From: Lachnospiraceae bacterium
GTDB taxonomy: Bacteria; Bacillota; Clostridia; Lachnospirales; Lachnospiraceae
Reading direction: 5' to 3'
DNA length: 49,915 bases
NCBI GenBank assembly: GCA_015057455.1
Contig: SVEH01000004.1
Span: 1 to 49,915 of the forward strand
The notes under the pieces are model-generated. The model ran no database searches, was not told where the DNA came from, and saw only the letters and a list, made by a program, of their open reading frames with translations. This document shows, piece after piece, positions 1 through 49,915 of the stretch (positions within the stretch are counted from its first letter, which is position 1; every line of letters starts with the position of its first letter). Made by a program: the position numbers and the translations under genes.

Positions 1-257
1 CTTAACGACCGTTACGCTTTGCAACGGAGCGCAAGCGGTGAGAAAAATATATTATATTCTCTTAAATTTGAAACTAGCATAAAAGTCTAAAACTTTCGCG
101 GAGCTAAAAAACTCCCAATTTGAGCGAAGCTCAAATTAATAAGAGCTCGACAAATAAGAGTTTGTTTTTCTTATAAATGTTTACAATAAATATTACGATA
201 CTCTTAGTGGAGTTTGTAAATGACAAAAGGTGTTGTGACATAAAGAGGAGTGGGTTT
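1..257. other. Intergenic region with an inverted repeat
   Basis: No gene is supported here. A 9-bp perfect inverted repeat with a GAA loop (117-137) lies between two copies of short GAGC/GCTC-rich sequence. It is not followed by a clear T-run, so it may be the end of an upstream transcript or a small repeat element. The chemoreceptor ribosome site (AAAGAGGAG, 242-250) closes the region. Confidence 0.4.
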
Positions 258-1688
258 ATGGAGAATATTCTTAAATATAATTATAGAATTGCAGTTACAA
301 GTATTATTGCTATTGTGCTGTTGAATTTGGTAAAGTATGGGTTTACATATAGAGGAATTTTAACATTAATTTTAGCATTTGTAATAGGAATATTTGGTTC
401 ATCTGCCATATATTTTTCAAAACTACAATGGGATAAAAAGGCAATTGGAATAAATATATTATTTGGTGTTGCTGCCTTAGCATATGGTATTGCATCAGGT
501 GGAAGTACGAATGCTTTTTATGTATTCTTTTTAGTTTTGGCAATATCAACATTATATTTTGATAGTAAGATGATAAAGGTAATTACATATCCATTGAGTG
601 TTATGGCATTAATAGTTAATTTAATTTGGCCAGAAGCAATATCAGGTGAAGGGGCAGGCATATCACAGGCTTTAACAAAGACAATATTTTTTATAGTATC
701 AACAATTATAAGTGTTAAATCAACTCAAAGAGGAGAGAAAATTAATCACGAAGCAAAAATAGCTTTAAAGCAAGTAGAGAAAAATGTAGATAAATCAAAT
801 AAAATAGCTAAGGAATTAAAAAGTACAGTAGTAGATAGTAATAATTATGTTTCTGTTGTTATTGAACAGGTAAATAGAGTTGAGGAAACATCATCAGATA
901 TGACTAGCGGCTTTATGGAAATGACACAAGGTATATCCAATGTTAATAGTAGTATAACAAAGGCAGAGAAAGTTGTTGTAGAAAATACAGAAATATCTGA
1001 TGAATTACGAAGTAAATATGAGGATATAGTTGTTACAGTACAATCAGGAAATGAGCGTATAGGAAATGTAAGAGATACAATGGAAGTAATGGAACAAGCG
1101 GTTACAGATGCAGCAGAGGTATCTAATGACTTGTCCACTCAAATGGATGAAATTCATACTATGCTAGAAGAGATAAATAATATATCTAGTCAAACAAATT
1201 TATTATCTCTAAATGCGTCAATAGAGGCGGCAAGAGCAGGAGAACATGGTAGAGGATTTGCGGTTGTTGCTGAGGAAATAAGAAAGTTATCAGATGAAAG
1301 TTCAAAGGCATCTGATAATATTAAAAAAATAATAGATACATTAACAGAACGTGTAGATGAAGTTTCATCTAAGATTAGAAATGGTTCAGAAGCATCTAAA
1401 CGTGGATATAGAGAAATGGATGAAGTTGTTAATATATTAAAAAAGATAAATGATGAAACTAATGGTTTTGAAGAAGTAATTGTAAAAGAGAATGAAATGG
1501 TTAGTAATCTTGAGAATGAATTTGGTGCAATTTCAAGTGAAATGATTAATTTATATGGTTTCTCTGAAAAGAATCTAGATAAATTATTTGGAATGCAAAC
1601 AAGTATATCTGAACAGAATAAGTCAACTCGAAATATTAAAGAGAAGATGGATAATATAGAAAAACTAGCAGATGATTTAGTAGGGTAA
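258..1688 (+). CDS. Methyl-accepting chemotaxis-type protein, membrane-anchored
   Basis: Signal transducer of the chemoreceptor family. The N-terminal ~155 residues form about six hydrophobic segments with no large extracellular sensing domain and no evident HAMP domain. A long cytoplasmic coiled coil follows. The conserved signalling tip at about residues 305-345 is canonical ([18 protein letters not shown], then [14 protein letters not shown]), so contact with CheA/CheW is expected. The ATG at 258 is chosen because AAAGAGGAG lies 7 bases upstream; an in-frame ATG at 177 has no ribosome site. The gene stands alone and ends in a strong terminator. Ligand unknown; sensing through the membrane region is inference. 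Confidence 0.9.
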
Positions 1689-1736
1689 AAATAGAACTGG
1701 TGCTGTGAAAAACTTTCACAGCACCAGTTCTATTTT
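1688..1736. terminator. Strong, probably bidirectional terminator
   Basis: A perfect 23-bp stem (1688-1710 with 1714-1736) with an AAC loop overlaps the chemoreceptor stop codon. The A-rich and T-rich ends of the stem allow termination in either direction. Confidence 0.9.
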
Positions 1737-1818
1737 GAGTTGTAATAAATTAGTTTATATAGTACAATATGAATGTTAAATTACAGAATATGGAAATGCA
1801 CTAGAAATGGAGAATAAT

Positions 1819-2922
1819 ATGGCAAAGTATTCAATAGGTGGTCAAGCACTAATAGAAGGAGTAATGATGCGAGGTCCTAAAAAAGTTGCTATTGCAGTTA
1901 GGAATGCGTCAGGTACATTAGTTACCGAGGAATGGGATAATGAAGTAAGTAAAAAGCCTAAAGTATTTAAGATACCTTTTATAAGAGGAATATTTAATTT
2001 TATAGATTCTATGAAGATTGGTTATAAGACACTTATGCGTTCGGCAGATATTGCAATGATGTATGATGAAGGGGATGAGAATAACCCAGATTATAAAAAA
2101 CAAGAATCTAACAATTCAGAAGCTAATAACTTAGAAGCTAATAACTCAGATGTTATAGAAGAAAATAAAGATTCAAGTGTAGAACAAAAATCAGAAACGA
2201 ATATAGCACAAGAGAACGATGTGAAAAAAGAACATCAAGAAGAGTCAAAAGCAGATGAAAAAGAAGAATCAAGTATTATAATGAATATTATAATGACTAT
2301 AAGTAGTTTGTTAGGTGTTGCTTTATCAGTAGCATTATTCATATGGTTGCCGACATTTTTATTTAACATTTTAAAAGGCATTATTCCTGCAATTAATACA
2401 AGAATGTGTCAATCTGTTTTTGAAGGAATAGTAAAAATAATTATATTTATAGTATATGTTGCATTGTGCTCAATGATGGAAGATATGAGAAGGGTGTTTA
2501 TGTATCATGGAGCAGAGCATAAAACAATATTTTGTTATGAGAATGGCTTAGAGTTAACAGTAGATAATGTAAAGAAACAAACAAGATTTCATCCTAGATG
2601 TGGAACATCATTTCTTGCTTTAATGCTTATAGTAGGGATAGCGGTAGGTTTGTTTATACCACATAATATACCGACACTATTGAGAGCAGGAATAAAGATA
2701 TTATGTGTTCCTATAATTATGGGAATTGGTTATGAAGCAATAAAGTTGGCAGGTCGTAAGAATAATTTATTTGTAAGAATTATATCAGCACCAGGATTGT
2801 GGATTCAAAGAATTACAACTAAGGAGCCAACAGATGATATGATAGAGTGCGCTATAACTTCTTTTGTGGCTGTATTGCCTAAAGATGAAGAAAGCACAAG
2901 TGAAAGAAGCGAGGTAGAGTAA
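1819..2922 (+). CDS. DUF1385 family membrane protein
   Basis: Member of the DUF1385 (YqhQ-like) family of unknown function. Family motifs are clear: GGQALIEGVMMRGP near the N-terminus, YHGAEHKTI at about residue 228 and FHPRCGTSF at about residue 256, with hydrophobic segments around 153-180, 205-225 and 262-285. Residues ~82-152 are an acidic low-complexity insert with short Asn/Glu/Ala repeats, longer than usual for the family. ATG 1819 is preferred because GGAG lies 6 bases upstream; ATG 1807 has no good ribosome site. Followed after 2 bases by a beta-helix protein gene, so probably co-transcribed. Confidence 0.85.
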   Translation: MAKYSIGGQALIEGVMMRGPKKVAIAVRNASGTLVTEEWDNEVSKKPKVFKIPFIRGIFNFIDSMKIGYKTLMRSADIAMMYDEGDENNPDYKKQESNNSEANNLEANNSDVIEENKDSSVEQKSETNIAQENDVKKEHQEESKADEKEESSIIMNIIMTISSLLGVALSVALFIWLPTFLFNILKGIIPAINTRMCQSVFEGIVKIIIFIVYVALCSMMEDMRRVFMYHGAEHKTIFCYENGLELTVDNVKKQTRFHPRCGTSFLALMLIVGIAVGLFIPHNIPTLLRAGIKILCVPIIMGIGYEAIKLAGRKNNLFVRIISAPGLWIQRITTKEPTDDMIECAITSFVAVLPKDEESTSERSEVE

Positions 2923-2924
2923 TT

Positions 2925-3593
2925 ATGAAAGAGAATATGATGATAAATAATATGTATGACCTAGATGAAACAATTGCTAAGGAATTATTTAAAGAGGTTA
3001 GATATCCATGGGAGCTACTTCCTAAGATATCTGAATTTATAGTAAAATTAGGTAATACATTGTCAGAAGATGAGTATGAGAAAAAAGGCAATAATATATG
3101 GATTGCAAAGGACGCTAAAATATATGAAACTGCATATATAAATGGTCCATGTATTATTGATAAAGGAGCAGAGGTTAGACATTGTGCATTTATTAGAGGC
3201 AATGCAATAGTAGGAAAAGGTGCTGTTGTAGGTAATTCAACAGAGCTAAAGAATGTTATTTTATTTAATAAGGTTCAAGTGCCACATTATAATTATGTAG
3301 GAGATTCAATACTTGGTTATAAGGCACATATGGGAGCAGGTTCTATTACATCTAATGTTAAGTCAGATAAGACAAATGTTACTATAATGATAGGTGCTGA
3401 TAAGATAGAGACTGGTCTTAAGAAAATGGGAGCTATGCTAGGTAATAATGTAGAGGTTGGCTGTAATAGTGTTCTTAACCCAGGAACAGTTATAGGACAA
3501 GAATCTAATATATATCCATTATCAATGGTTAGAGGATTTGTACCAGCAAAAAGTATATACAAGAACAAGAATGAAGTAGTAGATAAAATATAA
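2925..3593 (+). CDS. Left-handed beta-helix (hexapeptide-repeat) protein, GlmU C-domain-like
   Basis: About 222 residues. The central part consists of isoleucine/valine-rich hexapeptide repeats (ACIIRG-type turns such as GPCIIDKGAEVRH and NAIVGKGAVVGN), the signature of the left-handed beta-helix found in GlmU acetyltransferase domains and related sugar-nucleotide enzymes. There is no N-terminal nucleotidyltransferase domain, so it is not a full GlmU. It lies directly after the DUF1385 gene, and GAGG at 2911 provides ribosome binding. Acyl- or nucleotidyl-transfer to a sugar is plausible, but the substrate is unknown. Confidence 0.75.
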   Translation: MKENMMINNMYDLDETIAKELFKEVRYPWELLPKISEFIVKLGNTLSEDEYEKKGNNIWIAKDAKIYETAYINGPCIIDKGAEVRHCAFIRGNAIVGKGAVVGNSTELKNVILFNKVQVPHYNYVGDSILGYKAHMGAGSITSNVKSDKTNVTIMIGADKIETGLKKMGAMLGNNVEVGCNSVLNPGTVIGQESNIYPLSMVRGFVPAKSIYKNKNEVVDKI

Positions 3594-3635
3594 TAAACAA
3601 AAATAAATAAAAATAAATAAAAATAAACAAAAATA
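3593..3635. repeat. 10-bp A-rich tandem repeat
   Basis: Just over four copies of AAATAAAYAA with an exact 10-bp period begin at the stop codon of the beta-helix gene. The helical phasing of A-tracts suggests intrinsically curved DNA. No coding role. Confidence 0.6.
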
Positions 3636-3695
3636 GTCTAATATAAAAAGAGTAATAACTAGGAATTAAATAAGTAGCTAATATATAGCAGGTAA

Positions 3696-3767
3696 AAAAT
3701 AGTTGTAGTATAATTATGGAGTACTTATTCAATAAATAAGTATAAATAGTTATAATACAACTATTTT
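3696..3767 (+). terminator. Long nested stem-loop terminator
   Basis: An outer 18-bp arm pair (3696-3713 with 3750-3767, one mismatch) encloses an inner 8-bp hairpin (3722-3729 with 3735-3742). It ends in a T-rich run. It closes the DUF1385/beta-helix operon. Confidence 0.7.
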
Positions 3768-3856
3768 ATTTTATTTGCTTATAAAACAAATTTATAATAT
3801 AGTTTTATAAAAAGTGAATAAGAAGAATATAAAGGGGAAAAAGGGAGAGGTAATTA

Positions 3857-4825
3857 ATGAAAAAAATGGTAGTAAGGGGAGCTATTGCATCAATGGCATT
3901 AGCAGCAGTAATTGGAAGTGTAGTTGCAATGAATTTACAATCAAAGGCATCAGACATTAACAAAACAGTTACTACAGATGTTGCAGATACTACAGATGTT
4001 GCAGATGTGACAGGTATGGAGGAAATGTTAAGTGATGAAGAAATAGCTAAGTATGAAGAAGCCATTGCTGAATTAGAAAAAACACCTAATAAAGATGAGG
4101 ATTCTAAAGAAGATAAAGATGAAGAAGATTCTGAAGGTATATTATCAGATGATATGTCTGTAGAAGATGTAAAAGAGTATTTTTTAGAATTAGGATATGA
4201 TGAACAAGAATTGGAGATTGCATATTTATTTGAAACAATAGAAGAGATAAAAGAAGATTGTGATGAAGATGAAGATGTAATAGAAGAAGTAGATAAAACA
4301 ATTGAAGAATGGATGTCAGAAGTTATAGAAGATGGTTCAACATGCAGTAATCCATGGGATAATTTAAAAAGCAAAGCAGGGGAGATTTGGTATAACTTTA
4401 AATATAATGAGAAACGTGCATATGTAATGCATCCTGCAAAAGGACTTGCATCATATAGATTAGGACAAGATGCAACACTTTATACAATTGAGATATTTGG
4501 TATAAATGGATTAGGTGATCCATCAGATGCATTTAGACATGGTATGTGGTGTGCACTAATGGCTAGAGATATAGGTCACAAATATAGTGATTTATTTGCT
4601 ACTGCACATGAAACAGGCCCAGTACGAGGAGAAAGTGATATATGTGCAGATGGATTTAAATTAGATTATCATCGTGAAATGGATCTCCACAATAATGCAG
4701 TAGGTATGGGAGTTGTTTCTGAGTATGATACTAAAGAAACAGTGCCAGATTCAGTATTAGCTCAAAAGGTATTAAATAAACTTACAGGAGTTAAAGAAAC
4801 TGGATTGATTTGGTTGCATTATTAA
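3857..4825 (+). CDS. Exported DUF6973-type protein, copy 1
   Basis: 322 residues with an N-terminal signal peptide (Lys/Arg start, hydrophobic residues ~8-25, small residues before ~32). A long acidic Asp/Glu-rich linker follows (~50-155). The C-terminal globular domain (~185-322) carries HPAKGLA, FGINGLGD, DAFRHGMW, FATAHE and MDLHNNAVG; I associate this pattern with DUF6973. The conserved His, Asp and Glu residues suggest a metal or catalytic site, but no activity is established. Ribosome site GGGAGAGG. The next gene is a paralogue after an 18-base gap, so the two form an operon. Likely secreted or wall-associated. Confidence 0.75.
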   Translation: MKKMVVRGAIASMALAAVIGSVVAMNLQSKASDINKTVTTDVADTTDVADVTGMEEMLSDEEIAKYEEAIAELEKTPNKDEDSKEDKDEEDSEGILSDDMSVEDVKEYFLELGYDEQELEIAYLFETIEEIKEDCDEDEDVIEEVDKTIEEWMSEVIEDGSTCSNPWDNLKSKAGEIWYNFKYNEKRAYVMHPAKGLASYRLGQDATLYTIEIFGINGLGDPSDAFRHGMWCALMARDIGHKYSDLFATAHETGPVRGESDICADGFKLDYHREMDLHNNAVGMGVVSEYDTKETVPDSVLAQKVLNKLTGVKETGLIWLHY

Positions 4826-4843
4826 AATAAGGGGAAGAATATA

Positions 4844-5761
4844 ATGAATAAGAATATGGTTAAATTATTAGCTATATCAATGGCGTTAGCAGTAATAGTT
4901 GGAAGCTTTTCAGTGTGTAACAATAATTCAAAAGCAAATGATATTCAAGATGTTCAGACTGTTAATAAAAATATAGAAGCCAATGAAACTTCATGTAAAA
5001 ATCATTGTCAAGGTGATGATGAAAATATATCAGTAGAAGAAATGAAATCACATTTGATAGAACATGGATATAGTGAAGAAGATTTTGAATTATTGTATAT
5101 TTGTACTCAAGTTGAAGAGATTCAAGACAATAATTTGCCAGATGTTGAAGAATCAGAAGACGTTGAAGAAGACAATAGTGAAAATGAAGAGGTTTCACAA
5201 GTTATAGATAATATAGTTGAAGATATTGATGAGCAAGCACAAGTTGCATTGAAATTAGAAAATGACGAGTCAACAGGTGGTCCAATTTCTCAATTAGCTG
5301 CAACAGCATTTCAAGTGTGGGGAGAACTAACTGATGATGAAAAGAAATTAGTTGTAACTCATCCTGCTAAGGCATTAGCTGTTAACGCAACATCAAATAG
5401 AGCTACAGAACTTACAATTATGATATTTGGTGTAAATGGTTTAGGAGATAAAACAGATGCATTTAGACATTCTATGTGGAATTGTTTAATGACAAGAGAA
5501 ATAGGCAAGAAATATGCGGAAAAGTTTGCAACAGCTCATGAAAGTGGTAAAACACAAGAGGATTTGCAAGTAATAGCAAGTGATGGATTTCCTGAATATA
5601 TGCATTATGAAATGGATCTTCATAACAACGAAGTTGGAAGAAATACAATAGGAGAAGATGAAGATATTAAAACATATGATGATGCATATTTAGCTAATAG
5701 AATAGTGGAGAGAATGACAAATAATAAAGCTGCAGGAGATATATATTGGTTACATTTTTAA
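4844..5761 (+). CDS. Exported DUF6973-type protein, copy 2
   Basis: 305 residues, a tandem paralogue of the preceding gene. It has the same architecture: signal peptide, acidic linker (~40-140) and a C-terminal domain with HPAKALA, FGVNGLGD, DAFRHSMW, FATAHE and MDLHNNEVG. The signal and linker have diverged much more than the C-terminal domain, which points to selection on the latter. Ribosome site AAGGGGAAG. A terminator follows. Confidence 0.75.
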   Translation: MNKNMVKLLAISMALAVIVGSFSVCNNNSKANDIQDVQTVNKNIEANETSCKNHCQGDDENISVEEMKSHLIEHGYSEEDFELLYICTQVEEIQDNNLPDVEESEDVEEDNSENEEVSQVIDNIVEDIDEQAQVALKLENDESTGGPISQLAATAFQVWGELTDDEKKLVVTHPAKALAVNATSNRATELTIMIFGVNGLGDKTDAFRHSMWNCLMTREIGKKYAEKFATAHESGKTQEDLQVIASDGFPEYMHYEMDLHNNEVGRNTIGEDEDIKTYDDAYLANRIVERMTNNKAAGDIYWLHF

Positions 5762-5839
5762 AGTTAACAGTAGAATTTAATAAAATGATACAAAATATTA
5801 GCAGATTCTAATTAATAATTTTAAAGATTTTTAACAAAA

Positions 5840-5890
5840 ACACTAGACTATTTTGGCGTTTTATGTCAAAATGGTTTAGTGTGTTTTTTT
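5840..5890 (+). terminator. Intrinsic terminator after the DUF6973 pair
   Basis: 16-bp stem with G-U pairs (5840-5855 with 5867-5882), an 11-base loop and a run of seven T residues (5884-5890). Confidence 0.85.
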
Positions 5891-5954
5891 ATTTTATATG
5901 GAGTTAGAGATGAGTTATCATCTTTATTATTGATAAATGAATACACAAACTTGC

Positions 5955-5982
5955 TTAGAGTGTTATTTTAAAATGTTATAAT
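5955..5982 (+). promoter_or_regulatory. Probable promoter of the Fe-S/GGGtGRT operon
   Basis: Extended -10 element TGTTATAAT (5974-5982) with a weak -35-like TTAGAG 16 bases upstream. It lies about 75 bases before the first start codon of the operon. Confidence 0.5.
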
Positions 5983-6057
5983 AAAATAACTATAGTTAGT
6001 AGTAATTTGGAGGGCTTTAAGCAAATATACATTATATATATTGAAAGGAGTTTCAAA

Positions 6058-6750
6058 ATGATTTATTCACATGAAGTAGAAACAATGTGTCCTGTAGCTC
6101 AAGGCGTTAATCATGGAGCTGCACCAATCCCAGAAGAAGCAAAATGGGTAAAGGCAAAAGATGTAACTGATATTTCAGGTTTTACACATGGTATCGGTTG
6201 GTGTGCACCTCAACAAGGAGCATGTAAATTAACACTTAACGTTAAGGAAGGTATTATTCAAGAAGCATTAGTAGAGACAATAGGATGTTCAGGTATGACT
6301 CACTCAGCTGCAATGGCATCAGAGATTTTACCAGGAAGAACTATATTAGAAGCTTTGAATACTGACCTTGTATGCGATGCTATAAATACAGCAATGAGAG
6401 AATTATTCCTACAAATCGTTTATGGTAGAACTCAATCTGCGTTCTCAGAGGATGGACTTGCAATAGGTGCAGGACTTGAAGATTTAGGAAAAGGTCTTAG
6501 AAGCCAAGTTGGTACTATGTATGGTACATTAAAGAAAGGTCCTCGTTACCTTGAGATGGCTGAAGGATATGTTACTGGAATAGCTTTAAATGAAGATGAT
6601 GAAATTATCGGATATCAATTTGTAAGCTTTGGAAAAATGATGGATTTCATTAAGAAAGGTGACGATCCAGCTACAGCATTAGAAAAATCTAAAGGTCAAT
6701 ATGGTAGAGTTGCAGATGCAGCTAAGATTATTGATCCAAGAGCAGAATAA
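6058..6750 (+). CDS. NifU-like iron-sulfur cluster scaffold protein (GGGtGRT partner)
   Basis: 230 residues. The NifU/IscU-like core includes GCSGMTHSA around Cys77, with other cysteines at about 11, 49, 56 and 106 that could ligate a cluster. The tail (about 110-230) is longer than in standard IscU. ATG 6058 is chosen because AAAGGAG lies 7 bases upstream; the reading frame extends to 6007 without a ribosome site. Eighteen bases separate it from the GGGtGRT gene, with which this scaffold is typically paired in Clostridia. A role in Fe-S cluster handling is inferred from the family. Confidence 0.8.
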   Translation: MIYSHEVETMCPVAQGVNHGAAPIPEEAKWVKAKDVTDISGFTHGIGWCAPQQGACKLTLNVKEGIIQEALVETIGCSGMTHSAAMASEILPGRTILEALNTDLVCDAINTAMRELFLQIVYGRTQSAFSEDGLAIGAGLEDLGKGLRSQVGTMYGTLKKGPRYLEMAEGYVTGIALNEDDEIIGYQFVSFGKMMDFIKKGDDPATALEKSKGQYGRVADAAKIIDPRAE

Positions 6751-6768
6751 GAAGGAGGATGCATAAGA

Positions 6769-7779
6769 ATGGCTTTATTTGAATCATATGAGAGAAGAAT
6801 AGATAAAATTAATTCTGTACTTAATAGTTACGGAATAGCTTCAATTGAAGAAGCAGAAAAGATTACAAAAGATGCTGGTCTTGATGTATACAACCAAATC
6901 AAAGGTATTCAACCAATTTGTTTTGAGAATGCATGTTGGGCATACATTGTAGGTGCAGCAATTGCTATAAAGAAAGATTGTAGAAGAGCAGCAGATGCTG
7001 CAGCAGCTATTGGAGAAGGTCTTCAAGCTTTCTGTATTCCAGGTTCAGTTGCAGACCAAAGAAAAGTTGGTCTAGGACATGGTAACTTAGGAAAGATGTT
7101 ACTTGAAGAAGAGACTGATTGTTTTGCATTCCTTGCAGGACATGAGTCATTTGCAGCAGCTGAAGGTGCAATTGGTATTGCAGAGAAAGCTAATAAAGTT
7201 AGAAAACAACCTTTAAGAGTTATCTTAAATGGTCTTGGAAAAGATGCTGCACAAATAATCTCAAGAATTAACGGATTTACTTATGTTGAGACTGAGATGA
7301 ACTACAGCACTGGAGAAGTTAAAGAAGTATTTAGAAAATCATACTCAGATGGACTTAGAAGTAAAGTTAATTGCTATGGAGCAAATGACGTTACTGAAGG
7401 TGTTGCAATAATGCACAAAGAGAAAGTTGATGTATCAATAACAGGTAACTCAACTAACCCAACTAGATTCCAACATCCAGTTGCAGGAACATATAAGAAA
7501 GAATGTATAGAGCAAGGTAAGAAGTATTTCTCAGTAGCATCAGGTGGTGGTACAGGAAGAACTCTTCACCCAGATAACATGGCAGCAGGTCCAGCTTCAT
7601 ATGGTATGACAGATACATTAGGACGTATGCATTCAGATGCTCAATTTGCAGGTTCTTCATCAGTTCCAGCTCACGTAGAAATGATGGGACTTATTGGAGC
7701 AGGAAACAACCCAATGGTTGGTATGACAGTTGCAGTAGCAGTTTCTATCCAAGAGGCTTCAGATAACGGAAAATTCTAA
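6769..7779 (+). CDS. GGGtGRT protein (prophage attachment gene)
   Basis: 336 residues. It carries the family signature SGGGTGRTLHP at about residues 256-266 and Gly/Ala-rich stretches over its whole length. Function unknown; the constant pairing with a NifU-like scaffold suggests Fe-S metabolism. Strong ribosome site AAGGAGG. The last 13 codons, from the core GTTTCTATCCAAGA (7741) onward, are inferred to come from the prophage: the original host end of the gene survives at 43185-43223. The hybrid ends in SIQEASDNGKF, the displaced copy in SIQEAADAGKF, so the reading frame is intact. Confidence 0.85.
   Translation: MALFESYERRIDKINSVLNSYGIASIEEAEKITKDAGLDVYNQIKGIQPICFENACWAYIVGAAIAIKKDCRRAADAAAAIGEGLQAFCIPGSVADQRKVGLGHGNLGKMLLEEETDCFAFLAGHESFAAAEGAIGIAEKANKVRKQPLRVILNGLGKDAAQIISRINGFTYVETEMNYSTGEVKEVFRKSYSDGLRSKVNCYGANDVTEGVAIMHKEKVDVSITGNSTNPTRFQHPVAGTYKKECIEQGKKYFSVASGGGTGRTLHPDNMAAGPASYGMTDTLGRMHSDAQFAGSSSVPAHVEMMGLIGAGNNPMVGMTVAVAVSIQEASDNGKF
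7741..7754 (+). other. attL core
   Basis: 14-bp core GTTTCTATCCAAGA inside the 3' end of the GGGtGRT gene. It is identical to 43185-43198. Beyond it the two copies stay similar only as codons of the same peptide end. Confidence 0.8.
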
Positions 7780-7802
7780 GAATGATATAAAAGAATTATA
7801 AG

Positions 7803-7838
7803 AAAAGTGGCTTAGACAGTAGGTTTAAGCCACTTTTT
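7803..7838 (+). terminator. Terminator of the GGGtGRT operon (phage-supplied)
   Basis: 12-bp perfect stem (7803-7814 with 7826-7837) followed by a T-run. It lies inside the prophage, so the phage provides both a gene end and a terminator. The apparent native host terminator is at 43250. Confidence 0.85.
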
Positions 7839-7902
7839 GTTTTGTGAAAATACAAATGTAAATAATTGTAAAAAAGCTATAAAAACATATAAAATTTTAT
7901 GC

Positions 7903-7947
7903 GTATGACACAAGTATGACACAGGTATGACACAACGGTATGACACA
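7903..7947 (+). repeat. Four GTATGACACA direct repeats (probable integrase arm sites)
   Basis: Copies start at 7903, 7914, 7925 and 7938 (spacing 11, 11 and 13). Two more copies with 11-bp spacing lie at the other prophage end (43128 and 43139). Position near both cores, and next to int, fits arm-type binding sites of a tyrosine recombinase. Confidence 0.65.
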
Positions 7948-7972
7948 AAAAGACTAGTCATAAGACTAGCCT
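7946..7972 (-). terminator. Terminator of the integrase gene
   Basis: On the minus strand, a 9-bp stem (7964-7972 with 7951-7959) and a TTAT loop are followed by a T-run. It starts 10 bases after the integrase stop codon. Confidence 0.8.
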
Positions 7973-7981
7973 TTAAAAGGT

Positions 7982-9085
7982 TTATTTGATTTTTTGTATA
8001 GCTTTTTTCAAATCCTCGATAGTTCTGTGAGTGTATACCTTTTCGGTAACATCATTTATAGAATGACCAACTATCAACTTAAGGATATATTCATCAACAT
8101 TTGACTGCTTAGCCAATGTTATAAATGTATGTCTAGTATCGTGAGGTCTATGAGATAACTTTAATCGTTTATTAATCTTCTCAAATCTTCTCCTGTACTT
8201 ATCATAAGTCATATAAGTTCCTTGCTGGCCATCAGAATCATTAAAAAGAAAATTACTACCCATAGATTTAGCTTTTTCCATATTGGATTTAACTAGATGT
8301 ATTATTTTAGGATGGATAGGAACTAATCTGTTTTTTCCTGCATCTGTTTTGAGTCCACCTTTAATAGTTTCGTTATCTATATCAATATCAGATACTTTTA
8401 ATATAGACAGTTCTTGAGGTCTCCATCCTGTATATATACCGATAAGAACCATATCTACAAAAGGTAAATCTATATTATTCCATAGAAGTTCTATCTCTGC
8501 ATCCGAGTAAGGTGTTCGGATGATCGTAGGTTTATCTTGTTTTACACTGTTACACATAGCAGCATAATCCTTATCAACTATTTCATGTTTAAGAGCATAT
8601 TTATACATCATATTAAAAAGCGACTTAATACGCTGTTTAGTAGAACTACCTACATCAGCATTTTTTATAGTACTTTCTAAATGACTTACTCTTATATCTT
8701 TCATACGCATATTATAAAGAGGAATGCAATAACTGTATGCACTCTTCCAAGTACGAATTGCAGAAGGTACGATAGTTTCAAAATGTTCACTAGACCATTT
8801 AATATATACATCTTCAAAAGTTATAGTGGTAGTACTAACATCATAAGGATGTTCATTATAATCTGCTAAAGCTTGCAAGGCTTCTTGTCTGGTCGCATAA
8901 TATCCTATAGTAGCATACTGTTGCCTTCTGACAACTCTAGAATAATCAGTTATATCAGATGATTCTATAGGAAGATTAGTATATTTATCAAAGTATCTCC
9001 ATCCAGTAGTTTTTCTAGCTCTCCAGGGATTTCGTCTTTTGCCTGGAAGCTTAGATACATTACCATATCCATTAGGCATTTTCAT
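7982..9085 (-). CDS. int: Tyrosine recombinase (prophage integrase)
   Basis: 367 residues. An N-terminal arm-binding region (~1-85) is followed by a SAM-like core-binding domain (~90-180) and a catalytic domain. Catalytic residues are visible: Arg222 (TGWRPQE), Lys251, His315 and Arg318 (HDTRH), His341 (GHS) and nucleophile Tyr351 (VYTH). It catalyses integration and excision between the att cores. Ribosome site AAAGGATG precedes ATG 9085. The gene lies next to attL and the arm repeats. A likely minus-strand -10 (TATAAT, 9134-9139) is flanked by two palindromic operators. Confidence 0.95.
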   Translation of the reverse strand: MKMPNGYGNVSKLPGKRRNPWRARKTTGWRYFDKYTNLPIESSDITDYSRVVRRQQYATIGYYATRQEALQALADYNEHPYDVSTTTITFEDVYIKWSSEHFETIVPSAIRTWKSAYSYCIPLYNMRMKDIRVSHLESTIKNADVGSSTKQRIKSLFNMMYKYALKHEIVDKDYAAMCNSVKQDKPTIIRTPYSDAEIELLWNNIDLPFVDMVLIGIYTGWRPQELSILKVSDIDIDNETIKGGLKTDAGKNRLVPIHPKIIHLVKSNMEKAKSMGSNFLFNDSDGQQGTYMTYDKYRRRFEKINKRLKLSHRPHDTRHTFITLAKQSNVDEYILKLIVGHSINDVTEKVYTHRTIEDLKKAIQKIK

Positions 9086-9108
9086 ATTATATCATCCTTT
9101 CTTGCAAT

Positions 9109-9124
9109 TTGTTGAGGTCAACAA
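9109..9124. promoter_or_regulatory. Operator A of the int promoter
   Basis: Perfect palindrome TTGTTGAGGTCAACAA (7-bp arms around GG), between the likely int -10 (9134-9139, minus strand) and the int start codon. Its sister site is at 9181. It differs from the repressor operators at 10.5-10.9 kb. Confidence 0.6.
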
Positions 9125-9180
9125 ATCGATAACATTATAAAAAAGCGTACAAAAATAACACCTTGTAACAATAGACCATG

Positions 9181-9196
9181 TTGTTAAGGTTAACAA
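9181..9196. promoter_or_regulatory. Operator B of the int region
   Basis: Palindrome TTGTTAAGGTTAACAA, 72 bp from operator A and matching the same TTGTTRAGGTYAACAA pattern. Flanking CCATG/TATGG nearly extends the symmetry. It lies upstream of int and just upstream of a plus-strand promoter at 9211. Confidence 0.6.
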
Positions 9197-9210
9197 TATG
9201 GTTAAATAAT

Positions 9211-9346
9211 TTGCCAAGATGTTACAATTCTGATATAATATGTGAGTAATTGAATTATTGTATCAAGAGTTACATCTTGGTATCATCAGAACCCTGGGCA
9301 TTGGCGTGCCTGGGGTTTGATTTATGCTCCCGACATCAATGTCGGG
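9211..9346 (+). ncRNA. Candidate small RNA with its own promoter
   Basis: TTGCCA (9211-9216), 17 bases and TATAAT (9234-9239) form a good promoter on the plus strand, opposite to both neighbouring genes. The expected transcript holds a hairpin at about 9291-9318 (11 bp with G-U pairs) and one at 9329-9346 (CCCGACA/TGTCGGG, TCAA loop). There is no convincing ORF. A long-range inverted repeat (CCAAGATGT 9214-9222 with ACATCTTGG near 9272) also spans the promoter. No long T-run ends it, so the 3' end is uncertain. Confidence 0.35.
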
Positions 9347-9351
9347 AAGAG

Positions 9352-10059
9352 TTATTCTATATTATTTTTAAAACTCTCTTTTTCTTCATCAGTCAGTCTT
9401 GAATATAATGCAAGCACCATATCAACCTTATCATTGTTATAAGTTGGTTCCTCTTTTTCATTTAAGAAAAATGAAGTAATACTACTTGTTAGCGAACCGA
9501 TTAATCCAATACCAACCAACATTAATAGCGCAGCTATAATCCTACCAAGTGGAGTAGTAGGAGATAAGTCTCCGTATCCTACGGTAGTTGCAGTAACGAA
9601 TGCCCACCATATAGCGTCTGGTAAGGGCATATGTTCAACTTTGGTTATAATTAGTGAACTGATAGCTATAGATAAAATAACTAAAATTATTACATATTTT
9701 AATCCATTAGTATTAAGGAATCTTTTTGCCTTAGTTAATAATCTAATTGAAACAGAACCTAGTCTAAATAATTTAGTTAGCTTTAATAATTTAGTGAACT
9801 TTAATACTCTAAACATTCTAAAAGCTGAGTTAAAAGGTATAATTGCTATTAAATCAAAGATATTCAACTTAATAAATTCTTTTTTGGAGTTAGCCAGTAT
9901 TAGTCTAACAAAGTAATCGATAACAAATATGATATAAATGACAGTATCAATGTTCTTTTGTATAGATTCTAAGCCTTTAGTGATATCAATTACAGCAAAG
10001 ACCACAGATATTATGGCTAGGATACAAATAGATATTTCATATATATATTTCTTTTTCAT
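9352..10059 (-). CDS. Voltage-gated-type potassium channel subunit
   Basis: 235 residues with six membrane segments. S1-S3 cover about 7-78. S4 has positive residues at every third position (Arg81, Arg84, Lys87, Lys90, Lys93, Lys96, Arg99). S5 is ~118-140, the selectivity filter TTVGYGD is at 158-164, and S6 is ~173-197. A short cytoplasmic tail follows. It forms a K+-selective pore, probably as a tetramer. It sits between integrase and repressor on the lysogenic strand, a position often used for genes expressed in the lysogen. A protective or exclusion role is inference. Confidence 0.88.
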   Translation of the reverse strand: MKKKYIYEISICILAIISVVFAVIDITKGLESIQKNIDTVIYIIFVIDYFVRLILANSKKEFIKLNIFDLIAIIPFNSAFRMFRVLKFTKLLKLTKLFRLGSVSIRLLTKAKRFLNTNGLKYVIILVILSIAISSLIITKVEHMPLPDAIWWAFVTATTVGYGDLSPTTPLGRIIAALLMLVGIGLIGSLTSSITSFFLNEKEEPTYNNDKVDMVLALYSRLTDEEKESFKNNIE

Positions 10060-10107
10060 AAGTAATCACCAACTTCATATAACCATTTGTTGTACATTTT
10101 TTAATCG

Positions 10108-10434
10108 TTATTTTTTATCATTCTCCTCTTCTTTTAACAATTTAGCATATCTTAATAAACGATTTAATGATTTATCATCTAGTTTAAGATTTTCTATTTC
10201 TAGCATAATATCATTGTTATTAGTGTCATTAGATGATATTCCTAATAAATCCATATAAGATATACCTAATACATCATGAAGTATCTTAATTTTATCCCTT
10301 GGGATAGTTGCAACTTTGTTTTTTTCATATTTTGCAACAACAGACTTTTGAAGTCCTAACTTCTCTCCTAGTTGTTCAAGAGTCATCTCTTTAGCTAGAC
10401 GAGCTTTCTTTATTGATTCACCTATATTTTTCAT
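10108..10434 (-). CDS. CI-like HTH (XRE-family) repressor
   Basis: 108 residues. A typical XRE helix-turn-helix occupies residues ~5-62 (MTLEQLGEKLGLQKSVVAKYE). The C-terminal ~45 residues are helical and charged with no peptidase domain, so it is not a LexA-like self-cleaving repressor. Ribosome site GGAGGC. It is transcribed from a divergent promoter at 10493-10521 that overlaps an operator. Expected to hold the lytic switch off; what relieves it is not visible here. Confidence 0.85.
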   Translation of the reverse strand: MKNIGESIKKARLAKEMTLEQLGEKLGLQKSVVAKYEKNKVATIPRDKIKILHDVLGISYMDLLGISSNDTNNNDIMLEIENLKLDDKSLNRLLRYAKLLKEEENDKK

Positions 10435-10484
10435 AAAATGCCTCCATGTTTTGTAAATTTCTGTAAAAAATATCGGATGATTTT

Positions 10485-10521
10485 GTGTAATAATAATACA
10501 CTAGAACTTAAAAAAATACAA
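10485..10521 (-). promoter_or_regulatory. Repressor promoter overlapping operator O1
   Basis: On the minus strand TTGTAT (10516-10521), 17 bases and TATTAT (10493-10498). Operator O1 at 10485-10501 is a 17-bp near-palindrome with the same GTGT-N9-ACAC frame as O2 and O3, so autoregulation is likely. Confidence 0.6.
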
Positions 10522-10580
10522 GTTAAAGTAATAAAAAATAAAACAAAAATCGAAAATATAAAAAAATATAAAAATAATTA

Positions 10581-10608
10581 TTGACAACGAGGAAAGAATT
10601 AGTATAAT
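10581..10608 (+). promoter_or_regulatory. Early lytic promoter
   Basis: Consensus TTGACA (10581-10586), 16 bases and TATAAT (10603-10608). The start point would fall inside operator O2, a textbook repressible early promoter. Confidence 0.85.
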
Positions 10609-10613
10609 GATAA

Positions 10614-10630
10614 GTGTCATTTGATGACAC
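10614..10630. promoter_or_regulatory. Operator O2
   Basis: Perfect inverted repeat GTGTCAT-TTG-ATGACAC across the expected start of the early transcript. Confidence 0.8.
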
Positions 10631-10652
10631 ACAACACAAGGGAGATGTGAGA

Positions 10653-10877
10653 ATGGATAGTTTGAAATTAAAACATAAGATGTTAGATTTTTCTGACAAC
10701 ATAGTCACACTTGCAAAAGCATTAAAAATTAATGCAGCAACATTATCGAATAAGATTAATGGGAAAAGTGAGTTTACATTAAGCGAGATTAGAGGAATAG
10801 CTATAAGATATCAATTGACTGAGAATGAAATAATATCTATTTTTTTCCCAGACACACAAGATATCAAGGCAAGTTAA
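10653..10877 (+). CDS. Cro-like small HTH protein
   Basis: 74 residues. An HTH occupies about residues 17-50 (VTLAKALKINAATLSNKING), resembling phage Cro-like or DUF739 proteins. ATG 10653 has GGGAG about 8 bases upstream; the frame is open from 10614, but that part carries the operator. First gene of the early transcript, divergent from the repressor. It probably binds the same 17-bp operators. Confidence 0.75.
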   Translation: MDSLKLKHKMLDFSDNIVTLAKALKINAATLSNKINGKSEFTLSEIRGIAIRYQLTENEIISIFFPDTQDIKAS

Positions 10878-10895
10878 ATTTTTTTTAAATATTAA

Positions 10896-10912
10896 GTGTC
10901 ATAAAATGACAC
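10896..10912. promoter_or_regulatory. Operator O3
   Basis: Perfect inverted repeat GTGTCAT-AAA-ATGACAC, identical in both arms to O2 and 282 bp downstream of it, between the Cro-like and excisionase-like genes. It could support looping or a roadblock. Confidence 0.75.
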
Positions 10913-10935
10913 AAAGAGAGAAAGAGTGTGATTAT

Positions 10936-11121
10936 ATGGAAAATCGACTAAAAGTAAAAGATGTCGCAAGACTCATGAATGTATCAGAACAATTTGTTAG
11001 AGCATGTTTACAAGATAAAGTATTTCCATTTGGTTACGCAACAAAGATAAATGGAAGCTCAAGGTGGACTTACTATATAAGTCCTACTAAGTTTCAGGAA
11101 TACACTGGAATAAAATTGTAA
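10936..11121 (+). CDS. Excisionase-like (MerR-type HTH) protein
   Basis: 61 residues. Winged-helix pattern VKDVARLMNVSEQFVRACLQ followed by a wing with RWTYYISPTKF, as in excisionases and other phage DNA-binding proteins. Start taken at ATG 10936; the frame also has an ATG at 10906, but that lies in operator O3. It may direct excision with int or act as a regulator. Confidence 0.65.
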   Translation: MENRLKVKDVARLMNVSEQFVRACLQDKVFPFGYATKINGSSRWTYYISPTKFQEYTGIKL

Positions 11122-11474
11122 ATAAGGTATTAATGCACTGCGCCACAGTGCTTAATATAATAAAACAACATTACTTTATTAAGCTACGCTAGTTGTGAGG
11201 TAAAAATCCTAAGACTACCCCATATACCTCGCAACTAGCAAATATTAACAAAGGTTGTTACTATGCCATGCGCATATTTAACACAAGCATTACCTTATGC
11301 AACCTCCGAGAAAATTTAATATATAGAGAACAAATAGTGCCACAGGGCAAAAATAAGATTAATTACAATTAGAACTATGGTTAATTGAGGCGAATATATT
11401 TAGGTTATAAGAGTTGGACTTATTACTAAAAAGCATAAGGTAGTGCTAAATACATATAAGGAAGGAACAATGAT
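11122..11474 (+). other. Structured noncoding region
   Basis: About 350 bases without a supported gene, rich in inverted repeats. A small hairpin lies at 11135-11151 (GCACTG/CAGTGC). A 15-bp arm pair with one G-U lies at 11188-11202/11225-11239. A 15-bp arm pair with one mismatch lies at 11286-11300/11433-11447, and AGGTTG/CAACCT nests around 11255-11306. It could be a structured leader RNA of the early operon or a replication or partition site. Confidence 0.45.
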
Positions 11475-12008
11475 ATGGAAACAATTAAGATGGATGAAGA
11501 AATCAAACAAGAGGGATTAAGAATAATAGATAAGGAGTTGAACTTTGATTCCAAGATAGAGGAATATAAACCTGGAACTAAAGATAAATTATTAAAAGCT
11601 ATAACAGACATAGCACAAATAAAAATAGAAGCTGAATGTATAACAAAGGAAAGTTTTGATTTTATACAAGGTTTAGAGAAGATAGGAGCTATAAAAGAAG
11701 GTGCAACTAAAGAATTAAAATGTATATTACTTGATGAAGAAATGTACAAAGATGCAAAGAAGTTAGTAAAAACAGAAGGTACAGTGGCTATCAAAGTGGA
11801 TATGCGATTAAGCATGGAAGAATACCAAAAAGACTTAGATGAGCAGTTAGAAAAGACAGATGCACCAGAAGAAGTAAGAGAAATGATTCGTAAAGTTGCT
11901 ATTGAGAATAAAAAGAAATTTGATGAAAAAGAGATGACTGAAGAAGTGAAAGAAGTCTGCACCGATGAAGCAGTAGTAGATACACAAGATAATAATACAA
12001 ATAACTAA
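11475..12008 (+). CDS. Phage protein of unknown function (acidic, helical)
   Basis: 177 residues, strongly charged, predicted mostly helical. The C-terminal third is Glu/Lys-rich and ends in an Asn-rich tail. Ribosome site AAGGAAGG. First gene after the structured noncoding region. No recognised domain. Confidence 0.65.
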   Translation: METIKMDEEIKQEGLRIIDKELNFDSKIEEYKPGTKDKLLKAITDIAQIKIEAECITKESFDFIQGLEKIGAIKEGATKELKCILLDEEMYKDAKKLVKTEGTVAIKVDMRLSMEEYQKDLDEQLEKTDAPEEVREMIRKVAIENKKKFDEKEMTEEVKEVCTDEAVVDTQDNNTNN

Positions 12009-12068
12009 TAAAAGGGATTAAGAGTAAGTTGTAGATAAGTAGCATTTATAAGAATGGAGACTAGAGAA

Positions 12069-12290
12069 ATGACAACAAATAGGATAAAAATGATACTTAG
12101 AACAATTACAGCAATTATGTATTTTATAGCGCTAAGTTCGCTTATGACATACGAAGTGGCTCAAACTATTACGTTTGAACAGTGCTTAGGAAGAGTAGCT
12201 ATGAGTGTTATATTTATGGCAATTAATGAGGTATTAGTAGAGGTTATAGAATATAAGCGCCGTATAAGACGCACAAGAATTAAGCAATAA
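12069..12290 (+). CDS. Small membrane protein, unknown function
   Basis: 73 residues from ATG 12069, chosen because GGAG lies 9 bases upstream; a second ATG at 12054 lacks a ribosome site. Two hydrophobic segments (about 8-28 and 40-58) are followed by a very basic tail (KRRIRRTRIK) that should stay cytoplasmic. No family recognised. Confidence 0.55.
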   Translation: MTTNRIKMILRTITAIMYFIALSSLMTYEVAQTITFEQCLGRVAMSVIFMAINEVLVEVIEYKRRIRRTRIKQ

Positions 12291-12294
12291 TTTG

Positions 12295-12325
12295 GCGAGG
12301 GTAAGATTATACCCTCGCTATTTTT
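12295..12325 (+). terminator. Terminator-like hairpin within the early operon
   Basis: 9-bp perfect stem GCGAGGGTA/TACCCTCGC (12295-12303 with 12310-12318) followed by TATTTTT. It overlaps the leader of the next gene, so early transcription beyond it may need readthrough or antitermination. Confidence 0.75.
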
Positions 12326-12344
12326 GAAAGAAAGGAAGGGTAGT

Positions 12345-12506
12345 ATGGCATTTTATAATGTATGCGAAATATGTGGAAGTAATTTAGATCCTGGGGAGCG
12401 ATGTGACTGTAATAGGAAGAGTGAAGAACTTAGAACTAAGTATGAAACATTGGTTACTATACCTAAGAATCAAAATGATAAGCAATTGGTTTTAAACATA
12501 AAATAA
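12345..12506 (+). CDS. Small zinc-ribbon protein
   Basis: 53 residues from ATG 12345 (ribosome site AAGGAAGG). CEICGSNLDPGERCDCN gives four clustered cysteines able to bind one zinc. Function unknown; possibly a small regulator or nucleic-acid-binding protein. Confidence 0.55.
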   Translation: MAFYNVCEICGSNLDPGERCDCNRKSEELRTKYETLVTIPKNQNDKQLVLNIK

Positions 12507-12711
12507 CACACCTATATGTTACTGCGAATAACATAAGGTGTGTCAATGCCTAAACATAAAAAAGACTATAAATATTATAGCAGATGAACAATGAAAACGC
12601 AAATAAAAGTAAACATAAAAAAGGGCTCAAACCCTTTAAATACCTTGTTAAGTGTATTAACTTAAGAACCAATTACAAGGTATTCATATAAGATAGATAA
12701 GGATAAGAGAT
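12506..12711 (+). other. Stem-loop cluster upstream of the replication gene
   Basis: No gene. Three hairpins: ACACACCT...TATGTTA pairing across a CTGCGAA loop (12506-12543); AAAGGG/CCCTTT (around 12619-12638); and a 10-bp perfect arm pair AATACCTTGT/ACAAGGTATT (12639-12648 with 12675-12684). Directly before an HUH replication protein, this is a candidate nick or origin region. Confidence 0.4.
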
Positions 12712-13551
12712 ATGCCATATATAGAAGAGACTATAGTAGCTGGAAGAGTGATAGAGATTAATAAGTACTATTCAACCAGATACAAGAAAAAATCTATGAG
12801 GGGCAAGAATATAAATAAGACCAAACTATCACAAGAGGAAGTGAATGATAGACAAGCAGAAAAAATACTAAGGGGTAAGATAAATACTAATTTTGGATTT
12901 GGAGATGCGCACATAGTATGTGGATATAAAGAACATTTAAGACCAAAGAGTATAGAGGAGATGAAATTGAATCTTAAGTACTTCCTTAAAGAGTTAAGGA
13001 AGATATATAGACGAGTTAAGAAAGAACTAAAGTATATATCAGTACTAGAAGTAGGTAAGAAGGGAGCACTACATATCCATATGGTTATCAATATACCAGA
13101 AGGAGTAAGTACAAGAGAGGTATATGGCGCATGGATATACGGGCGCGTACATGTGCATCCACTTGATGATAGTGGCAATTATACCAAGCTAGCTAATTAC
13201 TTAGTAAAGCAAAGTAAGAATTATATAAGATTACAAGAAACAGAGGGAAAACTACAGAAGAGAAGATGGAACTGCTCAAGGAATTTAGCAGAACCTAAAG
13301 TAGATAAGCGAATAATAAAAAAGAAAGATAGGTTTAACAAAGTAGAGTCTATTCCACGCAAGTACAAAGGTAAGTACCATGTGGATAAGGAGTATACAAG
13401 AGAGGGCATACATGAAAAAACTGGATATGAATATTTCAGTTATATGTTAGTTAGAGATGAAAGGAGAGAACGATGGCATCACATGAATCATATGAGCAAG
13501 AAAGAATATTCGCCTGGGCAAGACACCAAGTGTCGAAATACCCGCAGTTAA
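12712..13551 (+). CDS. HUH-superfamily replication initiation protein
   Basis: 279 residues. The metal-binding HUH motif is HIH (121-123, context GALHIHMVI), and the probable catalytic tyrosine is Tyr163 in ANYLVK. This matches rolling-circle replication proteins of the ORF2/G2P-like group. The enzyme would nick an origin, stay covalently bound and start leading-strand synthesis. It overlaps the following nuclease gene by 79 bases. Preceded by a stem-loop cluster that may be its target. The basic C-terminal ~80 residues probably bind DNA. Confidence 0.75.
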   Translation: MPYIEETIVAGRVIEINKYYSTRYKKKSMRGKNINKTKLSQEEVNDRQAEKILRGKINTNFGFGDAHIVCGYKEHLRPKSIEEMKLNLKYFLKELRKIYRRVKKELKYISVLEVGKKGALHIHMVINIPEGVSTREVYGAWIYGRVHVHPLDDSGNYTKLANYLVKQSKNYIRLQETEGKLQKRRWNCSRNLAEPKVDKRIIKKKDRFNKVESIPRKYKGKYHVDKEYTREGIHEKTGYEYFSYMLVRDERRERWHHMNHMSKKEYSPGQDTKCRNTRS

Positions 13552-13976
13552 AATTATTACATCATATAACCAATGAAGGTAAGCGCTCAGTAGTAGGAGG
13601 AGCAAGTCTTAAGAAACAAGGATTACTTAGTGGAGTAAGTGATATATGCCTTCCTGTAGCTAATGATAAGTATAATGTGCTCTACATAGAACTTAAAGTA
13701 GGAAGCAATAAAGCTACTAAAGCACAACTTGAATTTATAAGCTTAGTAAATAAATTTGGTGGCAAGGCATTGGTTGTATATGGAGCAGACGCAGCCAAGG
13801 AAGTTATTAAAAATTATATAAACAATACAATAGATGACATGAACATAGCAGACGATATTTATCCACCACGAAAAAGTAAGAAAAAAAGAGGGGTTAAGGA
13901 TAAAATCATAGGAAGTTGTGGAAAGAATTGTCTAACTTGCGCAAATATGTGCATAGAAAAAGAATTAATAAAATAA
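13473..13976 (+). CDS. VRR-NUC domain nuclease
   Basis: 167 residues. PD-(D/E)XK-type VRR-NUC nuclease: Asp57 (SGVSDICL), Glu73-x-Lys75 (YIELKVG) and Gln85 (KAQLEF) form the catalytic core. The C-terminal Cys-rich end (CGKNCLTCANMC) may bind metal and is an unusual addition. Good ribosome site AAGGAG inside the previous gene. Phage VRR-NUC proteins are thought to act on branched or structured DNA during replication. Confidence 0.85.
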   Translation: MASHESYEQERIFAWARHQVSKYPQLKLLHHITNEGKRSVVGGASLKKQGLLSGVSDICLPVANDKYNVLYIELKVGSNKATKAQLEFISLVNKFGGKALVVYGADAAKEVIKNYINNTIDDMNIADDIYPPRKSKKKRGVKDKIIGSCGKNCLTCANMCIEKELIK

Positions 13977-13994
13977 AACAAGGAGAAAGTAACG

Positions 13995-14618
13995 ATGGCG
14001 TACTATCATAAACATTTAAAATACCATGAAGACACAACTAAGAAACATAAGATATCACAGGAAGATATAAAGTTTCTTAAAGAATTACAAAAAGAAATGA
14101 ATACACAGGACGATTTAGGACAAGCAGATCCTAAGTATTGGACTATTAAAGATTTTAAAAAGATATACGGAGAGGTTTTGAACAATCCAGATGGAATAGT
14201 AATGTTTGATAATGATGGTGGAGCAGAATTAGGAGAATATAGTTTATCAAACTTTGGGGGCATAGAACTAAATAAGATTATTGAGGTACTCAAAGAGGAC
14301 TATGGATTTGAAAAAGAAGACTTTGAATATGTGTACGACTTAGGAACATTAAAAGATTTATTAATAGAAAAAGACTGCACAGATATAGTTATTGTAGAGT
14401 ACGAGGAAGTGGAAGTATACACAGGTGTTTTCTTGACACAAAAGGCAGCAGAGCAACATCTTAGAGCGAATCACTATCATTATGGTGAGAAAGCTCATAC
14501 ATTTGCAATGACTGCCTGGAGAAATAAAGCAGAAGAAAAACTATGGGATATATTAAGAACTGTAGAATGGGATGCAATATTAAACGAAGAGGAGGCTAGG
14601 GAAGATGAAAGCATTTAA
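13995..14618 (+). CDS. Phage protein of unknown function
   Basis: 207 residues, acidic, no recognised domain. The last ~50 residues are Trp/His-rich with an acidic end. Ribosome site AAGGAG. It overlaps the start of a 25-residue membrane peptide gene by 14 bases, so the genes are translationally coupled. Confidence 0.65.
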   Translation: MAYYHKHLKYHEDTTKKHKISQEDIKFLKELQKEMNTQDDLGQADPKYWTIKDFKKIYGEVLNNPDGIVMFDNDGGAELGEYSLSNFGGIELNKIIEVLKEDYGFEKEDFEYVYDLGTLKDLLIEKDCTDIVIVEYEEVEVYTGVFLTQKAAEQHLRANHYHYGEKAHTFAMTAWRNKAEEKLWDILRTVEWDAILNEEEAREDESI

Positions 14619-14682
14619 TATATTTAGATTAGTAACAGTAGCATTACTTATATTAGCTGCAATAATATGTTGTATGAAATAA
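14605..14682 (+). CDS. Single-span membrane micropeptide
   Basis: 25 residues, one hydrophobic helix with a Lys/Asn N-terminus and CCMK end. Ribosome site AGGCTAGGGAAG lies within the preceding gene. Short, but well placed between two coupled genes. Confidence 0.4.
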   Translation: MKAFNIFRLVTVALLILAAIICCMK

Positions 14683-14698
14683 GGAGAGGAATAAGAAG

Positions 14699-15019
14699 AT
14701 GATAGACCAAGTATTAAAAGAGATAAATTGGAGTAATGGAAGGGCAAGAGGAAAAGAAAGGCAACTGGATCAGACACAAGAAGAACTTGCAGAACTTATA
14801 CAAGCTATCAATAAATGGAAGAGATGGGATAAGTATGGTGAGTACACACATAAAGAAGTGCTACAAAGCTTAATTGAGGAGATAGCAGATGTAAAAGTTA
14901 CAGTAATGCAAATGGAACACTTGTTGAATCTTAGAGAAGAAGATATTGATGCAGTTATGATAGAGAAGATACTAGAGGTACAAAAACAAGTAGAAAAAGA
15001 AAAAGTGGTAAGAGGGTAA
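14699..15019 (+). CDS. MazG-like nucleotide pyrophosphohydrolase
   Basis: 106 residues. The all-alpha NTP pyrophosphohydrolase pattern is visible: EELAELIQA (Glu28, Glu29, Glu32) and, about 30 residues later, EEIADVKV (Glu60/61, Asp64), the usual Mg2+ ligands. It should hydrolyse NTPs or dNTPs to monophosphates. In phages such enzymes clean the nucleotide pool or lower alarmone levels. Ribosome site AAGGAGAGG. Confidence 0.75.
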   Translation: MIDQVLKEINWSNGRARGKERQLDQTQEELAELIQAINKWKRWDKYGEYTHKEVLQSLIEEIADVKVTVMQMEHLLNLREEDIDAVMIEKILEVQKQVEKEKVVRG

Positions 15020-15027
15020 TATCAAAG

Positions 15028-15390
15028 ATGGATAATATGCAAGGACAATTAGATATATTCGGGTATATGCAAGAGCGACCTAAGTTTTATAGTTGGTTAT
15101 GGCAAATAGCTGAATTTATCAAAGGATACAGTGAATATTGGAACAATAAGTGGCTGGAACAGTTACAAGAAGATAAAAGTGTAGAAAATTTTACAAAGAT
15201 GGTGTGCATGAAGTTAAGAGTATTCTATTTTCATAAAAAAACAGGGGAAGGTTTATGGGATTTTGAAATTGGTGCATACCGAGTAGAATTTGATATTCAA
15301 GAATGTATCTTAGAAGTCAGAAAATGTGATAAGACATTTAATAAAATTGTATACAAAGATGATATAGAGGAATTATTAAAATACTTTTAG
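15028..15390 (+). CDS. Phage protein of unknown function
   Basis: 120 residues, Trp/Tyr-rich. The N-terminal MQGQLDIFGYMQ pattern is shared by many small Firmicute phage proteins. Eight bases after the MazG-like gene; weak AGAGGG ribosome site. No recognised activity. Confidence 0.6.
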   Translation: MDNMQGQLDIFGYMQERPKFYSWLWQIAEFIKGYSEYWNNKWLEQLQEDKSVENFTKMVCMKLRVFYFHKKTGEGLWDFEIGAYRVEFDIQECILEVRKCDKTFNKIVYKDDIEELLKYF

Positions 15391-15401
15391 AGAGGTGTAA
15401 A

Positions 15402-15614
15402 ATGTTAGATTTATGTAAATTATTCGGAGTAGAACCAGAAGAAGAATTTGAACTTCATAATGGACATACTACATTAGGTGGAGTGTATAAGATATCAAAT
15501 AACCAACTTCAAGTAAACACAATGGGTATAGGATATGAGTTGGCAAAGATGAATATTAATTGCCTGGCAAAATATAAAGTTACAAAATTAACTAAGGTTA
15601 CGGATGGAGAATAA
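15402..15614 (+). CDS. Small phage protein of unknown function
   Basis: 70 residues, starting MLDLCKLFGVEPEEEF. This type of short protein recurs in clostridial prophage early regions. Ribosome site AGAGGTG. Its final codons contain the ribosome site of the next gene. Confidence 0.6.
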   Translation: MLDLCKLFGVEPEEEFELHNGHTTLGGVYKISNNQLQVNTMGIGYELAKMNINCLAKYKVTKLTKVTDGE

Positions 15615-15615
15615 T

Positions 15616-15786
15616 ATGAAGTGGATAGGAATTATAACTATAGTAGCGATATTTCTCAAGATAGTAGGGATAATTAATTTAGGTTGGATATGGGTACTGT
15701 CGGCTGTATGGCTACCAATAGTGATAGAGGTAATGTATGTAGGTGGAGTAAGAGTGTTGGAGTGGTTGTTGGATAATTCAGAATAG
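15616..15786 (+). CDS. Small two-span membrane protein
   Basis: 56 residues from ATG 15616, one base after the previous stop and 6 bases after GGAG. Two hydrophobic segments (about 4-20 and 24-44). No family recognised. Confidence 0.5.
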   Translation: MKWIGIITIVAIFLKIVGIINLGWIWVLSAVWLPIVIEVMYVGGVRVLEWLLDNSE

Positions 15787-15793
15787 CAGCAGA

Positions 15794-15873
15794 GGTAAAA
15801 ACGGAACGGAATAGGGTAAAAACGGAACGAATTAAAAAGAGTTAGTTCAAGATTAGACTAATTTAGACTAATT
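15794..15873. repeat. Two pairs of short direct repeats
   Basis: GGTAAAAACGGAACG occurs at 15794-15808 and 15815-15829 (21-bp spacing), and TTAGACTAAT is tandemly repeated around 15853-15872. This is the only gap in a tightly packed gene block. Iteron-like protein-binding sites are possible. Confidence 0.5.
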
Positions 15874-15898
15874 AATTTTCAAACAGAAAGGAAAATAG

Positions 15899-16366
15899 AT
15901 GAGCAGATTAACATGTAAATATGATGGAGATAACACATTAAGAGAATTATGCACTTTTGATAGAGAATCTGATATTGAAGCAGATGATTGTATGACTTGT
16001 GATGAGTATTGCGATGCAGTAGAAGCTTTTAATGGCACATGTTCAGACTGTGCTATTCAAAAGGCTATAGATAAATTAGCAGAATATGAAGAGTTAGAAG
16101 AAAAAGGGTTACTTTTAAAGTTGCCTTGTAAGATTGGTGATACTGTTTATCAACTAATAAATTCACACATATATGAATACAAGATAATAGGTATATGCTT
16201 TGATATTCTTCATAATAAATGGATGTATGAAGTTGCATATGAAATTGGTCTTGAATGGTTTAAAACAATGTGTGATTTTGATGTTTTTGGCAAAAGCAAA
16301 ACAGTATTCCTAACAAAAGAAGAAGCAGAGAAAGAATTGGAGAGATTGAATGAGCAAAGAGAGTGA
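15899..16366 (+). CDS. Phage protein with Cys-rich N-terminus, paralogue of 16469
   Basis: 155 residues. The N-terminal third has many Cys/Asp residues (CMTCDEYCD, CSDCAIQ). The rest matches a recurrent phage module: EYEELEEKGLLLKLPCKIGD, then a beta-rich part ending VFLTKEEAEKELERL. The gene at 16469 shares this module. Function unknown. Ribosome site AGAAAGGA. Confidence 0.65.
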   Translation: MSRLTCKYDGDNTLRELCTFDRESDIEADDCMTCDEYCDAVEAFNGTCSDCAIQKAIDKLAEYEELEEKGLLLKLPCKIGDTVYQLINSHIYEYKIIGICFDILHNKWMYEVAYEIGLEWFKTMCDFDVFGKSKTVFLTKEEAEKELERLNEQRE

Positions 16367-16472
16367 AGAACGTGAACAATTTAGACAAGAGTTTAAAGAT
16401 TTTTGCGAAGATAGACAGAAACAGTATGACTTAGAAAATGGAATAGTGGAGAGATTGGAGAGTGCAGAATGA
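16350..16472 (+). CDS. Small coupled phage protein
   Basis: 40 residues, highly charged and helical. It starts inside the previous gene with GGAGAG 5 bases upstream and ends in an ATGA overlap with the next gene. The tight coupling on both sides supports translation. Confidence 0.5.
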   Translation: MSKESEEREQFRQEFKDFCEDRQKQYDLENGIVERLESAE

Positions 16473-16918
16473 AGCAACTAACAATCGATGAAGTAATAGA
16501 CCATTGCGAAAGAAGTGTTAATAGAGAACTAGGCAGGATGGAGCGCAGAAATGACAAGGGAAAATACAGTTTATTATACCTTGAACATTTACAGACTTCA
16601 GAATGGCTAAAGGAATTAAAAGAATATAAGCGACTTGAGGAACAAGGCTTATTATTAAAATTACCTTATAAGATAGGACAGAAAATCTATGTGATAGCAA
16701 AAAAATATATGCCGAGAAAAGACTGTACACAATATGTAATCAAGGCATTAAGGATTAAAGAGTACACATATGATTCTTTGAACAAGTTAACAACTATATG
16801 CGAAGAGAGAGATAAGGATATTATTTGTCGAAGACGTCTATATGAGAGTAAAAGAATATTTTTAAACAAAGAAGAAGCAGAGAAGGAGTTGGAGAGATTA
16901 AACAATGAGAAAAATTAA
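16469..16918 (+). CDS. Phage protein, paralogue of 15899
   Basis: 149 residues. It shares the module EEQGLLLKLPYKIGQ...IFLNKEEAEKELERL with the gene at 15899 but has a basic, cysteine-poor N-terminus. ATGA-coupled to the preceding gene and overlapping the next by 14 bases. Function unknown. Confidence 0.65.
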   Translation: MKQLTIDEVIDHCERSVNRELGRMERRNDKGKYSLLYLEHLQTSEWLKELKEYKRLEEQGLLLKLPYKIGQKIYVIAKKYMPRKDCTQYVIKALRIKEYTYDSLNKLTTICEERDKDIICRRRLYESKRIFLNKEEAEKELERLNNEKN

Positions 16919-17300
16919 ATTTAGAGTGTGGGATAAATCAGAAAAGAAAATGCTTGATAACGTAAATGCAAGACCTATCGCATTAGGTTATTTAGAAGAT
17001 GAGACTTGTACAGGTGGAGCATATGCTGATAATTTATATGAGTTTATGCAATATGCAGGAAAAAATGACAAGAATGAAAAAGAAATATACGAAGGCGACA
17101 TTGTAATAAAAGTCGATACAACAGGACTTGGATGGCATAGAGAAAGAAAATGCAAGGTGTCTTTTGATAAGTGGGGGTGTTGGATGCTGACCACAGAGTT
17201 TGGAGATGGATATATGCTTGGAGAATTTGACAGTGAACAACTAGAAGTCATAGGTAATATATTTGAGAACTCAGAGTTGTTAGAAGGTGGTGCGGAATGA
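16905..17300 (+). CDS. YopX family protein
   Basis: 131 residues. YopX features are clear: the opening MRKIKFRVWDKSEKKM, then YAGKNDKNEKEIYEGDIV and ending LEVIGNIFEN. Widespread in Firmicute phages; function not established. It overlaps both neighbours by a few bases. Confidence 0.85.
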   Translation: MRKIKFRVWDKSEKKMLDNVNARPIALGYLEDETCTGGAYADNLYEFMQYAGKNDKNEKEIYEGDIVIKVDTTGLGWHRERKCKVSFDKWGCWMLTTEFGDGYMLGEFDSEQLEVIGNIFENSELLEGGAE

Positions 17301-17464
17301 CAATAACTAATTATGATAGTTTTGCATTAATTCCAACAAGGTGCAGCAAATGTAATAGGTTATTTATTTTCGAACCTTATGATATTTATTATAAGAAAGT
17401 TGCAATAGATTTTTTTGATCTAAAACAAGTAAAATGCAAGAAGTGCAAGGAGAGTGCAGAATAA
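17297..17464 (+). CDS. Small zinc-ribbon protein
   Basis: 55 residues, ATGA-coupled to the YopX gene. Two CxxC pairs (CSKC near 16-19 and CKKC near 47-50) form a probable zinc ribbon. Function unknown. Confidence 0.55.
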   Translation: MTITNYDSFALIPTRCSKCNRLFIFEPYDIYYKKVAIDFFDLKQVKCKKCKESAE

Positions 17465-17531
17465 CAGTAACTATACAACAGACAATTTAAATATAAAGTG
17501 GTTATTAGAGATTTAAAGGCAGGTGGAGCAG

Positions 17532-17699
17532 ATGAATGAGTATGATGGTGATTTTTTTGATAAATGCATGACTTGTCAGCATTGTTATACAAAATAAGAT
17601 GATGATTATGTGTACTGTCGTAAAAGAAATGGTAAATGCGAATATAAGAAATATAAAGAAAAGAAATCAAGGCAGGTGAAATTCGATGTTAATATGTGA
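17532..17699 (+). pseudogene. Cys-rich small gene interrupted by an in-frame TAA
   Basis: From ATG 17532 the frame encodes a 21-residue Cys-rich start (CMTCQHCYTK), then TAA at 17595-17597. The same frame continues with YCRKRNGKCEYKKYKEK to a stop at 17697. The two halves together make a compact six-Cys protein of a kind common in clostridial phages. A single base change would restore it. Either a recent nonsense mutation or a sequencing error. Confidence 0.55.
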
Positions 17700-18003
17700 T
17701 ACTGGTAAGTTGCATAAAATAGTTGATGATTTTTGTATAGAAAAAAGACCTAAATCAATAGATATACATCATATGATTCATAGAAGTATGAAACAGAAAG
17801 ATTTTTTAAAACCTAAAAACCATACAGAGAATATGAAAGAAGTTGATGCTAAAAAATTAGAAATGGCTAGTAGTGTTTTAAGTATTATGTTGGATAATAT
17901 GAGAAATATTTCATTTAAAAAGTTTATTGAATATTATATGTATCTATGGGATATAACGGAAGCTGATTTATTAGGTTATATGACAGAAGAAATAGATGAT
18001 TAA
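17686..18003 (+). CDS. Phage protein of unknown function
   Basis: 105 residues. The helical C-terminal half ends LWDITEADLLGYMTEEIDD. It starts within the end of the interrupted Cys-rich frame. Ribosome site AGGCAGGTG. No recognised domain. Confidence 0.6.
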   Translation: MLICDTGKLHKIVDDFCIEKRPKSIDIHHMIHRSMKQKDFLKPKNHTENMKEVDAKKLEMASSVLSIMLDNMRNISFKKFIEYYMYLWDITEADLLGYMTEEIDD

Positions 18004-18018
18004 AGGTAGGTAGATTAA

Positions 18019-18372
18019 ATGAATAACGATAATTGGATATTTAAAAATAGTCCTTTTGAGATATTAAACATCGCATTTAAAAGATTATTTCCAAATGTAA
18101 AATATAATGCTTATTTTAATTTGGAAGTAAAAGATGAAAACGGTGAGCATGCATGTGGATTTACTGATTTTAAAGATAACGGAGAGATAGTGATAGTAGT
18201 TGATGGTAATTTAAGCATACATAACGCTACCGAAATATTTGCCCATGAATTGGCACACGCAGGTGTTGGGAATAAACATGGCCACGATGAAGTGTGGGAA
18301 AAAGCTTTTGATGATTTATTTAATGAGTATAACAAAATAGGTAATGAAATGTTTTTGAGTGAGGTGGAATAG
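18019..18372 (+). CDS. Putative zinc metallopeptidase, SprT-like
   Basis: 117 residues. HELAHAGVGNKHGHDEVWEKAF contains an HExxH-type zinc site (HELAH) followed by a third His and a conserved Trp, resembling SprT-like minimal metalloproteases. An N-terminal beta-rich part precedes it (~30-65). Followed at zero distance by the next gene. Substrate unknown. Confidence 0.7.
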   Translation: MNNDNWIFKNSPFEILNIAFKRLFPNVKYNAYFNLEVKDENGEHACGFTDFKDNGEIVIVVDGNLSIHNATEIFAHELAHAGVGNKHGHDEVWEKAFDDLFNEYNKIGNEMFLSEVE

Positions 18373-18609
18373 ATGGACTATGAAGCACTTAATAAAGCTA
18401 TAAAGCAAATGCCTATTATAGTTAATAAAGTAAATAAAGCAATTAAAAATATAGTTAAAGAAATCCCTAGCATCATAGAAAGAACAGAAGAAAGCATAAG
18501 AACTATGGATGATGATAAGTTTGAAAAATATCTAAATAAGCTTGATGATATTAGATTAAAAGAAAAGGCAATAGCTATTAAAAATGGCGAAAAGGTAAAT
18601 TGGTTTTAG
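18373..18609 (+). CDS. Small helical phage protein
   Basis: 78 residues, Lys/Ile-rich and predicted entirely helical. It starts on the base after the preceding stop, with GAGGTGG inside that gene. No recognised domain. Confidence 0.55.
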   Translation: MDYEALNKAIKQMPIIVNKVNKAIKNIVKEIPSIIERTEESIRTMDDDKFEKYLNKLDDIRLKEKAIAIKNGEKVNWF

Positions 18610-18632
18610 AAAGGATGGTGGAATAGATAGCA

Positions 18633-18857
18633 ATGAAAATAAAGGATAAAACTAGAAGTTTAAATATAGCTTTTGAAGATTTAGACATAGAAGAGGTATT
18701 TAAATATAATGATAGAGTGTTTATGAAAATTAGTGAGGAGGAAAAAGATAATAGTTATGATTTTAGTAAACATAGAATTACTAGTTTTACAGAAGATACA
18801 GTTATTGAATATGTTCAAAGTGAATTAATTTTACATCACAGAGAATGGGAAGAATAA
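18633..18857 (+). CDS. Small phage protein of unknown function
   Basis: 74 residues, acidic, no recognised domain. Ribosome site AAGGATGGTGG. Confidence 0.5.
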   Translation: MKIKDKTRSLNIAFEDLDIEEVFKYNDRVFMKISEEEKDNSYDFSKHRITSFTEDTVIEYVQSELILHHREWEE

Positions 18858-18872
18858 AGGTGGGTGGAGTGA

Positions 18873-19145
18873 ATGAACAGTTGGTGCAGATTAGAATTGC
18901 GAATAAATACTAAAATCAAAGATGTTGAAAAACTTGGAAAAATGGTTAAACCTATTATTGCATTTTGTGATAAGCATGATGTAGCGTTACGCGCTACATA
19001 CAACACAGTAGATGAATGCTTATATGCAAGGATAGATGTAGAGGGTCTAACATCTAGATATTGCAAAGGTATGGCGCACGAAGTAAAGCAAATGTATAAA
19101 AATACTCTCAAGTGCAAAATAGATGTTTTACTAGAAGCATATTAA
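18873..19145 (+). CDS. Small phage protein of unknown function
   Basis: 90 residues of mixed alpha/beta pattern with several cysteines. It starts after AGGTGGGTGG. No recognised domain. Confidence 0.5.
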   Translation: MNSWCRLELRINTKIKDVEKLGKMVKPIIAFCDKHDVALRATYNTVDECLYARIDVEGLTSRYCKGMAHEVKQMYKNTLKCKIDVLLEAY

Positions 19146-19158
19146 GAGAGGTAAAGAT

Positions 19159-19299
19159 ATGTTCAAGAAAAGATGTATAACATTACTAATATGGGCTATT
19201 GTTATTTTAACACTAGCATATAAATTATCAATATTTGTGTGTAATTGGATTATGTGGACAATTTTGTGGCTAGTAACAGTAGCATTATTAAGCACATAA
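19159..19299 (+). CDS. Small membrane protein
   Basis: 46 residues starting MFKKRC. Two hydrophobic segments (about 7-20 and 25-44) are rich in Trp and Leu. Ribosome site AGAGAGGT. No family recognised. Confidence 0.4.
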   Translation: MFKKRCITLLIWAIVILTLAYKLSIFVCNWIMWTILWLVTVALLST

Positions 19300-19313
19300 G
19301 GAGAGGGCAATAT

Positions 19314-19589
19314 ATGAGTAAAGTAACAATAGAGCATATGGATATGGTGTTTATGTATATGAATGCTATAGAAAAAATATATGATTTAGATATAACTTTA
19401 GAAGTTAAATATTCAACTCATAGAGGATATGTTATTAAACTAAAAAAGAAAGGCAATGATATGCCAGTAGTTGAAGTATTTAGAAATAACAAAAAAGAAG
19501 CATGCAGAACAGCTATAGAGAAAATGCAAGACTGGGTAATAGAACAGATAAAGGAAGGTAAAGTAGATGAAGAAAAAATTAGAAGTTAA
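19314..19589 (+). CDS. Phage protein of unknown function
   Basis: 91 residues from ATG 19314 (AAGGAGAG upstream); the frame is open further upstream but without a ribosome site. Mixed charged protein. It overlaps the next gene by 23 bases. Confidence 0.55.
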   Translation: MSKVTIEHMDMVFMYMNAIEKIYDLDITLEVKYSTHRGYVIKLKKKGNDMPVVEVFRNNKKEACRTAIEKMQDWVIEQIKEGKVDEEKIRS

Positions 19590-19782
19590 TGTAGAAGCTA
19601 AGTTACAAGTATCACTTGATACAGCGCACGCTTGTGCAGTTTTACTTGAAATGTGGCTTAATGAAAATCCTACTAATAGAAAACTTGACTATCATAAAGA
19701 GTATGGTGATAGATGGTATTTAGTGCCAGAAATGATAAACTCTGAAGATGAGAACGGAAATACAATAGAAGCAAAAGTTTAA
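19567..19782 (+). CDS. Small phage protein of unknown function
   Basis: 71 residues starting MKKKLEVNVEAK. It starts inside the preceding gene after AAGGAAGG. No recognised domain. Confidence 0.5.
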   Translation: MKKKLEVNVEAKLQVSLDTAHACAVLLEMWLNENPTNRKLDYHKEYGDRWYLVPEMINSEDENGNTIEAKV

Positions 19783-19835
19783 AAGAAATTATGGTTATTT
19801 AGCAAGTAAAGCAGCAAAACAGGAGGAACTAAAGA

Positions 19836-20297
19836 ATGAGCAGATGTAAAGTATGTAGATTTTACGATGAAGGCAATTGCGAGAAATACAAGAAAGGAGA
19901 ATATGAGAAGTGTATAAGATATGGAGATTTAGAAGATGAAAAATTATATGGTGCTTGTAGATATTGTGGCCAGTATCATTTATTAGAAGAAGAACACGAG
20001 GATGAAGAGGAAAGAGATAGACAAGCAACACTTATATGCAAATGCGTTGAAGCTAAATGGTATCAAAACATCCAAAGTAAAAAAGAAAGGTATGAATATT
20101 CGGTAAATACGATATTGAAAGACGAGTATCCAGAAGTTAAAGAATTATTAATATTAGCAGCAGATATGATCATAGAGGAGAAAGCAAGAAAGTTATCTAT
20201 ACAGATAGACAAGCAAACCAAAATAGAAGTTGTTAATAATGCCAAGGAAATAAAGATAAAATATGACAAGAAAAAGACTAAAGGCGAAACAATATAA
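19836..20297 (+). CDS. Phage protein with Cys-rich zinc-binding N-terminus
   Basis: 153 residues. CKVCRFYDEGNC and CRYCGQYH in the first 50 residues form probable zinc knuckles. An acidic stretch (EEEHEDEEERD) and a helical basic C-terminus follow. Ribosome site AGGAGG. Function unknown. Confidence 0.6.
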   Translation: MSRCKVCRFYDEGNCEKYKKGEYEKCIRYGDLEDEKLYGACRYCGQYHLLEEEHEDEEERDRQATLICKCVEAKWYQNIQSKKERYEYSVNTILKDEYPEVKELLILAADMIIEEKARKLSIQIDKQTKIEVVNNAKEIKIKYDKKKTKGETI

Positions 20298-20312
20298 GAA
20301 AGGATGAATTAT

Positions 20313-20573
20313 ATGAATATAACAGATGTAAAAGTGAGAAAAACAATGTCAGAATCAAAAATGAGAGCTGTGGTATCAGTAACATTTGATGATATGTTTG
20401 TAATACATGATATCAAAGTAATTGAAGGAGATAAAGGTTTGTTTATAGCAATGCCAAGTAGAAAATCAGAAGATGGAATGTATAGAGATATAGCACATCC
20501 AATTAATCAAAGTGCCAGAACACTATTACAAAATAAAGTTATAGATGCATATAAAGCGAAAGAAAAGGAGTAG
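20313..20573 (+). CDS. spoVG: SpoVG-like RNA/DNA-binding regulator
   Basis: 86 residues. Strong match to the SpoVG family: [40 protein letters not shown] and DIAHPIN. Chromosomal SpoVG binds nucleic acid and affects septation, sporulation and surface genes. A phage-borne copy may redirect host regulation. ATG 20313 is preferred (AAAGG 9 bases upstream) over ATG 20304, which abuts the ribosome site. Confidence 0.85.
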
Positions 20574-20579
20574 ATACAT

Positions 20580-20723
20580 ATGATATGTCATCAATGCGGA
20601 AATGATTTCTATGACAAGATAATGATAACAGCACCTGATGGAGAGATAAAATATAAGTGTCCATATTGTGGTTGGAATCATAAGAAGTTTCATAATAGAG
20701 GTAAGAAAAAAAGAAAGAAGTAA
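20580..20723 (+). CDS. Small zinc-ribbon protein
   Basis: 47 residues starting MICHQCGND. A CxxC pair at 3-6 and another (CPYC) near 27-30, then a very basic tail (KKKRKK). Probable nucleic-acid-binding zinc ribbon. Ribosome site AAGGAG at the end of the SpoVG-like gene. Confidence 0.55.
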   Translation: MICHQCGNDFYDKIMITAPDGEIKYKCPYCGWNHKKFHNRGKKKRKK

Positions 20724-20736
20724 GGAAGATATAGTT

Positions 20737-21111
20737 ATGCTAGATGCAATATTAAAAAATACAGGTGAAGAAGTAAAGTTTGTTAATTGGGAGAATGTTG
20801 ATATACAGGAAGGAGAAACACATAAAAAAGTAACTAAAGGAATAGTATATCATACAGATGGTATAATGACTTATGAAATGCCTGAGAATATCAAGATAAT
20901 TGATAATAAGCTTAAGACTAGTGACGAAATTAAGAAAGATAGAGAAATGTTCGTTAAAAAGTTCAAAGATGATATAATAAAGGATATAGAAAAGAGTATG
21001 CCTAAAGATGTGTCGATGAACGCACTAGATTATCAAAATGGAATGTATGCAGGAATGCATATGTGTATACAAGCCATATTATTAAGGTATGATAAAGAAT
21101 ATGGTTTATAA
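20737..21111 (+). CDS. Phage protein of unknown function
   Basis: 124 residues from ATG 20737 (AAGGAAG upstream). The N-terminal beta-rich half contains a predicted hairpin, the C-terminal half is helical. No recognised domain. Last gene before the late-control region. Confidence 0.55.
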   Translation: MLDAILKNTGEEVKFVNWENVDIQEGETHKKVTKGIVYHTDGIMTYEMPENIKIIDNKLKTSDEIKKDREMFVKKFKDDIIKDIEKSMPKDVSMNALDYQNGMYAGMHMCIQAILLRYDKEYGL

Positions 21112-21184
21112 AATAGCTATGTATAATAATTGAATTGAATAGAATTATGCTTCATATTTCATATCACACAATGGCATAATGTTA

Positions 21185-21210
21185 CCCCTATTTGTATTGA
21201 CAAATAGGGG
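21185..21210 (+). other. RNA hairpin before the late regulator gene
   Basis: Perfect 11-bp stem CCCCTATTTGT/ACAAATAGGGG with an ATTG loop. No T-run follows. It may end early transcripts weakly or control translation of the next gene, which starts 25 bases later. Confidence 0.55.
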
Positions 21211-21234
21211 AATAATCTAAGAAGGAATGGTGTA

Positions 21235-21666
21235 ATGACAGATAGTAGAAAAGAAGAAATTATAGCGTACCTTGAAAAACCTCAGACAATATATGAGGAG
21301 ATAATAGAGAACCAAGAAGAGATTAAGAGACTGTATGAGAAGGCTAAATCGTTGAAAGGAATAGATTATTCTGAAGATAAAGTACAAAGCAGTAGCTTAA
21401 CTGGTGATGCAAATTATGTGGGAATAATTAATGAAATAGAAGTTATTAAAGAGGATATTAAAGAAGATACTGACAGAATGATAGAAGCTAGACGTAAGAT
21501 AAAGAAAAGCATAGCGATGTTAAATGATAAGGATGAAAGAAAAGTATTGAGATATATGTATTTAGATGACTGCAATATAAGGACAATAATGAATAAGATG
21601 CATATGTCGGAGAGAACCATATATAGATACTATTCGTCAGCATTAGAGAAGATTATCATGGTGTAA
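21235..21666 (+). CDS. Sigma-region-4-like late transcription regulator
   Basis: 143 residues. The N-terminal two thirds are helical and charged, possibly coiled coil. The C-terminal ~45 residues (from ERKVLRYMYLDDC to SALEKI) form a sigma-factor region-4-type HTH, as in phage late regulators of the ArpU/DUF1492 kind. It sits just before the packaging genes, and its stop codon is 3 bases from an eight-unit repeat array that is the obvious candidate target. Confidence 0.75.
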   Translation: MTDSRKEEIIAYLEKPQTIYEEIIENQEEIKRLYEKAKSLKGIDYSEDKVQSSSLTGDANYVGIINEIEVIKEDIKEDTDRMIEARRKIKKSIAMLNDKDERKVLRYMYLDDCNIRTIMNKMHMSERTIYRYYSSALEKIIMV

Positions 21667-21669
21667 TCG

Positions 21670-21764
21670 TGACAGAGTTTGGCAGAGCTTGTCAGTAAAT
21701 GACAGTGAATGGCAGAACTTGGCAGAGGTTGTCATTGAATGTCAGTAATAAGCTATGATATTAT
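21670..21764 (+). promoter_or_regulatory. Eight phased 10-bp repeats and late promoter
   Basis: Eight consecutive 10-bp units start at 21670, 21680, 21690, 21700, 21710, 21720, 21730 and 21740, each beginning TGNCA (TGACAG, TGGCAG, TGTCAG variants). The exact 10-bp period places every site on one face of the helix. A -10-like element (TATGAT 21754-21759 or TATTAT 21759-21764) follows directly. Interpreted as an activator array for the late promoter, read by the sigma-like protein encoded just upstream. Confidence 0.7.
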
Positions 21765-21784
21765 TATGCTGAGAAGAGTGAGGT

Positions 21785-21818
21785 AAGCAATCTGTTGAAA
21801 CATACGGGTTGCTTTTTT
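21785..21818 (+). terminator. Terminator immediately downstream of the late promoter
   Basis: 10-bp stem with two G-U pairs (21785-21794 with 21805-21814) and six T residues. It lies only about 20-50 bases after the predicted late start point, so it could attenuate late transcription. Confidence 0.75.
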
Positions 21819-21847
21819 GATTATAAATAAATATAAGGATACACATC

Positions 21848-21901
21848 ATGTTGGGGAATATTAGAGCTATAAAGAAGGCAGCAGATAACATCTTCTCATA
21901 A
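21848..21901 (+). CDS. Possible 17-residue micropeptide
   Basis: ATG 21848 with AAGGAT 7 bases upstream encodes a short basic peptide (MLGNIRAIKKAADNIFS). It could be a leader peptide of the late operon. Very short, so support is weak. Confidence 0.2.
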   Translation: MLGNIRAIKKAADNIFS

Positions 21902-21917
21902 TACAAATGTTGCCATA

Positions 21918-21983
21918 GAGATACACAAGTATCTCAATATAACCTCCTAAAAGAGAGTTTGTAGATAGCAAGCTCTCTTTTAG
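21918..21983 (+). other. Two hairpins in the late leader
   Basis: GAGATAC/GTATCTC with ACAA loop (21918-21935) and an 11-bp perfect stem (21947-21957 with 21973-21983) just before the HNH gene. With the terminator at 21785 they make the 330-base late leader highly structured. Confidence 0.55.
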
Positions 21984-22002
21984 TATATATGGAGATGATG
22001 AA

Positions 22003-22413
22003 ATGATAATTAAGATGTGCGCTAAGTGTAAGAAGACAGTAGTGTATCCAGCTAGATACTGTGATGAGTGCAAGAAAATTGTTGATGAACATAGGAAGGA
22101 AAGACTAGCTGAGTATAAAAAGAAGAGTAATAAGAAGTATGATAGTAACAGAGATCCTAAGTACAAGAAGTTCTACAACTCAAACGAATGGAGAAGATTA
22201 TCAGCATCATATATGTCTAAGTGTTCATACCTATGTGAGAGATGCAACAGGATAGCAACGCAAGTTCACCACAAGATATATATTAAGTCAGATGAAGGTT
22301 GGAATAAGAGATTCGATATCGATAACCTAGAAGCTCTGTGCGATAAGTGCCACAATGAAGAACACAAAAGATTTACAACGCATAAGTCTAGAATGCATCA
22401 GAATCGAATATAA
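22003..22413 (+). CDS. HNH endonuclease (packaging-associated)
   Basis: 136 residues. An N-terminal CxxC pair set (CAKC, CDEC) precedes the HNH domain: CERC (78-81), His89-His90, Asn108, CDKC (113-116) and His121, the usual catalytic and zinc ligands. In HK97-like phages the HNH protein works with the terminase in cleaving DNA at cos, and the gene order here (HNH, small terminase, large terminase, portal) fits that. Confidence 0.88.
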   Translation: MIIKMCAKCKKTVVYPARYCDECKKIVDEHRKERLAEYKKKSNKKYDSNRDPKYKKFYNSNEWRRLSASYMSKCSYLCERCNRIATQVHHKIYIKSDEGWNKRFDIDNLEALCDKCHNEEHKRFTTHKSRMHQNRI

Positions 22414-22572
22414 GAGAGTTTGGGTTTTAGGTATACAGTTACACTATAAACAAATTTCAATAAGAGAGAATTAAGCACAACACCCTAGGGGTGGTAAATA
22501 TTCTATGAGCCTTTACGGGAACACCGGATGCGATGGGCTCTTTTGTAGAAAAAACTCCCTTTTTGAAATTTA
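22414..22572. other. Candidate cos region
   Basis: About 160 bases without a convincing gene between HNH and terminase genes. It has locally high GC, a near-palindrome CACCCTAGGGGTG (22481-22493) and a GAGCC/GGGCTC stem (22506-22540) followed by TTTT. This is where cos lies in related phages; the cut site itself cannot be seen. Confidence 0.35.
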
Positions 22573-22593
22573 ATGGGAAACGGAGGTAATGCC

Positions 22594-23070
22594 ATGGCTG
22601 GAAGACGCAAAGAACCTGTGAACCTTGTAATAGCAAAGGGAAAGAAGCATCTGACGAAAGAAGAAATTGAGCAAAGAAAAGCAGGTGAAATTAAGCCAAT
22701 AATTGATGGAATTTCTCCACCTGATTATTTGTTGAAAGACCAAAAAGAAGAATTTGTAAAAATAGCAGACCAACTGAAAAAATTAAAGATAATGGGCGAG
22801 ACAGATGTAGATACGTTAGCTAGATATGTTGTAGCAAACAGCTTATATATTAAGACAGTTAAGAAGATTAGAAAACCATCAGTTATAAATGACCCAGCAG
22901 AATTTGACTTCTATACAAGGATACTAGATAAGTATTTTAAAATGTGTCGAAACTGTGCTAACGATTTAGGTTTAACGATAACATCGAGAACTAAGTTAGT
23001 AGTTCCTGAACCACCAAAGCCAAAAAGTAATAAATTTGATAAGTTTAAAAAAGGACCAAATGATGATTGA
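22594..23070 (+). CDS. terS: Terminase small subunit, P27 family
   Basis: 158 residues starting MAGRRKEPVNL, with helices in the pattern of P27-family small terminases (LTKEEIEQRKAGE, then YLLKDQKEEFVKIAD and LDKYFKMCRNCANDLGL). It recognises phage DNA and regulates the large subunit. ATG 22594 has GGAGG upstream; an ATG at 22573 does not. It overlaps the large terminase gene. Confidence 0.85.
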   Translation: MAGRRKEPVNLVIAKGKKHLTKEEIEQRKAGEIKPIIDGISPPDYLLKDQKEEFVKIADQLKKLKIMGETDVDTLARYVVANSLYIKTVKKIRKPSVINDPAEFDFYTRILDKYFKMCRNCANDLGLTITSRTKLVVPEPPKPKSNKFDKFKKGPNDD

Positions 23071-24793
23071 TAGAGCCACTAAACACGCTCTTGATGTTGT
23101 AGAAGGTAGAGAGGTTGCAGGAGAACTACATTGGTTAGCATGTAAAAGACATTTAGATGATTTGGAAAAATCCCAAAATGATGATTTTCCTTATAGATGG
23201 GATGCCAAGAAAAGTAATGAAATAATTGAATATGCAGAAACCTTAACGATATCAGAAGGATTTGATTATAAGCCTGTTAAGTTATATGATTTCCAATGCT
23301 TTGATCTAGGGGTACCTATGGGTTGGATAAACAAAGAAGATGGATATAGAAGATACAGAAGGTCATATATATCTATGGCTAGACAGAATGGTAAGACATT
23401 TTTAAATGGTATAAGACTATCATATATATCTAATTTTAGTAAGTATCGATTAGGTAAATTGTTCACAGTAGCAACTAAGAAAAGGCAAGCAAAACTTGCT
23501 TGGGATGAAGTTGCTAAGTTTATTAGAGCAGACGAAGACCTTGAAGAGTTATTTGATATAAAAGAATACAAAGGTTTAATTACTGCATTAGATACTATGT
23601 GCACTATAGAATACTTAAGCAAAGAAGCAGGATTAGATGATGGATTTAGAAGTATATGTTCATCTATAGATGAGTTGCATCAGCACAGGGATAATAAGAT
23701 ATACAAGGCTATATATAATGGTACCCGTTCACTACCAGAGACATTAATATCTATGATAACAACTAGAGGTGATAAACTTAATTCGTTTTGTTTTGAAATG
23801 GATAATTATTGCGTTAATATACTTAGAGGCACTGCAACAGCAGAAAACTTCTTCGTTGATATACATAGTCTCAATGAAGACGATGATCCATTTGACCCGA
23901 AGAACTTAGTTAAAGCGAATCCGTTACTTGCAAGAACTAAGTCAGGGTATAAGACTTTAGTTGCTGATATGGAGACAGCTAAATCGATGGGTGGAATGGA
24001 ACTGAGAGATTTCTTGGTCAAAGCACTTAATATGTGGATTAAGAATTATGAAACAGTATACATTAATCCTGATAATTGGAAGAAGTGCGGAACAGAGAAT
24101 GACCTGGAAAAATACAGAGGTAAGAGTTTCTACTTAGGACTAGATTTATCTAGTGGTGGAGATTTAACAAGCTACACAATGGAATTTGAAGAGGAAAGTA
24201 AAGAAGATGAGTATTATATATATTCACATTCTTTTATGCCTAGAGGTAGACTACAAGAGCATATAGAAAGTGATATAGCACCTTATGATTATTGGGAGAC
24301 ACAAGGACTTATCACAGTAACAGGTTCAGAAAGTGATTTTAAGAATGATTACAAATTTATCCTTGCAGATATTAAAGAAAAGATAGAGAAATATGACCTA
24401 AAGATATTAGGTATAGGATATGATCCACACAATATAGATGGTATATTAAGTGACCTAGAAGAATTTGGAGTACCATTAATGATGGTTACACAGTCGGCAA
24501 AATTCTTAAATGATGCCACAGAAGATATAAGACTCCTGGTTAAAAGTGGGAAGTATCATTATAATATCAAAAATGAACTTTTAACATGGAGCTTTATCAA
24601 TGCTAAGATAGTCAAAAACTCTTTCGGTGAAATGAAAATTGATAAAGAACCACGCGCATTGACCCAACGTATCGACCCTTGCGATGCTGCTATAGATGCT
24701 CATTGTATGAGATTAAAACAAAAAGAAATAGATACAATAGATGTAGAATCGGAAATGGAGAAATATTTAAAAACGATGGGTTGGAAAAAATAA
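23063..24793 (+). CDS. terL: Terminase large subunit
   Basis: 576 residues. ATPase motifs: Walker A ARQNGKT (~106-112) and Walker B with Asp203-Glu204 (CSSIDELH). RNase H-like nuclease: Asp361 (GLDLSSGGD), GYDPHN and DAAIDAH in the C-terminal third. It packages DNA into the prohead and cuts it. Either of two adjacent ATGs (23060 or 23063) could be used; AAGGA favours 23063. Full length for an HK97-type TerL. Confidence 0.95.
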   Translation: MIDRATKHALDVVEGREVAGELHWLACKRHLDDLEKSQNDDFPYRWDAKKSNEIIEYAETLTISEGFDYKPVKLYDFQCFDLGVPMGWINKEDGYRRYRRSYISMARQNGKTFLNGIRLSYISNFSKYRLGKLFTVATKKRQAKLAWDEVAKFIRADEDLEELFDIKEYKGLITALDTMCTIEYLSKEAGLDDGFRSICSSIDELHQHRDNKIYKAIYNGTRSLPETLISMITTRGDKLNSFCFEMDNYCVNILRGTATAENFFVDIHSLNEDDDPFDPKNLVKANPLLARTKSGYKTLVADMETAKSMGGMELRDFLVKALNMWIKNYETVYINPDNWKKCGTENDLEKYRGKSFYLGLDLSSGGDLTSYTMEFEEESKEDEYYIYSHSFMPRGRLQEHIESDIAPYDYWETQGLITVTGSESDFKNDYKFILADIKEKIEKYDLKILGIGYDPHNIDGILSDLEEFGVPLMMVTQSAKFLNDATEDIRLLVKSGKYHYNIKNELLTWSFINAKIVKNSFGEMKIDKEPRALTQRIDPCDAAIDAHCMRLKQKEIDTIDVESEMEKYLKTMGWKK

Positions 24794-24814
24794 GATGAGA
24801 AAGAAGGTGAGGCA

Positions 24815-26059
24815 GTGAATAGGGCAAGAAAATTAATAATGAGAGTATCAAGAAGAATTAAGAGATTAGTATATCCAGATAAAGAATACATGGATCTATT
24901 AACATTCTTAGGAATAGATACTAAAAATACAGAAGCTATAAATGAAGCTACATATTTTGCATGCTTAAAAGTGTTAAGAGAAGCTATGGGGAAACTACCT
25001 TGTAGAGTGCTTAAGCGAGATGAAAAAGGTGGAGTTACAAAAGCGTATAAGCATCCATTATATAACAGAGTGGCCAATAGACCTAATCCATATACAACAG
25101 CGAGTGTGTTTTGGGGCATTATGGAACACAATAGAAATGAGTGGGGGAATGCATACGCTTTGATAAGTGGCGCAGGAAGTAAGTGTAGTTTTTGGATTCT
25201 AGAACCTGATAAAGTACAGATAGTATATGATGATAAGAAATTATTAGGTGATGTAGAAGATGTTTATTATGTATATTCTAATGGTGGTATAATATATACT
25301 TTTAAGTCAGAAGAAATAATACACTTGACGTCATCCATAACTATAAATGGCATAGAAGGTCTTAGGGTAAAGGACATTCTCAAACTTACCATTGAAGGAA
25401 ATATTATGGCACAAGATATGCTTAACAAGTCATATAGTAATGGTTTCTTATCAAAGGCTGTAATACAATACACAGGCAATTTAAATGATGAGAATGTTAA
25501 AACTTACATAAAAGGCATAGAAGATTATGCTGATAGTAAGACGAAAACAAAATCTAATCTAATACCTATTCCAGTAGGTTCAAAACTTGAACCACTTAAC
25601 ATGAAGTTAGCTGATAATGAATTTTTATCCACTAAGAAATATTCAGCACTACAAATAGCGTCAGCATTCGGTATTAAGCCATATCAAATTGGCGATTACG
25701 AAAAATCTAGCTATTCGTCAGCAGAAGCACAGCAGTTATCGTTCTACATTGATACATTATTATATATCATAAAACAATATGAAGAGGAACTGACATACAA
25801 GCTTCTTTCTGAAGAAGAGGTGCAAGAAGGCTATTTTATTAAGTTTAACATATCGGTTATATTAAGAGCCGATTTAAAAACACAAATTGAGACACTGTCT
25901 AAAGCAGTGTCTAATTTTATTTACACACCAAACGAGGCAAGGTCTTATCTAGATTTACCATCAGTACCTGGGGGAGACAAGTTGCTAGGAAATGGTGCAA
26001 GTATTCCTGTAGAACTTGCAGGAACACAATATCAAAAAACCAATGGAAAGGAGGAATAG
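24815..26059 (+). CDS. Portal protein (HK97 family)
   Basis: 414 residues, GTG start with AAGGTGAGG upstream. HK97-portal features include the helical wing and the LSFYIDTLLY...EEEL region near the C-terminus. Dodecameric ring at the packaging vertex through which DNA enters and leaves. Size and order are normal. Confidence 0.92.
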   Translation: MNRARKLIMRVSRRIKRLVYPDKEYMDLLTFLGIDTKNTEAINEATYFACLKVLREAMGKLPCRVLKRDEKGGVTKAYKHPLYNRVANRPNPYTTASVFWGIMEHNRNEWGNAYALISGAGSKCSFWILEPDKVQIVYDDKKLLGDVEDVYYVYSNGGIIYTFKSEEIIHLTSSITINGIEGLRVKDILKLTIEGNIMAQDMLNKSYSNGFLSKAVIQYTGNLNDENVKTYIKGIEDYADSKTKTKSNLIPIPVGSKLEPLNMKLADNEFLSTKKYSALQIASAFGIKPYQIGDYEKSSYSSAEAQQLSFYIDTLLYIIKQYEEELTYKLLSEEEVQEGYFIKFNISVILRADLKTQIETLSKAVSNFIYTPNEARSYLDLPSVPGGDKLLGNGASIPVELAGTQYQKTNGKEE

Positions 26060-26061
26060 AA

Positions 26062-26898
26062 TTGCCAACATTAAAAGAATTAAATGAATTGAAGAATAAG
26101 ATGAAACAAGGTGTTTCGAGAAAATCTAGTCTCAGTATAACAGAGCCTACAGATGAAGATATGGTTGCGATTAATAAGTTCAGTTTAAGAGAACTTAAGA
26201 AAGAGGAAGTATTTATATTATCAATAGATGCTTGTGACAATGAAACTGATGATAGAAACTATGAGCCATTTAACAGCAAGTCTATATCTAATATGAAAGA
26301 TTTGTACATAGGTAAAACTATGATCAAGAATCATAACTCAAGAGATGTAGATGGACAGATAGCAAGAGTATTTGCAAGTGAAATCGTAGATGGCGGGAAA
26401 AAGACAGGTGCTGGAGAAGATTTAAAAATATTAAGACTTAAAGCTTATATGTTAAAGCTTGATAGCAACAAAGACTTGAGAGCTGAGATAGAAGCTGGCA
26501 TTAAAAAAGAAGTATCAACTAATTGTCGAGCTGAGAAATTGATATGTTCAGTTTGTGGATGCGATAATATGATCTCTTATTGTAGACATTGGTGGGGTAA
26601 AGTATACAACACCGAAGATGGCGAAAAAGTATGCACCTTTACAATAGATGGAGTAAAGGATGTGTATGAAATATCTCTTGTAGCAGTACCAGCTCAAAAA
26701 AGAGCAGGAGTTATAGGAGTAGGAGATTTATCAGAAGGACAAGATGATGATGAGCCAAGCACTAAAACATCAGAAGATAGTGCCAAAGAAACAAATAATG
26801 AAGAAGATTTAAAAGCAGAAGTTGACCTAAGAGTTAAGGCAATAGATGCTTTTTTATTTTGTGCAAAAATTCAAGAAGGAGAGAAGAATCATGAATAA
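26062..26898 (+). CDS. Head maturation protease-like protein
   Basis: 278 residues, TTG start supported by AAAGGAGG. The layout fits a prohead protease: a His (IKNHNSRD, His91) and a Ser (KKEVST, Ser152) at the positions of the catalytic pair, then YEISLVAVPA, a typical closing motif. A Cys-rich insert (CSVCGCDN) follows the Ser and is unusual. The C-terminus is acidic. It would cut the scaffold part of the capsid protein encoded next; the genes overlap by 8 bases. Confidence 0.75.
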   Translation: MPTLKELNELKNKMKQGVSRKSSLSITEPTDEDMVAINKFSLRELKKEEVFILSIDACDNETDDRNYEPFNSKSISNMKDLYIGKTMIKNHNSRDVDGQIARVFASEIVDGGKKTGAGEDLKILRLKAYMLKLDSNKDLRAEIEAGIKKEVSTNCRAEKLICSVCGCDNMISYCRHWWGKVYNTEDGEKVCTFTIDGVKDVYEISLVAVPAQKRAGVIGVGDLSEGQDDDEPSTKTSEDSAKETNNEEDLKAEVDLRVKAIDAFLFCAKIQEGEKNHE

Positions 26899-28096
26899 GA
26901 AAATGAGAGAGCTTTATGCAAAAATCGAAGAAAAAACTAAAGCAGCTAAAGCATTATTAGCTGATGGAGAAACTAAGGATGTTGAGAAAGCTAATCAACT
27001 ATTAAAAGAAGTAGAAGCTTTACAAGCTGAATACGATGCTGAAAAGAAATTAGTTGAGGCTGAAAAAGGTCTTGCAGAACCTCTTATAACTTCCAAAGAG
27101 AAAGAGGCAGATAAAAAGGCAGGAGAAAAAGGTAAAGAAGATGCTATAGCAGAGTTTGCTAAGAATGTAAGAGCATTAGCAAAAGGCGTAGGTATCAATG
27201 CAACAGTTGATGAAGAGGGTGGATATGTAGTTCCTGAAGATGTACAGACTAAGATTAATACATATAAGGACGCTAACTTCTCAATGTTAGGCTTAGTAGA
27301 TGTAGAACCAGTAACTACAGCTACAGGTTCTAGAACATACCAAACAAAAGCAGAAGTAGAAGGATTCGTAGAGACTGACGAAGATGGAGAAATCACAGAA
27401 ATTGATGCACCTAAGTTTGAAACTATGAAATATGCTATTAAGAACTATACAGGATTTATGCCTGTAACTAACCAAGTATTAAATGATTCAGACCAAAACT
27501 TGGTTGAAGTTATAAGCCAATGGTTCGGTAAGAATTCATTAGCTACAGCTAACAGATTAATACTTGCTAAATTGCAATCAAAAGAGGAAGTTGCATTTGA
27601 TGGTATAAAAGGTATTAAGAGTTGTCTTAACAAGACACTAGGACAAGCTTATAAATCAAGCTCTATTATAGTAACTAACGATGATGGTTTAGATTATTTA
27701 GATCAATTAGAAGATAAGAATGGAAGACCATTACTTAATGCAGACCCAACAGCTCCAGCTAAGATGCAATTAAGATGTGGAGCTACTGTAGTTCAAGTAG
27801 TTACTATTCCAAACAAAGTATTAAAGACTGTTGATAACAAGGCACCATTTATAGTTGGTGATATATTTGAGGCTGTTAAATACTTTGATAGACAAAAGAT
27901 GAGCTTACTTGCATCATCTGTTGCAGCTATAGGTCAACTTAACGCATTTGCCAAGAACTTAACTTTGTTCAGAGGAATTGAAAGAGAAGATGTTCAAATT
28001 AAAGATAAAGATGCTTGGGTAAATGGTTACATCGATATCACACCAGTAGAGGCAACTAACGAGGCAACTAACGAGGCAACTAACGAGGGGGAATAG
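26891..28096 (+). CDS. Major capsid protein (HK97 fold)
   Basis: 401 residues. The N-terminal ~90 residues are a coiled-coil delta/scaffold domain rich in Lys, Glu and Ala. The HK97 core begins near VDEEGGYVVPEDVQ and includes EPVTTATGS, ETMKYAIKNYTGFMPV and FDRQKMSLLAS. ATG 26891 has AAGGAG upstream. The C-terminus ends in three EATN units from a 12-bp tandem repeat (28051-28086), then a GGGGG run right before the stop. Confidence 0.93.
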   Translation: MNKKMRELYAKIEEKTKAAKALLADGETKDVEKANQLLKEVEALQAEYDAEKKLVEAEKGLAEPLITSKEKEADKKAGEKGKEDAIAEFAKNVRALAKGVGINATVDEEGGYVVPEDVQTKINTYKDANFSMLGLVDVEPVTTATGSRTYQTKAEVEGFVETDEDGEITEIDAPKFETMKYAIKNYTGFMPVTNQVLNDSDQNLVEVISQWFGKNSLATANRLILAKLQSKEEVAFDGIKGIKSCLNKTLGQAYKSSSIIVTNDDGLDYLDQLEDKNGRPLLNADPTAPAKMQLRCGATVVQVVTIPNKVLKTVDNKAPFIVGDIFEAVKYFDRQKMSLLASSVAAIGQLNAFAKNLTLFRGIEREDVQIKDKDAWVNGYIDITPVEATNEATNEATNEGE

Positions 28097-28137
28097 AATC
28101 CACAATAGAAGATACACCTAGTGTTGCAAGTCTGTCT

Positions 28138-28281
28138 ATGAATTATACTCAGGAAGAGCTTGAGAGTATGACTAAGGCAGAACTTACAACACTAGCTGAA
28201 GAAAATTCTATTGTGGTAAAAACTTCTTGGACTAAAGCTCAAATTATTGAGGCTATCCTAGGGGGTGATACTGTTGCCTAG
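28138..28281 (+). CDS. HeH/SAP-like small domain downstream of the capsid gene
   Basis: From ATG 28138, 47 residues with a helix-extension-helix pattern (YTQEELESMTKAELTTLAEEN, then SWTKAQIIEAIL), like the HeH/LEM or Rho-N modules often found next to capsid genes. The frame is open from 28084, in -1 phase relative to the capsid gene, and the ATG has no ribosome site. It may therefore be made as an extension of the capsid protein by slippage at GGGGG (28087-28091), or be the remains of a fused domain. Confidence 0.5.
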   Translation: MNYTQEELESMTKAELTTLAEENSIVVKTSWTKAQIIEAILGGDTVA

Positions 28282-28588
28282 TTTAGAAGAAATCAAAGAT
28301 TATTTGATGATAGATTTTGAAGATGAGGCTACAGATAGAACGCTTGAAAGACTTAAACGAACAGCTGATGTATACCTAAAAGGTATGATAGGAGAAGATT
28401 ATCCAGCTGATGACGAAAGAGCCAAGCAAGTAGCTTTATTGGTTATAGAAGATTTGTATGATAACAGAGGTATGAATGATAGAACATCTACCAACAGAAG
28501 GAAGATGATAGAAGATTTTGTATTGCAGCTCAAACTTGAATTAAGGAGGAAGAAAGATGATTCGTCCAATAATGATTCAGAAGCTTGA
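28274..28588 (+). CDS. Head-tail connector (gp6-like)
   Basis: 104 residues from TTG 28274, with AGGGGGTG 7 bases upstream. Pattern of gp6-like connectors: LEEIKDYLMIDFEDE, then RLKRTADVYLKGMIG and a C-terminal helix (VALLVIEDLYDNRG). It attaches below the portal. An alternative GTG at 28265 would overlap its own ribosome site. Confidence 0.8.
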   Translation: MPSLEEIKDYLMIDFEDEATDRTLERLKRTADVYLKGMIGEDYPADDERAKQVALLVIEDLYDNRGMNDRTSTNRRKMIEDFVLQLKLELRRKKDDSSNNDSEA

Positions 28589-28874
28589 TAAAGAAAGCAA
28601 AAAATGGATAAGTCTAAATAAGAAAATTCATGCCAATGTTAATAAAGCAAAAGATGGCTCACAATACTTATCATCTTCAAGTCAACAAAGTAGCGTTGTT
28701 AAAAAGTTTAGTATGAAATACTCTAAGGAGTTGTCAGATATTCAGTTTAAAAGAGCATCTTATCGAATTGTATTCGATGGTGTGATTTATAACATTGAGG
28801 ATTATGATGACTATCAAGAGGAACACATTACTATTCAATTACTGGGGGTGTCAAGTGGTGTCAGGTTCAATTGA
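28557..28874 (+). CDS. Head closure / head-tail adaptor protein
   Basis: 105 residues, beta-rich, with FKRASYRIVFDGVIYNIEDYDDY near the end, typical of head-tail joining proteins. It overlaps both neighbours. Ribosome site AAGGAGG. Confidence 0.75.
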   Translation: MIRPIMIQKLDKESKKWISLNKKIHANVNKAKDGSQYLSSSSQQSSVVKKFSMKYSKELSDIQFKRASYRIVFDGVIYNIEDYDDYQEEHITIQLLGVSSGVRFN

Positions 28875-29262
28875 TATCTCTGATTTAACAGATGAAATCG
28901 AAGATGTGCTATTGAGTTACAGTAAGAATATAACTGAAGCTCTTAACGAAGAGGGAGAAAAGTCTATCAAGGAATTAGTTAAAAGAACTAAAAAGGATGC
29001 ACCTGAGAATAAGAATTCTAAAGGTAAGCATTACAAGAAACAGATAGGATATAGCGTAGAACAAGGTTCTACGGCGAATAAAACTTATATAATGCATGTA
29101 AAAGGACCTAAGTACAGGCTAGCACATTTACTTAATGATGGACATCTTACAAGGAATGGAAAGAGAGTACCAGGAGATGAACACATAACGAAGAATGCAG
29201 AGGCTGTTTTAGCTCAGTACGAGGAAAGTGTTAAGGAGGCGATAGAACATGCAGGATATTAA
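28858..29262 (+). CDS. HK97 gp10-like tail component
   Basis: 134 residues from GTG 28858 (GGGGGTG 8 bases upstream; GTG 28855 also possible). Family features: an N-terminal helix, KRTKKDAPENKNSKGKHYKK, and RLAHLLNDGH near the middle. Tail assembly component between the connectors and the tail terminator. Confidence 0.8.
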   Translation: MSGSIDISDLTDEIEDVLLSYSKNITEALNEEGEKSIKELVKRTKKDAPENKNSKGKHYKKQIGYSVEQGSTANKTYIMHVKGPKYRLAHLLNDGHLTRNGKRVPGDEHITKNAEAVLAQYEESVKEAIEHAGY

Positions 29263-29584
29263 TTTAAAAGAATGGCTTAATTTATCAGGCATACCTTTTG
29301 AAGATACTCAGTGGCTAGAGACTCCAACAACAGAAGCATATGGCGTATATATAGATAAGCAACATAAGCGAGGAAGTGATACAAAACTACATATAGTCGA
29401 ACATGATTTAGAAGTAGAAGTATATACGGAATTCGCAGATAGAGATATCTTGGATAAGGTGGAAGCTTTGTTTATAGATAAAGGCTTAGAAATAGATACC
29501 ATACCTTTTACATACATAGAATCAGAGAGACTATTTATGTCTAAAATTTATTGTTATTATACAACAAAGTTAAGGAGGAATTAA
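29249..29584 (+). CDS. Tail terminator-like protein
   Basis: 111 residues, alpha/beta, in the position of tail terminator or completion proteins (gpU-like). It overlaps the preceding gene by 14 bases and ends 1 base before the major tail gene. Assignment rests mainly on position and size. Confidence 0.65.
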   Translation: MQDINLKEWLNLSGIPFEDTQWLETPTTEAYGVYIDKQHKRGSDTKLHIVEHDLEVEVYTEFADRDILDKVEALFIDKGLEIDTIPFTYIESERLFMSKIYCYYTTKLRRN

Positions 29585-29585
29585 G

Positions 29586-30161
29586 ATGGATAAAGAAAAT
29601 ATCTTATTAGGTGCTGTAGATGTGTACTATATGGAGTATACAGGAGAGTTGCCAGATGATGAAACAATTGAAGTACCTGAAAACTTACTTGGCGAGACAA
29701 GTGGTGGAACTACTATAGAGTACAAACCATCATATTATACAGCTAAGTCAGATTCAGGAAGGGCTACAAAAACAATACTTACTGATGAAGAAGCAACATT
29801 AAAGTCAGGAATCATGACCCTTAATGGAAAGAAACTTGCAGTATTATGCTCTACAGCAAGAGTAGAGGAAGATGGTAATATCAGAACTGTTAAGATAGGT
29901 GGAGTTAAGAACTACAATGGTAAGAAGTATGTTATTCATTGTGTACTTAATGACCCAGAAGCAGGAAAGAGTACTGTTACAATTGTTGGAACAAATGAGG
30001 CTGGATTCTCATTAGCATATCAAAAAGATAAAGAGACAGTTGTAGATGCTGAGTTTAAAGCTAATCCAGTAGATAATGAGGGAACACTTATTGTATACAA
30101 AGAAGCGTTAAGCACAGAATCAGAAGCAGGAGAGGAAGCAGGAGAGGAAGCACAAGGTTAA
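29586..30161 (+). CDS. Major tail tube protein
   Basis: 191 residues, beta-rich, with GAVDVYYMEYTG at the start and acidic linkers, typical of siphophage tube proteins. The C-terminus has duplicated AGEE units from a 12-bp repeat. A strong terminator follows the gene. Confidence 0.8.
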   Translation: MDKENILLGAVDVYYMEYTGELPDDETIEVPENLLGETSGGTTIEYKPSYYTAKSDSGRATKTILTDEEATLKSGIMTLNGKKLAVLCSTARVEEDGNIRTVKIGGVKNYNGKKYVIHCVLNDPEAGKSTVTIVGTNEAGFSLAYQKDKETVVDAEFKANPVDNEGTLIVYKEALSTESEAGEEAGEEAQG

Positions 30162-30178
30162 TATTCAAAATTATTAAT

Positions 30179-30215
30179 GAGAGGGGGCTATCAATTAGAT
30201 GCCCTCTCTTTTTTT
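30179..30215 (+). terminator. Terminator after the major tail gene
   Basis: GAGAGGG/CCCTCTC stem (30179-30185 with 30202-30208) and seven T residues. Partial termination here would make tube protein more abundant than the downstream tail proteins. Confidence 0.85.
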
Positions 30216-30232
30216 ATAGGAGGTAAAACATT

Positions 30233-30583
30233 ATGGCAAGAGCATTAGATTTTAGAACAGTAAAAAAGAAATTTCTAACAACATCTTTTAGAGATGGGAA
30301 CGTAATTTTAATTAGAAGTCCTAAGTTAGTTAATATAGAGAGTTTGATAGAATTATCAAATAAGTTTTCAAAGGCAAATAAAGATATTCAAAATGGAGAT
30401 ACAGATACTGATGATGTAAAAACTGTATATCAAATGTGCGCAGATATTATGAACAATAATATACAGAATAAAAAAATTACAATGGAATATCTAGGTAAAC
30501 AATTAGATATTGAAGATTTAACAATATTCTTTCAACAATACACAGAATTTGTAAGCGAGATTAATACCGTAGCAAAAAACTAG
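30233..30583 (+). CDS. Tail assembly chaperone (G-like)
   Basis: 116 residues, acidic and helical, in the place of the lambda gpG analogue between tube and tape measure. Its last codons contain the slippery heptamer A-AAA-AAC followed by the stop TAG, so a fraction of ribosomes would make a G-T fusion. Confidence 0.8.
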   Translation: MARALDFRTVKKKFLTTSFRDGNVILIRSPKLVNIESLIELSNKFSKANKDIQNGDTDTDDVKTVYQMCADIMNNNIQNKKITMEYLGKQLDIEDLTIFFQQYTEFVSEINTVAKN

Positions 30584-30619
30584 AAATCCCCTATTATCCA
30601 ATAAAGGATGAAGGGGATT
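30574..30619 (+). promoter_or_regulatory. Programmed -1 frameshift site with stimulatory stem-loop
   Basis: Slippery A-AAA-AAC (30574-30580) in the correct frame directly before the TAG stop. Four bases later a stem begins: AATCCCC (30585-30591) with GGGGATT (30613-30619), plus an inner ATCC/GGAT stem. This is the classic arrangement for -1 frameshifting. Confidence 0.85.
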
Positions 30620-30852
30620 CTATAGATTATGACATATATACTTATGAGAAACATATGGTTGCAGAATATGTAGGCATTCCTATGACGGAAGTAGGTGAAC
30701 TATATTACATAGATTACCTAGTATATCGTAGGGATGCCTTTATATATAATGCAAGTCAAACAAAGAAGGGAAGAGAATATCTAAGAAATGCCTACAGATT
30801 AACACAGACAAAACCAGATAGAGAGAAACTTAAGAGGTTTAAAAAAAGGTAG
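30580..30852 (+). CDS. T-domain of the tail assembly chaperone (frameshift extension)
   Basis: 90 codons in the -1 frame relative to the G-like gene, entered by slippage at 30574-30580. The joined protein would be about 206 residues. An internal ATG exists at 30655 but has no ribosome site. The Tyr-rich start and basic, helical end are typical of gpT-like domains that contact the tape measure protein, encoded 10 bases downstream. Confidence 0.8.
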   Translation, partial: LEIPYYPIKDEGDSIDYDIYTYEKHMVAEYVGIPMTEVGELYYIDYLVYRRDAFIYNASQTKKGREYLRNAYRLTQTKPDREKLKRFKKR

Positions 30853-30862
30853 GTGAATAATA

Positions 30863-33800
30863 ATGGGTACAAAAATAAAAGGTATTACAGTAGAAATAGG
30901 TGGAGATACTACCAAACTCGGCAAAGCCTTAGAAGATACAAATAGTAAAACTAAGAATTTGCAGTCGGAATTAAAGGGTGTTAATTCATTGTTAAAGATG
31001 GATCCAGGAAATATAACACTTCTTAATCAGAAACAAGATATACTGAATACCTCAATAGCGAATACTAGTGAAAAATTAGAACAGCTCAAGGGAGTACAAG
31101 AACAGGTACAAGAACAATTTGAAAAAGGAGAAATTGCAGAAGAAACATACAGAGATTTTCAAAGAGAAATTGTATCTACAGAACAAAAACTTGAAAGTTT
31201 GAATGAACAATTAAAAGAATTTGGTTCGGCTAATGCTCAAAAAATTGCTCAAGTAGGAGAAAAGTTTAAAGAAACAGGAGATAAAATATCAGGAGCAGGA
31301 GAAAAACTATTACCCTTAACAGCTGGGATTACAGCGGTAGCTGGCGCAGGCGTGGCAGCAGCTATGGAATTAGACGATGGCTATGATACTATTATTACTA
31401 AAACAGGAGCAACAGGAGAAGCGCTAGAAGGATTAAATGAGATAGCAGATAATGTATTCACAAAAATGCCTACGGATATGAATACAGTAGGTATAGCTGT
31501 TGGAGAAATTAATACTAGATTTGGCGCAACAGGAGATAAGTTAGAAGATTTATCACAGAAGTTTATTAAATTCTCTGAAATAAATAGCGTTGACCTTAAT
31601 AATTCTATAGGCATGGTTGATAAAATCATGGAACAATGGAATATAGATATGGCTGAGACAGATAATGTATTAGGACTTATCACTAAAAAAGGACAAGATA
31701 CAGGAATAAGTGTTGATGGGTTGATGGCTAGTGTGCAACAGAATGGCGCTACATTTAAAGAGATGGGCCTAAATATGACACAAGCTGTAGAACTATTAGC
31801 ACAGTTTGAAGCTAATGGTGTAAATGCTGAAGTAGCTATAGCTGGTTTAAGAAAGTCTACTAAGATATATACTGACCAAGGGAAGAGTACTGATGAGGCA
31901 CTAAAACTTACTATTGATAAAATAAAAAGCGCCAAGGATGAAACAAAAGCATTAGCGTTAGCGCAAGAGACATTCGGAACCAAGGGTGCAGCAGAAATAT
32001 CAAATGCAATTCGTGAAGGCAGAATAAATATAGATGATTTATCGAAGTCTATGAGTGACTACGGAACTGTTGTACAAGATACTTTTGATGCAACATTAGA
32101 TCCATGGGATGATTGTAAAGTTGCTATTAATAATCTTAAGTCAGCCGCATCAGAATTAGGTCAAACATTGCTTGCATCATTGAAACCAGTATCAGAATCA
32201 GTTGTGAATAGTATAAAGACCTTTACAACATGGTTTAAAGATTTATCACCAACAATGCAAAATACCATATTAATAATTGCTGGAGTAGTCGCAGCTATAG
32301 GACCTCTGTTAATTATAATTGGGAAAATTATAACGGCAGTTGGAAGTATAATGACAATTATCCCAACTTTAGTTTCAGCGTTTAATGTTGTAAAGGGTGC
32401 ATTTGCATCGCTCAACGCAGTTATTGCAGCTAACCCAATTATATTAATAGTTGGAGCGATAGCAGCACTGGTTGCAGCGTTTATATATTTATGGAATAAC
32501 TGTGAAGCCTTTAAGAATTTTTGGATAAATTTATGGGAGAATATTAAATCTGTAACAGTATCAGTTGTTGAAGGGGTGAAGACATTCTTTACAGAGAATT
32601 GGCAAGCACTCTTGTTGCTAATTGTAAATCCGTTCGCAGGAGCATTTAAATTACTATATGATAATTGCGAAAGCTTTAGAAATTTTGTTAATTCTTTTAT
32701 AGAAAATATAAAACAATTTTTCATAAATGGAGCAAACAATATTGTTGCATTTTTTACAAAGACTATACCATCACTTATTAATTCTATAGTAAAATGGTTC
32801 AACGAATTACCGACTAAAATAGGTTATGCGCTAGGTTACGTTCTAGGGAAAATAGTGAAATTTGGTGCAGATGCTATTAATTGGGTACAAGTAAATGTGC
32901 CTAAGATAATTAATAGTATAGTTACATTCTTCAAAGAGTTACCAGGAAAAGTATGGACTTGGTTGTCTAATACCATTACCAAAGTAACAACTTGGGGTGT
33001 GAACATGACAACCAAAGCCATATCTATTGGTAAAAATTTCATTACAAATGTCATTAATAATATCAAGGAATTACCTTCAAAACTCGCAACATGGTTCACT
33101 AATACAGCGACTAAGGTTGTTGAATTTGGAAATAATCTCAAGAAAAAAGGAATTGAGGCAGGTAAGAAATTATTAACATCTGTTTCAGAAGGAGTTAAAG
33201 AACTTCCAAATAAGATGGCTAGTGTCGGAAAAAATATAGTAGAAGGTGTATGGAATGGTATTAAGAATGCAAAAGATAAGTTTATGAAGGATATAAAGAA
33301 TTTCTTTAATGGAATAGTAGATGGAGCCAAGGAAGCACTAGATATACATAGTCCTTCAAGACGAGGAGAAAAAGAAGTCGGTGAGGAATTTGGTAATGGT
33401 GTTATCAAAGGTGTGAAGAATAAGTACAAGACTGCAAAGAAGACATCAGCAGAACTTGGTCAAATATTATTAGATACTGCTAAGACTAAGCTTGAGGAAT
33501 ACAAGAAGTATAATGATATGTCATTAACATCAGAGATAGCATATTGGCAGAAGATACTTGCATCTACCAAGAAGGGTACGCAAGCATATAAAGATGTAAA
33601 TCTTGAATTAAAAACACTTAAAGCAGACCTTAATAAACAGTTACAAGATTTAGATAAGTCTTATGCTGAGAGCGTGACTAAAGTCAAGGAGACATTGATA
33701 AAAGATATTCAAGCAGTATCAGATAAGTATGATAGCGCTATTGCATCCAGGGCAAGTGCAATAACATCATCGATGAAATTATTTGATGAATTCACTTCTA

Positions 33801-34576
33801 CAACAGATAAGACATCTGAAGATTTGCTTAATAATTTACAATCTCAAGTAGATGGATTAACACATTGGGATGAATTATTAGATCAATTAGAAGCTAGAAA
33901 TGGAATGAATGACGAGTTATTGGCAGAACTTCAAAATATAGGCCCTAGTGCTATTGCTGATTTAGAGAATATAGTAGCTATGACTGATGAACAGTTTGAA
34001 CAATATGTTGCATTATGGACAAATAAGCAGCAGATAGCTGACGAAAGAGCTGTGCAAGAATATCAAGAATATCGTCTGGAATGCGAAAATGAAGTGAGAG
34101 AACTTGTAAAGACAGCCAACACAGAATTGAATACACTTGAAAAAGAGTACTTTAATTCGCTTAAAGAATTAGGAGTAAGTGTAGCTGATGAGAGTGTGAG
34201 CATAGGTAAAAAGATAGTTGAAAGTCTTAAAAGTGGTGTTGAATCAGAAAGAGAAGAATTTAGCACATATCTTACATCGTTCTTTAATCAGATTATAAGT
34301 ACTGCTAAGAATTCATTAAAGATTAGCGCTGCAGTGAATGATATTGCAAATACAGTAGGAATTGGAGTTGGAAATGCTGTAAGTGCAGCAACAGCTAACC
34401 TTATAGAACTTAAGCAAGTTCAGCAGTCAGAGCTACTATTAGCTGGAGGAAATGGAACATCTGTAACAAATAACAATGTTAAAAATGAAGTGAATATTAA
34501 TACTCAGTCAGTAGATAAGAACAACATAGATGTCATAGTGGATGAGATTAATAGAAAATTAGGTGATAAATATTAA
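30863..34576 (+). CDS. Tail tape measure protein
   Basis: 1237 residues, the longest gene in the window. N-terminal coiled coil (~1-130), a TP901-type core (~165-400), a hydrophobic block (~465-545) that may enter the host membrane during DNA ejection, Trp-containing helical repeats with KELPxK-type units (~640-800), and a long C-terminal coiled coil. It sets tail length and is packed inside the tube. No lysozyme or peptidase domain was recognised. Confidence 0.93.
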   Translation: MGTKIKGITVEIGGDTTKLGKALEDTNSKTKNLQSELKGVNSLLKMDPGNITLLNQKQDILNTSIANTSEKLEQLKGVQEQVQEQFEKGEIAEETYRDFQREIVSTEQKLESLNEQLKEFGSANAQKIAQVGEKFKETGDKISGAGEKLLPLTAGITAVAGAGVAAAMELDDGYDTIITKTGATGEALEGLNEIADNVFTKMPTDMNTVGIAVGEINTRFGATGDKLEDLSQKFIKFSEINSVDLNNSIGMVDKIMEQWNIDMAETDNVLGLITKKGQDTGISVDGLMASVQQNGATFKEMGLNMTQAVELLAQFEANGVNAEVAIAGLRKSTKIYTDQGKSTDEALKLTIDKIKSAKDETKALALAQETFGTKGAAEISNAIREGRINIDDLSKSMSDYGTVVQDTFDATLDPWDDCKVAINNLKSAASELGQTLLASLKPVSESVVNSIKTFTTWFKDLSPTMQNTILIIAGVVAAIGPLLIIIGKIITAVGSIMTIIPTLVSAFNVVKGAFASLNAVIAANPIILIVGAIAALVAAFIYLWNNCEAFKNFWINLWENIKSVTVSVVEGVKTFFTENWQALLLLIVNPFAGAFKLLYDNCESFRNFVNSFIENIKQFFINGANNIVAFFTKTIPSLINSIVKWFNELPTKIGYALGYVLGKIVKFGADAINWVQVNVPKIINSIVTFFKELPGKVWTWLSNTITKVTTWGVNMTTKAISIGKNFITNVINNIKELPSKLATWFTNTATKVVEFGNNLKKKGIEAGKKLLTSVSEGVKELPNKMASVGKNIVEGVWNGIKNAKDKFMKDIKNFFNGIVDGAKEALDIHSPSRRGEKEVGEEFGNGVIKGVKNKYKTAKKTSAELGQILLDTAKTKLEEYKKYNDMSLTSEIAYWQKILASTKKGTQAYKDVNLELKTLKADLNKQLQDLDKSYAESVTKVKETLIKDIQAVSDKYDSAIASRASAITSSMKLFDEFTSTTDKTSEDLLNNLQSQVDGLTHWDELLDQLEARNGMNDELLAELQNIGPSAIADLENIVAMTDEQFEQYVALWTNKQQIADERAVQEYQEYRLECENEVRELVKTANTELNTLEKEYFNSLKELGVSVADESVSIGKKIVESLKSGVESEREEFSTYLTSFFNQIISTAKNSLKISAAVNDIANTVGIGVGNAVSAATANLIELKQVQQSELLLAGGNGTSVTNNNVKNEVNINTQSVDKNNIDVIVDEINRKLGDKY

Positions 34577-34593
34577 GACAAGGAGATGGAAAA

Positions 34594-35442
34594 GTGAGTA
34601 AGTTTTATATTGAAAATGAAAAAGGCGAACGTATCGATTTGCAAGATGATGAAAAGTATTGTTTAGCTGAAAACATAAAAGGACTTGGCTTGAATATTAA
34701 TAACACCTATACACATGTAGGAGATTATTTCACAAATGATTCTACAGAGGATACACAAAAGGTAATTGAATTTGATGCTAACTTCTTCTTTACGGGAGGA
34801 GTTAGCGCTTTTGACAAAGAACAAATAGTATCAGATTTTTTAGTAAGAGCTGATAGATTATATTTTGTTTATATCCCAGAAAGAGAAGAAGAAGCTGAGT
34901 ATAGATGCGAGGTAGAATTAGGTGCTTACACACAAGGATATAAAGATGGTTTTTTAAGTTATCCTGTTAAACTAAATGCTATAACTTTATTCTACGAAGA
35001 TAACATAGTTACGCTTGATGTTGATAGGACAGCAGGAGAAAAGAGATACACTTTTAATTATGCAGCAACATATAACGATTATGAAAGTAGAAGTGTTGAA
35101 ATTAAACCAGGTAATCAAGTTGATGTAGCATTTGATTTAGAAATATATGGCTATACAGCTAATCCAGGATTTGATATATACGAAAACGAGATTAAAGTAA
35201 AGAGTATGACATTCCCAGTTGTCGTAGAAGAAGGACAAAAGATATTTTACTCTTCAAGAGATGCAGACTTAAGGGTACAACTTATAGATGAAAATGGCGT
35301 TGCAACGAATTTATTTGATAAATTTAATGCCGATGAAGAAATATTCTACAAGCTAAACAAGAATGGATCCACGATTAAGTTTAGAACTGGTGGAGCTAAT
35401 AAAATATTATTTACTCCATATAAATACTTAAAGGTGGTGTAA
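34594..35442 (+). CDS. Distal tail protein (Dit-like)
   Basis: 282 residues, GTG start with AAGGAGATGG upstream. Beta-rich, with the N-terminal Dit pattern (a short strand, GLGLNI, then EFDANFFFTGG) and a C-terminal galectin-like part. Forms the hub joining tube to the adsorption apparatus. Confidence 0.8.
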   Translation: MSKFYIENEKGERIDLQDDEKYCLAENIKGLGLNINNTYTHVGDYFTNDSTEDTQKVIEFDANFFFTGGVSAFDKEQIVSDFLVRADRLYFVYIPEREEEAEYRCEVELGAYTQGYKDGFLSYPVKLNAITLFYEDNIVTLDVDRTAGEKRYTFNYAATYNDYESRSVEIKPGNQVDVAFDLEIYGYTANPGFDIYENEIKVKSMTFPVVVEEGQKIFYSSRDADLRVQLIDENGVATNLFDKFNADEEIFYKLNKNGSTIKFRTGGANKILFTPYKYLKVV

Positions 35443-35443
35443 A

Positions 35444-36505
35444 ATGAGCAAAGTATATTTTTTAGATAAAGAAAATTTAAAAGTGAAGAATATATTAGAT
35501 TCAACATCTTATAGCATAGAAAAGACAAGTGAGTCAGCTGGAAAATCTAGTGTAGAACTTCATAAAAAACCTTTTGATAATGATAATGAGGAATGCATTG
35601 TATTTATCAGAGATAAGAAAGAAGAGTTGTTTGTATTAGGAACTATAGATAAAACTAATACCAATGCCGAGAGCTGCAAAGTCTCGTTAAAAGAAATAAA
35701 TACTATATTTGATAGAAAAATAATATTATCAAATGAGAACATTAAGGCAGATACAGGTATAGAAGATTTTATAGCTAATCAAATAACTAGCAACTTTATT
35801 TTGAACCCAGATGCATCACTTAACTATAGCTATTTAGAAGTTAATGTATTAACACATACCGTAGTTCACGCAGCAGTTGAAAATGATAAAGGCATATATA
35901 ACTTAATGACTTACATCGATAATGCCAGGGAAAACTACGGCATATTTCTAGATTTTAAATGTGTTAAAGATAAATTGGTTATAGATATATCTAATAAGAG
36001 TAAAGAAAAAGAACTGAGTATAAATACAAGCTACGATATAGTATCGTGCGAGGAAGTATACTCTACAACTGTACTAGCAACATTACAAGTGTTATGGGCG
36101 AAATCTGAAGATGATACTAATCCTACGATTAAAAATTATTATTTACTTAATGATAGAACAATTGGTACAGATATGGACGATGTGAATCGTGCTAAAGGAA
36201 CCATAGATACAGTAAGAATAGTAGCAGAAACAGAAGAGGCATTATGGGAAGAAGTACAAAAAAGTTTTACAGCGAATTCATACGAGCATAGCATTACAGC
36301 TAAAATAAAGATAAGCAGTAGTATATATGACACTACTGCTTTTTATATTGGTAAAAAATGCAAGGTAAAAACTAGCAAAGGTATAAGAGAAAGTATGATA
36401 ACTAATATTTCCTATAACGATAAGTCAAAATATATGACTGTAAAATTTGGCAAGATGCCAATTACATTTATAGAAAAACTCAGAAAGGAGAGAAAAGAAC
36501 AATGA
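35444..36505 (+). CDS. Tail-associated / baseplate hub protein (Tal-like)
   Basis: 353 residues, beta-rich, in the position of the Tal/gp27-like hub between Dit and the receptor-binding protein. It has no C-terminal hydrolase extension. ATGA overlap with the DGR target gene shows tight co-expression. Confidence 0.7.
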   Translation: MSKVYFLDKENLKVKNILDSTSYSIEKTSESAGKSSVELHKKPFDNDNEECIVFIRDKKEELFVLGTIDKTNTNAESCKVSLKEINTIFDRKIILSNENIKADTGIEDFIANQITSNFILNPDASLNYSYLEVNVLTHTVVHAAVENDKGIYNLMTYIDNARENYGIFLDFKCVKDKLVIDISNKSKEKELSINTSYDIVSCEEVYSTTVLATLQVLWAKSEDDTNPTIKNYYLLNDRTIGTDMDDVNRAKGTIDTVRIVAETEEALWEEVQKSFTANSYEHSITAKIKISSSIYDTTAFYIGKKCKVKTSKGIRESMITNISYNDKSKYMTVKFGKMPITFIEKLRKERKEQ

Positions 36506-38118
36506 GTATAAGAGCAGTTACATTTAATGAACAGGCGTGTAAATCAGAGGATGATGCTTTAATACATGACCTATTCTTAAATAATCATTGTGGACCTATA
36601 AAAGGCTGTGAGTTATCTTATGATACGAATACAATAACAGTTGGACAAGGTTATTTTATGATAGCAGGACGATTAGTTCATATAAATGGAAACGAGGTTA
36701 TAGAACCAACACCTGTTGAAAACGGAACCAAATATTGCAAGTTGATATTCAGTTTAGATATGACTAAGGAGAATACTGCAAAAGATTTTAAACAAGGTAA
36801 ATTTGAGGTGATAGGAAACTATGACACTTACCCTGATACAACTCAAGAAGACCTACATAACGGAGGAACTACATATCAATTAGAAGTATGTAAGTTTACA
36901 TTAACACCAGAAGGTATAACAAGTCATGAGAATATATGGTATCCAGTAGAGATAAATGGAGTTGTTGCATACGCAAAAAAAGAAGTAGATGCTATGATAG
37001 CAGAATATGAAGCTGAATGTGATGAAATTATTAAAAATGCGTCAATGCCAGTATCACATATACATGAAGTAGTAACCTCAGACCAAGGAGTACATGGTTT
37101 ACGTTACAACGGAACATTATTTGAGACATACAACCAAGATACACAAGAATGGGAAACAGCCGCAGGAGGACTACCTCCTAGACCAGTTACGGAAATATTA
37201 GCTATTAACGGAACAACTAAAGTAGATATTATGTGGAATGAGCCTAATATATATGATGTTCAAATTAGTGGATATAATGTGTATGTAGCACATGCATCAG
37301 CAAAACCTACAGATATATCACAATTCAACCTACTAACAACAATTCAAACAACGACATATACATATACAACAGATTCGCCAAGCAATTGTTATGTATTAAT
37401 AACACCTATAAGCACTACAGGAATAGAGAATACAGATATAAGTTATATAACACCAGTTATCACAGCACCTACATTTAGTTCAGCATCGTGGTCTGTTATA
37501 GACATGTTAGAAAAGAAAGATAAACTATCGACTTATTTTTCTGTTGGAGATATAAAGACAATAACTATAGGTGGGGTGAGTCAACAAATAGCAATACATG
37601 GTTTCAAACATGATGATTTGTCAGATGGAACAGGAAAAGCTAAGATGACATTAGGACTAGTAAATTGCTTACCAACTACATATGCTATGAACAGCTCAGA
37701 TACAAATGTTGGTGGATGGACTGGTTCAAAGATGTATTCAACATTAAATGAAGCAATATTTGGTGACTTGCCAGAAGAACTTAAAGATTTGATAAAACCT
37801 GTTAAGAAAAAAACGTCAGCGGGTAACCAACTGACAACCATTAATACATCAAATGATAAGTTGTTTTTATTTAGCGAACACGAAATATTTGGCGCAAAGA
37901 CATATTCAGTAGGAAGCGAAGGAAAACAGTATTCATTATTTGCTACAAGTAGTAATAGAATTAAGAAGTTAGGAGATTCTGGTTCGGCCACTCACTGGTG
38001 GGAGCGTTCTCCATTTGCGAGTGACGCCACTACCTTTTGTCGTGTCAGCTCTTCGGGTGCGGCTAACTGTAGCAGCGCTGGCATCACTCTTGGCGTTTGT
38101 TTCGGCTTCTGTATCTAA
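36502..38118 (+). CDS. DGR-diversified receptor-binding (tail fibre-like) protein
   Basis: 538 residues. The N-terminal ~150 form a tail-attachment domain. A short helix (~155-180) and a fibronectin-III-like domain (~223-318) follow. A C-terminal domain from ~343 matches DUF6273-like C-type-lectin folds (WWERSP motif). Residues 493-538 are encoded by the variable repeat. Compared with the template, 11 of 12 Asn codons have become His, Phe, Asp, Thr, Arg, Ser, Cys, Ser, Ser, Ile and Leu. The scaffold residues (WWERSP, GVCFGF) are unchanged. Inferred role: binding the host surface with a tunable tip. Confidence 0.9.
   Translation: MSIRAVTFNEQACKSEDDALIHDLFLNNHCGPIKGCELSYDTNTITVGQGYFMIAGRLVHINGNEVIEPTPVENGTKYCKLIFSLDMTKENTAKDFKQGKFEVIGNYDTYPDTTQEDLHNGGTTYQLEVCKFTLTPEGITSHENIWYPVEINGVVAYAKKEVDAMIAEYEAECDEIIKNASMPVSHIHEVVTSDQGVHGLRYNGTLFETYNQDTQEWETAAGGLPPRPVTEILAINGTTKVDIMWNEPNIYDVQISGYNVYVAHASAKPTDISQFNLLTTIQTTTYTYTTDSPSNCYVLITPISTTGIENTDISYITPVITAPTFSSASWSVIDMLEKKDKLSTYFSVGDIKTITIGGVSQQIAIHGFKHDDLSDGTGKAKMTLGLVNCLPTTYAMNSSDTNVGGWTGSKMYSTLNEAIFGDLPEELKDLIKPVKKKTSAGNQLTTINTSNDKLFLFSEHEIFGAKTYSVGSEGKQYSLFATSSNRIKKLGDSGSATHWWERSPFASDATTFCRVSSSGAANCSSAGITLGVCFGFCI
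37978..38113 (+). repeat. DGR variable repeat (VR)
   Basis: 136 bp, aligned without gaps to the template repeat 621 bp downstream. Eighteen differences, all at template adenines (to G, C or T); the other 102 positions are identical. The invariant GGCGTTTGTTTCGG near its 3' end is the likely start of the IMH (initiation of mutagenic homing) element. Confidence 0.95.
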
Positions 38119-38129
38119 AATCTTATAAT

Positions 38130-38148
38130 CTGCGACCTTGTGTCGCAG
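38130..38148. other. DGR target-site hairpin / cruciform
   Basis: Perfect 7-bp GC-rich stem CTGCGAC/GTCGCAG with a 5-base loop, 17 bp after the variable repeat and outside the gene. In the Bordetella phage DGR a similar structure just after the VR is needed for efficient retrohoming. The AT-rich surroundings make it stand out. Confidence 0.8.
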
Positions 38149-38170
38149 TACAAAAGAAAGGTTGAAAGAT

Positions 38171-38569
38171 ATGTCAGTTTTAGCAAGTAAAAGAGAAGAA
38201 AGCTCGGTACAATTTTTGGATAATGCAATAGACTTACATGTCTATACATTAAAAAGATGTACGAACTTTCCTAAAAGATATATGTTTTTTATTACAAAAG
38301 GAATTGTAGATTTATCTAAAGAGTGTTTGAATTGTGTTAAAGCAGCAAATAGTATATATCCTAAAAATGAGCATGAATTACAAATGAGAAGAGACTATTT
38401 TATAAGAGCAAATGCATGTGTTCAAAATTTATACACTCATATAGATATAGCAAAGAACACATTTCCTATTGAAGATAAAAAGATAATTGAATGGATTAGA
38501 ATTCTAAGAGAAGAAGAAAGATTGATTAAAGGCGTAATGAAATCTGATTCAAAGAATTTTAAATTTTAA
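38171..38569 (+). CDS. avd: DGR accessory variability determinant (Avd)
   Basis: 132 residues from ATG 38171 (GAAAGG about 9 bases upstream). Small, basic, all-helical protein with the four-helix-bundle pattern of Avd: SVQFLDNAIDLHVYTLKRC, FPKRYMFFITKGIVDLSKE, YFIRANACVQNLYTHIDIA. It should form a barrel-shaped pentamer that binds the RT and RNA. Located between VR and template, as expected. Confidence 0.85.
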   Translation: MSVLASKREESSVQFLDNAIDLHVYTLKRCTNFPKRYMFFITKGIVDLSKECLNCVKAANSIYPKNEHELQMRRDYFIRANACVQNLYTHIDIAKNTFPIEDKKIIEWIRILREEERLIKGVMKSDSKNFKF

Positions 38570-38598
38570 AACAATAAATATTAGGTTATGAGTTATCG

Positions 38599-38734
38599 TC
38601 TGGTTCGGCCACTAACTGGTGGGAGCGTTCTCCAAATGCGAGTAACGCCACTAACTTTTGTAATGTCAACTCTTCGGGTGCGGCTAACAATAACAACGCT
38701 AGCAACACTAATGGCGTTTGTTTCGGATTCAGTA
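38599..38734 (+). repeat. DGR template repeat (TR)
   Basis: 136 bp, 30 bp after avd. It contains 34 adenines, most of them in 12 AAY (Asn) codons when read in the VR frame. AAY codons cannot mutate to stop codons by adenine changes, so the template is built for safe diversity. It is the source of the RNA copied with A-errors into the variable repeat. Confidence 0.95.
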
Positions 38735-38956
38735 CAATAAATATTCAGACAAAGTAACTATAGTGAAATCAGAATAAAAGTACAGAAGGAATTCATAACC
38801 TTCCTTAGAAAATGAAAGGTAAATAAGTGTGGTGATATGATTAGTCGGACGCTACTTGCATGGAACTGAACTGATGCATCATAAGTTTTACATGGCTATT
38901 ATCATTATGCAGTTAGAGGATGCATCAATTAACTGTACGCTGCACAAGAAGAAATA
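38599..38956 (+). ncRNA. DGR template-spacer RNA region
   Basis: Noncoding stretch from the template to the RT gene. The 220-base spacer holds structured elements: GAAGGAATTC and ACCTTCC pairing near 38785-38803, a palindrome TGATGCATCA (38871-38880) and a second GATGCATCA (38918-38926). In known DGRs the RNA just after TR primes cDNA synthesis and binds RT-Avd. Exact ends unknown. Confidence 0.6.
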
Positions 38957-40084
38957 ATGAATAGTAAAGATAGACATGAAGCAAGATATCAAAGAAGAAA
39001 ACAAAAGAGATTAGAGAAGAAAAGAATACTTCAAGAACAATATGGAGATTTTGACAAGGTATTTACTTTCAATAATTTATACAACGCATTTAGCAAATGC
39101 AAAAAAGGTGTTATGTGGAAGAGTAGCACAAAGAAATATAGAGCAAATCTTTTAAGAAACACGCATGAACTATATGCTCAATTAAAAGATGCAACATATA
39201 GAAGTAAAGGTTTTTATGAATTTGACATAATAGAAAGAGGTAAACACAGACATATAAGAAGTGTACATATATCGGAACGTGTAGTTCAAAGAACATTATG
39301 TGATGAATCAATAATACCTTTATTAGAAAGAAGTCTAATATATGATAATGGGGCAAGCGTAAAGGATAAAGGTGTGGACTTTGCTATTAGAAGATTAGAA
39401 ACCCAACTTCATAGACACTACAGAAAGTATGGTAACGAAGGTTATATCTTACAATATGATTTTAAAAGCTACTTTGATAACATAAACCATGAAGAAGTGT
39501 TCAAAATATTGAAGAATATCTATACAGATAAAAAGTTGTTAGGTTTATCTATGATGTTTATTAAAAATTTTGGAAATAAAGGACTAGGATTAGGTTCACA
39601 AGTATCTCAAATAATGGCAATAGCAGTTCCTAATAAAGTAGATCATTATATAAAAGAACAATTAGGAATAAAAGGATATGGAAGGTATATGGATGATGGA
39701 TACTTAATACATCATAGTAAGGAATATCTAAAATATTGTCTAGTAGAAATGAGAAAGATGCTTAATGAATTAGGAATTAAATTAAACGAAAAGAAAACTC
39801 AAATAGTGAAATTATCGCATGGTTTTACATTTTTGAAAACAAAGTTTAATTTACTAAAGTCTGGGAAAGTTCTAAGAAGACCTACTAGAAAAGGTATAAG
39901 AATAATGAGGAGAAAGTTAAAGAAATTAAAAAAGAAAGGGTTAGGATATGAAGTGGCCAGAATATCAATGAATTCTTGGTTAGGACATGTTCAAAGGTGT
40001 AGTTCATATAAGACAAGACAAAATATGAAAAAATTATTTAATCAATTATACATTGATGAATGGAAAGGAGAAGTATATGTATAA
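38957..40084 (+). CDS. DGR reverse transcriptase
   Basis: 375 residues. RT palm motifs: QYDFKSYFDN (Asp168) and YMDD (244-247) carry the catalytic aspartates. The DGR-specific LGSQVSQ (212-218) replaces the QG...SP of group II intron RTs. No endonuclease or maturase domain is present, and the basic C-terminus (KKLKKKGLG) fits RNA binding. It copies the template RNA with frequent errors at adenines; the cDNA then replaces the variable repeat. Confidence 0.95.
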   Translation: MNSKDRHEARYQRRKQKRLEKKRILQEQYGDFDKVFTFNNLYNAFSKCKKGVMWKSSTKKYRANLLRNTHELYAQLKDATYRSKGFYEFDIIERGKHRHIRSVHISERVVQRTLCDESIIPLLERSLIYDNGASVKDKGVDFAIRRLETQLHRHYRKYGNEGYILQYDFKSYFDNINHEEVFKILKNIYTDKKLLGLSMMFIKNFGNKGLGLGSQVSQIMAIAVPNKVDHYIKEQLGIKGYGRYMDDGYLIHHSKEYLKYCLVEMRKMLNELGIKLNEKKTQIVKLSHGFTFLKTKFNLLKSGKVLRRPTRKGIRIMRRKLKKLKKKGLGYEVARISMNSWLGHVQRCSSYKTRQNMKKLFNQLYIDEWKGEVYV

Positions 40085-40388
40085 AGTTACAAAAGTATCA
40101 GACAACACAAGCACTGTTCGTAATGAGATAAAAATAATAAAAGAACAGGAAAATGGAGCAGTAGTTCTTATTAAAGAACTAGAGGAAGCGCAAGGAATAA
40201 TAGCACCAGACAATGAAACAATATACGCTATTCAAGGAAGAGGTTGGGATAATAAATACGAAGTAGTAACTATCGAAGAAATAACAACAGAAGATTACTT
40301 AATTCAAATCAGTAACCAACTAAATGAAACAACAGAGAACCAATTAACAATGATGGAGGCAATAGCAGATTTATATGAATCAAGATAA
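40077..40388 (+). CDS. Small phage protein after the DGR
   Basis: 103 residues from ATG 40077 (AAAGGAG upstream), overlapping the RT end by 8 bases. Two beta-rich stretches, then a helix with QLNETTENQLTMMEAIADLYE, like short proteins after tail-fibre genes in clostridial phages. Function unknown; coupling to the RT suggests it is part of the tail-tip module. Confidence 0.55.
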   Translation: MYKVTKVSDNTSTVRNEIKIIKEQENGAVVLIKELEEAQGIIAPDNETIYAIQGRGWDNKYEVVTIEEITTEDYLIQISNQLNETTENQLTMMEAIADLYESR

Positions 40389-40401
40389 GCGAGGTGATAG
40401 T

Positions 40402-40509
40402 ATGCTAAAAGTATATATTAAGTTAGTACAAACAGGTAGAAGAACAATTGAATCTATCCCAGTTGATTATAGAGAACAAGTAAGGTTGGCGATAGAGGGT
40501 GAACAGTAG
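40402..40509 (+). CDS. CD1375-type small phage protein
   Basis: 35 residues: MLKVYIKLVQTGRRTIE, then IPVDYREQVRLAIE. This pattern matches the short CD1375-like proteins found between tail and lysis genes in clostridial phages. Ribosome site GAGGTGATAG. Confidence 0.6.
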   Translation: MLKVYIKLVQTGRRTIESIPVDYREQVRLAIEGEQ

Positions 40510-40657
40510 GATAATTGAAGTTATAACAGAATACGAAGATACAATACAAAATTTAGTTAAAGCAAATCATGCTTTAATAGAAGAAAATGAACAATTAAAA
40601 GCAATACTAAAAGAAGATGTAAATAACACATCTTCTTTTTTAGTGGAAAGAAGGTAA
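40499..40657 (+). CDS. Possible small coiled-coil protein
   Basis: 52 residues from GTG 40499, overlapping the previous gene. Helical, with LIEENEQLKAILKED. A strong terminator lies inside its last codons and the ribosome site is weak, so translation is uncertain. Confidence 0.35.
   Translation: MNSRIIEVITEYEDTIQNLVKANHALIEENEQLKAILKEDVNNTSSFLVERR
40609..40641 (+). terminator. Terminator between tail/DGR and lysis modules
   Basis: Perfect 12-bp stem AAAAGAAGATGT/ACATCTTCTTTT with a 7-base loop and a T-run. It separates the DGR region from the holin gene. Confidence 0.85.
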
Positions 40658-40658
40658 A

Positions 40659-41090
40659 ATGAAAAAACAGATATGTATAGGTATCGGAACTATTGGAAGT
40701 TTTCTTATTAAATTAGTAGGAGGTTGGGATTCACTTATGCAGACATTATTAATATTTATGATAATTGACTATGTAAGCGGGTGGACAGTTGCTGCAGTAT
40801 TCCAAAATTCGACTAAAACACAAAATGGAGGCTTGGAAAGTAAAGCGGGATTAAAAGGCTTGATTAAAAAATGTATGATATTACTTTTGGTAGTAGCGAT
40901 GCAATGTGTAGATGTTGCATTAAAATGCGATTATATTCGCAATGCAGCAATTATAGGATTTGCAGCAAATGAACTTATATCAATAGTAGAGAATGCAAAA
41001 CTAATGGGGATTCCAATGCCAAAAGTAGTCTATAAAGCAATTGATGTTATGAATGAAAAGGAGAAGAAGAATTATGAACAGAAGTATTAA
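40659..41090 (+). CDS. Holin (phage holin_4_1 / TcdE-like family)
   Basis: 143 residues. Hydrophobic segments at about 5-20, 27-47, 72-90 and 95-112, with DYVSGWTVA and SKAGLKGLIKKC typical of this holin family. It makes the membrane pore that lets the endolysin out. First gene of the lysis cassette. Confidence 0.88.
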   Translation: MKKQICIGIGTIGSFLIKLVGGWDSLMQTLLIFMIIDYVSGWTVAAVFQNSTKTQNGGLESKAGLKGLIKKCMILLLVVAMQCVDVALKCDYIRNAAIIGFAANELISIVENAKLMGIPMPKVVYKAIDVMNEKEKKNYEQKY

Positions 41091-41622
41091 ATTAGGATTA
41101 ATTATATTTATTAGTATAGTTTTAGTGATGTTGCTAGGAGTATTTACTGTACAAGGTTCGCAAAATAAAGCTATAGCATTAGAGGAACAAGTCAACACAG
41201 CATCATCGGATATTAAGGTTCAAGAAAAAAGAAGAGTTGACCTGGTCTATAATTTGGCAGACTGTGTGAAACAATACGACAAGCATGAGGCACAAACATT
41301 AAAAGATATAGTAAAAGGAAGAAATAAGTCGAGTAATATAGAAAATGTAAGTACAGCTATAACAGCAGTTACAGAAGCGTATCCTGAATTGAAATCTAAC
41401 GAGAACTATAAAGAATTAATGAATGAATTGGCCATAACAGAAAATCTAATAGCAGAGTATCGAAGTAATTATAATGCACAAATAAAAGAATACAACAGAT
41501 ATATTAGAAAGTTTCCATCAAGATTTTATTTAAGCTTAGTTGGATATGATGCACAAAATTATACATATTTAAATTATGATGCACCACCTGATGCACCACA
41601 AGACTTGTTTGGAAAGGAATAA
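41074..41622 (+). CDS. LemA family membrane-anchored protein
   Basis: 182 residues from ATG 41074 (AAGGAGAAG upstream), overlapping holin by 17 bases. One N-terminal membrane segment (~7-29), then a LemA-type helical bundle: VDLVYNLADCVKQYDKHE, LIAEYRSNYNAQIKEYNRYI, FPSRFYLSLVGY. LemA proteins are normally chromosomal; this one sits between holin and endolysin. Function unknown; envelope stress or lysis timing are guesses. Confidence 0.8.
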   Translation: MNRSIKLGLIIFISIVLVMLLGVFTVQGSQNKAIALEEQVNTASSDIKVQEKRRVDLVYNLADCVKQYDKHEAQTLKDIVKGRNKSSNIENVSTAITAVTEAYPELKSNENYKELMNELAITENLIAEYRSNYNAQIKEYNRYIRKFPSRFYLSLVGYDAQNYTYLNYDAPPDAPQDLFGKE

Positions 41623-41625
41623 GAA

Positions 41626-42348
41626 ATGAAAGATATTGAAATTACTAAAAGAGAAGTAATAGCCAGTATATCTATAGTAGCTATTATGTTGATTATTGGA
41701 GTAATTATATCAACGAAGTTATCTGAGAATGCTATGGATAAAAATGAAAAATATAATAAGGCTATTAATATAGAAGAAACTGAAATATTTAAATATGGAA
41801 TGAGAACTGATGTGGGTAATGCATTTGTGTATGGAGAACTTAAAGCAGTAGATCCAGTAACATATGATGAAATAGGTGAAAAGTATATGTATATTAAAAA
41901 AGTAAAAGAAAAATATACACAACACACCAGAGTTGTTACATATAGGAGTGGAGGACACACCAGAACAAGAACTGAGACATACTGGTCTTGGGATAAAGTA
42001 GGAACAGAATCTAAGAAATGTAAGAAAATAATGTTTTGCAATGTGGAATTCAACAGTAACAAAATAGAAATACCAAGTGCAGAATTTATAAAAACAATTA
42101 AAGAATCATATTTCATTAGATACAAGTATTATGGTACCAGTGTAAAAAGCACTGGTACCATTTTTACAAAATTAAAAAAGAATACCATATCTAATAGTAG
42201 TAGATTCTATGAAAATAAGAAGATACAGGAAACGAAGGAACTAGTGAAAGATAAACACTCAAATATAATTTTTTGGGTATTTTGGATAATATTAACAGTT
42301 GTTATAGTGTTTGGATTCTATTACCTAGAAAATGAATGGTTAGAGTAA
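41626..42348 (+). CDS. Membrane protein paired with the LemA-like gene
   Basis: 240 residues, 3 bases after the LemA-like gene. One membrane segment near the N-terminus (~12-31) and one near the C-terminus (~215-234), with a ~180-residue Tyr/Thr/Lys-rich domain between them that probably faces outside. It contains VVTYRSGGHTRTRTETYWSW. Its coding sequence includes a terminator-like hairpin at 42131-42165. Family not recognised; likely partner of the LemA-like protein. Confidence 0.65.
   Translation: MKDIEITKREVIASISIVAIMLIIGVIISTKLSENAMDKNEKYNKAINIEETEIFKYGMRTDVGNAFVYGELKAVDPVTYDEIGEKYMYIKKVKEKYTQHTRVVTYRSGGHTRTRTETYWSWDKVGTESKKCKKIMFCNVEFNSNKIEIPSAEFIKTIKESYFIRYKYYGTSVKSTGTIFTKLKKNTISNSSRFYENKKIQETKELVKDKHSNIIFWVFWIILTVVIVFGFYYLENEWLE
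42131..42165 (+). terminator. Intragenic terminator-like hairpin
   Basis: Perfect 12-bp stem ATGGTACCAGTG/CACTGGTACCAT (42131-42142 with 42150-42161) with five T residues, inside the coding sequence of the LemA partner. It may lower endolysin expression until late. Confidence 0.6.
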
Positions 42349-42365
42349 AGAAAGGTTGTGATTTA

Positions 42366-42974
42366 ATGAAAACAAATACAGCAGGAATAAAATTAATTCA
42401 GTCATTTGAAAGTTGTAAGTTAAAAGCGTATAAGGCAGTAGCTACAGAAAAATATTATACAATAGGTTGGGGGCATTATGGCCAAGATGTCTCAAAGGAT
42501 GAAGAGTGGACCCAGGAACAAGCAGATAATCAATTCGAGAAAGATTTAGTAAAGTATGAAAACTATGTAAATAAGTATGTAGACATAAAGTTGAATGAAA
42601 ATCAATTTAGTGCATTAGTATCTTTTTGTTATAATTGTGGACAAGCTAATCTTAAGAAACTAGTTAAAGATAGAAATACAGAAGAAATAGCTGATGCTAT
42701 GCCATTGTATAACAAGAGTGGTGGTAAAGTATACAATGGATTAGTGAGACGAAGAAAAGCAGAAGTTGCATTATTTAATAAATCTGTAGCTGATACATAT
42801 GAAGTAAAGACAACAGCTAGATTAAATATAAGAAAAGGTGCAGGAAAGAAATATGCAAAAGTAGGTTTATATGAAAAAAATCAAACCGTTGAAATACTAA
42901 GCGTTAGTAATTCAAAATTATGGGGGTTAACGAATAAAGGTTGGATATGCTTAGAGTACACTAAGAAGATATAA
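42366..42974 (+). CDS. Endolysin: GH24 lysozyme with C-terminal SH3 domain
   Basis: 202 residues from ATG 42366 (AAAGG upstream). Catalytic Glu15 in SFESCKLKAY and Thr32 in YYTIGWGHYG fit the T4-lysozyme-like GH24 site; NENQFSALVSFCYNCG is the second family motif. The C-terminal ~55 residues form an SH3b-type wall-binding domain (LNIRKGAGKKYAK, ending GWICLEY). It cuts peptidoglycan after holin opens the membrane. No signal peptide. Confidence 0.92.
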   Translation: MKTNTAGIKLIQSFESCKLKAYKAVATEKYYTIGWGHYGQDVSKDEEWTQEQADNQFEKDLVKYENYVNKYVDIKLNENQFSALVSFCYNCGQANLKKLVKDRNTEEIADAMPLYNKSGGKVYNGLVRRRKAEVALFNKSVADTYEVKTTARLNIRKGAGKKYAKVGLYEKNQTVEILSVSNSKLWGLTNKGWICLEYTKKI

Positions 42975-43127
42975 AAAAGTATTGTTAAAATTGTAAATTT
43001 ATGATAAATTAGATGTAGTTAGTGATGTATTCACTTTCTACTCCCACCCTATTATACTTATAGCGTGCATGTTTTTAAAAATATGCGCGTTATATAAAAG
43101 TATATAAAGCTGTATAAAGTGTTTTGA
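42975..43127. other. Noncoding right end of the prophage
   Basis: No gene. A hairpin with G-U pairs (43060-43070 with 43083-43093) has a T/A-rich loop and may end the lysis transcript. The rest is AT-rich DNA leading to the arm repeats. Confidence 0.45.
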
Positions 43128-43148
43128 GTATGACACAAGTATGACACA
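43128..43148 (+). repeat. Two GTATGACACA arm-type repeats at the right end
   Basis: Copies at 43128-43137 and 43139-43148, the same sequence and 11-bp spacing as at the left end. Each is followed by AAAAAG(A/C)C as at the last left copy, so the two ends share about 20 bp of arrangement. Confidence 0.65.
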
Positions 43149-43184
43149 AAAAGCCTTGTTTGAGTTGGAAATAGGTATGCGACT

Positions 43185-43223
43185 GTTTCTATCCAAGAAG
43201 CAGCAGATGCAGGTAAATTTTAA
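43185..43223 (+). pseudogene. attR core and displaced 3' end of the host GGGtGRT gene
   Basis: Begins with the 14-bp core GTTTCTATCCAAGA, then continues to encode VSIQEAADAGKF and a stop. The intact gene at 6769-7779 ends VSIQEASDNGKF. The remaining gene is absent here, so this is the host end cut off by phage integration. Confidence 0.8.
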
Positions 43224-43249
43224 TTAGATATTTATAAATTAAGAAGAGG

Positions 43250-43292
43250 ACTCTTGGTAACTTTGTAATAAAGTAGCCAAGGGTTTTCTTTT
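43250..43292 (+). terminator. Original host terminator of the GGGtGRT gene
   Basis: 15-bp stem with one mismatch (43250-43264 with 43270-43284) and a T-rich run, 27 bases after the displaced gene end. It probably closed the operon before the phage entered. Confidence 0.75.
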
Positions 43293-43369
43293 ATGAAATT
43301 TTATACGATAACAGTAAATGGATAGTTATGTTTAAATGATATATAACTAATGTAAAAGAGGTGTCATTT

Positions 43370-45187
43370 ATGAGACTAGGTTTTGGTAATAAGATAAAGG
43401 ATGATATAGAGTACCATAATGAAAAAACATGCAATAATCAAATAAATAATATAATAGAAAAAAATAAGAGAATATGTATCCAAGCATTAGTGGTTTATGG
43501 AATAGGTATGATACTTACAATATTATTAGGTGTTGTTATACAAGTTTCATTTGAAATTGTTAATGCAGTTTTAGTACTTGTAGGGATTGGATATTCATTA
43601 TTTATGAGAAAATTAAGTGGAGATAATGATTATAAGATAGATAGCTCAATTTTAATATCTTCAGCAATACTTAAGCTAATATTTATGTTTTCTGTTATAT
43701 ATGAGGTTAATACATGGTATGGTGAAGAAATAAAAGCAGCAGAAATAACAGAGTATTATATGTTATATGTGATATTTTATGTTCAATTAATTGCAGAGAC
43801 AATATATTTTTTAAGACAAAAAAAATCATTGAAGTATAGAAGAGTAATTCTAAATATAACGTTGATGTCATATGTAGCATTTGTTTTTATTAATAATTCT
43901 TTTTGGGTATTATTGATTTTAGTACCTGTTTTTATTACATATTTGCAGTGTGATGATGTTAAATATCTTGCTAGACGAATGATATTTGCTAATGTAATAG
44001 CTATATGTGGAGGATTAAATCAGTCAGATTATTACGACACAAAAGAGTATTCATTTATTACAGAAATACCAGGATATTTAAAAAGGGCTATTAGTAATCT
44101 TTTAATAGATGAGTCTGAACATATGCTATGTACATATATTATAATTTGCACATTGTTAATTATGTTTTCAGTATCAATGCTTAGTGTTACAAAATTAAAT
44201 AAGGATATAAATAATCAAAGAATAAAAAATATAGAGAATGAACAGGAACGCATAGAAAAGCTAACAAGTAAAATAATAGATATTGGTATGAAAATTAAAT
44301 TAAACTCTTTTAATACAACTAAGGTAGTTGATGAATTGGATAAGTCATCTAATGATTCGGGGCGAGTATTAAAAGATATTGCTAGGGAAACGGAAAACAA
44401 TGTAAGTAGAATTGAAAAACAAACGGAGATGACATTTAATATATCTAGTTTAATAAATGATGTTGCAAATGAAGTAAATAAAGCATCTGTAACAACTAAA
44501 AAATCTATGGATGAATTAGAAAAAAGTAAGATAAGTTTTGTTAATTTGAAAGCAAAATCAGATAAGATATATGATGGTAATAAACAAATTATAGAAACTA
44601 TAGATAAATTTATTATGAACGCAAGGCGTATAAAAGGAATAACTGAAAAAATGGAGTATATATTAGATGAAACTAGATTGTTGTCATATAATACGCATAT
44701 AAAAAGTGCTAAGGCAATGGAGTTAGGAAAAGGATTTGAAGTTATAGCTAATCAAATTAATAATTTGGCTCTTCAAACATCAGATTTAACTATAAAAGTA
44801 ACAGAGATTGTAGAAAAACTAGAAGATAGTGCATCTGATGTATATAAGGTAGTTCATGATGTTGTTTCTGCAATAGAAGATGAAACATATACATTAGATA
44901 AATCTATGGACGCTTTTGGATCAATGGCACAGCAAATGCATAGCTTAGATACCAGTGTATATGATATGTCAAATAAACTGGATAATGTTGAAAAATTCAA
45001 TGATGAAATTAAGAGTCATATATCAAAATTAATGGCTTCTAGTGAAGAAGTTACAGCAAGTACAACTAATTTGGTTGAGTTAAATAAAGTGAATACACAA
45101 GGCATAAAGGATACTAGAAAATTGATAGATAATATGCTTATAGATGCAGACAAGCTTGAAGAGTATTCATATACAAGTAAGTTTTAG
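43370..45187 (+). CDS. Chemoreceptor-like protein with altered signalling tip
   Basis: 605 residues. About seven hydrophobic segments lie within the first ~270 residues, then a long coiled coil. The tip region (~429-462) reads ETRLLSYNTHIKSAKAMELG...FEVIANQINNLA. Compared with the canonical tip, key positions are changed: QTN to [14 protein letters not shown] to NTHIKSAKAME. Coupling to CheA may be lost or specialised. ATG 43370 follows GAGGTG. No HAMP domain seen. Confidence 0.75.
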   Translation: MRLGFGNKIKDDIEYHNEKTCNNQINNIIEKNKRICIQALVVYGIGMILTILLGVVIQVSFEIVNAVLVLVGIGYSLFMRKLSGDNDYKIDSSILISSAILKLIFMFSVIYEVNTWYGEEIKAAEITEYYMLYVIFYVQLIAETIYFLRQKKSLKYRRVILNITLMSYVAFVFINNSFWVLLILVPVFITYLQCDDVKYLARRMIFANVIAICGGLNQSDYYDTKEYSFITEIPGYLKRAISNLLIDESEHMLCTYIIICTLLIMFSVSMLSVTKLNKDINNQRIKNIENEQERIEKLTSKIIDIGMKIKLNSFNTTKVVDELDKSSNDSGRVLKDIARETENNVSRIEKQTEMTFNISSLINDVANEVNKASVTTKKSMDELEKSKISFVNLKAKSDKIYDGNKQIIETIDKFIMNARRIKGITEKMEYILDETRLLSYNTHIKSAKAMELGKGFEVIANQINNLALQTSDLTIKVTEIVEKLEDSASDVYKVVHDVVSAIEDETYTLDKSMDAFGSMAQQMHSLDTSVYDMSNKLDNVEKFNDEIKSHISKLMASSEEVTASTTNLVELNKVNTQGIKDTRKLIDNMLIDADKLEEYSYTSKF

Positions 45188-45244
45188 AATTAATGTTTAT
45201 TTGTAGTAGATAATATATTGTTTAATTGTTTATAGGAGACGTAT

Positions 45245-46897
45245 ATGCAAGATAATAAAATTTTAAAGCCACTAATATTATTAATAGAGCCAATAGCATG
45301 TATATTAACAGCTATATTACAAGCTATGTTTGGAATAGTAAATAACAGAATAAGTGTAATAATAATTGCACATTATATAATCGTATGTATATATTATATA
45401 GCAATGAAGAAATATAAATTAAGAGAGACAAGCAATATTGCTTTAAGAAATAAGTTGGTTTTATCATATGCTACAATAACAGAAGTAATTATTTTAGTGG
45501 GAATAATGATAGAATTAAGATACGATTCGTATAGTGATTTTTTGTTTTACATAATATTATTTAGTATGAGTTGTATGATGTTTATTAATAGTGCCATACT
45601 GTTGAAAAGAGAGAATTCAAAGAAATATAAGTATGTATTACTTGCAGAGTTTGTATTAATATTTTTATGGACAAGTATAACAGTAGAATCAAATTGGATA
45701 TTCTTTGTTCCATTACCAATAATAGTAGTATGTACAATATATGGAGAACCTAAGTTTTTGCAGTTATCAGGGATAGTTGTAATATTGGCATCAATATATT
45801 CATGCATTTGTAAGGTTCAGATAGTTGATGAAAAACCTTATTATTTTATATGGATGTATATGGGAATAATATTGATGTATATTGTATTTATGTTAAGTAT
45901 AAATATGTCTTCGAATATGATTGGAAAGATAAATAAAGATAGATTTCAAGAGTTAGAAACTAAAAAGAATAAAATGTTGGATTTATCAAAGGATACAATA
46001 GATTTAGGTAAAAATATAAAAGAACAAGCGTACAAGACAAACAGCATTATTTCAGATATTGGTGATTCAACAAAAAATATATTAATGAGTTTTGACAGTA
46101 TTGCATATGGTAATAGTGAAAATTTAGAAAGTGCAACGGAGCAGAAGAATATGACATATAATATTAACGATATGTTGGCAAAAGTAAAAGAGGAGGTTGT
46201 AAGAGCAACGAGTGCCACAAATTCTTCTTATAGCAGTCTTAGGACAAATAATGAATCTGTAGTAGATCTTAAAGAAAAAACATATTTAATTGCTAAAAAT
46301 AATAAAAATGTTCTTTCAGCTATAGATATATTTATAGAGTATATATCACAAATAAAAAATATTATAACGAGTATATTGGATATGTCAAATCAAATTGACA
46401 TGTTATCTTTGAATGCAGGAATAGAGGCAGCAAGAGCAGGAAAAGAAAGAAAAAGTTTTAAAGAAGTGGCCAGCGCAATAGAAAATTTGGCAGCTGAAAC
46501 AGATAGATTGACAGATGAAGTGTATACAATAATAATTGATTTAGAGGAAGATATAGTTGATGCTAGGCAGGCTATAAATGATATAGCTACAGGAATAGAT
46601 AGCGAAAATAAAATAATACAACAAACAGTCAATTCATTTGAGTTTATAGGGGGATTTTTTGGAGAATTACGAAATTATATGGATGGAATTTCTAGTAAAG
46701 TGGAAAGAATAATAAAATACAGTAAACGTATAGAAAAACAATCAGAAAATGTAGTTGAATTAAGTGAAAAAACTAAAGAAAATACAGGGATAGCGCTAGA
46801 AATAAATAAAAATAATAAAGAAAAGTCTGAGAGTACAAAGGAATTAATGATTGAATTAGTGAAAATTGTTGATGAATTAGATGAACATATTATTTAA
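45245..46897 (+). CDS. Chemoreceptor-like protein with partly altered tip
   Basis: 550 residues, same architecture as the preceding gene: membrane region to ~225 with about six or seven segments, then coiled coil. The tip (~383-420) keeps QIDMLSLNAGIEAARAG but then has KERKSFKEVASAIENLA in place of [19 protein letters not shown] precedes ATG 45245. The two genes are adjacent on the same strand and may form heteromers. Confidence 0.75.
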   Translation: MQDNKILKPLILLIEPIACILTAILQAMFGIVNNRISVIIIAHYIIVCIYYIAMKKYKLRETSNIALRNKLVLSYATITEVIILVGIMIELRYDSYSDFLFYIILFSMSCMMFINSAILLKRENSKKYKYVLLAEFVLIFLWTSITVESNWIFFVPLPIIVVCTIYGEPKFLQLSGIVVILASIYSCICKVQIVDEKPYYFIWMYMGIILMYIVFMLSINMSSNMIGKINKDRFQELETKKNKMLDLSKDTIDLGKNIKEQAYKTNSIISDIGDSTKNILMSFDSIAYGNSENLESATEQKNMTYNINDMLAKVKEEVVRATSATNSSYSSLRTNNESVVDLKEKTYLIAKNNKNVLSAIDIFIEYISQIKNIITSILDMSNQIDMLSLNAGIEAARAGKERKSFKEVASAIENLAAETDRLTDEVYTIIIDLEEDIVDARQAINDIATGIDSENKIIQQTVNSFEFIGGFFGELRNYMDGISSKVERIIKYSKRIEKQSENVVELSEKTKENTGIALEINKNNKEKSESTKELMIELVKIVDELDEHII

Positions 46898-46907
46898 TTG
46901 TAAAAAA

Positions 46908-46936
46908 TTGACAAAATTTATAAATTGTTATAGAAT
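46908..46936 (+). promoter_or_regulatory. Promoter of the lysozyme-like gene
   Basis: TTGACA (46908-46913), 17 bases, TAGAAT (46931-46936). It is placed about 60 bases before the lysozyme-like gene, so this gene is likely expressed on its own. Confidence 0.65.
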
Positions 46937-46994
46937 AGTTGCCGACAAAAGTAAACAATAAAGTATTGCATAACTAAATTTAAGGAGTGATTAA

Positions 46995-47588
46995 ATGAAA
47001 GTAAATGCAGCAGGTATTAAATTAATTAAAACCTATATGAGAGAGTATGGTTATGTTAAGGGAGGATTATCCTATGATGCAATTGATGTGTGGGATAGTG
47101 CGGAGTGCGAGCAGCAGCGTAAGGAAGAATTTGAGAAGAAATTTGATGAGGAAATTGCTCGTTATAGTGTTTATGTAATGAGATTTTGCGAATTTGAGGC
47201 TAATGAAAATCAATTTAGTGCTTTAGTAAGTTTTGGGTATAATAATGGGGTAATTAATCTTAAAAAATTGCTTTCTGGTAAGACAGCTATCGATGTGTCT
47301 AATGATATTCTTAAGTTCATTAAAGTCAATGATAAAATCCAAAAGAATCTTGTAAAATTAAGAAAAGAAGAGAAGAAATTATTTGATAAACCAGTTGATA
47401 CGTCTTATGCTGTGCGTTTAATGGATACAAAGACAAGTGTGCGTAAAGGTGCTGGAAAAAAATATGATAAAACAGGTAGCGTGTTCAAAAAGGGAGAGAT
47501 TGTGAAAATTTTAAAAACTAATAGTGCTAAAACCTATGGTTTAACTAACATGGGATGGGTGTCACTAAAATATGCTATAAAAGTGTGA
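46995..47588 (+). CDS. Catalytically dead GH24 lysozyme-like protein with SH3 domain
   Basis: 197 residues, clearly homologous to the prophage endolysin: same start (MKVNAAGIKLI), NENQFSALVSFGYNNG near the middle and a C-terminal SH3 part with SVRKGAGKKYDK and NMGWVSLKY. The catalytic Glu15 position (SFES) is now TYMR, and TIGWGH is replaced by an acidic DVWDSAE stretch, so lysozyme activity should be lost. It lies outside the prophage with its own promoter and ribosome site (AAGGAG), so it looks retained, perhaps as a wall-binding or decoy protein. Confidence 0.75.
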   Translation: MKVNAAGIKLIKTYMREYGYVKGGLSYDAIDVWDSAECEQQRKEEFEKKFDEEIARYSVYVMRFCEFEANENQFSALVSFGYNNGVINLKKLLSGKTAIDVSNDILKFIKVNDKIQKNLVKLRKEEKKLFDKPVDTSYAVRLMDTKTSVRKGAGKKYDKTGSVFKKGEIVKILKTNSAKTYGLTNMGWVSLKYAIKV

Positions 47589-47758
47589 GATGTTGTGTGT
47601 AAAAAGTTACCATAACATTATTTTTTTAACCTAAATTTAGATGAAAAATAAGAGAAAAGAAATAGTATATGTTACGAAGAAAATAGCGGAATAAAATGTA
47701 AAAAAATTACAATTAAGTATATTTATAAAAAATAAATATAAAAAAATCATAAAAACCC

Positions 47759-47859
47759 TTTACACATATGGCTAAAAGACGATATAATAAAGTATAAAAA
47801 TTAGAAAAGTTGAATAAATATTAAAAGTTCTATTGACAGATAAAAAAACTGAGTACAAT
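47759..47859 (+). promoter_or_regulatory. Promoters of the amino-acid transporter gene
   Basis: The 315-base gap before the binding-protein gene has two promoter candidates: TTTACA-N18-TATAAT (47759-47788) and TTGACA-N15-TACAAT (47833-47859). No riboswitch or T-box features were seen; the rest is AT-rich. Confidence 0.5.
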
Positions 47860-47903
47860 TAGATGTTAAATAACAAATTATTATACCAAAGGAGGAACTT
47901 GAT

Positions 47904-48689
47904 ATGAAATTAAAGAAATATGTAGCATTAATGTTAGTAAGTATTATGAGTTTAAGTTTATTGAGTGGGTGTAGTAGTGGTAGTGCGTCAGCAGGCGAAA
48001 AGGATTCAAAAGAAAAGACAGTAATAAAGGTAGGAATGGAAGTTGCATATCCTCCTTTTGAGTACTATGAAGAAGATGGAACAACAATAACAGGAATTGA
48101 TTATGATTTAGCAATGGCTATTGGTGAAGAACTAGGATACGAGATGGAATTTGTTCCTGTAAGTTGGGATGGAATATTTGCAGGATTAGACAAGGGTGAT
48201 TATGATGTGATAATGTCAGCAATAACAATAACACCTGAGAGAATAGAAAAATATAAGTTTTCAACGCCATATATTCAAAACTATCAATGTTTAGTAACAA
48301 TGGCAGATGCTAAGAAAAAGCCTAAATCAATAAAAGAATTAAAAGGTTTAGAGGTAGGTTATCAAGAAGAATCTACATCAGATGTATATTTAACAGATTA
48401 TATTGAAGCAGGAGAAGTTAAATGTAAAACTAATGAGTATAATAAAATTATAGATACTTTTAGTGATTTAAAAAATGGAAGATTAGATGCAATGATAGTT
48501 GATTCAACTGTTGCAGAGCAATATACAGCAGATGGAACTTATGAAATTACATGGAAACAAGAAGATGAGCCAGAGGAATTTGGTGTATGCTTCCCAAAAA
48601 ATTCAGAATATGTTGATGAGTTTAATAAAGCACTTAAGACATTGGAAGATAACGGTAAGTTAGAAGAAATTTTAGGAAATTATTTTTAA
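47904..48689 (+). CDS. Amino-acid ABC transporter substrate-binding lipoprotein
   Basis: 261 residues. Lipoprotein signal with lipobox LLSGC (Cys at ~23). Family 3 solute-binding pattern: YPPFEYYEEDGT, GIDYDLAMAIGEELG, GLDKGDYDVIMSAITITPER. It captures an amino acid outside the membrane and delivers it to the permease encoded 240 bases later. Ribosome site AAAGGAGGAAC. Ligand not determinable here. Confidence 0.92.
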   Translation: MKLKKYVALMLVSIMSLSLLSGCSSGSASAGEKDSKEKTVIKVGMEVAYPPFEYYEEDGTTITGIDYDLAMAIGEELGYEMEFVPVSWDGIFAGLDKGDYDVIMSAITITPERIEKYKFSTPYIQNYQCLVTMADAKKKPKSIKELKGLEVGYQEESTSDVYLTDYIEAGEVKCKTNEYNKIIDTFSDLKNGRLDAMIVDSTVAEQYTADGTYEITWKQEDEPEEFGVCFPKNSEYVDEFNKALKTLEDNGKLEEILGNYF

Positions 48690-48781
48690 GATATTTTTAT
48701 AAATTGCTAAGTAAGGTAATTTTGTGAATTAATTAGTAGATAATATTAGAATGTAGTAGCTTTTTAAAACTTAGTATATAA

Positions 48782-48833
48782 TATGCCAATATTCAAATAC
48801 TATTAAATTATAATATATTTGGGTATTGGCATA
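48782..48833 (+). terminator. Hairpin between binding-protein and permease genes
   Basis: 18-bp stem with G-U pairs (48782-48799 with 48816-48833) and a 16-base AT loop, in the 240-base gap. A CTTTAC end follows, no strong T-run. It may lower permease relative to binding protein. Confidence 0.65.
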
Positions 48834-48929
48834 CTTTACAATTTAGTGGGGGATTAAGGTTAAATTAAATAACATCGATAGAATATAGGAAGTATAGAGA
48901 ATAGTTATAATAAAAGGCAGGGAGAATAT

Positions 48930-49889
48930 ATGACAAAGAAAATAATAGCTTGGTGTAAGAATAATAAGATGAAAACAATAGTTTCAAGTTTAATAGTTAT
49001 AATTCTAATTATTATGGCATTTTCATCACCTAATAAGGCACAGTTTGAAAATAATATTCCTAAGGAATTTAAGAATCTTGAAGCTAGAATTGTAAAAAAA
49101 CCAGTGTATTTAGATTATGTAATTGTATCAGGTTACTATCAAAATAAAAAAATAAGTTCAGTCAAGGCAGAAAGTGTAGAATATATTGGATTATTTGGAA
49201 AAGTAATTGAAGTTAAGGAAGGTTCTAGCGAAGAATTTATATTTGATTGTATGAAGTGGCTTCCATCACTTATAGAAGGAGCTAAAATAACTATAAGTTT
49301 AACAATTGTTACAACAATTTTAGGTATGCTTATAGGTGCAATTTTTGCGTTAGGAAAAATGTCAAAAATACCAGGTATAACACATTTTTGTAGAGCATAT
49401 ATATTCTTCTTTAGAGGAACACCTCTTCTTATGCAATTAATGTTTATATATTATAGTTTGCCATTAATTAATCCTAATTTTGCAATTCAAGATAGATTTT
49501 TGGCAGCTGCTATAGCTTTTGGTTTGAATTCAGCAGCTTATTGCGCAGAATTAATTAGAGCGGCTATAGAATCAATAGATAAAGGACAATTTGAAGTTGC
49601 AAAGGCATTGGGATTTACTTATGGACAGACAATGAGAAAAATTATTATTCCCCAAACATATAAAAGACTTGTGCCTCCATTTGCAAATGAGTTTATTATG
49701 ATATTAAAGGATGCATCATTAACATCAATAATAGCATTGCAAGATTTATCTAAGGTTACAACAGCAATACAATCATCTAGTTCAAAATATACAGTATTTA
49801 TACCATCAATGATAATATACCTTGTTATTACAGGAGTATTTTCAAAGCTATTTGAATGTATAGAAAAGAAATATTCAGTGTATGAGTAA
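48930..49889 (+). CDS. Amino-acid ABC transporter permease
   Basis: 319 residues. The C-terminal ~200 residues are a standard HisM-type permease: LPSLIEGAKITISLT, FFRGTPLLMQL and the ATPase-contacting EAA loop (IDKGQFEVAKALGFTYGQTM). The N-terminal ~115 residues are unusual: one membrane segment (~18-33) and a mostly extracytoplasmic domain. The ATPase gene is not in the window and may follow. Confidence 0.9.
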   Translation: MTKKIIAWCKNNKMKTIVSSLIVIILIIMAFSSPNKAQFENNIPKEFKNLEARIVKKPVYLDYVIVSGYYQNKKISSVKAESVEYIGLFGKVIEVKEGSSEEFIFDCMKWLPSLIEGAKITISLTIVTTILGMLIGAIFALGKMSKIPGITHFCRAYIFFFRGTPLLMQLMFIYYSLPLINPNFAIQDRFLAAAIAFGLNSAAYCAELIRAAIESIDKGQFEVAKALGFTYGQTMRKIIIPQTYKRLVPPFANEFIMILKDASLTSIIALQDLSKVTTAIQSSSSKYTVFIPSMIIYLVITGVFSKLFECIEKKYSVYE

Positions 49890-49915
49890 AAGGTTATAGA
49901 ATAACATGTGAAAAG

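Follow-up and report, generated by a model that had tools for sequence, protein, structure and literature searches.

Does the tail module of a prophage in this Lachnospiraceae genome carry a complete diversity-generating retroelement (DGR), has that element been at work, and what does it change? The window, that is, the whole stretch of DNA analysed, comprises 49,915 nucleotides, and the first-pass annotation had placed a complete DGR at 36502-40084, within a prophage tail module (features lie on the + strand unless stated otherwise). Every part it named was found at its position and in the proposed 5' to 3' order: target gene with variable repeat (VR), hairpin, avd, template repeat (TR), spacer RNA and reverse transcriptase (RT). 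We hold with high confidence that this is a complete DGR of an integrated phage and that it was very probably active recently.

The prophage encodes an integrase on the - strand (7982-9085; Phage_integrase, E 1.6e-16; PHROG 1), and a 21-bp direct repeat, with its left copy at 7903-7923 and its right copy at 43128-43148, provides candidate attachment or integrase-arm sites; no empty site was seen for this repeat pair. The MCP genes beyond the right repeat might have been cargo of the phage but were set aside as probable host genes; they have seven matches in the genome itself and matches in 114 of the 200 genomes searched, the own genome included. Upstream of the cassette lie the genes for the tape measure protein (30863-34576; PHROG 1272, E 1.9e-157), the distal tail protein Dit (34594-35442; Dit_N, E 6.5e-15) and a further tail protein (35444-36505; PHROG 7064, E 3.9e-13), the last of which overlaps the start of the target gene by 4 bases. 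A promoter scan of the cassette gave no signal (19 found, 20.3 expected). It had been suggested that the exact element may be undescribed, which holds for the phage itself, since the phage collection contained none near-identical to window positions 23000-42000 (near mode, in which near records of the own genome were possibly excluded), but not for the RT, whose relatives are very numerous (4579 matches among 7999 candidates scored). Known DGRs number in the tens of thousands, and the cassette is therefore an example of an already known type of element.

The core of the evidence is the repeat pair. VR (37980-38112) matches TR (38601-38733) without gaps over 133 columns; 18 of the 33 template adenines differ and none of the 100 other bases does. 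Random placement of all 18 mismatches on the 33 adenines has a probability of 1.3e-13, and the pattern is not due to chance. Found together with it are the other features of a DGR: a DGR-type RT with intact motif beside TR, Avd, a 3' VR in a C-type-lectin-like target, a putative IMH/IMH* pair with a hairpin, and change targeted to VR. A second target or TR was not detected in the own genome at E 0.001; the genus-level search set consisted of that genome alone.

The target gene (36502-38118) encodes 538 amino acids with a tail-protein-like N-terminus, an FN3 domain (approximately residues 222-322) and a DUF6273/C-type-lectin-like C-terminus which contains VR, the latter ending 6 bases before the end of the stop codon. 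The C-terminus is predicted to be a C-type-lectin-like domain: DUF6273 is matched at E 3.8e-16, and a second structural comparison, with VIA, supplied the lectin-like match. Comparison with the viral library gave many DUF6273 phage proteins as well as some named receptor-binding proteins. When the full-length target was compared with PDB by Foldseek, FN3 domains made up most of the 50 matches listed, and none of the 50 was a known DGR variable protein. The reading that the phage rewrites its receptor-binding protein draws support from the place in the tail module, from the N-terminus, which resembles the solved "receptor-binding protein" 30yz_W (E 1.3e-5), and from the predicted lectin-like C-terminus. 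It is possible, but unlikely, that the target is diversified without being the receptor-binding tip; its ligand might then be something like mucus or host debris, a role suggested elsewhere for the second target of certain gut phage DGRs. The match to a named receptor-binding protein is weak and confined to the N-terminus, and phage DGRs with two targets show that a target need not be the tip (accessible parts of PMC11792537 and PMC10743442). Here, however, the genome holds a single target, and its gene directly follows those of the tape measure, Dit and the tail protein. A receptor-binding tip thus remains the preferred reading, from which receptor binding and a change of host range would follow.

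Whether the cassette has worked can be read from a public near-clone of the prophage, which differs from the window at 18 positions in 24,872 bp; 17 of these lie inside VR, each at a template adenine, and only one elsewhere, while TR, avd, spacer RNA and RT are identical. The first-pass annotation had reasoned that VRs of related strains which were identical, or altered beyond template A, would speak against it; the opposite was found. Differences among six target homologues (P0001-P0006) are concentrated in the same manner, and from both observations it follows that the cassette very probably worked recently. When viral contigs were searched with the DNA pattern of the exact element, the sole record matched was that of locus L002. 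With 17 changes in VR against one in the remainder of 24.9 kb, the near-clone pair displays the outcome of a DGR in nature with unusual clarity. One might suppose instead that the cassette, once active, is now silent in its host and that the VR alleles are older variants swapped by homologous recombination between related phages, and homologue P0001 is indeed mosaic, sharing residues 517-538 with the window and differing at 498-516 only. Yet because the near-clone differs at just one other base, a recombination donor would have had to bring in a patch of 100 bases without flanking differences, and to do so on two occasions with changes confined to adenines; the machinery is, moreover, intact in every part, and we consider this alternative very improbable beside recent activity of the cassette itself.

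That machinery comprises an RT of 375 amino acids (38957-40084; RVT_1, E 1.6e-18; PHROG 1423, E 8.9e-81), in which the LGSQVSQ and YMDD motifs ascribed to it are both present and all residues invariant among 15 aligned relatives are kept; the accessory variability determinant Avd, with 132 amino acids (38171-38569; PHROG 3206 "Avd protein of DGR", E 2.8e-11) and a predicted four-helix structure; and, between TR and RT, a spacer RNA of the Rfam family RT-2 (RF03077; 38740-38965), matched over its full length (model positions 1-222 of 222) with 115.9 bits at a gathering score of 40. RT-2 was likewise found in the TR-RT spacer of 47 of the 71 further loci searched. The best match of the RT among solved structures is 8ub7_A (E 1.1e-21), which we take to be the enzyme of Bordetella phage BPP-1. 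Weaker matches to RTs of other kinds are frequent in genomes of the family, but a group II intron or retron RT with an incidental repeat nearby is extremely improbable and was ruled out by the adenine-only TR/VR mismatches and the near-clone pattern. The avd gene and the RT-2 RNA, both located between VR and RT, also argue against it, as does the lower rank of a group II maturase (E 6.3e-13).

How a DGR tells VR from TR is a step still incompletely understood, as far as the accessible part of PMC12875486 goes, and here the survey of relatives offers candidate sequence rules. The probable IMH (38106-38110) has C at 38106 and T at 38110, the same in both DNA alleles (window and near-clone), where TR has A (38727 and 38731). 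The change of TR A to VR C at the 3' edge (GAT to GCT) recurs in 34 of 39 loci of the lineage and in 26 of 29 of the hold-out, the site having been picked by the letters of TR only. A hairpin follows VR at 38130-38148, with a 7-bp stem, a 5-nt loop CTTGT and AATC just before it; its DNA fold amounts to -8.4 kcal/mol for 71 nt (z -2.40), and 2 of 200 shuffles were as good. The hairpin thus stands where it had been annotated, but it is not of the BPP-1 type, as BPP-1-like targets carry a 4-nt GRNA loop (accessible text of PMC3240598). In the lineage the hairpin is present after VR and absent after TR, with a loop that is rarely GRNA; the loop motif CT(N)1-2GT was noticed post hoc and has less support in the hold-out (8 of 33 hairpins). 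The 3'-edge A/C, the AATC box and the VR-side hairpin with a non-GRNA loop are possibly new. That they form part of a retrohoming DNA target code of the lineage's own, unlike that of BPP-1, with GATT (TR) and GCTT (VR) as a polarity mark, an AATC box before the hairpin, a loop CT(N)1-2GT in the nearer members and the RT-2 RNA as the DGR spacer which loads the RT, seems to us an evenly balanced proposition.

By analogy to BPP-1, TR and the RT-2-type spacer RNA would be transcribed as one; RT together with Avd would bind the spacer and copy TR into cDNA, placing other bases opposite adenines, and this cDNA would take the place of VR in the 3'-terminal part of the tail-protein gene. Both the mutagenesis of adenines and the biochemistry of RT and Avd are predictions of that analogy. 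The GCTT edge of VR as opposed to GATT in TR, along with the hairpin, may make the transfer one-way; these roles of IMH and hairpin are suggested by their position, and that of the spacer RNA is likewise putative. TR holds 12 AAY codons in the frame of VR, which fall in the predicted C-type-lectin-like tip, so that the phage is likely to explore new surfaces for receptor binding and likely keeps altering what it can attach to.

Among known systems, the DGR of BPP-1 (NC_005357.1) shares the order target(VR)-avd-TR-RT, the phage tail target, repeats of about 134 bp and a hairpin after VR. Its hairpin, however, has a GAAA loop on an 8-bp stem (CTTGT and 7 bp in the window), its TR-RT spacer, from coordinates, is 144 nt long as opposed to 223 nt with an RT-2 match, and the RTs are only distantly alike (8ub7_A, E 1.1e-21). 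The closest annotated phage RT among the matches listed is that of Roseburia phage Shimadzu (LR596903.1; 49.4% identity over 92%), whose DGR has the same order, tail fibre(VR)-Avd-TR-RT, the same GAT (TR) to GCT (VR) change and a similar loop, CTCGT; it differs in its P2-like contractile tail genes, where the window has a tape measure/Dit tail, and reportedly in diversifying two proteins (accessible part of PMC11792537) instead of one. Phage DGRs of the global survey by Roux et al. 2021 (PMC8144416), in its accessible part, resemble the cassette in that they target a phage tail protein, carry the VR C-terminally within a C-Lec fold, have mismatches confined to adenines and show signs of recent activity. 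DGRs of a Faecalibacterium prophage and of gut phages nd4 and nd12 likewise reside in gut-type phages and have DUF6273-like/C-lec targets (PMC11792537 and PMC10743442, so far as accessible), but their RTs are less than 40% identical to that of the window among the matches listed; in tentaclins the C-lec domain is N-terminal, whereas it is C-terminal here. An IMH/IMH* pair peculiar to one lineage (TGGGGT/TGGAAT), along with a loop under constraint, has a precedent in the archaeal DUSEL4 DGRs, where, according to the accessible text of PMC4372165, a GRA triloop lies inside the target gene, while the hairpin of the window, with its CTTGT loop, lies past the stop codon.

All parts of the diversity-generating retroelement (DGR) were located on the + strand between 36502 and 40084, in the order 538-aa target gene, hairpin, avd (accessory variability determinant), template repeat (TR), spacer, and reverse transcriptase (RT), in agreement with the complete DGR claimed in the first-pass annotation. 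The TR (38601–38733, +) and the variable repeat (VR) in the 3′ end of the target gene (37980–38112, +) align ungapped over 133 columns; 18 of the 33 columns with a template A are changed (7 to G, 6 to T, 5 to C), and none of the 100 others. The proposed pattern of A-specific mutagenesis is borne out by 18 of 18 mismatches, random placement of which onto the 33 template A would have a probability of 1.3e-13. The composition of the repeats seems foreign because their G+C content (VR 56%, TR 47%) is found in a window of 31%. Avd matches PHROG 3206 (E 2.8e-11), and the RT has an RVT_1 domain (E 1.6e-18) and both motifs ascribed to it earlier, LGSQVSQ and YMDD; residues G213, S214, S217, Q218, and Y244–D247 are invariant in an alignment of 15 sequences. 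Its best match among solved structures is 8ub7_A (E 1.1e-21), presumably the enzyme of Bordetella phage BPP-1, and 4579 relatives were found among 7999 candidates scored in a protein search. The organism's own genome (2.82 Mb, 43 contigs, 93.7% complete) contains a single RT match and, by DNA search, one TR and one VR.

The assignment of the DGR to a prophage tail module also stands: the window carries an integrated phage with the gene order integrase (7982–9085), repressor-like gene, small and large terminase, portal, capsid, tape measure, Dit, tail protein, and target, the last adjoining the tail genes, and with holin and endolysin genes downstream of the RT. A direct repeat of 21 bp, with copies at 7903 and 43128, is a candidate for the prophage ends; it forms part of a set of 10-bp repeats, which could also be integrase arm sites. 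No empty attachment site was seen for it. The genome is the sole one in its genus. The right repeat and a pair of chemotaxis-receptor genes lie between two related lysozyme genes (42336–42974 and 46995–47588), the second of which may be left over from an older prophage. Upstream of the small terminase gene, an array of 10-bp TGNCAG-type repeats (21670–21756) might serve in packaging or regulation. The tailed prophage further encodes a rolling-circle-type replication initiator (12712–13551; REP_ORF2-G2P, PHROG 3584) and, adjoining the integrase, an ion-channel-like gene (9352–10059, −) matching PHROG 7872, a phage family of unknown function.

The public viral record IMGVR_UViG_3300024303_004333 (24,872 bp) aligns gap-free to 20316–45187 and differs at 18 positions, of which 17 lie in the VR and the other is 20441. 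It also seems chromosomal, because its sequence continues past the right repeat and takes in flanking genes. TR, avd, RNA, and RT are identical and all 17 VR changes fall on template A positions, so that the A-limited VR change expected between related copies was indeed found. Among 195 homologues of the target protein, the six closest (P0001–P0006) were compared inside the VR (residues 494–538, 37981–38115) and outside it. P0001 differs at 0 of 493 residues before the VR and at 6 of 45 within it (Fisher 2.5e-7); P0002–P0006, which probably each have their own TRs, differ at 12, 12, 13, 12, and 15 of 45 residues inside and 14, 15, 14, 17, and 21 of 493 outside, respectively. Over these eight alleles (window, viral record, and P0001–P0006) all 12 AAY codons of the TR are variable, as are 4 of the 33 other VR codons (497, 520, 527, 529). 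Unlike the remaining AAY codons, the AAC at 38023 (residue 508) yields only Asp or Asn in every one of the eight, and selection may restrict its options. P0001 matches the window in the 3′ half of the VR (517–538), its differences being confined to 498–516; such a 5′-only patch is not accounted for by a replacement of the entire VR that starts at its 3′ edge. Among solved folds, the diversified domain (residues 323–538) comes nearest to 9qa6, a lectin-like domain at the N-terminus of an IgA peptidase from a gut bacterium.

A target-site signature, suggested by BPP-1, the window, and 18 relatives, was counted in 110 loci (79 of a set of 80 loci, 30 earlier loci, and the window). A TR/VR pair was present in 87 and lacking in 23, some with a contig end nearby; the 87 comprise 61 with distinct TRs, distinctness being judged by TR and counts not being corrected for phylogeny. 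At the 3′ edge of the repeats, the probable IMH, the VR base facing the last GAT of the TR, a site picked from TR letters only, is C in 34 of 39 loci, T in 4, and A in 1 (22 lack GAT), as opposed to 152 of 905 upstream changed adenines turned to C (Fisher 1.8e-20). The site lies in codon phase 3, 2, and 1 in 43, 5, and 4 frame assignments, respectively; since it occurs in more than one phase the bias is not purely a protein constraint, though given the dominance of one phase part of it may be coding. Downstream of the VR, 52 of the 61 loci have a GC-rich hairpin (shuffles: mean 2.7, maximum 6); downstream of the TR, 4 of 61 have one (mean 2.5, maximum 7). The loop of the VR hairpin is CT(N)1-2GT in 26 of 52, over 19 different inner stems, and GRNA in none of these 52, the BPP-1 control yielding GAAA; AATC lies at most 14 nt 5′ of it in 33 of 52 (in another count of this set, 31 of 49 versus a shuffled mean of 4.4).

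As these 61 loci include those that prompted the idea, a hold-out was made from 80 loci, of which 63 were newly named and 51 were left after removal of 12 sharing DNA with earlier loci; 41 had a TR/VR pair, with 35 distinct TRs, counts again being uncorrected for phylogeny. Polarity base (C in 26 of 29, T in 3; 6 without GAT; upstream C 100 of 541), hairpin (after the VR 33 of 35, shuffles 1.9, maximum 4; after the TR 5 of 35, shuffles 1.2, maximum 5), and AATC box (25 of 33 hairpins) hold up. The CT(N)1-2GT loop (8 of 33; GRNA 2 of 33) is mainly a trait of closer relatives.

The TR-RT spacer gives a full-length match to the Rfam RNA family RT-2 (RF03077; 115.9 bits), which was also found in 47 of 71 further loci searched with the same library (6/14, 4/20, 18/18, and 19/19 by batch, the last two covering 37 of the 39 TR-distinct viral loci in the set of 80 mentioned above). 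Loci without it mostly have an RT identity of about 40% or less; it is also absent from two loci with an RT identity of 49% (L054) and 44% (L056, at a contig end). In 42 loci measured, RT-2 starts 3–65 nt after the end of TR homology (median 8; within 15 nt in 36) and its end falls anywhere from 19 nt beyond the start of the RT match to 89 nt short of it. RT-2 thus constitutes the spacer between TR and RT in this DGR lineage. The BPP-1 spacer has the roles of recruiting RT-Avd and priming cDNA (PMC12875486), and by analogy RT-2 would do so here.

In the partly covered literature, a search that included DGR hairpins and loops and RT-2 with DGRs brought up neither these motifs nor RT-2 in the role of a DGR spacer, which hints weakly at their novelty; archaeal DGRs offer a precedent for lineage-specific IMH and loops (PMC4372165). 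Roux et al. described 31,007 metagenomic DGRs, among them phage clades with tail targets, and reported C-Lec VRs at the C-terminus; 50–75% per group showed signs of recent activity (PMC8144416). The DGR studied here agrees with that picture of phage DGRs and is a new member of an already described type.
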